From: a virus
Virus record (IMG/VR): IMGVR_UViG_3300006810_012228
Span: 1 to 45,256 of that record
DNA: 45,256 nt
Strand: one strand, 5' to 3'
The position numbers were made by a program, and so were the translations under genes. This document shows positions 1 to 45,256 of the stretch, piece by piece. Under the pieces are notes generated by a model. It ran no database searches, was not told where the DNA came from, and saw nothing but the letters and a program-made list of their open reading frames with translations. Within the stretch, counting starts at the first letter, position 1. Every line of letters begins with the position of its first letter.

Positions 1-321
1 GTCACAGATGGCGAAGAATGGTTCGGAGTTGGCTTGGAGCCGACCAGCAAGGCTATTGTGGGCTCTCAGGAGGTCCCCTTTATCTATGAAGATAGACTTT
101 CAAAGGAGCCTGTAGTTCAAGCGCTTTATGAAATGTGGTCTAAGACCAAAAAGCAGAGAAAAGAAATCGGACTTAAAGGCCGCAAGCATGTAGAGAAAAA
201 CTACAACTTTGATAATTTTATCAAGGCTTGGGACGAGATTTTCACAAAAGTACACAAGGAACAAGGATCTTGGGAAACTCGTAATAGAAAACAAAACTGG
301 ACATTAGAAGAAGTAGCATGA
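1..321 (+). CDS. Glycosyltransferase, C-terminal end (5' truncated by window edge)
   Basis: Reading frame 1 is open from the first base and ends at the TAA-class stop at 321, so the gene begins upstream of the window; the TTG at 34 is internal and is not a start. The visible ~106 residues end in a helix-rich tail (GLKGRKHVEKNYNFDNF, then a W and EIF) of the kind that closes family 4 glycosyltransferases, where the C-terminal helix packs back on the N-terminal Rossmann domain. The EX7E site and the acceptor domain would lie upstream and cannot be checked. The stop overlaps the ATG of the next glycosyltransferase (ATGA-type overlap at 318-321), so the two are translationally coupled. The assignment rests on the tail pattern and on context. 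Confidence 0.6.
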   Translation, partial: VTDGEEWFGVGLEPTSKAIVGSQEVPFIYEDRLSKEPVVQALYEMWSKTKKQRKEIGLKGRKHVEKNYNFDNFIKAWDEIFTKVHKEQGSWETRNRKQNWTLEEVA

Positions 322-1598
322 AAAAGAGAATTTTAGTAAGGGGGCCAGCCTTATCACAAACTGGCTATGGTGAACAATGCCGCTTTGCTCTTAGAGCTTT
401 GAGGTCTAGAGAAGATTTATTTGACATTTATCTTCTTAATATCCCTTGGGGTGGAACAAACTGGATTTTTGAAGACAGTGAAGAGAGGAGATGGCTAGAT
501 GAGTTAATCATTAAGGCTAAGCCTTTGTTGGAACAACAAAAACAAAATCCACAGATGCCCTTATTTGACATCTCACTTCAAGTGACAATTCCAAACGAAT
601 TACAAAGAATGGCTCCACTAAACATTCTTTACACAGCAGGAATTGAAACAGACCGAGCTTGTCCAGAATGGATTGCTAAATGCCACCAGTTTGCAGATAA
701 GATTCTTGTTATTTCAGAACATGCTAAGGCTGGATTACAGACTCCAATCAAGGCTCAAGATCAGATGGGTAATGAGCTAGATTTTGTTCTAGAGAAGCCT
801 ATTGAGGTTGTGCATTACCCAGTGAAGAATGTTGCAACAAAAGACTTGAACCTAAACTTAGAAACTGATTTTAACTTTCTAACAATGGCTCAGTGGGGTC
901 CTAGAAAGAATTTACCAAACACTATCGCTTGGTTTTGTCAAGAATTCCATGATGACGAAAATGTCGGCCTTGTCGTAAAGACATTTATGAAGGGTAACAG
1001 CCAGATAGATAAGAGCTTTGTTAGAAGCTCCCTTAAGGAGGTTGCAGACAACTTCCCCAACAAGAAGTGCAAGGTCTATTTCCTTCATGGCTACATGAAT
1101 GAAGAAGAAATTCATTCGCTCTATGTCCACCCAAAGATTAAAGCAATGATAAACTTTGGCCATGGAGAGGGCTATGGCTTGCCCTTGTTTGAAGCAGCCT
1201 ACTCTGGATTACCTGTGATTACGCACGACTTCGGCGGCCAGAAAGACTTTCTTTACGCCCCAAAGAAGACTAAGAAGGGCACAGAGAAGTTGAGACCACA
1301 TTTCAGCAAGGTTAATTATGACCTTAAACCAGTTCAAAAAGAAGTTCTATGGCAGGGTGTTATTGAGCCAGACATGCAGTGGGCCTATCCAAGCGAAGCT
1401 AGTTGTAAGTTGGCCATGAGAGAAGCTGTGAACAACTGCGGGCTATTACAGGGCGAAGCAAAGCGTTTGAAGGGTTGGTTGGAGAAAGAGTTTGAGGATG
1501 TAGATAAGTTTAAGAACTTTGTAACTGCGATAAACGGCGAGGAATCGTTAGAGATGATCGATTGGATGAATGATATTCACGAGGAGTGTGAATATTAG
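318..1598 (+). CDS. Glycosyltransferase family 4 (GT-B fold)
   Basis: The 426-residue product is a predicted retaining glycosyltransferase that would add a sugar from a nucleotide donor to a glycan acceptor in the cytoplasm. The C-terminal half shows the GT4 signature EX7E (E284 to E292, within HGEGYGLPLFEAAYSG), followed by GLPVI and a TH(D)xGG segment typical of the donor pocket. The middle has KILVISEHAK and a TMAQWGPRKN segment typical of the start of the C-terminal Rossmann domain. The ATG at 318 overlaps the upstream stop. Base composition is ordinary for this phage (31 G/C of 60 in 1201-1260), in contrast to the gene that starts directly after its stop. Sugar and acceptor specificity cannot be read from the sequence. 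Confidence 0.85.
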   Translation: MKKRILVRGPALSQTGYGEQCRFALRALRSREDLFDIYLLNIPWGGTNWIFEDSEERRWLDELIIKAKPLLEQQKQNPQMPLFDISLQVTIPNELQRMAPLNILYTAGIETDRACPEWIAKCHQFADKILVISEHAKAGLQTPIKAQDQMGNELDFVLEKPIEVVHYPVKNVATKDLNLNLETDFNFLTMAQWGPRKNLPNTIAWFCQEFHDDENVGLVVKTFMKGNSQIDKSFVRSSLKEVADNFPNKKCKVYFLHGYMNEEEIHSLYVHPKIKAMINFGHGEGYGLPLFEAAYSGLPVITHDFGGQKDFLYAPKKTKKGTEKLRPHFSKVNYDLKPVQKEVLWQGVIEPDMQWAYPSEASCKLAMREAVNNCGLLQGEAKRLKGWLEKEFEDVDKFKNFVTAINGEESLEMIDWMNDIHEECEY

Positions 1599-3263
1599 AT
1601 GAAAAAAAACACAGTTTTTTTTATTTCTGATTATCTTTTAACAGAAGTTAACGGCGGTGCCGAAAAATTCAATCATATATTAATAAAAGGGCTTCTAGAT
1701 TTAGGAATAGAGGTAACACAAGTAAAATCAGCAAATTTCACACCAGAATTAATTTGTGACGACAACTATTATTTGATAAGTAATTTCATGCACCTCTCAG
1801 AGAAAGCTAAAACGGCACTTGTAGCAGAACAAATAAACTATAGTATTATAGAACACGACCACAAATATATAAAAACGAATGATCCTTCAAAATTTATTAA
1901 TATGTTGGCGCCTTTTGAAGAAATAATTAATAGGCAGTTTTACAAATCCGCAGATTACGTTTTTTGTCAAAGCAAAATTCATGCGGAAGTTGTTCAAAAA
2001 AATTTGCTTATTAACAACATAGTTAATTTAAAATATAATTTATGGGACCACTCAGATCTAGAAAAATTATTAGAAAAATCTAAAACAAAAAAAACTATAA
2101 AAAATTCTATTTTTAACACTAGTAATTTAAATAAAGGTACAAGAGCAGCAATCAAATATTGTGAAAATAAAAAAATTTGTAGTTTTCATTCAATTTTTCC
2201 AACTTCATGGGAGAAATTTACAGACGAATTATCAAAAACACAAAATTATATTTTTTTTCCACAGTGGCTAGAGTCATTTTGCAGGGTCGTGGTAGAAGCA
2301 AAGATCCTCGGGTGTAAAATCACAACAAACAAGCTTGTCGGTGTCACCTCTGAACAATGGTTTAGAGATTCAGGCGATCCTGAAAAGTTGTGCAACTTAT
2401 TAATAAATAAAACTAATAAAATTATTAATAAATTTGCCAAGTTGATAGACGGCGAAATGGAAAGTTTTTCGAAAATTAATCAATTGGAAATACCAAAAAT
2501 TTCCATTATAACTTCAATGTATAAAGCAGGCGAATTTATAGAAAGATTTTTAGACGACGTTACTCAGCAAACTATATTTGAAAAGTGTGAATTGATTATA
2601 GTTGATGCGAACTCTCCAGACAAAGAATATAAATTTATAAAAGAACAACAAAAAAAACATCCAAATATTTTTTATCATAGGCTAGATAAAACTTTAACCG
2701 TACAGGAAACAATGAACTATGGAATTAAAAAATCTACAGGTGATTTTTTAACTTTGTGGAATGTTGATGATTATAGAAAAAATGATGCTCTTGAGGTTCT
2801 ATCTTTGAATTTAGTTGTTGACAAAACAGTTGATTTGGTTTATGCTGACTGTTATGAAACTACAAAAAAAAATGAGTCATTTTTAAATAACTCTTCTAAC
2901 GGAAAGCTCTATGAACATTCTAAAAACAAATTTTCTAAAAATAATATGATAAAGTGTCTTCCTGGTCCAATGCCACTGTGGAGATCCAATTTAAATAAAA
3001 AATATGGAATGTTTGATGAAAAATATATATTTGCAGGCGACTGGGAGATGTGGCTAAGGGCAGTTGACATGGGAAGTAAATTTAAGAAAATTCCAAAAGT
3101 ATTAGGTCTTTATTATAAAAATCCGAATGGAATCTCAACGTCAAATAAAAACAGCGTTGAAAGATTCAAAGAGGAGGCTGCTTTATTTACAACCTACAAA
3201 CATCTTTTTGGTAAAGCTAATTACGAAAAATATAAAAACTACTTTTCTAAAGAGGTATTATGA
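1599..3263 (+). CDS. Two-domain glycosyltransferase (GT4-like plus GT2)
   Basis: The 554-residue protein appears to be two glycosyltransferases in one chain. Residues ~1-290 resemble a diverged GT4/GT-B enzyme, with an EX7E pattern (E225 to E233, in LESFCRVVVEAK) and an N-terminal NGGAEKFNH segment typical of GT4 donors/acceptors. From ~298 a GT2 (GT-A fold) domain begins with PKISIITSMYKAG, continues with LIIVDANSPD and carries NVDD (D390/D391) in the place of the metal-binding DXD, then AGDWEMWLRA, typical of GT2 active sites. The ATG directly follows the upstream TAG with no spacer. The gene opens the very AT-rich segment (12 G/C of 60 in 1981-2040). It probably performs two successive sugar additions; which sugars is not visible. 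Confidence 0.8.
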   Translation: MKKNTVFFISDYLLTEVNGGAEKFNHILIKGLLDLGIEVTQVKSANFTPELICDDNYYLISNFMHLSEKAKTALVAEQINYSIIEHDHKYIKTNDPSKFINMLAPFEEIINRQFYKSADYVFCQSKIHAEVVQKNLLINNIVNLKYNLWDHSDLEKLLEKSKTKKTIKNSIFNTSNLNKGTRAAIKYCENKKICSFHSIFPTSWEKFTDELSKTQNYIFFPQWLESFCRVVVEAKILGCKITTNKLVGVTSEQWFRDSGDPEKLCNLLINKTNKIINKFAKLIDGEMESFSKINQLEIPKISIITSMYKAGEFIERFLDDVTQQTIFEKCELIIVDANSPDKEYKFIKEQQKKHPNIFYHRLDKTLTVQETMNYGIKKSTGDFLTLWNVDDYRKNDALEVLSLNLVVDKTVDLVYADCYETTKKNESFLNNSSNGKLYEHSKNKFSKNNMIKCLPGPMPLWRSNLNKKYGMFDEKYIFAGDWEMWLRAVDMGSKFKKIPKVLGLYYKNPNGISTSNKNSVERFKEEAALFTTYKHLFGKANYEKYKNYFSKEVL

Positions 3264-4288
3264 AAGATAAAAAATATTTAATAATTGATTCTCGCCCATA
3301 TGGCTTGTTTTCCATCTTTCTACATACTGTAGATAATATTAAGTGGGCAAAAGAAAATGGTTACATTCCAGTTGTCAGATGGGGTCCAGGACGCAGAGAT
3401 CCCAATCGCGGCAGAGAAGGAGCCAACAAGGCATCTCAATTAGGACATCCAAAATATGTAATAGATAAAGAAAATTTTTTAACAGAAGACAGCCCGCCAT
3501 GCCTTAATAACACTTCTGGGCTTAAACATTGTAGAAATTTATATTGGAGCCCAGACGGCTGGAGAGGAACTTACAACACTTGGGAATATTACTTTGAACC
3601 ATTAAACGACACCACCGTTAAGCAAGCGCTCACCGGAGATCATAAAATGTCAGACATCTTTATGGTTGGAGATTATGATTTTGATATATCAAATAAATTT
3701 TTAATTTCGAATGTTCATACTTATGAGCCGTTATTATTATGGAAACTATTGGGAACACCTTTGGAAAAAGAGCATCGTAAAAAAATTAATAAAATAATTT
3801 CTGATAATATTAAAATTAGAAAAGATATTTTAAAAGAAGTCAATTCATTTTACAAAAAATATTTTAATGAAGAGGTACTTGGAGTGCATGTACGAGGAAC
3901 GGATAAAAAATTAGAATATCCACATAGAGCGCTACCCATATCATCATATCTTAAGCAGATTGAAGAATATGTTGCAAGAAAGCCAAACTCAAAAATTTAC
4001 GTCGCATCAGATAATAATGAATCAATCTACAAAATAAGAGAATTAGTTGGAAAAGAAAAGTTGATTGTGTATCCATCTGTAAGGGCAAATAAATATTTTG
4101 CAAAAAATCCAATTTGTCTAACATCTGCAACGGGACCAAAGCACGGAGAAGAATGTTTAAAGGAAATGTTACTTTTATCGAAATGCAATCATATTATTTG
4201 TACGGACTCTAATGTAGCGGCTACATCAATTTATATGAATCCGGAAGCTGAAGTCGTTTATTTAAATAGAATTGAAGGTTTAAGGTGA
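3260..4288 (+). CDS. Fucosyltransferase-like protein (NodZ/FUT8 superfamily)
   Basis: The 342-residue product carries HVRGTDK at residues 210-216. This HxRGxDK motif marks the GT23/GT68-type fucosyltransferase superfamily (NodZ, FUT8, O-FucT), where the arginine contacts the GDP-sugar. Downstream SKIYVASDN and a C-terminal CNHIICTDSNVAATS fit the second part of the same fold, in which a sequential D/N reads the nucleotide sugar. The N-terminal ~200 residues resemble uncharacterised relatives. Expected reaction: transfer of L-fucose or a related 6-deoxyhexose from its GDP form. This agrees with gmd and a mannose-6-phosphate isomerase in the same cassette. It overlaps the upstream stop by 4 bases and the next gene's GTG by 4 bases. 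Confidence 0.75.
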   Translation: MKDKKYLIIDSRPYGLFSIFLHTVDNIKWAKENGYIPVVRWGPGRRDPNRGREGANKASQLGHPKYVIDKENFLTEDSPPCLNNTSGLKHCRNLYWSPDGWRGTYNTWEYYFEPLNDTTVKQALTGDHKMSDIFMVGDYDFDISNKFLISNVHTYEPLLLWKLLGTPLEKEHRKKINKIISDNIKIRKDILKEVNSFYKKYFNEEVLGVHVRGTDKKLEYPHRALPISSYLKQIEEYVARKPNSKIYVASDNNESIYKIRELVGKEKLIVYPSVRANKYFAKNPICLTSATGPKHGEECLKEMLLLSKCNHIICTDSNVAATSIYMNPEAEVVYLNRIEGLR

Positions 4289-5046
4289 ATTTAACAACAA
4301 AAAAGATAAGAAAAAATATTTTAAAGGCATCGTACTTGTCTCAAGCTGGTCACATTCCAAGTGCATTTTCAATTTTAGAGATTCTTTACTGTCTTTATGA
4401 TAAATTTTTGGGCGAGGAAGACGTGTTTGTTTTAAGCAAGGGGCACGGCTGTTTAGCTCTTTATGCCATTTTTTTAGAAATGGGATACATAACCGAAAAA
4501 GAATTTTTATCTTTTTGTAAGTATGATAGTAAGTTAGGAGGACACCCTCACCGCAACAAACATAAAAAAATTTATGCATCATCAGGCTCTTTGGGTCATG
4601 GTTTACCAATTTGTGTTGGCAGTGCTTTAGCTAAAAAAATATTAAACAAAAATAATAAAATATTTTGCTTGGTGGGCGACGGAGAGTGTAATGAGGGAAC
4701 AATTTGGGAATCAGCATTAATAGCAGAAAATTTAAATCTTAGTAATTTAATTTGTATTGTAGACTATAATCAATCCCAAACTAGATCTTTACCAACTAAT
4801 AAAATCGTAAAAAAGTTTAGAGCATTCGGGTGGAAGGTATTAGAAGTAAAGGATTCTCACGATTTGCGAGAGTTAGAATCAGCCTTAACAGAGGCGACAC
4901 GCGCCGGCGATAGACCAACATGTGTTGTTTGTAATACTATAAAAGGTAAAGGAATCTTAGACATGGAAAATAATATGTTTGCTTGGCATCATGGACCACC
5001 GACAGAAGAACAATATAATAAATTTTGCGAGGAATTAGATGCGTAA
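4285..5046 (+). CDS. Transketolase-like, N-terminal (thiamine-diphosphate-binding) subunit
   Basis: The 253-residue protein corresponds to the first third of a transketolase. It shows HIPSAFSILEILYCLYD near the N-terminus, a GHG segment, GGHPHRNKHKKI, then SGSLGHGLP and the ThDP/Mg motif GDGECNEGTIWE (D at ~132) with a downstream N (VDYNQSQT). A full transketolase is ~620-670 residues; here the protein ends after the Pyr/PP boundary and the rest is a separate gene. GTG at 4285 overlaps the upstream TGA. It is coupled to the next gene by an 8-base overlap, and the two products presumably form a heteromer that transfers a two-carbon ketol unit. In a sugar cassette this may feed a ketose or a branched sugar, but the substrate is not deducible. 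Confidence 0.88.
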   Translation: MNLTTKKIRKNILKASYLSQAGHIPSAFSILEILYCLYDKFLGEEDVFVLSKGHGCLALYAIFLEMGYITEKEFLSFCKYDSKLGGHPHRNKHKKIYASSGSLGHGLPICVGSALAKKILNKNNKIFCLVGDGECNEGTIWESALIAENLNLSNLICIVDYNQSQTRSLPTNKIVKKFRAFGWKVLEVKDSHDLRELESALTEATRAGDRPTCVVCNTIKGKGILDMENNMFAWHHGPPTEEQYNKFCEELDA

Positions 5047-5941
5047 AGCTTTTGCAGAAAGTATTTTAGAATTAGCTGAAAAAGATGAAAAGCTAGTTGT
5101 TTTGATCGGTGATATTAGCCACCACTTATTAAAAAAATTTGAAGAAAAATATCCAAATAGATTTTACAATATTGGAATATGCGAACAATCTATGATTGGT
5201 GTAGCGGCAGGATTGGCAATGGAGGGCTATCGTCCGATAGTACATACAATAGCCCCTTTTTGTGTCGAACGCGCTTATGAGCAAATTAAAATAGACCTTT
5301 GCTATCAAAATTTAGATGTTACTATTATTTCAGTAGGATCATCATTCGATTATGCACACTTAGGTTGTACCCATCACTGTTATTCTGATGTTTCTATTTT
5401 GAGACCACTGCCAAACATCGACATTTATGTACCTGGAACATCTGATGAATATAAAAAAATATTTAATGATTCATGGTCAAATGGAAACGCAAAATATTTT
5501 AAGCTTAGTAAAACAGAACATAAACAAAATTTTGAAGTTAGTCCTGGTGAATGTAATGTTCTGAATCTTGGAAATGAAGGAACAATTTTTGTTAATGGGC
5601 ATTTACTGGAAGAAGTACTTAAAATTGAAAATTGTAAAAATTATTCAATTATTTATTGTCCAACAATAGAACCTCTATCACAAAACTGCAAAAAGGTAAT
5701 GTGCGAAGTTATAAAAAGCAATCCAAACATTTTAGTAGTTGAAGAGAATTCTACTTCTGGTGGGTTTGGAGACAAGATTTCCGAAATCGCTTTTGAAGCT
5801 AAATTAAGCATCAAAATGAGAAAATTGGGCATACCAAGGAAATTTTGTTTAAATTATGGAAGCGCCGATGATCATCGTGCGGACTTGGGCTTGATAAGCA
5901 AAAATATGAAAAAAATTTTGAATGAGTTTAAAAATGTATAA
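5039..5941 (+). CDS. Transketolase-like, C-terminal (pyrimidine-binding) subunit
   Basis: The 300-residue partner of the preceding subunit contains the pyrimidine-binding domain, with GDIS at the start and the catalytic glutamate in NIGICEQSMIGVAAGLA (E49), the residue that activates the ThDP aminopyrimidine. It is followed by APFCVERAYEQIK and the transketolase C-terminal domain (LVVEENSTSGGFGD). Split transketolases are common in bacteria and in polysaccharide loci, and a split form need not imply a broken gene: both halves have their own start codons and sensible ends. Together the subunits give ~553 residues. The gene overlaps the next one (ATG at 5922 or 5934 lies before its stop), so the whole block reads as one operon. 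Confidence 0.87.
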   Translation: MRKAFAESILELAEKDEKLVVLIGDISHHLLKKFEEKYPNRFYNIGICEQSMIGVAAGLAMEGYRPIVHTIAPFCVERAYEQIKIDLCYQNLDVTIISVGSSFDYAHLGCTHHCYSDVSILRPLPNIDIYVPGTSDEYKKIFNDSWSNGNAKYFKLSKTEHKQNFEVSPGECNVLNLGNEGTIFVNGHLLEEVLKIENCKNYSIIYCPTIEPLSQNCKKVMCEVIKSNPNILVVEENSTSGGFGDKISEIAFEAKLSIKMRKLGIPRKFCLNYGSADDHRADLGLISKNMKKILNEFKNV

Positions 5942-6992
5942 TTTTAACGTAATACTTGATGATTGCATAAGACTAAAGGAAGAGATTAAACTAGAAAAGT
6001 TTAAAAATTCAACAATATTAATCACTGGCGCAAATGGATTGATAGGCGGCTTTTTAGCAGACTTATTTTGTCATTTAAATGATTTTGAAGATTATAGGAT
6101 ATCTCTTTATTTAACATCCTACAGTAAAAAAAGTAAAGCTTCAAGAATCGAGCATCTAGTAGAGAGAAGCGATGTAAATTATTTTTCCTGGGATTGTTCA
6201 AAACCTTTAAAAGTACAAAAAATTCCTAAAAAAATTGATTATTTATTTTTTTGTTCTGGATATGGACAACCATCCAAATTTTTGAAAAACAATGTAAAAA
6301 CATCACTTATAAATATTGTTGGCATCGAAGCATTGCTTTCTCATATGTCAAAAACGGGCGGCGGAAATGCACTTTTTTTGAGTACAAGTGAGATTTATGG
6401 AGATGTCCCACCTGATAAACTTCCAACTCCAGAAGATTATGGCGGCTACTATAATCTACAAAATAATCGTGAAGCTTACAAAATGTCAAAAAAAATGGGC
6501 GAAGTAATTTGCAAAGAGTATAATTGCTTTGATAATATAAATGTAAAGATCGCAAGAGTTGCCCTGACATATGGTCCAGGCTCTTTACTAAATGATCAGC
6601 GGGTAATGCAGGAATTTATTTTTAAAGCAAATTTTAATAAAAAAATTAAAATGTTAGATGAGGGTAATTCAATAAGAAATTATCTGTATATAACAGACTC
6701 GGTAAAAATTTTATTAAATATTATAAAAGACGGAAAACACTTGGTTTATAATGTTGGTGGTACCGAGGAACCAATTTCTATTTACGATTTGGCATTGAAA
6801 ATTGGTCAAATCTTCAAAGTTCCTGTAATTAAAGGACAAATTACAAATAAAGAAAATAAGTCTGCCCCTAAAAATGTTAGACTAAAAATGGACAGGTACA
6901 AAAATGAATTTTCTGACAACAACTCTTTTATTAATCTTAACGAAGGGATAAAAAATGTGATAAAATGGTATAAATTTCAGGAAGTAAAATAA
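5934..6992 (+). CDS. NAD(P)-dependent sugar epimerase/dehydratase (extended SDR)
   Basis: A nucleotide-sugar short-chain dehydrogenase of ~352 residues. The Rossmann motif GANGLIGG stands near residue 32-39, the catalytic serine/threonine region is STSEIYGD, and the YxxxK pair is YKMSK (Y and K at ~182 and ~186 from the ATG at 5934). The C-terminal part has RNYLYITDSVK and VYNVGG, as in UDP-glucose epimerase and UDP-glucuronate decarboxylase relatives. ATG at 5922 (12 bases upstream) is an equally possible start; 5934 is preferred because it overlaps the preceding stop in the compact style of the cassette. It could act on the GMD product or on a separate UDP-sugar; the exact reaction is open. 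Confidence 0.82.
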   Translation: MYNFNVILDDCIRLKEEIKLEKFKNSTILITGANGLIGGFLADLFCHLNDFEDYRISLYLTSYSKKSKASRIEHLVERSDVNYFSWDCSKPLKVQKIPKKIDYLFFCSGYGQPSKFLKNNVKTSLINIVGIEALLSHMSKTGGGNALFLSTSEIYGDVPPDKLPTPEDYGGYYNLQNNREAYKMSKKMGEVICKEYNCFDNINVKIARVALTYGPGSLLNDQRVMQEFIFKANFNKKIKMLDEGNSIRNYLYITDSVKILLNIIKDGKHLVYNVGGTEEPISIYDLALKIGQIFKVPVIKGQITNKENKSAPKNVRLKMDRYKNEFSDNNSFINLNEGIKNVIKWYKFQEVK

Positions 6993-7918
6993 TGACTCAA
7001 AAAATATGTATAGAAGACTTGGAAAACATTTTCAATGAAAAAGCAAGCGCGCTTATTAGAGAAAAATTTAAGAATTTAGACTTTTCTTATCAACAATTAG
7101 ATAGAAAAGAAAGAGACTCACTATTCTTGACAATAATAAAAACCCTAAAAGATGATAGTGTTAAAAAATCTGGAAACCATAGGATTAATGATTGGGTTGC
7201 AGGCTGGGGACAAAATCGCGATGAATTTTTAAAAACTAATAAATATGAGTCACTAATCCCAAAATACTTTGGTAAATTTCCATATGTTCGATGGAAACAA
7301 GACTTTATCAAACCAACAAACAAGCAGTTTGAATATAATATGGTAAAAATTCTTCAATATTGGATTTTCGAAAAATACTTGTCCGACGTTTCTAATATCT
7401 ACGAGTTTGGTTGCGGCACTGGTCATAATCTTTTCAGGGCATCAGAAGTTAACCCATCGGCATCAATTACTGGTTTGGATTGGGCAACATCTTCTCAAGA
7501 AATATTTAAATATATAAATCAAACGTTTAATAAAAACTTTAATTCTCATCGGTTTGATTTTTTTAATATTGATAAAGATTATAAAATTTTGAAAAATAGT
7601 GGAGTTTTTACTTTTGCAGCTTTAGAGCAAGTTGGGAACTGTCACATGGAGTTTTTAGAATATCTTATAAAACAATCTCCACAAATTTGTGTTCACATAG
7701 AGCCTATTGCAGAAATGTTGAACCCAGATGAGTCTTTTATAGATTTTTTGAGTGTAGAATACTTTAAGAAAAGAAATTATCTAGATGGACTGAATAAATC
7801 ATTAAAAACTTTAGAAAGTAATAATAAAATAGAAATAGTTCATAAACAAAGAAGTCAGATAGGCAGTTGTTTTGTGGATGGCTACTCAATTATAGTCTGG
7901 AGACCTAAAAATGCCTAA
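6992..7918 (+). CDS. Class I SAM-dependent methyltransferase
   Basis: The 308-residue product has the SAM-binding motif I YEFGCGTGHNLF at residues ~137-148, followed by an acidic post-motif (GLDWATSS). Residues 1-130 are an N-terminal extension with NDWVAGWGQNRDEF and a YVRWKQDF segment, seen in methyltransferases of polysaccharide loci. The C-terminal half includes CVHIEPIAEM and GYSIIVWRPK. It probably methylates a sugar of the glycan made by this cassette, but a protein or lipid target cannot be excluded. ATG starts exactly at the last base of the previous stop (TAATG) and the end overlaps the next start. Confidence 0.75.
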   Translation: MTQKICIEDLENIFNEKASALIREKFKNLDFSYQQLDRKERDSLFLTIIKTLKDDSVKKSGNHRINDWVAGWGQNRDEFLKTNKYESLIPKYFGKFPYVRWKQDFIKPTNKQFEYNMVKILQYWIFEKYLSDVSNIYEFGCGTGHNLFRASEVNPSASITGLDWATSSQEIFKYINQTFNKNFNSHRFDFFNIDKDYKILKNSGVFTFAALEQVGNCHMEFLEYLIKQSPQICVHIEPIAEMLNPDESFIDFLSVEYFKKRNYLDGLNKSLKTLESNNKIEIVHKQRSQIGSCFVDGYSIIVWRPKNA

Positions 7919-8342
7919 AAATATTTATTCAAAAAAAGATAAATCATTGCTTTTAATGACAATCAATAAATTTTCTGATATAAACAAACAACGAACAGAT
8001 TTATGTCCGGAAGAGCAATTTTTACAAATTTCTTCTAAAAAGATTCAAAAAGGCATAAAATTTACCCCACATAAGCATAATCCAATTAATAGAAAAACCA
8101 CAATAACGCAGGAAGCCTGGATTGTTTTACAAGGAAAAATTAGAGCAACATTCTACGACATAGATGATCGTATTATAGAAGAAGCTGATTTAAGTCCTGG
8201 CGATTGTGCAATAGTTTACTATGCTGGTCATGGTTTTGAAGTTCTAGAGGACGATACTATTATTTATGAATTAAAAAGTGGTCCTTACTTTGGCGTTGAG
8301 AAAGATAAAACGCCCATTATCAATAGCGAGAAAAACAAATGA
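7911..8342 (+). CDS. Cupin-fold protein of the polysaccharide-locus type
   Basis: The 143-residue single-domain cupin has the usual two motifs: HKHNPINRKT with a downstream Glu/Gln-rich strand (TQEAWIVLQGKIRATF), and PGDCAIVYYAGHGFEVLED. Histidines and the glutamate in these motifs would bind a metal. Small cupins in surface-sugar loci act as epimerases, isomerases (WxcM/FdtA-like) or dehydratases on keto-sugar nucleotides. The closing YFGVEKDKTPI is typical of the group but does not fix the reaction. It lies between the methyltransferase and gmd with overlaps of 8 and 4 bases, so it is part of the same operon. Confidence 0.65.
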   Translation: MPKNIYSKKDKSLLLMTINKFSDINKQRTDLCPEEQFLQISSKKIQKGIKFTPHKHNPINRKTTITQEAWIVLQGKIRATFYDIDDRIIEEADLSPGDCAIVYYAGHGFEVLEDDTIIYELKSGPYFGVEKDKTPIINSEKNK

Positions 8343-9319
8343 AAAATAGAAAAAAAAGAGCATTAATTACTGGAATTGGAGGTCAAGACGGAAGTTATTT
8401 ATCGGAATTTCTTTTAGAAAATGATTATGAAGTTCATGGTGTTATTCGACGGCACTCAGTAGCCGAGAATCAAGATAGCAGAATTTTTCACGTTAATGAT
8501 CAAATTAAAAGCTATTATGGCGATTTATTAGATTATCCCTCTCTTCACAGAATAATTTCTGAGGTTCAGCCAGATGAAATTTACAATTTAGCTGCAATGA
8601 GTCATGTTAGGATTAGTTTTGATATTCCATCCTTTACAATTCAAACAAACGCTTTAGGTGTTTTAAACTTGTTAGAAATTTATAAAAATGTGGTACCAAA
8701 AGCAAAATTTTATCAAGCGAGTTCATCAGAGATGTTTGGCAATAGTGTTGATGAGGATGGTGTACAAAGATTAACAACTCCAATGAACCCAGTTAGTCCT
8801 TATGGCTGTGCCAAATTGCTAGCATATAACTTAGTAAGGCACTATAGAAATGCTTATGGGCTACATGCTTGTAATGGAATTTTGTTTAATCACGAATCCC
8901 CGCGCAGGGGCTCCAACTTTGTTACCAACAAGGTTGTAAAGTCTGCCGTAGAGATTTATCAGGGAAAGAGAGATAAATTAGAATTAGGTAATCTAGATTC
9001 TTATCGTGATTGGGGTCATTCCAAAGACTATGTTCGTGCAATGCATATGATCTTAAATCATGACACTCCAGAAGAGTTTATTGTCTCAACAGGACAAACA
9101 CACTCTGTTAGAGACTTGTGTGAGATTGTTTTTAGCAAACTCGGAATGGATTATAAAGATTATGTCGTTCAGAATCCAAAGTATATGCGACCTGAAGAAC
9201 TTAAATACCTTAAGGGAGATAGCTCAAAAGCTCGCGAGGTACTTGGTTGGACACCAGAGTACACTTTTGAGACAATGTTGGAAGAAATGATAAACAAGTG
9301 GTTTAATAAAATTAATTAA
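8339..9319 (+). CDS. gmd: GDP-mannose 4,6-dehydratase
   Basis: The 326-residue enzyme converts GDP-D-mannose to GDP-4-keto-6-deoxy-D-mannose, the precursor of GDP-fucose, GDP-rhamnose, GDP-perosamine and colitose. Diagnostic features are TGIGGQDGSYL at residues 11-21 (the GQDG variant of the Rossmann loop is specific to GMD), RRHSVAENQDSRI, YNLAAMSHV, SSSEMFG, SPYGCAK with Y155 and K159, and NHESPRRG. Length is slightly below the usual 340-375, with the shortening at the C-terminus. It overlaps the cupin stop by 4 bases. Base composition rises towards typical phage values in its second half. The enzyme fits the fucosyltransferase-like gene and the mannose-6-phosphate isomerase; no clear GDP-fucose synthase was found in the window. 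Confidence 0.93.
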   Translation: MKNRKKRALITGIGGQDGSYLSEFLLENDYEVHGVIRRHSVAENQDSRIFHVNDQIKSYYGDLLDYPSLHRIISEVQPDEIYNLAAMSHVRISFDIPSFTIQTNALGVLNLLEIYKNVVPKAKFYQASSSEMFGNSVDEDGVQRLTTPMNPVSPYGCAKLLAYNLVRHYRNAYGLHACNGILFNHESPRRGSNFVTNKVVKSAVEIYQGKRDKLELGNLDSYRDWGHSKDYVRAMHMILNHDTPEEFIVSTGQTHSVRDLCEIVFSKLGMDYKDYVVQNPKYMRPEELKYLKGDSSKAREVLGWTPEYTFETMLEEMINKWFNKIN

Positions 9320-9333
9320 TAAGAGAAATAAAC

Positions 9334-9339
9334 AAGGAG
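9334..9339 (+). promoter_or_regulatory. Strong Shine-Dalgarno (AAGGAG) for the 61-residue gene
   Basis: AAGGAG ends 5 bases before the ATG at 9345. Most genes in the window lie in overlapping reading frames without such a complete site, so this one suggests fresh and strong initiation after gmd. Confidence 0.7.
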
Positions 9340-9344
9340 AAAAA

Positions 9345-9530
9345 ATGAAATTATCAGATCAAGCATTAGGAGCCGTAATGATGGCTCTACAAAAATCATT
9401 ACTAGAACAAACAGACATTGTACCAGTTCTTAAGGGTTTTGACTTTGTTTTAGATGGCGAAGAGCTATCAGTGACTAATCCACCAACCTTTAAGGTTGAA
9501 GAGCCGCAAACAGAGTTTGTTTATGAATAA
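9345..9530 (+). CDS. Small conserved-looking protein of unknown function
   Basis: A 61-residue protein with an amphipathic N-terminal helix (QALGAVMMALQKSLLEQ) and a short acidic C-terminal tail (FVLDGEELSV, then FKVEEPQ). It is preceded by a full AAGGAG site. The pattern of a leading helix with LKGF(D)F and NPP is, as I recall, that of small proteins found beside structural or sigma genes in marine T4-like phages; the function is unknown. It sits between gmd and the mannose-6-phosphate isomerase, and its stop overlaps the start of the latter, so it is not a sugar enzyme but belongs to the same transcript. I assign no function. Confidence 0.65.
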   Translation: MKLSDQALGAVMMALQKSLLEQTDIVPVLKGFDFVLDGEELSVTNPPTFKVEEPQTEFVYE

Positions 9531-9879
9531 GATAATTAAAAAGCCGTGGGGACATGAAGAAATCATAGTTCATACTGACAAATATGTTATGAAAAAACTG
9601 TGGATCAATGAAGGGCAACGACTTTCAAGGCAGTTTCATGTTAAGAAGGATGAGACTGTGTTTGTTTCAAAGGGAACATTGCTTTTAGATCTATCAACAA
9701 ATGACTTAGAAAGCAACATTATGAGACTTGAAGAGGGGCAGTCATGGAGAATTGTTCCAAATACCATCCACAGATTCACAGCCCCTGATGATCAGCCAGT
9801 AGAGCTTTTTGAAGTTTCTACTCCAGAATTAGATGATGTTGTAAGACTATCTGATGATTACGGGAGATCAGGTGCCTAA
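9523..9879 (+). CDS. Cupin-type mannose-6-phosphate isomerase-like protein
   Basis: From the ATG at 9523 the product has 118 residues. The preceding in-frame TTG at 9496 would add nine residues that mirror the upstream gene and is rejected. The sequence begins with KKPWGHEE, the RPWG-type opening of type II phosphomannose isomerase / mannose-1-phosphate guanylyltransferase C-terminal domains, and has QFHVKKDETVFVSKG and TIHRFTAP (metal-ligand positions), ending DDVVRLSDDYGR, a classical PMI tail. The stand-alone domain interconverts mannose-6-phosphate and fructose-6-phosphate, supplying GDP-mannose synthesis ahead of gmd. Its end overlaps the zinc-ribbon gene. Confidence 0.8.
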   Translation: MNKIIKKPWGHEEIIVHTDKYVMKKLWINEGQRLSRQFHVKKDETVFVSKGTLLLDLSTNDLESNIMRLEEGQSWRIVPNTIHRFTAPDDQPVELFEVSTPELDDVVRLSDDYGRSGA

Positions 9880-10117
9880 ATACAAATTCAACTGCGATTA
9901 TTGTCACAAACAATGGTGGGAATGGATGAGCATTAAAGATCCACCCCCAACAGAATGTCCTCATTGTGAACAGGGAAAGCCCTACAAAGTTCCCACAAAC
10001 TTTGTTACAAAAAGAAAACAAAAAGAAGAAAAAAAGTCTGCTAAAGAAAATGTGATTGACCACATCGAAGAGAACAGAAAAATCTTAAAGCAGATGAAAG
10101 CCGAGGCAACCAAATGA
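9872..10117 (+). CDS. Zinc ribbon protein, FmdB-like
   Basis: Taking GTG at 9872 as start (a GGAG lies a few bases upstream and the start overlaps the previous stop), the product has 81 residues. It carries two CX2C knuckles, C8/C11 and C29/C32, separated by 17 residues, with an aromatic stretch QWWEWMS between them, as in FmdB-type zinc ribbons. A lysine/glutamate-rich helix follows (residues ~50-81). The earlier ATG at 9854 would add six residues and overlap the PMI gene more deeply. Function is unknown; a small regulatory or nucleic-acid/protein contact role is possible. Such ribbons occur in many tailed phages. Confidence 0.6.
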   Translation: MPKYKFNCDYCHKQWWEWMSIKDPPPTECPHCEQGKPYKVPTNFVTKRKQKEEKKSAKENVIDHIEENRKILKQMKAEATK

Positions 10118-10401
10118 TCGTTACACTAACAATAGCTACAATTACCCTCTCAATCGCTCTAGGATTGGCTGTGTGGTACATTAGAGGACTATTGATGGTA
10201 CTACACCAAATGACAGCAGATGTCCAACAGATGGAAGATAAGATGGTTGAATTCTCAAAGCACCTAAACAACGTTTATGAGATGGAAATGTTCTACGGGG
10301 ATGAAACTCTGGGGCAGCTTATCCGCCACTCTAAAGAAGTGGTTGACAGCATTGGCGAGTTTACAAATTTATTTGAGGTAGATAATGACACAGCCAACTA
10401 A
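10114..10401 (+). CDS. Small membrane-anchored protein of unknown function
   Basis: The 95-residue product starts with a hydrophobic segment (residues ~3-30, VTLTIATITLSIALGLAVWY then IRGLLMVL), consistent with a single N-terminal membrane anchor. The rest is soluble and partly coiled-coil-like (QQMEDKMVEFSKHLNNVYEM), ending in an acidic tail. The ATG overlaps the TGA of the zinc-ribbon gene. Similar small anchored proteins with a short helical stalk lie near the late sigma gene in marine T4-like phages, but none has a known role. No lysis-protein signature such as a second membrane segment or dual start is visible. Confidence 0.6.
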   Translation: MIVTLTIATITLSIALGLAVWYIRGLLMVLHQMTADVQQMEDKMVEFSKHLNNVYEMEMFYGDETLGQLIRHSKEVVDSIGEFTNLFEVDNDTAN

Positions 10402-11092
10402 GAAGAAGAGGCGTAAGAGAACTAAAAGGCTCTATTTTACAAAAGTTCACGAAGAAGCCATCATTCAATACACCCTCACAAGAGACCGCTTCGAAAAAGA
10501 CCGACTTTATGGAACTCTCATTCAGCCAGCGTTTAGTGAACTGGTAGACAAGATTATCTACACCTACAAGTTTAATAGCCTTCCAAACATAGAAGTTTTA
10601 GCCGACGAATGTAAGATTTGGCTAACCACAATCTTAGACAAGTTCGACCCCGAGAAGGGGCACAAAGCCTTCTCTTATTTTAGTGTGATCACAAAGAATT
10701 GGTTTATTCAGAAAGTCAAGAAGAACACTAAAAGGTTACAAAGAGAGGTGAGGTGCGATGATGTTTACCACGAAGTGGAAAATGAGCAGTTTGTAACCAA
10801 AAATCACTATGAAGACGACAGAGCCCAAAGGGAGTTTTGGGCTGCTCTGACCAGCGAAATTGATGGCTGGAAGCAGATGCCGCTAAAGGAAAACGAACAA
10901 AAAACCATTTTAGCCATCGAAGATTTGATGAACAGCATCGAAGACATTGAAATTTTTAATAAAAAAGCTATTTATCTATACCTACGAGAGATTAGTGGTT
11001 TAAATACTAAGCAACTTGTAGCGAGCTTGAGCAACATTAAGAAAAGGTATCGAGAGTTCAAGCATGATTGGGTAAATGGTGAGCCGAGATGA
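10385..11092 (+). CDS. 55: Late-transcription sigma factor, T4 gp55-like
   Basis: The 235-residue protein matches the gp55-like sigma family of T4-related phages, which directs host RNA polymerase to late promoters with the sliding clamp. It has a basic N-terminus (KKKRRKRTKR), then a sigma region-2-like part: VHEEAIIQY, the LADECKIWL helix, and FDPEKGHKAFSYFSVITKNWFIQKVKK (residues ~87-115), the phage form of the core-binding and -10 element helix. Overlap with the preceding gene is 17 bases. It lies between the glycan cassette and the tail genes, which would be its late targets. I saw no unambiguous TATAAATA-type late promoter in the few intergenic gaps. Confidence 0.75.
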   Translation: MTQPTKKKRRKRTKRLYFTKVHEEAIIQYTLTRDRFEKDRLYGTLIQPAFSELVDKIIYTYKFNSLPNIEVLADECKIWLTTILDKFDPEKGHKAFSYFSVITKNWFIQKVKKNTKRLQREVRCDDVYHEVENEQFVTKNHYEDDRAQREFWAALTSEIDGWKQMPLKENEQKTILAIEDLMNSIEDIEIFNKKAIYLYLREISGLNTKQLVASLSNIKKRYREFKHDWVNGEPR

Positions 11093-11394
11093 TTAATCCA
11101 GATGAGTTGGCAGAGCAGGCAATAAAAAACATCAAAGAAGATAGAAATCAGGCCGATTACCTTGTAACTCAAATTTTATCAGACATCCAGGCAGGCAAAA
11201 CAAACCATCAAAGCGCTGGGCCGGTCTTATCTAAGCACTTAGAAACAATGCAGCGAGCCAATGAACAATTAGTCAAGCTCGCTGCCCTATTCAAAAAAAC
11301 AGAAACCAATCATTTTACTGGGTTTTCCGATTCCGAAAGAGATAAGTTGTTTGAAGAAATCAATAGAAAAGAAGAAGAGGAACCTAGTGAGTAA
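11089..11394 (+). CDS. Hypothetical acidic helical protein
   Basis: A 101-residue protein, mostly predicted helix (DELAEQAIKNIKEDRNQAD, KHLETMQRANEQLVKLAALF), with a highly acidic C-terminus (NRKEEEEPSE). No motif I recognise. Start ATG overlaps the TGA of the sigma factor by four bases and its stop overlaps the next ATG by one base, so it is co-translated with both. The composition suits a small binding or assembly protein; in T4-like phages small genes at this place are uncharacterised. No function is assigned. Confidence 0.6.
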   Translation: MINPDELAEQAIKNIKEDRNQADYLVTQILSDIQAGKTNHQSAGPVLSKHLETMQRANEQLVKLAALFKKTETNHFTGFSDSERDKLFEEINRKEEEEPSE

Positions 11395-13697
11395 TGTCTG
11401 CAAAAACTAATTCCGCTCTAAATAAAAAGACAAGAGTCGATAAAGCGGCTTTCCTTAAAGATGTAGCTAACCAAGTTGACGCCAATATCAATGATGTTCT
11501 TATTGAGTTGGCTAGAGAGCAGCTAAAAACTAATGTTAATGCCGGTAAAGACACTTTCTTGGCTGTGGTCACAAAAGTTGTAGAGGGGCACTTATCTGAT
11601 CCTTTTCTAAACGTTGGCTATGAAGTAGATAGGACAGACGGAACAACCAATGAGCCACAAAAAGACCATAAAATAGTTCTTTTGCACATCCCTTCTTTAC
11701 ACACATTTTACACTGAGTTTGAAGAACAAAGTAGGGAAAACAAAGAAGCCATCCTCAGCACTGACATTTATAAGATAGCTTGTGTAACAAATCAAAATTT
11801 AAAACCACAAGAGATTGTTAGTGTTAGATTTGAAAACATAAAAAATTTAACTGGTCCAACAATAACTAAGTTAAAAGGAGATCAAAGAAAGACTCTAATT
11901 GGCGATGTTAAAAAGTTTTTAAAAGCTAGTGAGGTAATGAAAAACCAAAATGCTTGCAAGTTACAAGCGATTGATGACGCCCAAGGCTATGCCATTTCAG
12001 CAAGAACCTTTTTAAATCCAAGTAACCCTACTGTTGGTTATGATGGCTTTTATAGGGCAATGACAGACACAGCAAAAAAAGATGAAGTTTTAAAACAAAT
12101 TGTAAGAAATAAAACATCAACCGAGCTAAGCACACTGGGACTAAGTGCCAATCTTTCTTCAAAGGAGGCTTTGGCAGAATTGAATAGTAATCCAGACTAT
12201 AATTTTTCTATTGAAATACAAACATCAACAACTGTTTCTCTTTATCTTAATCAAGTTGGAGCCTCAACTTATGGGCAAAATTTAATTACACTAAGCGCTT
12301 CAACAGACTTGGACAATCCGCTGACAAGAGAAGTAAGAATTATTATTGATTCAAAGAATTCAAAACTTAGATCTTTTATTGCAGAATTTTTAAAAGGTGT
12401 TGTAGTTAATGAGCTTAACTATGGTTGGAGCACTGAAAAAACTGAAGACACTAAACAGTTTTACAAAGCGGACATTTTTGGAAAGCCGGGAATTGATGAC
12501 AGGTTTGCAAATAGCAAAAAAGGCGACACGGCTCTTGCAATAGAATATTCAACAAAAATGCTCAATAAATCAAGAATTTCTGTTGGAGAGCCAACTAAGA
12601 TTGCAGCCAATGCCCCATTAAAAAGTCAAAAGACGCCGGCTACAAACACACAACAAGCCACAAATCAGCAAACACCGACAGCACAACCAAAGCAGGACAT
12701 TCCAAATTGTGAAGACGCCACCGCGCTAAATGATAACATTTACATAAATGTGGAGAAACAAACAAACTCAACTTCATTTTTTGAAGATAATAAGAAGTTT
12801 AAAAAGGCTCTTGATCTGCTCGCCGCCGACAAGGCACCCGCCACTTTAAAGAATTGGAACTTTCCCCTCGGTCGAGGCGCCGCCAAAGCAACCCGAATAG
12901 ACGTTATTAATAACTTTAAAGCAACAACGACGCCAAAGAGAGGGCTATTCCCCGGCTTTTCATACACAAAAAACCAAGAAGTTATTTCTGGATTTTCTGA
13001 AAGTTTTAAACAAAGTAAGGACGCGCTTAACCGACGCGAAAGAAGAAAAAAATTAAAAAACGCAAAAGAAACAGGGACAAATTTTAACAAAATTCAAGAA
13101 AACATTACGCAATTGGTTCGTTTTGTCAATGAGCTTGCAAAATTGGTGGCAACAAATGAGGGAATCCCGCTAGAAAGGGTCTTTGTTATTCCAATTAGCA
13201 CGTTTAGGCAATTTAAAAAAACTGGCTCAAAGGACGGACAAGACGATAATAGCCGTCACTATTTTGGTAGGGCAATTGATTTTACAATCTACATAAATCC
13301 AGATAGCAAAATTGATCTAGAATCTAAGGAGATGCCACTAAAAGGAACTTATGAAATTCCAAATAACATTGTCTACCTTTACGTTCTTAAATTGTTAAAA
13401 TTTCAAAAAGACAAATTTGGAACTTGTGGGCTAGCTCTTTTAAGGCGTGGCACTAAAAGAAAATCTGGCTATGTTCATTATGAATATATGAGAGAAACTA
13501 GCTCTGAAAATGTAGGGCTTCTTCTAAATAGAAGGTGGGTTTCTAAGCCATTAAACAAAAAAGACAAAAGTGTCTATGGCAAAGCCTTTGGTCAGCCAGA
13601 TACAAGCAAGGATGAGATTATTAAAAGCGAAACAGTGAGAGAGATAAAAGCGAAATTAGGCTTTTTACCAGAAAAAATAGAATTTTTATTAGGATAG
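11394..13697 (+). CDS. Baseplate hub / tail protein with C-terminal M15-type peptidase domain
   Basis: The 767-residue product has an N-terminal region without recognised motifs (~1-410), a Q/T/A-rich linker (~411-440) and a C-terminal domain with an M15 peptidase pattern: SRHYFGRAIDF at 620-630, matching SxHxxGxAxD with ligands H622 and D629, and a third ligand H695 in GYVHYEY. M15 enzymes (VanX, VanY, Ply500) cut D-Ala or peptide bonds of peptidoglycan. Its place at the head of the baseplate genes, next to a needle-type protein, suggests a tail-borne wall hydrolase, comparable to the lysozyme domain of T4 gp5. The usual glutamate three residues before the last histidine is not seen (a serine/glycine lies there), so activity is uncertain. 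A GC-rich patch lies at ~12810-12960. Confidence 0.65.
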   Translation: MSAKTNSALNKKTRVDKAAFLKDVANQVDANINDVLIELAREQLKTNVNAGKDTFLAVVTKVVEGHLSDPFLNVGYEVDRTDGTTNEPQKDHKIVLLHIPSLHTFYTEFEEQSRENKEAILSTDIYKIACVTNQNLKPQEIVSVRFENIKNLTGPTITKLKGDQRKTLIGDVKKFLKASEVMKNQNACKLQAIDDAQGYAISARTFLNPSNPTVGYDGFYRAMTDTAKKDEVLKQIVRNKTSTELSTLGLSANLSSKEALAELNSNPDYNFSIEIQTSTTVSLYLNQVGASTYGQNLITLSASTDLDNPLTREVRIIIDSKNSKLRSFIAEFLKGVVVNELNYGWSTEKTEDTKQFYKADIFGKPGIDDRFANSKKGDTALAIEYSTKMLNKSRISVGEPTKIAANAPLKSQKTPATNTQQATNQQTPTAQPKQDIPNCEDATALNDNIYINVEKQTNSTSFFEDNKKFKKALDLLAADKAPATLKNWNFPLGRGAAKATRIDVINNFKATTTPKRGLFPGFSYTKNQEVISGFSESFKQSKDALNRRERRKKLKNAKETGTNFNKIQENITQLVRFVNELAKLVATNEGIPLERVFVIPISTFRQFKKTGSKDGQDDNSRHYFGRAIDFTIYINPDSKIDLESKEMPLKGTYEIPNNIVYLYVLKLLKFQKDKFGTCGLALLRRGTKRKSGYVHYEYMRETSSENVGLLLNRRWVSKPLNKKDKSVYGKAFGQPDTSKDEIIKSETVREIKAKLGFLPEKIEFLLG

Positions 13698-13706
13698 TTA
13701 TTTATA

Positions 13707-14615
13707 ATGTCAACAACTTCTTCAAATCCAAATAGTGAACCAAGCTCTAAGCAAACAGATGCCACTAGAGCTAGATTAAAACAAGCAAAAAAACAAAAGG
13801 ATGGCGCAGCAGCTAACGAAAACTCGTATCCTAAACCCAAGCTTGTGCTTGATGGAGACTTTGAATTAGTTGGAAAACATCCAAATAAAGCAGCTTACAT
13901 AATCATGGGCAACAATAAAAAGTACGCCAAACCAGAATTGAACATAACTGTGGGTGTTGGTGGACCATTTAAAGCAGAGGTTGACCCAAAAACTAAAAAG
14001 CCCGTCACATATCGTTATCCAAGCCAGCTTGATGCAGCTTCAATTGTAATGTCCGAAGCAACAGACGACACTGGAATCGTCTCTTTAAAAGGTAGTCCAA
14101 ACTCTAGAGCAGCCATTAGAGCCACAGCGGACACAGTTAAAATTTATGGTAGAGAGATAGTTGAAATTGGAGCAGGAGGCTCTCAGTATATACACGGCAC
14201 CGGCACAAAAAACAAAGCTGGTCGCCCAGGGCAAGTTCATATTGTCGCTGGCAATAGAAATGAGCCGGGGCAATTTGAACTACAACCTATGGTAAAAGGC
14301 GATAATTTAAAAGAATATTTGGATCAAATTTGCGAGAGCATTTCAAATGTAAATTCAAATCAACAAAAAATAATTCAGTTAGTTATTAAAATGCAGGCAA
14401 TTTTTACTGCCATGGGGACTGCGTTAGCTGCAATTCCTCCAACTACTGGTGTTGGCAGCACCATCTTGTCATTAATAGCACCGGAGATTCCAAATGCAGT
14501 TATGGCACTAACAAACAATTTATCTTCAGGGGTGAATGTTGATATGAAAAAATTCAATTTTACCAAGCCCTATTCTGCCAAACCAATTTTAAGCAAGTAC
14601 AACAAGGTTAACTAA
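13707..14615 (+). CDS. Virion structural protein, baseplate hub/needle type
   Basis: The 302-residue product has a low-complexity, lysine-rich N-terminus, then an extended middle with repeated short beta-like units (SKAAIRATADTVKI-like: SRAAIRATADTVKIYGRE) and the tail QLQPMV-type motif, here FELQPMVKGDNLKEYL, followed by a helical C-terminus. The pair of ADTVKIYGRE and LQPxVKGDNL marks a family of phage structural proteins linked to the baseplate/tail tip. It follows the M15 gene with a 9-base gap and precedes the next gene by one base. A role as a needle or hub partner of the M15 protein is inferred from its place. No catalytic motif is seen. Confidence 0.6.
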   Translation: MSTTSSNPNSEPSSKQTDATRARLKQAKKQKDGAAANENSYPKPKLVLDGDFELVGKHPNKAAYIIMGNNKKYAKPELNITVGVGGPFKAEVDPKTKKPVTYRYPSQLDAASIVMSEATDDTGIVSLKGSPNSRAAIRATADTVKIYGREIVEIGAGGSQYIHGTGTKNKAGRPGQVHIVAGNRNEPGQFELQPMVKGDNLKEYLDQICESISNVNSNQQKIIQLVIKMQAIFTAMGTALAAIPPTTGVGSTILSLIAPEIPNAVMALTNNLSSGVNVDMKKFNFTKPYSAKPILSKYNKVN

Positions 14616-14616
14616 C

Positions 14617-17600
14617 ATGTCGTTTGATAATAAAAAAGTTTATGAAATAGCTAAAAAATATGTCAAAAATGAATTAGGTAGTTTTGATTTATTTGTCTCG
14701 TCCGGCGACATTACGGGTGGTAACACTGTTAATGAAAATAACTTTGCCCTAGCATGTTTAAGGTTGCTGTTTGGAGGTTCAGAAACTTCTATCGATCCAG
14801 TTAACAATGAAAAGGAATTTGCTCAAACTGTTAAAAAACTTAAACTTAACGAGCTAGGCGGAAAAGATTTGGGTTTTGGAACAGGAAATGCAAACAATTT
14901 AATTTATAGGCTTTTCATAGCACACATTGACAAATATCTTAAAAGCTTTCCGCAGGGAGTAACGCCAGCGCAAGCAAAATTAGAGGAGCGACAAAAAAGT
15001 AAAACTAAAATTGACTTTATGAAAAGAGCCTACAAAAATGAATTCTTTTTTGAAGATTTGGCTGTTGATAGATTAAACGAGCCAGAAGTTTATGAAGTTG
15101 TAACAAAACAGGCGTTTTATAATTGGCATTATGAAAATTTTGTTAAATTTTTTAAGTATGATTCTGTAATAAAACAAAAATCTGATTTAAATTTATCTAA
15201 GTGGCAAGATTCAAACCCCGGCGAAAATGTAACTTTTTTTGTAGACCAGAGCGGAGGACCTTTTAATAGCGGTGTGCCCACGGTTTGTTGTGTTATTCAA
15301 GAAGAGGTTGTTGAGCCAGATAAAATTTTTGATAATAAGGATGCTTACATAAAAAAATGTTTTGATAAAATTTTTCCCATTTTTGGAAAGAAGAAATACA
15401 GTGATTTATTATCAGCCGGAGTAAAAAAAGACTTTTTAGAGGGACTTATTTTATCAAAAGTTATTGATCATACAAAATTAGCAGAAAACTATTTGTCATT
15501 TAGTTTTGTTAAAGCCAATAACAACCCAAATTCTAATTTGTATAAAATTTGCGTTGGTGCAGATTATGCGAACTTAATTTTTGGCATCTCTGGTGACTTA
15601 AAGTTACCTGAAAAAAGTTATAAGCAGATGTCACAAGTAAAACAATTTATTGCCAATAAAAAAACAAGTAGACGGATTATTAAATCAATCCCTGAAGACA
15701 AAAAACAGACTACCGACATTTGGAAAGAATCTTCAACAAAATTATCTAACATTTTAAACAAAAAAAATGATGCGATTCAAAAAGGTCCAGCACTATTTTT
15801 TGATTTGAAAGGCGGCAAGGAAGTTTTAGATGTCATAAAAGAAAATTTAGAAAAGTACGAATTAGTAGATCAGGACGCTTCAACAGAAATTTTTAAAGCA
15901 CAGTACTCTCCTAGTGGTGCAGATTTCTCACAGACAATAACAGGCATATACAGCGAACTTCTGTTTGATAGATTTTTATCAAATAGGCTCTATTTTTTAG
16001 AATTAATCTCTGAGCCATATTATCGAGAGAAAGTTTTTGAGGACGTTGTTTTTTATTACAGTCATCCAGAGCTACGACTTTTAGCTGTTGGAGCAAAGAA
16101 GAAACCATCAAAAGAAATCGAGCCAGACAACATAGAAATCAAAATTCAAAAAAATAATGTTCCCTTTGAATTTTCAGATGTGGTAAACAATAAGTCACAA
16201 AATCTTTATATTCCAGAAATTAACAATGCATACTCTGTTATTCCAACGGTGCAAATAAATAATGACAACAAGGGAAAGCTGGGTAGCGGTCTTAGCGGCG
16301 AAATTATTTTTACAACAGAGTTTTTAATTGATGACATTTTAAAAAGTGGTGACAAAGCGACGGAAGAGCTAGTTGACAGTGAAACAAAAAGATTTAAGGA
16401 TGAGTTGTTTGACGTAGTGTCTTTTAAAGAAATGCAGGACGCTTTACCAGCACTAAACAACTCTTTTGCCAATGTCTTATTGACGACCGGCAATGGATTC
16501 TTTTTGCTTTCTAAAGAACAGATTTTAGCGTCCGAAAAAGAAGGCGGTGTCATTACTTTCTTAAAAGACTCTCTAAGCACTGGTGTTGATTTCTTTACTT
16601 CAAACAACACATTTAAGGATGAAGACGTTATTAGTTTGGATAACATTAGTGCCTACATGCAGCGCTATCACTTTCCCCCGCTCTTGATTAAGCCAACTGT
16701 CCCAAAACAAAAGTCTGCAACTGTTGAAGACCAAGATGCAGGATTGATAAAGCCACGAGAACCAAACAGTCTAGGCGCTCCAAAAGAGAAAAAAGAAAAG
16801 GTTTATGATCTTGATTCTTATAACTCTTGGTATAAAAACGCTGGGCTACAAATAACTGTTAAAATGGCACAAGTAAGCGAACTTGGATGTCTAGAGGACC
16901 TTGGAAAGATAATAAGTCAGGGAACACTAGATCAAGTTTTTGAGTTTCTATTGACTAAATTTCCATGGGATGAGCTTGTTTTAAAGTCTATTTTGGCTGA
17001 CTTAAAAAGCAAACAAAACCTACTAGACCCTGAAACCAACGCTGCTATGTTAGATCAGATAAACGAATGTTTTGACAATGCAGATAAGTTAATGGCAGAG
17101 TTTGCTAGATTTTTAGATCTTTTACAGAATTTTGACAACATTCTTAAAGCACAAATCCCACAAGTTCCATCGATTCCAGAATTACCTTACTTATATGTTT
17201 TAGATTTTCAAGCATTCTTTAGAAAGTTTATTCAAGAAAAACTTGAAGATCTTATTAAAAGCTTGATTGGTGAAATAGTTGCTCTGATGCTGAAAGAGAT
17301 TTTGGGCGATTGTTCGATAGACACAGACTTGGAAAGATTGTTTAACGAGAAATTGAAGGGTGATGAAAACAAAACAGACACTGGGGCAGACATAGCTGCT
17401 GATGATCAGGGTGGACTTGCTGGCTCGACAAGCAGTGGCGCTCCAAATGACTTAAACAACTCGTCTATTGACCTAGTAAACATTTTAAGAGCCAGCAGAA
17501 TTGAAAACTTAGATAATATTTTTAATGGGGTCTATGATTTGTTCCCTGTGCTTAGAACAATAGTTCCAAAAGGAGTTGACAAAACAGTGTTCATCCAGAA

Positions 17601-18723
17601 CTATCTAAGCGCATTATCAGATTCAATGTCTGCTATTGACACTAAGAGTCTTTTAACTGGTGTTGCAGAACCATTCCAATATGATCTTGTAAAAGATTTT
17701 ACAAACAACTATGGAGAAAACAGTTTAAAGGCTGTATTTCTAACTCAAAGAAACATTGCATTGCTTTTTAAATATTTAAGAAGATTTATTAATTTAATTT
17801 TAATTAATCAGCAAATTGTAAACGCTTCTGTCATAATTCCAGACCCTTGTTTTGTCAATTTTGGTAAATTTAGTGATCAGGACTTACAGATTCTAAAAGA
17901 TTCATTGGGGCCAGAAGTCACTCAGGAGATTATAAACACTGAAATTAACGGACTTACAGATTTGATATCAGGCGCCTGTGATAAAATTGCAAAAGCACTA
18001 AATGGTTTTAGTGATGTAAACAGTAGCATTGAGGGAAGTTTTATTTCAGATAGTTCTAAAAAGGCATTAAATCAAGCCGTAGACTCATCAATAGACGGAA
18101 TTGTCTCTTATCAGAACCGTTCAAAAGCGGCAATTAAAAAGAATGCAGTTGGATTAGTAGAGATTTACTCTTATCTTTATCAGGGGAACGGTGAAAAGGA
18201 AAGATTTTCAGTTGACCCTCTTAGCACTGCTGGGCTTAAATTGAAAGAATCAACGTTAAAAACGGCTGTTGATAAACAGTACGCTGTCCAGCTTACGCTT
18301 TCCAATAAAGAAGTTTTTCCTAAAGTTAAAGATTTTTATGTTAATAGTATCGGACTTAACTCCTCTGCTGGTAAAAATAAAAACTTTTTAAATAAGCAAT
18401 TTTCTATTAGTGACGCAAAAGCCCCGTCAGAGGTTCAAGACTTTTTTAAATTTTTAGCGCTATCAACGTTTTTAGTGGGTGGGCAAGAACAATTGAGTTT
18501 AAAAAATATAGTTAATTTACTAAGTAGCCTTCAGTCAATCCAAGTTTTGTTTGATGAAGCTGACAAGGCTTTTAGTAATCCAAAAGACTTAAAAGAAAAA
18601 TACAAGCAGACATTTGATGACGTTGTTGCAGAGGGTGGAAAAAACACAAATGCTTTTATAGCAAACCTTAAAAAGATGAAACAAATAATTAATAATCAAA
18701 CTATAGAAAGTGGGGGCGAATAA
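14617..18723 (+). CDS. Large virion structural protein (baseplate region), unknown
   Basis: The 1368-residue protein is AT-rich in coding and lacks a motif I can name. Residues ~1-600 are mixed alpha/beta. In the C-terminal half are long helical stretches with a strongly hydrophobic one, KSLIGEIVALMLKEILGDC, near residues 880-900, seen in other large phage structural proteins I recall. The chain lies between the needle-like protein and the gp25-like wedge, so a baseplate or tail-tip role is likely from position only. Start ATG is one base after the previous stop, and its TAA overlaps the next ATG (TAATG). Confidence 0.5.
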   Translation: MSFDNKKVYEIAKKYVKNELGSFDLFVSSGDITGGNTVNENNFALACLRLLFGGSETSIDPVNNEKEFAQTVKKLKLNELGGKDLGFGTGNANNLIYRLFIAHIDKYLKSFPQGVTPAQAKLEERQKSKTKIDFMKRAYKNEFFFEDLAVDRLNEPEVYEVVTKQAFYNWHYENFVKFFKYDSVIKQKSDLNLSKWQDSNPGENVTFFVDQSGGPFNSGVPTVCCVIQEEVVEPDKIFDNKDAYIKKCFDKIFPIFGKKKYSDLLSAGVKKDFLEGLILSKVIDHTKLAENYLSFSFVKANNNPNSNLYKICVGADYANLIFGISGDLKLPEKSYKQMSQVKQFIANKKTSRRIIKSIPEDKKQTTDIWKESSTKLSNILNKKNDAIQKGPALFFDLKGGKEVLDVIKENLEKYELVDQDASTEIFKAQYSPSGADFSQTITGIYSELLFDRFLSNRLYFLELISEPYYREKVFEDVVFYYSHPELRLLAVGAKKKPSKEIEPDNIEIKIQKNNVPFEFSDVVNNKSQNLYIPEINNAYSVIPTVQINNDNKGKLGSGLSGEIIFTTEFLIDDILKSGDKATEELVDSETKRFKDELFDVVSFKEMQDALPALNNSFANVLLTTGNGFFLLSKEQILASEKEGGVITFLKDSLSTGVDFFTSNNTFKDEDVISLDNISAYMQRYHFPPLLIKPTVPKQKSATVEDQDAGLIKPREPNSLGAPKEKKEKVYDLDSYNSWYKNAGLQITVKMAQVSELGCLEDLGKIISQGTLDQVFEFLLTKFPWDELVLKSILADLKSKQNLLDPETNAAMLDQINECFDNADKLMAEFARFLDLLQNFDNILKAQIPQVPSIPELPYLYVLDFQAFFRKFIQEKLEDLIKSLIGEIVALMLKEILGDCSIDTDLERLFNEKLKGDENKTDTGADIAADDQGGLAGSTSSGAPNDLNNSSIDLVNILRASRIENLDNIFNGVYDLFPVLRTIVPKGVDKTVFIQNYLSALSDSMSAIDTKSLLTGVAEPFQYDLVKDFTNNYGENSLKAVFLTQRNIALLFKYLRRFINLILINQQIVNASVIIPDPCFVNFGKFSDQDLQILKDSLGPEVTQEIINTEINGLTDLISGACDKIAKALNGFSDVNSSIEGSFISDSSKKALNQAVDSSIDGIVSYQNRSKAAIKKNAVGLVEIYSYLYQGNGEKERFSVDPLSTAGLKLKESTLKTAVDKQYAVQLTLSNKEVFPKVKDFYVNSIGLNSSAGKNKNFLNKQFSISDAKAPSEVQDFFKFLALSTFLVGGQEQLSLKNIVNLLSSLQSIQVLFDEADKAFSNPKDLKEKYKQTFDDVVAEGGKNTNAFIANLKKMKQIINNQTIESGGE

Positions 18724-20573
18724 TGCTTGGTTTTGATGCTTACAATAAAACAATGTTTTCGGCTATAGTTCAACAAAGAATTGAATTATTTTTAGCAAAG
18801 AGAATAGTCATTAATTTACCCTTAGTTATAAAAGCAAAAGTTGATAATGACACAATCTTTCTAAGCGAATTCACAAAAACGCTCTATCCTATTTTTAAAA
18901 ATCAACTTAAGGAAAAAAATCTTTATTTTCATTACGCACTGGCTTCAATTTTTATTGAAGACCCAGATTACAATTTTATTATCTCAAATGATCAGGACAC
19001 AATTCAGAAAGCTGAAACAACACTAGAAGAATATTTTAATAAAATTGCAAAAGACGTAATTTTGCAACAAAATTCTAGCTTAGTCAGCCCAGAAACAGAA
19101 AAAAAGAATTTGTTTTCTTTTCTTTTATCAACAACAGAAAATCATAGATTTATTCCCAGTTTTACCCCAGAGGGTGAAAAACAAATTAGAAAGTGGACCG
19201 AGGTCGGCGCTGACCTTTTACAAATTAAGGAATCGAAAAGAATCCCTCCTGTTATCGCAAAAGCTTTGGGAGATAAAGCTTATCAACAATCTTTAGACGA
19301 CGCGCTACGTTTTAGCCAGCCAATAAGTAAAATAAATTCGCCTTTTTACATAGAGTATTTTTATAGACCGGCAGACTATGCCAAGGTGCGTAACGATCTT
19401 GCCCTTCAGGCGATTGGTGTTTATTCGAAGGAAGCCAAAGAAGCCGAACTTTCCACTCTTGCAACTTTGAAGTATGGTGGCTATCTTGATGCAAGATTAA
19501 GCGACTATAAAAACAAGCTAAATCGAGGTGTCAGATTGATGTTCAACATTGGTGCAACGATTCAACAAGACATCGAAGTTGATGCGAATACCGCTTCTAC
19601 TGTATATTATCATCCAATTAGACCAACCAAATTTACACCATTGACTGGCTTCACTGGCTTTGATAAAACTTTTGAAGAAGACGCAGAAAGCCTAGCTGTC
19701 CCGTTTCTAGCGAAATACGACATCATTAGCGGAAGCAATAATGATGGAAGCTTTCTTAATGGGATTGTTATCAAAATGGCAGCAGTTGAATCTTCCAATA
19801 GAAATAAACTTAAGGCAGATAAAGCAAACAGACCAGATGCTGATGAGAAACTTAATCAAAATAATATCTTTTCATTAAAAAATGATTTATACCTCACTTG
19901 TCCCAGCACAGAAAACAAAAAAACAGGTAAGGGAAAGTCTGTTTATGATGTTAACAAAAATTACTACTCAGCGTACAAAGACCTCTATAAAAATGTAAAT
20001 CTAGAGGGGATAAGAGCCAATAAAAATTTAATTTCGTTTGAAAAAGAAATTATAACTTATTTTAAAAATCAAGACGGAGAAGGGGCCACCGAAGAATGGA
20101 TTAATTGCTATTTTCCAATAATAATTGCAGAATATGTTGATGAGGACACCGAGATAGGCGCTTTTGAAGTTAAACTCCCCGCCGCCACCGGACAAATGCC
20201 AGATTTGTTAATAGAATCTAAAAACTTTGAACCACTTTATAAAAAAATGTTAGAAGAAGAGATGGGTCAAATAAAATTCTTAAATGAATATATCAATAAA
20301 CAGGAAACAGCAAAAAAACTTTTTGGAGAAGATGTGGTTAATATTCAAAACATTGTTGAAGCAAACGAAAAAAACATTAAAATATTTGAATCATTTCAAA
20401 AAGAAAACGATGCTCAAGAGGCGCTGTTTAACTCGCTACCCGAAGTTGTACAAGATATTTTGTTTCCAGGCGGGTTTAAAGCACCAAAGCCCCAGTTTGT
20501 AAAAGTTGGACAATTTGCAAATGACCTTGATAAAACTTTGTTCAACCTAATTACTTTTGACGAGGAAAAATAA
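18723..20573 (+). CDS. Virion structural protein (baseplate region), unknown
   Basis: A 616-residue protein without recognisable motifs; it is acidic/basic mixed with a mostly globular pattern and a helical C-terminus rich in K and E (QETAKKLFGEDVVN...). It sits directly upstream of the gp25-like gene, whose ATG overlaps its TAA by one base. In T4-like phages, the genes next to gene 25 encode baseplate wedge components such as gp53 or gp48, but length and sequence here do not allow identification. The function is assigned by neighbourhood only. Confidence 0.45.
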   Translation: MLGFDAYNKTMFSAIVQQRIELFLAKRIVINLPLVIKAKVDNDTIFLSEFTKTLYPIFKNQLKEKNLYFHYALASIFIEDPDYNFIISNDQDTIQKAETTLEEYFNKIAKDVILQQNSSLVSPETEKKNLFSFLLSTTENHRFIPSFTPEGEKQIRKWTEVGADLLQIKESKRIPPVIAKALGDKAYQQSLDDALRFSQPISKINSPFYIEYFYRPADYAKVRNDLALQAIGVYSKEAKEAELSTLATLKYGGYLDARLSDYKNKLNRGVRLMFNIGATIQQDIEVDANTASTVYYHPIRPTKFTPLTGFTGFDKTFEEDAESLAVPFLAKYDIISGSNNDGSFLNGIVIKMAAVESSNRNKLKADKANRPDADEKLNQNNIFSLKNDLYLTCPSTENKKTGKGKSVYDVNKNYYSAYKDLYKNVNLEGIRANKNLISFEKEIITYFKNQDGEGATEEWINCYFPIIIAEYVDEDTEIGAFEVKLPAATGQMPDLLIESKNFEPLYKKMLEEEMGQIKFLNEYINKQETAKKLFGEDVVNIQNIVEANEKNIKIFESFQKENDAQEALFNSLPEVVQDILFPGGFKAPKPQFVKVGQFANDLDKTLFNLITFDEEK

Positions 20574-20962
20574 TGGCAACAGGGATTTCAGTTAAGCTTC
20601 CATTACGAGTAACCAAAAATGATGGCCCTTATGGGCTAACTAAAGATTTGGTTAGCACCGTAAAGCAAAACTTTAAAAACTTAGTTTTAACAACTCCCGG
20701 CGAGAGAGTTATGGATGTAAACTTTGGTGTTGGAATTTACGGAATGCTTTTTGAAAATTACAATTCTGATGTGCAGCTAAAAATTAGAGAAAGAATAGTT
20801 TCACAGACAGCAGAATATATGCCATTTATCACTATTCGATCAATAAATTTTAATGACACCGAGATAGATAGTAACAAGATTCTTGTTGCAGTAAACTATT
20901 ATGTTTCACCCCTAAATTTTGAAGATGAGATAGTTTTAAATCTTAGTGGAGGGACGAATTAA
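20573..20962 (+). CDS. 25: Baseplate wedge protein, gp25/GPW family
   Basis: The 129-residue product has the length of T4 gp25 (132 residues) and its signature: LVLTTPGERVMDVNFGVGI followed by YGMLFEN, the TxPGExxMxPxFG pattern of the GPW/gp25 lysozyme-like fold, which is structural and not a lytic enzyme. In T4, gp25 clips gp6 dimers into the baseplate ring. The next gene is the gp6-like protein, in the T4-like order. ATG overlaps the previous stop (TAATG) and its own stop overlaps the next ATG. Confidence 0.9.
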   Translation: MATGISVKLPLRVTKNDGPYGLTKDLVSTVKQNFKNLVLTTPGERVMDVNFGVGIYGMLFENYNSDVQLKIRERIVSQTAEYMPFITIRSINFNDTEIDSNKILVAVNYYVSPLNFEDEIVLNLSGGTN

Positions 20963-22751
20963 TGCCAACAGTTAAGCCACCAATTTCATATACAAGTAGA
21001 GACTTTACTTCTATTAAAGATGATTTAATAAACTACGCCAAGATTTACTACCCAAACACCTACAAAGATTTTAACGAGGCTTCTTTCGGCGCAATGATGA
21101 TAGACATGATTGCTTATGTTGGTGACATTTTATCTTTTATGTTGATTATCAAACAAATGAAACACTAATAGACACAGCAATTGAAGAAGGCAGCATTGTT
21201 AAAATTGCAAAACAGCTTGGCTACAAGTTTAACAGCACACCAGTTTCTACTGGACAAGCAGCCTTCTATGTTTCAGTCCCGGCAAATAGTAGCAACTCTG
21301 GACCAGACACAGACTTGATCCCAATCTTAAAAGCTGGCACTCTTGTTTCTTCTGATTCGGGGGCAGTTTACACACTTACAACAGATGTAGATTTTGCAAA
21401 TGCCAACACAGAAATTAAGGTCGCAACCGTTAACGACAGCGGAACTCCACAAACCTATGCCTTCAAGGCTTATGGAACTATTGTTTCTGGTGAGGAATCC
21501 CAAGAACAAATAGATGTTGGAAGCTTTGAAAGATTCTTAAAAATTAAGCTAGGAGAAAAGAACATTAGTGACATAGTGAGTGTTACTGATTCTGACGGTA
21601 ACGAATACTATGAAGTGGATTACTTATCACAAAACACAGTGTTTAGGGCAATAAGAAACATTAGTGAGAACGATGAAACAGTTCCCTACATTCTGAGAAG
21701 CATGTATGTCCCGCGCAGATTTGTAACAGAGCACACGCTAGACAATGACACCTTCCTTCAGTTTGGTTTCGGCTCAGAGACAGAGATTGAGAATAAGTCT
21801 TTCCCTGACCCAACTGCTGCAACTTTGCAGCTAAATGGTAGAAACTTTTTCTCTGATAGTAGCTTTGACCCGTCCCAAATCTTAAAAACTGAAAAGTTAG
21901 GAATAGTGCCAGTCAACACAACTTTGACCATTTCTTATAGAAAGAACACTATTGAAGACGTTAATGCCGCCGTTGGCGCCGTTAATACTGTTGTAAATTC
22001 AAAAATAGAATTTAGAAAAAGCTCTACCGCAAATTCAAATGCGCTACAACAGATTTCAGCCTTTGAAGTTGAAAATGAGGAACCTATTGTTGGCAGCGTT
22101 TCTCTTCCAACAGCGGAGGAAATTAGAATTCGTGCAATTGACAACTATGCAGCCCAAAACAGAGCAGTAACTAAACAAGATTACATCAGCTTGATTTATA
22201 GAATGCCAGCTAATTTTGGTTCTATAAAAAGGGCAAACATAGTTCAAGACACTAATAGCTCAAAAAGAAATTTGAATTTGTATGTTATTTCTGAGAATGC
22301 AGATGGTGATTTAATTACAGCTTCAACAACTTTAAAACAAAATTTGAAAAACTGGTTAAACGAATACAAAATGATTAACGACACCGTTGACATTTTAGAT
22401 GCTAAAATTGTAAACATAGGGATTAATTTTGAGATTATTGGAGAGCTAGAAAAAGACTTTACTCTTGTTTTAAATGATTGCATCGATGCTTTAAAGCAAA
22501 AATATCAAACTAAATTTAACTTAGGCGAACCATTTTACATTTCAGACGTTTTTAGAACTTTAAATGATGTTGATGGTGTAGTTGACACATCTAGTGTTCA
22601 AATTGTTAGAAAATCAGGCACTGGTTATAGTTCATATCAATTTAGTGTAGATCAGAACACCTCTAGAGACGGAAGACTAATTAGAGTACCTGAAAATGTT
22701 ATTTTAGAAATTAAGAACATGGACGCCGACATTGTTGGGGTGATTAGATAA
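20962..22751 (+). CDS. 6: Baseplate wedge protein, gp6/baseplate-J-like (interrupted by a frameshift)
   Basis: In the sequence as given, frame 1 codes 68 residues and stops shortly after SFM (21168), while the continuation YVDYQTNETLIDTAI starts in the -1 frame at 21138. Joined, the product has ~596 residues, close to T4 gp6 (660). The N-terminal YTSRDFTSIKDDLINYAK and FNEASFGAMMIDMIAY are baseplate-J/gp6 hallmarks. The central and C-terminal parts have EIRIRAIDNYAAQNRAVTKQDY, also typical of this family. It follows gp25 as in T4. The break lies in a T-run (21135-21138), four T where five would keep the frame. The second half has no translation start needed and no stop from 21138 to 22751. 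Essential wedge proteins are rarely lost, so error or recoding is the simplest reading. Confidence 0.85.
21135..21138 (+). other. Frameshift site in the gp6-like gene (T4 run)
   Basis: Codons are TCT TTT ATG in frame 1. One extra T would read TCT TTT TAT GTT GAT and rejoin the conserved downstream frame. The upstream frame then ends in TAA at 21168. Confidence 0.8.
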
Positions 22752-24220
22752 TGGCGATTAAGAGATTCTTTGCTACTAAAGACAACACAATAACCAATGC
22801 CTTCAAGGATGGCTTAACAACTCGCGGAACCGGCTCAAACATGGGCGCTGCTGACATAATGGAAGTATTCAGCATCTATGGTCAGACTACTTCTACATCA
22901 AGTGAGCTTTCAAGAGCTTTGGTAGAATTTGACATTGCCGCATTGTCTGCATCAAGGGACAACGGTAACATTCCAGCTTCAGGATCAGTTGATTTTTATC
23001 TTCGCATGTATGATGCCGAGCATGTTGAATCAACCCCAAGAGACTTTACACTTACGATTGCGGCAGTTTCGCAATCTTGGGCTGAAGGAACCGGCCTAGA
23101 TACAGTAAACTATACTGACCTTGGCGCATCAAATTGGGTAAAAGCGGATTCATCAACCAACTGGACGGCCCAAGGTGGTGATTTTTTAACTGGTTCGGGC
23201 GACAGTCTTATGTTTACATCGAAAACTTTTGATGCAGGGACGGAAGACCTATCGGTAGATGTCACTTCAATCGTTGAAGAGTGGCTAATTGGAACCACTG
23301 GCAGTTATGGCTTTGGCGTATTCTTAACCTCATCACAAGAAGAAGCAACTCAGTCATACTATACGAAGAAGTTTTTTGCCAGGGGAAGTGAGTATTTTCA
23401 TCGTAGGCCAGTCCTAGAGGCTCGCTGGAACGACGTTGTTGCTGATGATAGCTCTAACTTCTACCTAAGCAGTTCAAGGGCTCCAGTAGCCGATAACCTC
23501 AACACAATCTACATCTACAACTATGTGAGAGGTCAATTAGTCAACATCCCCAGTATCGGCACGGGGAACATCTACCTCAGCGTTTACTCAGGCTCAACAG
23601 GCCCCACAGGGGCCGCTCTAAGCCTCCCTGTTGGCGGTGGAGTGGCTTCGGCAGGTGATACTGCGGTTACGGGCGGCTATGTCTCTACAGGCGTATACAG
23701 CGCGAGTTTTGCTTATACGTCGTCTTCCATAACTTCAATTTATCCCGTTTGGCACAACAACAGTGGAACGGAGTACTTTAGTGGCTCTGCCATTACTGTA
23801 AAATCCCAAGAAGATGCTTCAACTTACCCAATTAAAGATTGGGTTATTAACATCACCAATCTTAAAACAACTTATTCAACAGACGAGGTTGCTAGATTTA
23901 GGCTTTATGTCCGTCCAAAAAATTGGAATCCCAACCTTTACACTGTTGCTCAAACTCAAATTGAAACAACTCCAATTGATAAAGCTTACTACAAATTGAA
24001 TAGAGTTGTTGATAATTTTGAAGTTATTTCTTATGGAACAGGAAGCGGAAATGAAGCTTACACCCAACTATCTTATGATGCCTCTGGTAATTATTTTGAT
24101 TTAGATATGAGTATGCTACAAAGTGGGTACAATTATCAGTTAACATTCCTATTTAATCTAGTAGGTGATTACCAGGAACAGAGAGCTAAATTTAAGTTTA
24201 GGGTAAGTGATGGCGATTAA
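22751..24220 (+). CDS. Virion structural protein, DNRLRE-like N-terminal domain
   Basis: The 489-residue protein begins with a DNRLRE-like domain (residues ~1-215: FFATKDNTITNAF, ALVEFDI, SQSWAEG, EEWLIG, GFGVFL), a beta-rich module found in surface and tail-fibre proteins. The pattern VEFDI ... W.EG ... EW is characteristic. The C-terminal ~260 residues include beta-rich parts and RFRLYVRPKNWNPN. It lies between the gp6-like wedge and the giant structural protein, so it is most likely a tail-tip or fibre component. ATG overlaps the previous TAA. A GC-rich patch (39 G/C of 60 in 23581-23640) lies in the part between the two halves, unlike the AT-rich neighbours. Confidence 0.6.
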   Translation: MAIKRFFATKDNTITNAFKDGLTTRGTGSNMGAADIMEVFSIYGQTTSTSSELSRALVEFDIAALSASRDNGNIPASGSVDFYLRMYDAEHVESTPRDFTLTIAAVSQSWAEGTGLDTVNYTDLGASNWVKADSSTNWTAQGGDFLTGSGDSLMFTSKTFDAGTEDLSVDVTSIVEEWLIGTTGSYGFGVFLTSSQEEATQSYYTKKFFARGSEYFHRRPVLEARWNDVVADDSSNFYLSSSRAPVADNLNTIYIYNYVRGQLVNIPSIGTGNIYLSVYSGSTGPTGAALSLPVGGGVASAGDTAVTGGYVSTGVYSASFAYTSSSITSIYPVWHNNSGTEYFSGSAITVKSQEDASTYPIKDWVINITNLKTTYSTDEVARFRLYVRPKNWNPNLYTVAQTQIETTPIDKAYYKLNRVVDNFEVISYGTGSGNEAYTQLSYDASGNYFDLDMSMLQSGYNYQLTFLFNLVGDYQEQRAKFKFRVSDGD

Positions 24221-27200
24221 AGATCTATTTTCAAAACAAAAAGCTCAAGAAGTAAAACTAAGAGGGGCTAACCAGAAAAGCTTAGACGAGTTTCGTCAAG
24301 ATGTAGAGTCTGGTGAAGAGATCAGACAAATAAGAATTGAAGATTCTTTAGTTGTCCCAGATTTGGATTATGCTAGCGCCTCCAACTTTGTAAAATATGG
24401 GTCTGCCAAAAAATACTATGCAGACTCTATTAAAAGAATTTACAACCAATATCCTTACGACGGCTCATCAGCAGAAAAAATTGCTTTCAGAAATGAGATA
24501 ACTCAGTTAGAGAGATACATTCTAGATAATGAATACCCAAGATCAACTGGCTTTGCTGAATTTGGCAAAGCCGGATGGGGTTCTTATGATGGAGACAGCT
24601 CAGTTGGATTTTCCAAAACTACTCTGCCAGAATACATTACTGCCTATGGTTATAAGGCAAATCAGGTTTGGGATGCCGACTCAAAACAACAACAAAGCTT
24701 TCGACTAGATTTTACTCAAGGAGTGACTGTAGAATTCTGGATGAAGAAAAATGGCTTTGTTGCCCCATCTTCGCCAACTAATACAGCAGAAGCAATTATA
24801 GACATTAGAGATCCATCTTTAGCTTCTTCAAGCTTTAGTGTGTTTGTCAATGGAACTACAACATCTACAATTTATACTGCGCTTAATACCCCAACTGCAA
24901 ATTCTACATTCTTCATGTTCTTTGATACGGGATTAGCTACTATTGCCGATTCAGAATGGCACCATTACGCCATTTCTTACCATGTGTCTGGAACAAAGTA
25001 TTATGCTGATTTGTATGTTGATGGAGAATACGCTGATAGTGATAACGATGGTACTACAATTGTAGCCCTTACAGGCTCTTTAAAGGCAACCATCGGCGCA
25101 CTCGGCGGAGATTATTACAACGAAGACTCAAATATTCCAGCAGGATACGGAAAACTTTCTGGTTCATTGGATGAAATAAGATTCTGGCAAGAAACTAGAA
25201 ACGCCCAGCAAATAGGTAGAAACTACTTTACAGTTATAAATGGTGGTGGCAACACAGATAGTTCAAAAGTTAATGAAGACAACACTTTAAAATTATCAGC
25301 TTATTATAAATTTAATGAAGGCATCACCGGAAATGCCACTACCGATGCTGTAGTTTTAGATTACTCAGGTCGTTTGGTTAATGGTGCTTGGACTGGCTAT
25401 TCTTCTAACAGTCGCGATACTGGTTCTGCTATCACGCAAGCAGCCGTTGGCACAGAGCTTGGCGACCCAATAATTTATGCGACACACCCAGAAGTAATAA
25501 CTTTATCAACCAACCTTGAAGCTTCTGGCACACAGCACGATGCTGGCAATGTCGGCAGCTTACAGAATTCTATTCCAATGTGGATGCTGGACGAGGACCA
25601 GTTTCAAGGTGGAGAATTAAAAAATCTATTACAAATTATGGGTAGCTATCTTGACAGTCTGCACCTCCAAATTACTCAAATTCCAAAATTTCATGAAGCA
25701 GAGTATCAGGATAACAATAATGTTGCCGCAAACCCTCACAACAGAAGATTATTAACTTCTTTAGGCTTTGATGTCCCAGAATTATTTATCGATAGCGATG
25801 TTTTAGAAACAATCTCCAATCAAGACGATAAAAGAAAGTTTGAAGACAAATTAAATGAAATAAAAAATCTCATTTACAAAAATGTTTATAACAATTTAAA
25901 TTACATTAATAAATCAAAAGGAACCGTAAAAGCAATTAGAAACTTGCTAAGATGCTATGGAATTGACGATGATTTATTTAACTTTAATGTTTACGCAAAT
26001 AATGTTGAATATGTTTTACAAGACGATTCTAAAAATTCATCTGTAAAATTTGATTCATTAGACTTGACTCCGTTTGCTGACGCACAAAATTCTGAAGGTG
26101 TAATCTTTAACTTTTCTGAATCTGGCAATTCAAATTCGGCACCCTACATCTCAGGGTCAACAGATGATTATGTTGCGTTTACAGTAGAAGCAAACACAAT
26201 TTTTCCAAAGACACCTTCAACTTATCAAGATTCGGTCAATCTAACTGACCCCGCTATTGTTACAGCTTCAGTTTTCGGCGTTAGAGAGGCAAACTTTACG
26301 GACCAAACAACCGTAATAGCCCCTGACGCCGCCGACATTAGCGTCAGAGTCGTTAAAAATGATAACACGGCTAAGTTCCAACTAAGTTCATCAATGGGCG
26401 TCCTGCTTGAATCTGATAGGTTTTACGATGTTTATGATAACTCAAGATGGAGTCTGTCTACAAGAATCAAATATGAGTTAGAGCCTTTTACCGATTTTGC
26501 AGGAGCAGGTTATAAACTAGAATTTAATGGCTACAACTACCAACAAGACGTTTTACAAAACTCATTCGCTTTAACTGCTAGTTTGTCTGCCGTAGATGGT
26601 GCGGCTTTTATTGCAGCAGATAAAAGAGTTTATGCCGGCGCCGAAAAAACAAACATTACTGGCGCTTTAACTCATAGAGCGAACATGAAACTCTTGAGCG
26701 TGTTAGCTTGGGCAGATTATCTTGAGGATGACGAATTAAAATCACACGCAAAAGATGTTACTTCGTTTGGTAGAAAAGAACCTTACGATAACACGTTTAC
26801 TTTCAGCCCTTCATTTGACAGCATCTTTATTCCAAAGTTTGATACTTTGGCTATGAATCTTGCTTTTAATCAAGTAACCTCATCTGATAGCTCTGGAGAG
26901 TTTTCAGTTCCAGACCTTTCATCAGGCTCAACTGGATTAGTATCCAAGTATGGTGATTACTCAAAAATAGTTGGAATTCAAAATACAGCAAAGGGCAAGG
27001 GGTTTGCAAACTCAGCAGATGTTAAAGACATTCAGTATTTAAACATTAGCACACAACAAATCCCAGAGAATCTAAATGCAGACAACATGATTAAGATTCT
27101 TGAAAGCGATGATGATTTATTCTTTTTAGATAATAGACCTTCTAAGTATTTTTATTCATTAGAAGCCAGCATGTACGATACAATCTCAAGGGAGATGCTA

Positions 27201-30200
27201 AAAACTTTTGCTGGCGTTCTTGACTATGCGTCAATGGCTGGATCTGTAATTTCAGAATATCAAACATTCAATAAAGAACTTAGAACAGCCAAAAGAAACT
27301 TTTTTGATAGAGTTGAAAACACTCCAAGTTTAGAAAAATATGTTAAACTTTATAGACTTTTAGATAGTGCAATTGAAAGCGTTCTTTTTAACTTAATGCC
27401 AGCCTCTGCTAACGCATCTGACAGAATTAGAACTGTTGTAGAAAATCATTTGTTTGAAAGACCGGGGCATAAAAAGTTCTTAATTCCCGGCAAGTCAGTT
27501 TCGGACGGTCCCAAAATTGGCAAATGCAATAAGATAAATGGTTGTCCCCCACCCGGTGCTGCCCCTTCTTGTTGCAACAAGTATGACATAAGTTGTCAAC
27601 AGGCAAATCCCACATTACCAATCTGCCTTGATGAAGGCAAAAACTCGCCAGCACTAGAAACAGATGCCGTTATTGAGATTAAATCAAATTATCATTTTGA
27701 TACAAAGAGTAATATGGGAAGGTACCTCGTACCACTAAACCAGCAAACGTCTAGAAAAATTGATTTACATCTTAATCGTTATGCAAATAAAAGATTTACG
27801 GGTGCAGACGACAGCACTGGTAGAAATGCTTGGTTTGCTATTGTAGCACAAAGAGAAGAGGCAGGCTTATCTACACCTACAGATGGGGATGCTAAAACAA
27901 GAAATTCGACTTTTTATTCTTTAAAAACTCAAAAAATTATTGAAGCAGGACAAGTTAGAGTTGGTGGAGAATACTATCCAATTGCTCTTTATGGTTCACA
28001 AAGATCTAATCAGAACGGAAACATTATCTTACCACTAATTCAGCCAGAGGAGCTAGGCAACGATCTTGTTTTAACCAAAAATGACGTAGTTGTAATAGAT
28101 GAAGAAATAACTAAAAACTTTATTGATTTTAGCGTTCAGATAGAAAACTCAACTACGGGACGAACAAGCATAGACAGCGACAGATTACCAATAAGATTTA
28201 CCTTATCTGGTAGTGGTGGCTTCTTTACTGGAGATGCATCTGTAATTGGACATCGCATAGACACTTACTATGGCAGCGACCTCTCTGCGCCAATGCAAGG
28301 CCCCTTTACTGAACAGCATGTTGGTGGCTACAAACACAGGCATACAGAAATAGGACAGACTGTCGATAGACCAGAACTCTACAAAATCAGCCCAACTGGT
28401 TCTAGTCAAGTTAAAATTTCCAATCCAAGACAAGATTTGGATGGAACAACTTATGATATGAACATTCCTAGAGTTAAGTTCTCTAGAGATGGTCTAACAA
28501 AAAGAGTCTACAACACTCAAAACATAAAATCCACAACAGGCTCAAATCATTTAGGAAACTTTCAAAACAACTATGAAGTTGTAAACACTGTTGGCAGACG
28601 AGAGAATAACTTAGCTTTTATTCAACAAGGCGGGTTCGGAATAACTGGCTCCGAATCTACTATTGTTTCAGGCAACATTGATTTTGCTTTGCCCAATAGA
28701 GCTTTGTCCGATGGAACTCATAACAAAAGTGTCATTGTTAGTAGATTCGCCTCACCCGGCGAAGTTGCAACAATGGCAGAGGGATATTTGGATGTTGACG
28801 CTGCTGAGTATAGCCCTTACAACGCACTAACTTACAGAAATAGACTCGCTGTAGATTCTTTAAATGATTTTAGTAAAACTCCAGCTACCAACCAAGGTTA
28901 TCAGTCAGGATCTGCAACAACAGCATCATTCCACAAAGTAAATCCAAATAGAGTGAATATCTTAAAATACAACTCTGCTGGTTCAATTTTTACTAGCTCA
29001 TTTAACGACAACAACTTTGTTTCACATCAAATTCCAAGAAAAGATTTTGGCTATAGGTGGATTAGCTCATCAGCAGATCCAGACTTGTCCATGGACGGAC
29101 TCTATGGCTTTGCTACAAGCTCAGATGGAATTACATTTTATAGCAGTTCTTTGAGGGGTGCGGGTGAAGCAGAGGTAATTAACTTTTTAGGATACTCAAC
29201 ACCACCCAGCAAAATAGGGACCGCAGGTTATCACTATGAATTAACTATGGATAGTAACTTGCTTGTTGCACCAACATCTTACACTGATGGAACACAGCCA
29301 ACATCAGCAAGCATTTATTTTTTAAATATTAATGGTCCTTATCATTACCCATCATGGAAACAAATAAGAACTGGCGAACATCCTGTTGCGAGACTATTAA
29401 GAAAAGAAAACCTTGTTGTTTCAGAGACTGGTGAAGGTAGTGTTAGAATAAACCACTCTCCAATTACTACAAAATATAAACCAATTTTACACAATGTTAA
29501 ATCAAGAGAAATCGTAGGTTTGGAGCCAACCGATAAAGACGTTTTATTAAAATACACATTTGGAAACAACTACGATTATTTTGGAAATTACTACGACTAT
29601 AGCGGAAGTAAACTTGATAATGTTTTTAGAGACAAAAACTTTACGACAGCAAATAAAAGAGATTCTTTATTTTACGGTGTCTCTACAATGTACACTCAAG
29701 GCAACAATGCTTTAAAATTAAACTCGTTGCTTTATTCAGAAACAATTTATCCAAAAGAGACAAACGCCTATCTTTCAAAGGCAAGAGACAGAAGTAGGTT
29801 TGTATTTAAGTGGCGAGATAGTCTTGATAATAGAGTAGATCAGGTCACCGGCTCACAAAACTCAACAAGCTACTCTTATTGGGCCATGGACATCAACTCA
29901 ACAAAAGATGGCGAGTTAATGGATGAAACCTCTGGTTCTCACGCTTCTGCGCCACAAGTTAGATACGGCAGATACAGACTATCCGGCTCTCTTGTTGGTT
30001 ATGTTGATACAACGGCTAGTTCACCAAGAAACACGGTTCAATTCGGCACAAATGATTCCGCTGAGCAAGGAGCATTTGAAGACACTTACTCTGAGTGGAA
30101 TAACGACATTAGGCTCATCGCAAAAGATCACACGATTGTCCCAGAATACAAAATTTCAGACCACATTGCTGGGATTGTCAGTTCTGGCTTTGATGCAACG

Positions 30201-33008
30201 AACAGCACCTACCAGTCATTATCTTTAACGGGTTCAAGTGCTACACGGGACAATGATGATTTCTTGGAGGCTTACGCCCACTCAGACGACATTCCAGCCA
30301 TTGAAATAGTCAGAGATGTACAGAAGAAGGATGCTGATAGAATCTCGATTAACGTCAGCGCAGTTAAAAAGCTTCTGCCTTATGATGGTTTTTATCCTGT
30401 TCAAAGAACTTTACAGCTTTCAACTTTGTTTAAGGACTCCTTGGAATCAAACACAACTGTTGGCGGCACAGAGGCCTCTTTCCAAACCGTCAATAACACA
30501 ATCTTCTCTAGATTGACTTATGGTTCAATTAGGGCTGGAGTCGCAACAGACACGGCTATTTGGCAAAGCGGAACTTTATTAACTGATAATAACACTGGTG
30601 CCATAGCTGCAACAGCAACGTTTGATGTCACAGACTATACAGTACTATCCCAAGCTACTACATTTGATACAGCTAGAATTATTCTCATTGGTTCATCAGA
30701 TTGGGATGTTAATTGGACTTCTGCAAAAACAGTCAATGCTGATGCCATTTTGTTTAGTTTTACAGGGCTCGGGTCGACCTCTTGGGGCGCGGGCGATGGA
30801 CAACTTGGTGCTGATGCATCAACTCCCGATTCCCCATTTTTGATCGACCTCGACGCTCAACCCGGTGGTGGCGGATCGCCCGTCGCTTCTAACGCACAGG
30901 CAGCTACAAGAATAGCTGAATTTATAAATTATTGGGCAGAGCCGACGACGGGGTACTTTTCTTCAAAGCCGGTCACTGCTAGTGCTACTAGCACCACAGT
31001 AACCATTACAGATTTATTGCCGGGAACTAGTAATCCTTTAGTTGGCAATGATCATATTGTTTTCATAAATGAGGACAGATATGGCGGCTCCACCTATGGC
31101 TTGACCGGCTCAGGGTCCCCTCCGTGGAGCACCTTACCAATTGGTCCTTTAGGGTTTGATCCATTATCGTCTGCCGCTTATCAAGTCTATAGCGCAAGCT
31201 TTGGCGGCGGGACAGCAGCCGTGACAAACAGATCGTTTAACCCAACTGCTTCATGGAGCCGTTTACCGTTTGAAACAATCATTAGTCCGTCTACTTACTT
31301 AAACAGCAGCGCAAGCCTAGTTGAGAACGACCCAGAAAACCCATTCGACTCAACAGCATCTGTAAACTTCGTTGGCGGAACATACGAATTGGCAGCTTCA
31401 AACTTTTATGCTGGTGTTATTGACACATTCATAGAAAACAAAACATTAACAACCATTAAGACCAGCCCACAGTCAGAGTGGTCGTTCAACGATGCGACAT
31501 TAAACAATTATGTAATGGATGTTGTGGTTAGCAAACCAGACGGCTTTAGCAACCACGACGATCCAGCAGCAAACGGGGCTCCCTATACCGCTCATGCCTG
31601 CTTCTATCAGCCACTTAACTATGACGGTGAAGAGTGGTGGACAAAGCACATAACTAATGGGTCTTCCAGCATCAATGCTGAAATTCCCCCTGCCGCCTCA
31701 TGGTCAGAAAACGAAGCTATGGTGACAATCAATTTCGATTACAACACTTTTAAAGGCATTGTGACTGACAGGGGTCCGACATTCAATGACATTTTGAGAT
31801 TTTCTACAACAACTTTCAAAAACAAGCAAATGTTTGACCAGCTTGGAACGGATGCAGTTTCAACATCTTCTAATAGTTCGCAGTTTATGACTATTGAAGC
31901 TGGTGTTGATTTATTTAACTTTGATTCCAACACAGAACAGTGGGTAATCAATACCAAATGTGAATTCCCAGTTCACAATGTTTTTGACGAGGAAGGCAAT
32001 GCTCTTGATGCTCTCTACCCAGATGGAACGGACGGAAGCGCAGGCACAGCCGCAGGTGACGTTAACAGAGGTGTTTGGCATCAGTTCTCTCCATTGAGAG
32101 AAAGTAAGCTAAAACTAGGTGTCGTTGGACCAGACCTTACTAACAACAGAGAAAGTGGTTCGTTAGCGCAAGCTTGTGGTTTTGAGACAGAACAAAAAAC
32201 AATCAGCCAGATTGCTAGTAGCGCTAAACTAAAAGAGTACTTGGTCGTTATTCCATTTGTAACAAACGAGTGTGATGAAGAAACATTCTTCCATTACCCA
32301 ATTGACGAGTTTGAAAGAGCTTACGCAGCGATTCCAACCGGCAATCCACAGCCAACAGTATTAGCCACATCAGCAATTCAGACCAGATCTACAACTCTTA
32401 CTGACTCGCTAGCAAGACAAAGAGAGTTAATTTTACCACCAACTCTAAGTTACATGGCAAAAAGAGATAATCTTGATAAGAGACTAGAACAAGAAGACTA
32501 CGGACCAATTTTACCTCCATTCGCCATGTATGTGTTTGAGGTAGAACAGACATTGAATCAAGAAGATTTGTCTAAATGGTGGCAGGGCGTCTTGCCGTCA
32601 GCAGGGGAAAAGGCAACTTTTGAGAGATTCAACATTAGTCACGACATTAGAACTGGTGAAGTTATTAGCCCTTCAGTTTTAAATAACGATCTGTTTGGTG
32701 GTAAGCTGCCCAAAGAGATGAGGTTCAAAATCTTTAAAGCGAAATACCGCAGAAACTTGACTTATAGCGAAGTTAAAAATAAGTCGATCTACGGAACTGA
32801 GCCAATCAATTCCACCTTTGGCTACAATTATCCACACGATTTTTACTCTTTGATTGAAATGGCAAAAGTAGACTTAGGATTAGAGTATAAGGGTGAGCCA
32901 CCACGAGCTATTTCCATCACAGATGATCGAGAAGAAACGGCAGCAAACATTCTTTCAACTGGTGCCCTACAAAACGCCCTAACTCTTTTAAGTGAGGATG
33001 AGGAATAA
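24210..33008 (+). CDS. Giant virion structural protein with LamG/ConA-like domain
   Basis: From ATG 24210 the product has 2932 residues (a GTG three bases earlier is possible). A LamG/concanavalin A-like carbohydrate-binding module lies at residues ~165-400: VTVEFWMKKNG, SEWHHYAISY, LYVDGEYAD, GSLDEIRFWQETRNAQQIG, YYKFNEG. Near 1106-1139 is a compact cysteine cluster (C1106, C1112, C1121, C1122, C1129, C1139), and near 2170-2270 a small domain with PGGGGS linkers in a GC-rich patch (39 G/C of 60 in 30841-30900). Extended beta-rich sequence without clear motifs fills the rest. By size and place it is a tail-tip or fibre protein, and the LamG module suggests contact with a host glycan; both are inference. 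Its stop overlaps the next ATG. Confidence 0.65.
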   Translation: MAIKDLFSKQKAQEVKLRGANQKSLDEFRQDVESGEEIRQIRIEDSLVVPDLDYASASNFVKYGSAKKYYADSIKRIYNQYPYDGSSAEKIAFRNEITQLERYILDNEYPRSTGFAEFGKAGWGSYDGDSSVGFSKTTLPEYITAYGYKANQVWDADSKQQQSFRLDFTQGVTVEFWMKKNGFVAPSSPTNTAEAIIDIRDPSLASSSFSVFVNGTTTSTIYTALNTPTANSTFFMFFDTGLATIADSEWHHYAISYHVSGTKYYADLYVDGEYADSDNDGTTIVALTGSLKATIGALGGDYYNEDSNIPAGYGKLSGSLDEIRFWQETRNAQQIGRNYFTVINGGGNTDSSKVNEDNTLKLSAYYKFNEGITGNATTDAVVLDYSGRLVNGAWTGYSSNSRDTGSAITQAAVGTELGDPIIYATHPEVITLSTNLEASGTQHDAGNVGSLQNSIPMWMLDEDQFQGGELKNLLQIMGSYLDSLHLQITQIPKFHEAEYQDNNNVAANPHNRRLLTSLGFDVPELFIDSDVLETISNQDDKRKFEDKLNEIKNLIYKNVYNNLNYINKSKGTVKAIRNLLRCYGIDDDLFNFNVYANNVEYVLQDDSKNSSVKFDSLDLTPFADAQNSEGVIFNFSESGNSNSAPYISGSTDDYVAFTVEANTIFPKTPSTYQDSVNLTDPAIVTASVFGVREANFTDQTTVIAPDAADISVRVVKNDNTAKFQLSSSMGVLLESDRFYDVYDNSRWSLSTRIKYELEPFTDFAGAGYKLEFNGYNYQQDVLQNSFALTASLSAVDGAAFIAADKRVYAGAEKTNITGALTHRANMKLLSVLAWADYLEDDELKSHAKDVTSFGRKEPYDNTFTFSPSFDSIFIPKFDTLAMNLAFNQVTSSDSSGEFSVPDLSSGSTGLVSKYGDYSKIVGIQNTAKGKGFANSADVKDIQYLNISTQQIPENLNADNMIKILESDDDLFFLDNRPSKYFYSLEASMYDTISREMLKTFAGVLDYASMAGSVISEYQTFNKELRTAKRNFFDRVENTPSLEKYVKLYRLLDSAIESVLFNLMPASANASDRIRTVVENHLFERPGHKKFLIPGKSVSDGPKIGKCNKINGCPPPGAAPSCCNKYDISCQQANPTLPICLDEGKNSPALETDAVIEIKSNYHFDTKSNMGRYLVPLNQQTSRKIDLHLNRYANKRFTGADDSTGRNAWFAIVAQREEAGLSTPTDGDAKTRNSTFYSLKTQKIIEAGQVRVGGEYYPIALYGSQRSNQNGNIILPLIQPEELGNDLVLTKNDVVVIDEEITKNFIDFSVQIENSTTGRTSIDSDRLPIRFTLSGSGGFFTGDASVIGHRIDTYYGSDLSAPMQGPFTEQHVGGYKHRHTEIGQTVDRPELYKISPTGSSQVKISNPRQDLDGTTYDMNIPRVKFSRDGLTKRVYNTQNIKSTTGSNHLGNFQNNYEVVNTVGRRENNLAFIQQGGFGITGSESTIVSGNIDFALPNRALSDGTHNKSVIVSRFASPGEVATMAEGYLDVDAAEYSPYNALTYRNRLAVDSLNDFSKTPATNQGYQSGSATTASFHKVNPNRVNILKYNSAGSIFTSSFNDNNFVSHQIPRKDFGYRWISSSADPDLSMDGLYGFATSSDGITFYSSSLRGAGEAEVINFLGYSTPPSKIGTAGYHYELTMDSNLLVAPTSYTDGTQPTSASIYFLNINGPYHYPSWKQIRTGEHPVARLLRKENLVVSETGEGSVRINHSPITTKYKPILHNVKSREIVGLEPTDKDVLLKYTFGNNYDYFGNYYDYSGSKLDNVFRDKNFTTANKRDSLFYGVSTMYTQGNNALKLNSLLYSETIYPKETNAYLSKARDRSRFVFKWRDSLDNRVDQVTGSQNSTSYSYWAMDINSTKDGELMDETSGSHASAPQVRYGRYRLSGSLVGYVDTTASSPRNTVQFGTNDSAEQGAFEDTYSEWNNDIRLIAKDHTIVPEYKISDHIAGIVSSGFDATNSTYQSLSLTGSSATRDNDDFLEAYAHSDDIPAIEIVRDVQKKDADRISINVSAVKKLLPYDGFYPVQRTLQLSTLFKDSLESNTTVGGTEASFQTVNNTIFSRLTYGSIRAGVATDTAIWQSGTLLTDNNTGAIAATATFDVTDYTVLSQATTFDTARIILIGSSDWDVNWTSAKTVNADAILFSFTGLGSTSWGAGDGQLGADASTPDSPFLIDLDAQPGGGGSPVASNAQAATRIAEFINYWAEPTTGYFSSKPVTASATSTTVTITDLLPGTSNPLVGNDHIVFINEDRYGGSTYGLTGSGSPPWSTLPIGPLGFDPLSSAAYQVYSASFGGGTAAVTNRSFNPTASWSRLPFETIISPSTYLNSSASLVENDPENPFDSTASVNFVGGTYELAASNFYAGVIDTFIENKTLTTIKTSPQSEWSFNDATLNNYVMDVVVSKPDGFSNHDDPAANGAPYTAHACFYQPLNYDGEEWWTKHITNGSSSINAEIPPAASWSENEAMVTINFDYNTFKGIVTDRGPTFNDILRFSTTTFKNKQMFDQLGTDAVSTSSNSSQFMTIEAGVDLFNFDSNTEQWVINTKCEFPVHNVFDEEGNALDALYPDGTDGSAGTAAGDVNRGVWHQFSPLRESKLKLGVVGPDLTNNRESGSLAQACGFETEQKTISQIASSAKLKEYLVVIPFVTNECDEETFFHYPIDEFERAYAAIPTGNPQPTVLATSAIQTRSTTLTDSLARQRELILPPTLSYMAKRDNLDKRLEQEDYGPILPPFAMYVFEVEQTLNQEDLSKWWQGVLPSAGEKATFERFNISHDIRTGEVISPSVLNNDLFGGKLPKEMRFKIFKAKYRRNLTYSEVKNKSIYGTEPINSTFGYNYPHDFYSLIEMAKVDLGLEYKGEPPRAISITDDREETAANILSTGALQNALTLLSEDEE

Positions 33009-33853
33009 TGGCTAGTGTTTTTGATAAAAAAGAAGAGGTTTTAGACATAATCTTAACTCGCGAAGGTCGAGAGTTAATGTCTAAAGGCAAATTCAAGCCT
33101 ACCTATTATGAATTTTACGATTCAGAAATCATCTACGAAGCAGATAACAGTGAGACACAAAATGCCAGCAAGGAAAGAATTGAAGCTGCGATTTATCAAA
33201 AAAACATCCCTTCAATTGACTCTATTAACGAGCTTGGTGGAACAGTAAAGAACGATAACACCAACATGCTAAAAAATCCACTAGGAAGCTACCAAGTACA
33301 AAATGAATATGCGCCTGCTTGGAACATTAAATTTGAAGAAACGGGACATATTCCAGAGGCATTTTCAACTTCACAGAGAGAGATAATCAAAACTAATTTA
33401 TCAGATGCAGTGGTTTCCTCTGGATCATTAAAAAGTGTGGACACATTTGAGGAAAGAATTCCACAATTTTATGTAAATGTCAACTACGTTTTACATCAAT
33501 ATGTAGAAAAAAGAAAGAACGCACCAGATGTAAGAAAACTATACTTTGACAACCGCAATAAAGATCTATTAATTACTCTTGATGAACAAAATGCTTTTGA
33601 ACTAGAAGAGCCTAGAGAATTTGAAATTGAGATTTTTAGAGTAATAGATGAAACAGTTGAACAGGGATCTAAAATTGAAAAGCCCTACACGCTAGAAAGG
33701 CTTTACTTTGATTCTGGCGATTTTGAATCAAAAACATCAGTGGAAAAATACTTCAATGTTCTGTTTGATGAAGAAGCAAGATTAGAGAGCAATTTTAAGA
33801 AAAAGAATATTTATAGTGATATAGTTGCCGACCCAGAAGAGGTTTGTGAATGA
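33008..33853 (+). CDS. Virion structural protein, paralogue of the 39423 gene
   Basis: The 281-residue protein opens with VLDIILTREGRELMSKGKF, then YYEFYDSEIIYE. The same pattern opens the gene at 39423 (DIILDAVLTDLGRKKLANG, YAFGDDEIDYG). The family, found in structural operons of large phages, is poorly described; it presumably makes a tail-tip or collar element. ATG overlaps the previous stop (TAATG) and its TGA overlaps the next ATG (ATGA). The C-terminus is acidic. Confidence 0.55.
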   Translation: MASVFDKKEEVLDIILTREGRELMSKGKFKPTYYEFYDSEIIYEADNSETQNASKERIEAAIYQKNIPSIDSINELGGTVKNDNTNMLKNPLGSYQVQNEYAPAWNIKFEETGHIPEAFSTSQREIIKTNLSDAVVSSGSLKSVDTFEERIPQFYVNVNYVLHQYVEKRKNAPDVRKLYFDNRNKDLLITLDEQNAFELEEPREFEIEIFRVIDETVEQGSKIEKPYTLERLYFDSGDFESKTSVEKYFNVLFDEEARLESNFKKKNIYSDIVADPEEVCE

Positions 33854-36087
33854 TTGTTTTAAACCAGCAAAATAATTTAGAAGAGAGAAGTTTTGCATTT
33901 GTTGTAAATAAATATTATTACAATGGAGGAGCAAACACTTCAGTAACAATTGATGCTACAGCAGTGGCTGAAAATTTTAAAGCAAACAATCCTTTAAAAA
34001 TTCAATTTTTATTAAGTAACACAAGGTTGGAAGCTCCAGATTTTTCAGATGTAGAACAGTTTTATTTAAATGATTTGCTACAGGACAACTCTTTAACTGT
34101 TACCATACCGTATAATGTAGAACCAACAAGCTTATATCTTTATGTTTATGTGTTTACAGAGTTCGGAGGACCAGCTACAAAGTTCACTTTAACTTTGTTA
34201 GAAGAGGTTGTTCAGGGCGGTGAAAATTTTTCAAATAATTTTGTAGATTTAAGATTGTTTGATCCCTTAACTCGTAATGATTTTGAAAAAACGCTACAGC
34301 AAACAAAGGTAGAACAAAACATTAAATCACAAATTAAGCTTTACAACTACACATTTATAAGCGATCTATTTTATTCTTTATTGCCTAATAAAACTATTTC
34401 AATTTTATACGGCTTTGATCAAAAAAGTTATTTTTTGCAAGGCAATTATCTAAGCATTTTAAACGGCTATGCTGATTTTGAAAGTTACATAGAGGAAAAT
34501 AATTTTATAAATGCTGCCTACGGTCTAGTTTACAGTGAAAAAAGTAACCTACCTGTAACAGCAGAGCAATCATCATTTAACTTAAAAAACGACATTGGAA
34601 CTGGCTATGAAGTAAATTTCAAGCCAAACACAGTTATTTTAAATGACGAACTGCTATCTTACAAGGCGACGTTTAAAGTCTCTGATGCACAAAGCAGGTT
34701 TGTTGCAGATGTGATTTTGCCAGAATTAAAAAATGAATTTAACACAATAAACAATGTAACTGGCACTAGATTGATTTTTGCTAGTAGCATAAGCAGAACT
34801 ATTTCTTTACTTAAACAAGCTCTTGGTTCAAAGTTTGAAGGATTGTTTGAAATTTATGATAGTTCTAATCGAGTTGTAGTTGATGAAAAATTCAAAACAT
34901 TATTTATAAATGTTAACGAGACTTTTTATAGTTTGTTTCAAAAAAATGTTTTAAATAAAATAAAGGGTAAGCCCTCCTACAACATTGTAGAAAAAGATTT
35001 TGTTAACGTTATCGACACAAAAAATTTAGAACTGGCTACAACATTTGTAGATTTTGGACAATCGGGAGACGACCAAGGCTTTGCGTCTGTAACTGTTAAT
35101 GGACTAACGGAAAGAAGAACACAAGAGGCTACAAAATATTTCCCAGATGGCGAAACCGCTATTGAGGTAGAGAAGCAATCTGGTGCAGAGGTAGTAGATT
35201 TAAACGCCCTTACAGGAGTTTATTTTAGTCCAGAGAGTGTCTCTTTAAATAATGAAAAGATTATCATGAACAACAAGGCTGTTGACTATAAGTTCAATAA
35301 TGATGACTTTTTAAAATATGGGCAAGCAATAAATAAAATTGCCGCTTACAACAACTCACTAGTTTTAAAAACGAACAGTTTTATTTTAGAAGGTGTGACA
35401 GCAACAGAAAAGAAAACTGAACAACAAAGCATTATTGTCAACTCTGTTTTAAATTCTTTAAAAGTTAAAAATCTAAGAGATTTTAGAACAACGGAAGAGG
35501 CAGAGCGAGAAATTACAAATTCAAACAATTCTGTAAAAACTTTTGAGATTCCTTCAACTCTTAGAACAGACCTGTGCTCTGATGATGTCGCCACAGACAT
35601 TCAAAGAGAAATTACACAAGGAGATCTGTTGGAAACAAAATCTTCTTTTATAGGAAACAACATTTTGTTGTTTTCAATTTTTAATGCTGCTCAAAGTTTT
35701 AACGACAATGGCTTCTACAACTTTTATCGAAATTATTTAAATCGAGAACTTCTATTAGAGTCCTTGCCAATTCAATCATTATTTTTGTATAAAATTTACA
35801 ATGAAAGAAAAAACATTCCCGACTTTTTAAAGCCAGACGAGATATTGAGACAGTTTTCAACCTTTTCTTTAATTTATTTTATGTTTAAAAACTTAGTTAA
35901 AGTTAAAATTTACATAGCGGAACAAAAAAGTTTTGTTAATTTAAACGAAGAGGTTATTGCAGATTTAGATCTAGAAAGAGACTATTTGTGCAGAATGGAA
36001 CTTTATGAAAGTGGTCAGCTAGGGATAAAGACACCAAATCTTTTTAAAACTTCTATTTACAATAAGCATTTTATACTTACAGCATAA
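33850..36087 (+). CDS. Virion structural protein, unknown
   Basis: A 745-residue, low-GC coding sequence (19 G/C of 60 in 34441-34500) with no motif I recognise. It has extended beta-like N-terminal repeats (FKLTLLEEVVQGG-type strands), a middle with many aromatic residues and a helical C-terminus (FLYKIYNERKNI...). The ATG overlaps the previous TGA and the next ATG begins three bases after its stop. A structural tail role is inferred from its place among the baseplate genes. Confidence 0.5.
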   Translation: MIVLNQQNNLEERSFAFVVNKYYYNGGANTSVTIDATAVAENFKANNPLKIQFLLSNTRLEAPDFSDVEQFYLNDLLQDNSLTVTIPYNVEPTSLYLYVYVFTEFGGPATKFTLTLLEEVVQGGENFSNNFVDLRLFDPLTRNDFEKTLQQTKVEQNIKSQIKLYNYTFISDLFYSLLPNKTISILYGFDQKSYFLQGNYLSILNGYADFESYIEENNFINAAYGLVYSEKSNLPVTAEQSSFNLKNDIGTGYEVNFKPNTVILNDELLSYKATFKVSDAQSRFVADVILPELKNEFNTINNVTGTRLIFASSISRTISLLKQALGSKFEGLFEIYDSSNRVVVDEKFKTLFINVNETFYSLFQKNVLNKIKGKPSYNIVEKDFVNVIDTKNLELATTFVDFGQSGDDQGFASVTVNGLTERRTQEATKYFPDGETAIEVEKQSGAEVVDLNALTGVYFSPESVSLNNEKIIMNNKAVDYKFNNDDFLKYGQAINKIAAYNNSLVLKTNSFILEGVTATEKKTEQQSIIVNSVLNSLKVKNLRDFRTTEEAEREITNSNNSVKTFEIPSTLRTDLCSDDVATDIQREITQGDLLETKSSFIGNNILLFSIFNAAQSFNDNGFYNFYRNYLNRELLLESLPIQSLFLYKIYNERKNIPDFLKPDEILRQFSTFSLIYFMFKNLVKVKIYIAEQKSFVNLNEEVIADLDLERDYLCRMELYESGQLGIKTPNLFKTSIYNKHFILTA

Positions 36088-36089
36088 TC

Positions 36090-39000
36090 ATGGCAACAGA
36101 CTTCAAAATTAAAAAAGAATACATCCAAGACCACACGATTAAAATTGCTGGTGTGCAGGATGGAATTGCAACATTTTCAAAACAAAGTAGTGATCCAATG
36201 AGAGACTATTTTGAAATTTTATATGGGTCGGTCAATTCTGCTCCTCAATTCACACAAGAAGTAAGATTGGAAAGATACGGCTCTGGCTATAGGGCAAAAC
36301 CAACGGTGCCAGCCAATAACGGACCAGCTTTGATTGAAAAGCTAGAAAGTTTAAAAGAAGAAGTCGATGGTAAAATTTACGCAGATTTCAATTTTAAAAT
36401 TGATGAAAATTTTCAAAAAAACTTTTCAATTTCGTCCAGAACAATTAGAAAAGGACTAAACAGTTTTGACATAAGATCTACTGATGATTTTTTTACAGGC
36501 GGTGAATTACCTCAATTAAACGACAAGGACGAAACTAGTTTTAAGTTTGCTTATGCTTTTATTACCACAGAGACAAAAGAAGGTGTTGATTTAATAGTTA
36601 GAGATGTCAAGGTAGCTACCCCAGATCCAAAAGAACTTCAAGAAAACGCAAATAATAAGAATAATACAACAAATGTTCTAAGTCGGCTAAAACACATTTT
36701 GTACGATGGAGACACTAGTAGCGCTGTTGAAAAAACAGTTATTGGAACAGGCGGCGAAGATAACTTTAAAATTGATAAAGTTTACAACATTATCACGGTT
36801 GTTGTTCCAAAAGAGAATCCACAACCAAACAAGGGCTTTGATTATTACACCTCTTTTAAAAACATAAGAACACCTATTTTTGATAATCAGCTTGGACCAC
36901 CCTTACAGCCTAATAAATTATCTGAACTCTACAAAGAATTATCAATAAATTATTTTGCTAGGGCGGCAAGTGGTGTTGACGATGGATTTGCTTTTACTTC
37001 AATCACACAAGGTGATTTAGCAGGCAGTAATATTTACTCGATACCAGATCAATTTATAAAGCAGTTTACGCCAGAATCACAAGCCGCCAATAATTTTGAA
37101 ATTATTTTCAATAATGAGATATTAAACTCTGCATATGTCAAGCAGCAAAAAAACATTACAACGTCTTATAGTGATTCTAATAGCCCATTTACAATTGTAA
37201 AAGATGGCAACTTTTTAAACAGCAATCTTAGCCAAGCAGAACTTAGAGAGACAAACTTATATTATGCTGGTTATGATTATGTCAGGGCACCATTCATGCC
37301 CAATCAAGCACCGAGCTTTAATAGTCCACAACCACCTTTAAATGATTGGACAATATCTGAAATTTTTAGATCATCAATTATCGCTGGTAATGGAAAGAGG
37401 TGGTTTTCCAGTGGCGAGATAAATAAAAATTTAATTCGAAAAGCCAAGTTGGTCGGCATCTCTGTAATTAAAAGCAGAAGAGCATTTGATACCGAAGTGC
37501 CATTTAAGCCAGAAGAGATAATTCAGACATTCCACATTAACATTCAACAGAGCACAGAAGATAAAAAGATAACCATATTTGATTCACAAGTCGCCTATGG
37601 TGAGCAATACTTCTATACCGCTCTTGGCGTTTTTGCTGTAGATGGAAAATATTATTTTTATGACAAAACAGAAATAAACACAGGGCTTTTTGAAATAGGA
37701 CAAACAGTCTCTACTGTTACAAAAATAAAAACTACACAAGTAATAAAGAACAATGTTGATCTTGCCGAAACTAAAAACGCAATTAATAAATTAAAATTAA
37801 CCAACATTGACGAATCAAATGATAATAATAGCGCAGTGGTTTTTACAAACCCATGTTGTCAGTATAAGGACGAAAAATTTAAAGATGTCGGCGGCGGTGG
37901 CAGCAGCGATAGCGCCTACCCCGATAATGAGTTCTGGGGCATTGCATCACCCGGCTGGAATTTTCCCGGCTATGGCGAAGAATTGCATTTAAAAGTTGAA
38001 AACCTTGTTGGGGCTTCAAAAGCGGGAACAGCGCTGTTTGGTGAGAACCCAAGATTTACAGAGCTAAAAAAGGCAGTCAAACAAATAAATAATAGTCCAT
38101 ATGGAGATGCCATTAAGTGCTGGGTGTGTAGAAGAAGACCAGAAGGAAAGAGCGGAAAATCAATTCTTGCATTTTTAGAAGATCAGTTTAATGATGAGGA
38201 ATTTGACTTTTTATTAAACTCTTTACAATGCCAAACTTGGGGGTGGACAAGTAAAAAAGGGAATATAGGCGGCTCACCAATTAAAGAAAATTCTCTAGCT
38301 GACTTATCAAGCAAGACGTTTCCCGGCAGCATCGGTTCGAATCGTTGTACCCGTTTCGAAACTCAGACCTTTGAAGAAGATGTAGTGGAAAAGGTAAGCG
38401 AAAAACGCCTACTAGATTTTAAATTTAGAATAAAAGAGACAAACACAAGAGCAATTTACCAAATTCCAATTAGCAGCAGCATTGATGCTACGCCGCTTGA
38501 GGCAATTCCATTTGCACCAATCCCAACCTTCATTTCTTTGGCTGGTGTGGACAACAAAATAAAAATTAGTTTTCAAGAAGCTGTAGCTAATCAACTAGAG
38601 CCAGTCAAGCAAGATGCGGCATTTTTAACTTTTAATGGATCTCAAGTTCCAAAAATAATAAAAGTTTCTAAAAAGCTCTCTAAGGAGTTTGGAATTCCTT
38701 TACCAGAAGACCCAACAACTTTAGTTTCTAGTGTATTTGCTAGAAGCGAAGCGGACATTTCTCAAATTCATGTGAGAAAGTTGGGCAGAAGACCAGAGTC
38801 ACTACAAGATTTAATAGACAACGGTGAGCAACAAATAATTAATTTTAAAAAGCAAACGTCTTATTACAGCAAGATAAGACCAAACCAAAAGTACTATTAT
38901 GCTTTTGTTTCAAGAGACATTGCAGGATTGTTCTCAAAATCTACACCAGTTTTTGAAGTTGAAATTGTAAATGATTCTGGTTTTGTTTACACAAAAATAA

Positions 39001-39380
39001 CAAACTATGAGTTCCCAGAAAAAGAAAAAGGTATAACCAACAAAACATTTAAAAAGATTTTAAAAATAAAGCCAAGCTTTGAAGAGTTGCAGCCAACTGG
39101 TCAGCCTGCATTGCTGAACTTTATTGAAACAATCGGCACTCAAGATAAATTTCCAGATAAAGTTTCTATTTACTCAAATAAAACCGCAGACAACGAAACT
39201 GGAACTAAACCACCAAAATTTAAAATCAGAGTCAGATCTAAAAAAACAAATAGAGTTTTTGACATAAACTTAAAATACACACAAGAGACAAGACTAGTTA
39301 CTTCGATAGAGGGCGAACAACAAGTAAAAGAGTTCTCTGAATTAATTGATCAAAAGGACATAGCCGGAACCGATGATTAA
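36090..39380 (+). CDS. Virion structural protein with cysteine-containing insert
   Basis: The 1096-residue protein has an N-terminal part (1-580) of extended, probably beta-rich sequence. A central insert follows with scattered cysteines (C589, C590, C677, C680, C714, C753) that begins with a Gly-rich stretch (VGGGGSSDS), and then a C-terminal part with repeated beta units, for example YYYAFVSRDIAGLFSKS, that resemble FN3-like folds. C677 and C680 form a CX2C pair. The central insert lies in a GC-rich patch (33 G/C of 60 in 37921-37980). No catalytic motif is seen. Tail or fibre role from context. Confidence 0.5.
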   Translation: MATDFKIKKEYIQDHTIKIAGVQDGIATFSKQSSDPMRDYFEILYGSVNSAPQFTQEVRLERYGSGYRAKPTVPANNGPALIEKLESLKEEVDGKIYADFNFKIDENFQKNFSISSRTIRKGLNSFDIRSTDDFFTGGELPQLNDKDETSFKFAYAFITTETKEGVDLIVRDVKVATPDPKELQENANNKNNTTNVLSRLKHILYDGDTSSAVEKTVIGTGGEDNFKIDKVYNIITVVVPKENPQPNKGFDYYTSFKNIRTPIFDNQLGPPLQPNKLSELYKELSINYFARAASGVDDGFAFTSITQGDLAGSNIYSIPDQFIKQFTPESQAANNFEIIFNNEILNSAYVKQQKNITTSYSDSNSPFTIVKDGNFLNSNLSQAELRETNLYYAGYDYVRAPFMPNQAPSFNSPQPPLNDWTISEIFRSSIIAGNGKRWFSSGEINKNLIRKAKLVGISVIKSRRAFDTEVPFKPEEIIQTFHINIQQSTEDKKITIFDSQVAYGEQYFYTALGVFAVDGKYYFYDKTEINTGLFEIGQTVSTVTKIKTTQVIKNNVDLAETKNAINKLKLTNIDESNDNNSAVVFTNPCCQYKDEKFKDVGGGGSSDSAYPDNEFWGIASPGWNFPGYGEELHLKVENLVGASKAGTALFGENPRFTELKKAVKQINNSPYGDAIKCWVCRRRPEGKSGKSILAFLEDQFNDEEFDFLLNSLQCQTWGWTSKKGNIGGSPIKENSLADLSSKTFPGSIGSNRCTRFETQTFEEDVVEKVSEKRLLDFKFRIKETNTRAIYQIPISSSIDATPLEAIPFAPIPTFISLAGVDNKIKISFQEAVANQLEPVKQDAAFLTFNGSQVPKIIKVSKKLSKEFGIPLPEDPTTLVSSVFARSEADISQIHVRKLGRRPESLQDLIDNGEQQIINFKKQTSYYSKIRPNQKYYYAFVSRDIAGLFSKSTPVFEVEIVNDSGFVYTKITNYEFPEKEKGITNKTFKKILKIKPSFEELQPTGQPALLNFIETIGTQDKFPDKVSIYSNKTADNETGTKPPKFKIRVRSKKTNRVFDINLKYTQETRLVTSIEGEQQVKEFSELIDQKDIAGTDD

Positions 39381-39409
39381 ATTATTAAACTACTACTTAT
39401 TATATCAAA

Positions 39410-39415
39410 AAGGAG
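39410..39415 (+). promoter_or_regulatory. Strong Shine-Dalgarno (AAGGAG) in the largest intergenic gap
   Basis: The 42-base gap 39381-39422 is the longest in the window. AAGGAG ends seven bases before the ATG at 39423. TATTATAT within the gap could be a -10-like box, but I cannot support a promoter. Confidence 0.65.
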
Positions 39416-39422
39416 AAAATTA

Positions 39423-40373
39423 ATGGCTTTTTTAGATAATTCTGGTGACATCATATTAGACGCCGTTTTAACTGATCTAGGAAGAAAAAAGTTGGCTAAT
39501 GGTAATTTTAAGGTTACAAAGTACGCTTTTGGCGACGATGAGATTGATTATGGGCTCTATGATAAAACAAACACCTCCGGTTCAGCTTATTACGGTCTAA
39601 CTATTCAAGCTCTACCAATTCAACAAGCTTTAACGAATGGTGCTGCTTCCTTAAAAAACAAACTTTATACCCTAACAGGCGAGCCAGACGAGCTTCTTTA
39701 TCTACCAAATCTAAAATTAGATCAAGTAACTGGACTTAATCTTGCTCTTGCAAGCGGTAGAAATGCTTACGCTGTTATTGCTGATGAAACAACCTACAAT
39801 AATCTTACAATTGATTTAGAGAAAAATATACCAGCCGGCGTTATTTACGGATTAGATGCTGAACAAGCAATGGGAACTGTAGCCATTAGAACTCCTTTAG
39901 GATTAGACAACGGAAACCCCGGAAAGAGAGACACTGATTTAGACGCAACCTTAGACTCTTCAGAAGGTTATGCTGTTGTGGTAGATGGAAGATTTTTGCA
40001 GGTCGCAACCACAGATGAAAATGGTGCAGCCACGCTTGCAACATCTCAAGCAAGCACAAATGTCTTTTCAGGCAATGACAACTTAGTGGTTTACAATTTT
40101 GAACGAGGAGCCGACCCTGGTGCATTTGACCGTCGAATTTCAAACACTAATTTATTTAATGGTCCAAGCACAAACAGCGTGTTGCGATTTTCTTTAGTTC
40201 TATCTAGCAAAGTAGACGTGGACTTTCTTTTCACAAACTACAAAACAAGCTCTGTTTCAAACTATGTTGAAACAGGCTTTAACGTTGATGTAATTTCTAC
40301 TAATGTAGAGGTAATTGCTCTTTCAACTGGCGAGTCACTAACAATCCCAGTTGAAGTAATCAGGAAACAATAA
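39423..40373 (+). CDS. Virion structural protein, paralogue of the 33008 gene
   Basis: A 316-residue protein whose first ~45 residues align with the gene at 33008: both have ILD(A/I)xLTxxGR, a (K/N)xNF/KF stretch and the Y-rich (D)DEI.Y. The remaining part differs and is rich in Thr, Asn and Ala (for example NPGKRDTDLDATLDSSEG), as in tail-fibre or collar proteins. It is preceded by a 42-base gap and a full AAGGAG site, so it may be strongly translated. Likely a virion protein. Confidence 0.6.
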   Translation: MAFLDNSGDIILDAVLTDLGRKKLANGNFKVTKYAFGDDEIDYGLYDKTNTSGSAYYGLTIQALPIQQALTNGAASLKNKLYTLTGEPDELLYLPNLKLDQVTGLNLALASGRNAYAVIADETTYNNLTIDLEKNIPAGVIYGLDAEQAMGTVAIRTPLGLDNGNPGKRDTDLDATLDSSEGYAVVVDGRFLQVATTDENGAATLATSQASTNVFSGNDNLVVYNFERGADPGAFDRRISNTNLFNGPSTNSVLRFSLVLSSKVDVDFLFTNYKTSSVSNYVETGFNVDVISTNVEVIALSTGESLTIPVEVIRKQ

Positions 40374-40380
40374 TAAGGAC

Positions 40381-40384
40381 GGAG
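40381..40384 (+). promoter_or_regulatory. Shine-Dalgarno (GGAG) for the 40392 gene
   Basis: AAGGACGGAG lies in the 18-base gap 40374-40391, with GGAG ending seven bases before ATG 40392. Confidence 0.6.
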
Positions 40385-40391
40385 ACCATAG

Positions 40392-41473
40392 ATGAGTGTT
40401 TATAAACTTTTTACAGAAAATCCAGCAGGAGTTGCAAGTAAAACAATTTTACATGAGGCAATTCCAATTACAGGAACAATTATTTCTGGAACTTACGGAT
40501 CGTTTCCATCAGAAAGTAACATAAAATATTTTAGCAGTAACGACTTTATCTTAGTTACCGATTACCCTTATGCTAGTTCATCAGCAAACAATCTTTTTAC
40601 TTTAACTGCCGGTCAGGCATCTGGCACCGATAGTCCAGTCGCGAACACTAACTGGCAAAAAAGAATAACATCTATCGTCTTTACGCACAACAGTTTGTCG
40701 GTTACGACGTAAATCAAGACTTTGTTCCGTTTAATGTTTCTGGTGTTTTAAATCCAGCAAACACTTGGGATCCTGATAAAATATCAAATTTAGTTTTCCT
40801 AGACTTTGATAGAGTTATCGTAAAAGATGGGATCCAAAAAGGAAGTTTCCAAATAACAATAGGCACAGCCTCTTATGCTGATCCAATGGCAGGTACAAAA
40901 ATATTTTCAGATGCTTATGTAAATTCTAGTGATCCGTCTACCTATAGATCAAATTCTCCAATGGGGGATTATGCTTTCTTGCAGGAGGGCACTCAAACAG
41001 CAACCGTGCCAACAAGCACTACAGTAGGTTTTGTTTTTTATGATGCAGGCTTAGTCGCTCTGGTAGCCAACACGGCAGTTTTTGGCAATGAGTTGACAAG
41101 TGGATCAAGCTTTGCTACTACAACCGCTCTAACACCGTCAGGATCCATACTAAGTGGATCAATTAACGACACTGTTAATGGTGTCAGAGCCCACATTCAA
41201 AACATTGAATTCAATAACAACATTGAACTAAATTCAACTTACTACTTCTGTAGGGCAAACCATGGCGAATTTAACTACAGTTCCAATCCTTCCTACACCA
41301 GCGGTAGTAGAATGGTTGTAAAGAACGTGGCTAGCGACCCAGCAAGAGCTTACATTACTTCTGTTGGATTGTATGATGACGAAAATCAATTATTGGCGGT
41401 TGCTAAATTAAGCACTCCTTTAGAGAAAAACCCCGAACAAGAAATTACTTTAAAGGTAAGACTAGATTACTAA
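40392..41473 (+). CDS. Virion structural protein (interrupted by a frameshift)
   Basis: The first 106-residue frame stops at 40712, but from 40661 the -1 frame is open without stops to 41473 and continues NNIYRLYAQQFVGYD, then NPANTWDPDKISNLVFLDF. Joined at an A6 run (40657-40662), the protein has ~360 residues. Its C-terminal part matches the following gene: YITSVGLYDDENQLLAVAKL here against YIKTVGVYDEDRNLIAVAKV there, and FCRANHGEFNYSSNP here against FAHAPKTELNWSNNP. It is therefore a virion protein of the same family. Start is supported by GGAG at 40381. Confidence 0.7.
40657..40662 (+). other. Frameshift site in the 40392 gene (A6 run)
   Basis: Frame 0 reads CAA AAA AGA ATA ACA; one extra A would read CAA AAA AAG AAT AAC and join the downstream open frame. 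The string AAAAAAG is present, but its phase relative to the zero frame is not the canonical A AAA AAG one. Confidence 0.75.
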
Positions 41474-41480
41474 AAATGGT

Positions 41481-42689
41481 ATGTACAAATTTAAAGAAAA
41501 CGACATTATACAGAACACTGTAGTTTCTAATCCAAGGTATAAATTTACTTTTCATAATGGCGTTGCCTATATAAATGATCAAGTTGATAACGGTGTTTAT
41601 GAAACTGGTTCTCTTCACTTTAACGATTTAAATGTTGCAAACGCTTCTTTACGCAAGGTTACCACCAATTTATCACCAGATTTTAATCAAAAAAATACAA
41701 CAAGCGTAGACGACTATCCAGTAACAGGAGCAGCAGCGCAGTCTTTCTCTTTGGTCAGAGATTTTATTAGAAAAAGTGGCAACACCTATGATGAAACATA
41801 TACTACTGGCTTTGGTTCCCCCGCAACTTCTTCAATAACAAAGTTTATTGCCTTGCAAGGTACTATGAATAAAAAAAAAGTTAGTTCTCCTAATTTTGAT
41901 TTTGAAAATTATTTCACAAAAACTTTATCATTTGCAGGGACAGGATCTTCTGAAGGGTTCTTACAGCAAGACATAAACATCTTAAGTTTAACAAACTTGT
42001 TTTACGGATCTTTAATTAGTCCCGGCAGCGTCAGTTTAGAATTTTACAAAAGTGGGTCTATTCTAGCAAAAGCTCAAGACACAAAAAAGAATGGTGAACT
42101 GATAGAACAAGAAAACTCAACCATAGGAACTGGAACGGTAGTCGGACTAGTCCTTTATGAAGAAGGTGTTATCCTTCTTACCAACACAGCCAGCTTGGGT
42201 GGGGGACAAGAGTACTTCTTACAGCCAACAGCGTCAGCGGGGTCAGCAGTGTTAGATGATCCAAAGTGGATTCATTTTGGTTCTTACATAAACGTTTCGG
42301 GAGCAGCAGGCACAGCGATCACAGGGTCCACCTATGTTATAAATCTACAAGGAACAGTTACAAGACCAACGCTAACTATGTTTGCACATGCACCCAAGAC
42401 AGAATTGAACTGGAGTAACAACCCAACTTTTCTAGATGCCACTACAAAAGCAGCCTACATTGATCAAACTTCATCGTTTAATTATGTTGAGAACGAATAT
42501 ACAAAAGTTAAAAACGTTGTTTCAAGCTCTTTTTCAACCTATTCAGCAAGTTTTCAACCAACCACTTACATAAAGACCGTAGGCGTTTACGACGAAGATA
42601 GAAACTTAATCGCTGTAGCAAAAGTCGCCAATCCGGTTAAAAAAACCGTTGAACAGGACTACACTTTTAAGTTAAAATTAGATTTATGA
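41481..42689 (+). CDS. Virion structural protein, paralogue of the preceding gene
   Basis: A 402-residue protein; its second half repeats the pattern of the preceding gene: VGLVLYEEGVILLTNTASLG against VGFVFYDAGLVALVANTAVFG, and a closing YIKTVGVYDEDRNLIAVAKV with a basic KKTVEQDYTFKLKLDL tail. This family is seen in large phages as proteins of unknown structural role. ATG 41481 follows a seven-base gap after TAA; another ATG at 41476 is in a different frame. The stop overlaps the resolvase start (ATGA). Confidence 0.6.
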   Translation: MYKFKENDIIQNTVVSNPRYKFTFHNGVAYINDQVDNGVYETGSLHFNDLNVANASLRKVTTNLSPDFNQKNTTSVDDYPVTGAAAQSFSLVRDFIRKSGNTYDETYTTGFGSPATSSITKFIALQGTMNKKKVSSPNFDFENYFTKTLSFAGTGSSEGFLQQDINILSLTNLFYGSLISPGSVSLEFYKSGSILAKAQDTKKNGELIEQENSTIGTGTVVGLVLYEEGVILLTNTASLGGGQEYFLQPTASAGSAVLDDPKWIHFGSYINVSGAAGTAITGSTYVINLQGTVTRPTLTMFAHAPKTELNWSNNPTFLDATTKAAYIDQTSSFNYVENEYTKVKNVVSSSFSTYSASFQPTTYIKTVGVYDEDRNLIAVAKVANPVKKTVEQDYTFKLKLDL

Positions 42690-43210
42690 TTTTGGGACTG
42701 GACATTTCCACAAGCATTACAGGCTTAGCAATTGTTGACAAATCAGGCAAACTGTTGTATACTGATCACATCGACACAAGAAAAGAAAAGAACATCTTTG
42801 ATAAGGCCAGCAAAGTAAGGGCCGTGCTGTTAGAATTAAAAAATTCAAACTCAATAGAACACATTTTTATCGAGCAGCCGTTCACATTCTTTAATTCAGG
42901 TGGGTCATCTGCTAAAACGATGGCGACCCTGCAAAGATTCAATGGGATGGTAAGTTGGATAGCCAATGAGGTGTTTAAGGTTGAGCCAGACTATATTGGA
43001 GCCTCAGAGGCGAGGAAGTTATGTGGTGTTAAAATCGCTCGCGGCCAAAACACCAAGAAAATCGTGCTCAAGGCAGTTGTTGACATGGAGCCTACTTTTG
43101 AGGTAGAATACACTAGACACGGCAATCCAAAGGCAGGTTATTGCGACCGAGCAGATGGAGTCGTTCTAGCAAAGGCGGGGTCTATCAAATGTCAGGACAA
43201 AAGAAACTAA
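42686..43210 (+). CDS. RuvC-like Holliday junction resolvase
   Basis: The 174-residue protein has the RNase H-like fold of RuvC: LGLDISTSITG with D6, IFIEQP with E63, and DRADGVVLA with D154 and D157, matching the four acidic catalytic residues of RuvC-family endonucleases. These cut four-way junctions in recombination intermediates. T4 itself uses endonuclease VII (gp49), so here RuvC may serve branch removal before packaging. It is followed by an overlapping primase and gp47-like gene, so it starts a replication/recombination block. The GC content rises to ordinary phage values. Confidence 0.85.
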   Translation: MILGLDISTSITGLAIVDKSGKLLYTDHIDTRKEKNIFDKASKVRAVLLELKNSNSIEHIFIEQPFTFFNSGGSSAKTMATLQRFNGMVSWIANEVFKVEPDYIGASEARKLCGVKIARGQNTKKIVLKAVVDMEPTFEVEYTRHGNPKAGYCDRADGVVLAKAGSIKCQDKRN

Positions 43211-44139
43211 AAATCTTGAAAGAAATTTTAGGCTCTCCTTCCTATCGTGGTAAGGAGAATCTTTTTTATTGTCCTAAGTGTAAGCACCACAAAAAGAAAT
43301 TGTCTATTAATCTAGACAAAAACTTCTTTAAATGTTGGGTTTGCGACTTCTCAGGCAAGGACATCACTTATCTTGTCAAGCGTTATGGCTCAAGAGTGCA
43401 GAGGGAAGATTGGTATACTCTTTGCAACATTTTTGACCATTCAGACTTAGAGCTACAACTAACAGAGATGTTGAATCCCCCGGTAGGGCAGTCGGCCACA
43501 GGACAAAAGATTGACTTGCCAGAAGAGTTTGCCACATTGACTTCTAACAAGCTCCCTGCCAGTGCTTTGCCAGCGCTCTCCTATCTCCGCAGAAGAGATG
43601 TTGAGAGAGAAGAAATCATAACTTGGAAGATTGGCTATTGTTCTAATGGGATTTACAAGGATAGGATTATCATCCCGTCCTTTGATAAAGATGGAGACAT
43701 TAACTACTTTATTGCTAGGTCATTTACAAGGCAGGCCTTTCCAAAGTACAAAAATCCAAGCGCCTCTAAGAAGGTTATTTTCAACGAGTTGTTCTTGGAC
43801 TTTGACGAGCCTCTAGTAATCGTCGAGGGCGTCTTCGATGCCATCAACGCTGGTGGCAATGTTGTTCCCATTATGGGTTCAACATTAGACGAACAACACC
43901 CACTCTTTCAAAAGATCACAGAGCACAACACAAAGGTTTACTTAGCCCTGGACCACGATGCTCAAAAGAAAGAAGTCGCGATAGCTAGATCTCTCCAATC
44001 TTATGGGGTTGAGGTCTACAAGATCGACACAAAGGGCTATCAAGATGTTGGTGTAATGCCAAGAAACATCTATCACAGCAGAAAGCAAAAGGCTAGGAAG
44101 TTCACTGAGACTTCACTTTTGAATCACAGGTTAGCATAA
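43189..44139 (+). CDS. DNA primase, DnaG-like (zinc finger and TOPRIM)
   Basis: From ATG 43189 the product has 316 residues; an upstream in-frame start at 43141 would read through the resolvase gene and is not preferred. Residues 28-52 form a zinc finger (C28, C31, C49, C52; CPKC, CWVC). The TOPRIM domain includes VIVEGVFDA (E213) and DHDA (D255, D257), the acidic residues for metal-dependent primer synthesis. Primases of this short type make RNA primers on phage forks; T4 uses gp61 with gp41. The protein has no helicase domain, so helicase would be a separate gene. It overlaps the resolvase end by 22 bases and its stop overlaps the nuclease start. Confidence 0.85.
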   Translation: MSGQKKLKILKEILGSPSYRGKENLFYCPKCKHHKKKLSINLDKNFFKCWVCDFSGKDITYLVKRYGSRVQREDWYTLCNIFDHSDLELQLTEMLNPPVGQSATGQKIDLPEEFATLTSNKLPASALPALSYLRRRDVEREEIITWKIGYCSNGIYKDRIIIPSFDKDGDINYFIARSFTRQAFPKYKNPSASKKVIFNELFLDFDEPLVIVEGVFDAINAGGNVVPIMGSTLDEQHPLFQKITEHNTKVYLALDHDAQKKEVAIARSLQSYGVEVYKIDTKGYQDVGVMPRNIYHSRKQKARKFTETSLLNHRLA

Positions 44140-45256
44140 TGAAATTCGCTCACATAGCAGACACACACATTAAAAATTTAAAGTACCACAAAGAGTATAG
44201 GGCGGTCTTTAAACAGCTTTACGCTTCCCTAAAAAAACAAAAGGTGGACTACATTATCCACTGCGGCGACATTGCTCACACCAAGACACAGATTTCACCA
44301 GAATTTGTTGAGCTATGCTCCGACTTCTTGAAGAATCTAGCAGACATCGCCCCAACTTACATCATTCTAGGTAATCATGATGGCAACCTACGGAACTCTT
44401 ACCGACAGGATGCCATTACTCCTATTGTAGATGCTCTAAATCACAATAACTTACATCTATTAAAGGATGCTGGCGAGACACACTTAGACGATAAGTTTTG
44501 TCTAAATGTCTTATCAGTGTTTGATGAAGATAATTGGGTTAAACCGACCAACCCAGATAAAATTAACATAGGACTTTACCATGGTGCGATCAAATATAGC
44601 CGTACAGACATTGGATTCGTTATGGAACACGGAGAGCATAGCATTTCTATATTTGATGATTGTGATTATGCTATGCTTGGGGATATCCATAAAACTCAAA
44701 TCCTAAACAAGGAAGGCACTATTGCTTATTGTGGCTCTACAATTCAGCAGAACTTTGGCGAGACAGACGACAAGGGTATCTTTATCTGGGACATTCAGTC
44801 TAAAACTGAATTTAGTAGAGAGAAGATTAATTTTGTAAACCCAAAGCCATTTATTACAATTCGTCTAACAAAGACGGGGAGAATCCCAAGAGGCTTCAAG
44901 TGCCCAGACGGCGCGAGACTACGATTAGTAGCGGATTCAAACATCCCCTTAGAACGCCTCAGGAGAGCCGTAGACATCGCGAAGCATAGGTTCAAGCCCG
45001 AGAGTATTACTTTCCTTAATAAAGCCAGCAGCAACGATTTAACGGTGGAAAATAGTGTTGACACAGAACTGTTTGAAAACTTACGAGATGAGAAGACACA
45101 GCAAGATCTAATTAAAGAGTACCTTAAGGACTACAATGTCGGGGAGGACACGCTGAATGAAGTTTTCGCTCTTAACTCAAAGTACAACAAAGTTGTTGAG
45201 GAGAGCGAAGACATTTCCCGCAATGTTCATTGGCGCATTAAGAAGTTTAGTTGGGA
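44139..45256 (+). CDS. 47: Recombination nuclease subunit, T4 gp47/SbcD-like (3' truncated by window edge)
   Basis: The reading frame is open from ATG 44139 (overlapping TAA of the primase) to the window end, at least 372 codons. Metallophosphoesterase motifs: IADTHIK (D8, H10), HCGDIAH (D44), LGNHDG (N79, H80, D81), a YHGA histidine and LGDIHK. These match Mre11/SbcD and gp47, the nuclease of the gp46/47 (Rad50/Mre11) complex that resects DNA ends for recombination-dependent replication. The partner ATPase gp46 would be expected just downstream, outside the window. The end of the C-terminal domain is missing only because of the window. Confidence 0.88.
   Translation, partial: MKFAHIADTHIKNLKYHKEYRAVFKQLYASLKKQKVDYIIHCGDIAHTKTQISPEFVELCSDFLKNLADIAPTYIILGNHDGNLRNSYRQDAITPIVDALNHNNLHLLKDAGETHLDDKFCLNVLSVFDEDNWVKPTNPDKINIGLYHGAIKYSRTDIGFVMEHGEHSISIFDDCDYAMLGDIHKTQILNKEGTIAYCGSTIQQNFGETDDKGIFIWDIQSKTEFSREKINFVNPKPFITIRLTKTGRIPRGFKCPDGARLRLVADSNIPLERLRRAVDIAKHRFKPESITFLNKASSNDLTVENSVDTELFENLRDEKTQQDLIKEYLKDYNVGEDTLNEVFALNSKYNKVVEESEDISRNVHWRIKKFSW

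Follow-up and report, generated by a model that had tools for sequence, protein, structure and literature searches.

A predicted MepK-like zinc peptidase domain, without the VanX/VanY glutamate, in a candidate tail-tip protein of a T4-like marine phage

Introduction

To infect a cell, a phage tail has to get through the cell wall. A sequence-only reading of a viral stretch of 45,256 nucleotides (IMG/VR record IMGVR_UViG_3300006810_012228; hereafter the window) proposed that its first baseplate gene carries an M15-type peptidase domain, placing a possible peptidoglycan cutter at the tail tip, where T4 uses the lysozyme domain of gp5. The glutamate expected three residues before the last histidine was not visible, and the domain was therefore thought either to use another residue or to be a binding relic. 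The locus thus raises the question of whether this domain is a wall-cutting enzyme and, if so, how it would work without that glutamate. Sequence comparisons and structural models suggest that the gene product, P0001, is probably a tail-tip peptidoglycan endopeptidase of a T4-like marine phage, in the role of the gp5 lysozyme.

The gene, its motif and its neighbours

The P0001 gene follows a gp55-like sigma factor gene and lies ahead of the baseplate wedge genes gp25 and gp6 (Table 1), so that calling it the first baseplate gene was fair. Its motif, SRHYFGRAIDF (S620, H622, G625, A627, D629), has the form SxHxxGxAxD, which 12 of 200,000 shuffled versions of P0001 also contained, and the third histidine, H695, lies within KSGYVHYEYM with G692 rather than Glu three residues before it; the three proposed ligands are exactly where the sequence-only reading had put them.

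Judging from its place and size, the 101-aa gene beside the sigma factor gene is perhaps gp33-like. The 302-aa protein encoded downstream of P0001 gave no family match, and a PDB profile search returned nothing credible for it; it looks beta-rich and is possibly a spike, in which case the base and needle of gp5 would here be split into two genes. No PAAR gene was found in the window, and Pfam recognised no other peptidoglycan hydrolase in ten neighbouring window proteins.

Further features of the window were recorded. The gp6 gene (20962-22751), a single 596-aa ORF in relatives, is interrupted here: near 21138 the reading frame changes, so that the first 59-87 residues are in frame 1 and the rest in frame 3. 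The break may reflect misassembly or be a genuine lesion. Downstream of gp6 lies a 2933-aa ORF (24207-33008) with no Pfam match, in whose place relatives carry an ORF of similar size. A long series of genes for glycosyltransferases and nucleotide-sugar epimerases fills 318-9319, immediately upstream of the tail genes, and a cysteine-dioxygenase-like (cupin) gene lies at 9496-9879 (phrog_7851, E 1.4e-18).

Table 1. Coordinates of P0001, its parts and its landmark neighbours in the window.
Feature	Residues	Position	Strand	Basis or remark
gp55-like late sigma factor, which opens the conserved gene order		10385..11092	+	phrog_234, E 1.7e-6
101-aa gene, conserved beside the sigma factor gene		11089..11394	+	locus comparison
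P0001, candidate hub/spike gene		11394..13697	+	intact ORF, 767 aa
Predicted N-terminal helix and OB-fold barrel	32-161	11487..11876	+	model, profile matches
Predicted M15/LAS-like domain	556-767	13059..13694	+	AlphaFold2 model, structural matches
Arg605	605	13206..13208	+	aligned with Arg of the YRS/FRT motif in MepK and VanY (profile alignments); 8/9 sequences
SRHYFGRAID: S620 and putative zinc ligands H622, D629	620-629	13251..13280	+	named residues invariant, 9/9 sequences
GYVHYE: G692 at the VanX/VanY Glu place, invariant Y693, putative third zinc ligand H695, invariant acid E697 at +2	692-697	13467..13484	+
Trp715, invariant	715	13536..13538	+	a conserved Trp (ARHW, VRxW) likewise closes MepK-type domains, beyond the His strand
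302-aa neighbour, in all relatives		13707..14615	+	alignment
gp25 baseplate wedge subunit		20573..20962	+	phrog_261, E 4.1e-19

Conservation of the putative zinc site

Searched as a single sequence, P0001 found no match in viral contigs, phage records (tblastn), the PDB (phmmer), PHROGs or NCBIfam, and its Pfam match to PF13539 remained below the cut-off (13.8 or 17.2 bits against 25). The cut-off of Peptidase_M15_2 (PF05951) was not reached either, P0001 being unlisted and contig L032 scoring 14.9 bits against 27. A weak Pfam match to Sipho_tail, which overlies the zinc motif and is below its cut-off, was dropped. A profile of the domain used in hmmsearch against the PDB retrieved only an L-Ala-D-Glu endopeptidase (E 0.86, aligned on SxHxxGxAxD), and when the aligned domain sequences were searched one by one against PHROGs, the only matches were weak ones to endolysins (best E 0.011).

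Relatives gathered via the neighbouring baseplate gene gp25, an alignment of gp6 and the P0001 family itself included full-length homologues of P0001 in ten other viral contigs (20-50% identity). Conservation was assessed across nine distinct sequences, that of the window included, whose domains share 25-63% identity. Fifteen of the 212 domain positions are invariant, including S620, H622, D629, F630, Y693, H695, E697 and W715; the chance that all three proposed zinc ligands fall among them is 2.9e-4, or 1.7e-5 with S620 added, in a count that ignores the generally higher conservation of residues such as His, Gly and Trp. The position three before the last histidine is occupied by G, G, P, S, S, G, M, N and H. 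The putative zinc triad is thus under strong constraint, and the VanX/VanY-type glutamate is absent family-wide. Among the other motif residues, G625 is replaced by Asn in four of the nine sequences, and R605 by Glu in one.

Predicted fold

Structure prediction, which had been proposed as a check, returned an M15/LAS-like fold. Modelled alone with AlphaFold2 (residues 556-767, nine sequences), the domain reached a pLDDT of 81.4 and a pTM of 0.82, and its first 31 VIA-align matches among solved structures were all M15/hedgehog (LAS) proteins, the Zn DD-peptidase of Streptomyces albus (1lbu) leading with Z 6.9, followed by thirty hedgehog structures (Z 5.0-6.0), with the first unrelated chain at Z 3.3. 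MepA and Ply500 were also among the matches (Z 3.0-3.3). The full-length model, poor outside the domains (mean pLDDT 58), likewise ranks 1lbu first (Z 7.9). All of these Z-scores are below 8 and thus only middling, and Foldseek with the domain model gave no significant match (E 0.3 or worse), so the case for the fold rests on the clean top run of LAS proteins together with the motif. P0001 therefore has the H-x6-D motif and third histidine of the LAS/M15 group, and the LAS fold as a prediction.

The N-terminal part of P0001 resembles a spike-type OB fold. Model residues 52-161, of moderate to low pLDDT, match OB folds including 8kea_D, from the baseplate of cyanophage A-1(L) (Z 5.8, 2.5 A over 65 residues), and the VgrG chain of 6u9g (Z 5.1). 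Generic OB proteins score equally, and the models thus support an OB fold and no particular relative. Profile comparison found no direct homology between the N-terminus of the P0001 family and cyanophage gp5, and the Gp5_OB model (PF06714) had no match in the window, nor did it match the control sequences.

The missing glutamate and the likeness to MepK

The domain profile of the P0001 family matched MepK/M15_2 at P 5.6e-5 and the VanY domains of sister phages at P 2.1e-4, whereas M23, amidase and muramidase controls gave 0.16-0.72. These matches span only 35-52 columns, which take in the first motif and the Arg ahead of it and leave the last histidine outside the alignment; the likeness at that histidine is therefore based on comparing the sequences directly and on the strand order of the model. 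The direct comparison covered E. coli MepK and 30 further M15_2 sequences. Around the last histidine of these 31 sequences, position -3 is mostly G or N with no Glu consensus, -2 is F in 26 and +2 is Asp in all. The MepK-type pattern is accordingly [G/N/P]-F-[V/I]-H-x-D, against Y-x-H-x-E in the P0001 family, with an acid at +2 throughout both (31/31 and 9/9). In the MG1655 record mepK is b0926, and YcbK is the older name of the same gene.

These comparisons bear on the glutamate that the sequence-only reading had called usual. It is indeed absent here, but it is usual only in the VanX/VanY branch: Glu three residues before the histidine is the VanX pattern, whereas HxH characterises the S. 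albus enzyme and both HxH and ExxH are missing from YcbK (PMC3927764), and MepK is nonetheless an active LD-endopeptidase of E. coli (PMC11586513, PMC12729407). The missing glutamate is thus weak evidence for a relic, and we do not regard it as a sign of decay.

By its active-site pattern the P0001 domain is nearest to MepK (M15_2), as a divergent variant rather than a member. Of the VanY/VanX type it lacks a Glu or Asp at -3 and scores under the Pfam cut-offs (PF02557, PF13539); of the S. albus type it lacks HxH, since Y693 and not His stands two before the last histidine in all nine sequences; and of the MepK type it has the aromatic-x-H-x-acid strand without ExxH or HxH, with a Pfam score below cut-off and no Asp at +2. 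Each subfamily thus has at least one feature that the domain does not share, and we place it in no named M15 subfamily.

The main alternative is that of a pseudo-enzyme, in which the zinc site is kept for structure or for peptidoglycan binding at the tail tip and cutting has been lost. The absence of both ExxH and HxH from all nine sequences and the variation of G625 and R605 are compatible with such a loss, and the hedgehogs, among the closest fold matches, are a widely debated example of a LAS zinc site whose peptidase activity is in doubt (PMC6027127). However, MepK is active without the same residues (PMC3927764, PMC11586513), S620, H622, D629, Y693, H695 and E697 are all invariant down to 25% identity, and sister phages fill the same gene position with hydrolases. 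We therefore consider a pseudo-enzyme unlikely, while still the most serious competitor of an active peptidase.

Exchange of C-termini in sister phages

Gp6-anchored loci long enough to show it keep one gene order: the sigma factor (about 235 aa), a gene of about 100 aa, the position held by P0001 (hereafter the slot), a gene of about 310 aa, one or two large genes, gp25 and gp6. Slot proteins range from 171 to 807 aa. Their C-termini exceed the Pfam cut-offs for Peptidase_M23 in seven loci (L051, L058, L063, L065, L089, L096, L098), Phage_lysozyme (GH24) in one (L060), N-acetylmuramidase in three (L074, L090, L100), Amidase_2 in two (L082, L088; L104 is just under) and VanY in three (L012, L056, L093). 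The VanY domain of L012 scores 62.9 bits, has an intact ExxH in ERWHWEY and matches solved VanY-type carboxypeptidases at E 4e-11. In about ten sister loci (e.g. L035, L041, L045) the slot protein is short and without an enzyme domain, and an enzyme in the slot is thus not indispensable. Slot proteins with weak M15_3 or M15_4 matches occur at L094:1-1056 and L070:1-891; that of L094 carries HIHIE, an HxH pattern, and the slot may consequently hold three different LAS active-site types.

The N-terminus of the P0001 family matches the N-termini of other slot proteins at profile P 1e-4 to 2e-4 (controls 0.14-0.62), and those of two other slot groups match each other at P 2e-6; contigs L058, L082, L088 and L093 begin within the slot gene, so that their N-termini are only partly seen. 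As judged by these sequence comparisons, the slot gene of T4-like marine contigs keeps a related N-terminus and swaps its C-terminus among M23, GH24, N-acetylmuramidase, Amidase_2, VanY, MepK-like and none. A partial literature search found no published description of domain swapping in this slot. We regard the swap series as the strongest evidence for function, since every other recognised slot domain cuts peptidoglycan.

The series also bears on the possibility that P0001 is an M15-like peptidase acting on another substrate, for example in the processing of tail proteins during assembly, or on a host surface protein or S-layer. The sequence does not reveal the substrate, which leaves room for such a role, but the company of peptidoglycan cutters in the slot and the action on peptidoglycan of MepK, the characterised M15_2 relative, make it improbable. 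That the motif arose by chance within an unrelated fold is scarcely credible given the invariant triad, the predicted fold and the profile matches with clean controls, even though the single-sequence family scores are under cut-off.

Proposed function

Conservation, predicted fold, synteny and the undisputed peptidoglycan hydrolases in the slot of sister phages thus all support the proposal that the tail tip bears an M15-type zinc site, and a peptidoglycan endopeptidase is the reading that we prefer. P0001 would be a hub or central-spike protein with an OB base, a long middle region and a C-terminal LAS/M15 zinc peptidase-like domain. By analogy with the trimers of gp5 and A-1(L), the OB part at the tail tip may bear three copies of the cutter, which sheath contraction would drive through the outer membrane. 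Zinc, held by H622, D629 and H695, would then serve to open peptide stems or cross-links of the peptidoglycan, allowing the tube to pass. E697, which aligns with the invariant Asp of MepK and should share a strand face with H695, is the strongest candidate for activating water or shaping the site, as a base or an essential second-shell residue, replacing the VanX/VanY glutamate or the first histidine of HxH; Y693 and R605 perhaps assist it. Whereas the motif, its conservation, the predicted fold, the place in the gene order and the exchange with known hydrolases are computational findings, presence in the virion, zinc binding, catalysis, the bond cut and the role of E697 are what we infer.

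A MepK-like form bears on a wider question about LAS enzymes, namely which residue activates water where neither ExxH nor HxH exists, and nine natural variants with an invariant acid at +2 make it testable. Likewise, a single syntenic gene in which the base is retained while the cutter is exchanged offers a natural series for asking how the chemistry of the host wall selects the enzyme.

Comparison with known systems

Like T4 gp5, P0001 appears to be a tail-tip protein that joins an OB-like base to a wall-cutting domain. The gp5 enzyme is a GH24 lysozyme, whereas the P0001 domain is M15-like with no GH24 match, and no beta-helix was recognised in the same chain. In cyanophage A-1(L), a peptidase domain of the baseplate hub lyses host cells, and the central spike has an OB fold after an N-terminal helix (PMC10966104), as is also predicted for P0001; the A-1(L) enzymes are in the hub protein, while P0001 would carry its enzyme domain on the OB protein. 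MepK (YcbK) shares with P0001 the SxHxxGxAxDF motif, the preceding conserved Arg, a G-x-G strand, an aromatic-V-H-x-acid strand, the later Trp and the lack of ExxH and HxH. P0001 differs in having E rather than D at +2, Y rather than F at -2 and a sub-cut-off Pfam score, and its domain is part of a phage tail protein, whereas MepK is an exported cell enzyme.

The VanY domains of the sister phages (L012, L056, L093) have the gene slot and the zinc motif in common with P0001, and in L012 also HxEY from the last histidine on, but they keep the catalytic Glu at -3 and are only remotely related in sequence. VanY domains above the Pfam cut-off also occur in cyanophages ACG-2014d (L024:6089-9145) and S-SSM4 (L025:1823-4747), in a protein of 974-1018 aa adjoining gp26. 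That of ACG-2014d is annotated only as hypothetical, and gp5 of this phage shows an OB domain and no lysozyme match. The VanY-like domains of ACG-2014d, S-SSM4 and Campylobacter phage Los1, located in the hub or late tail region, are annotated variously as hypothetical, endolysin or putative peptidase. The Fletchervirus 'putative peptidase' LOS1_00140 resembles P0001 as an M15/VanY domain within a large protein, in a late region shared with a Gp5_OB tail gene; unlike P0001, it is separate from the OB gene and has a canonical ExxH (KEPWH). Peptidase domains in baseplate hubs are thus already known; new here are a MepK-like, ExxH-less domain predicted to be fused to an OB protein and the diversity of enzymes that replace one another within a single syntenic gene.
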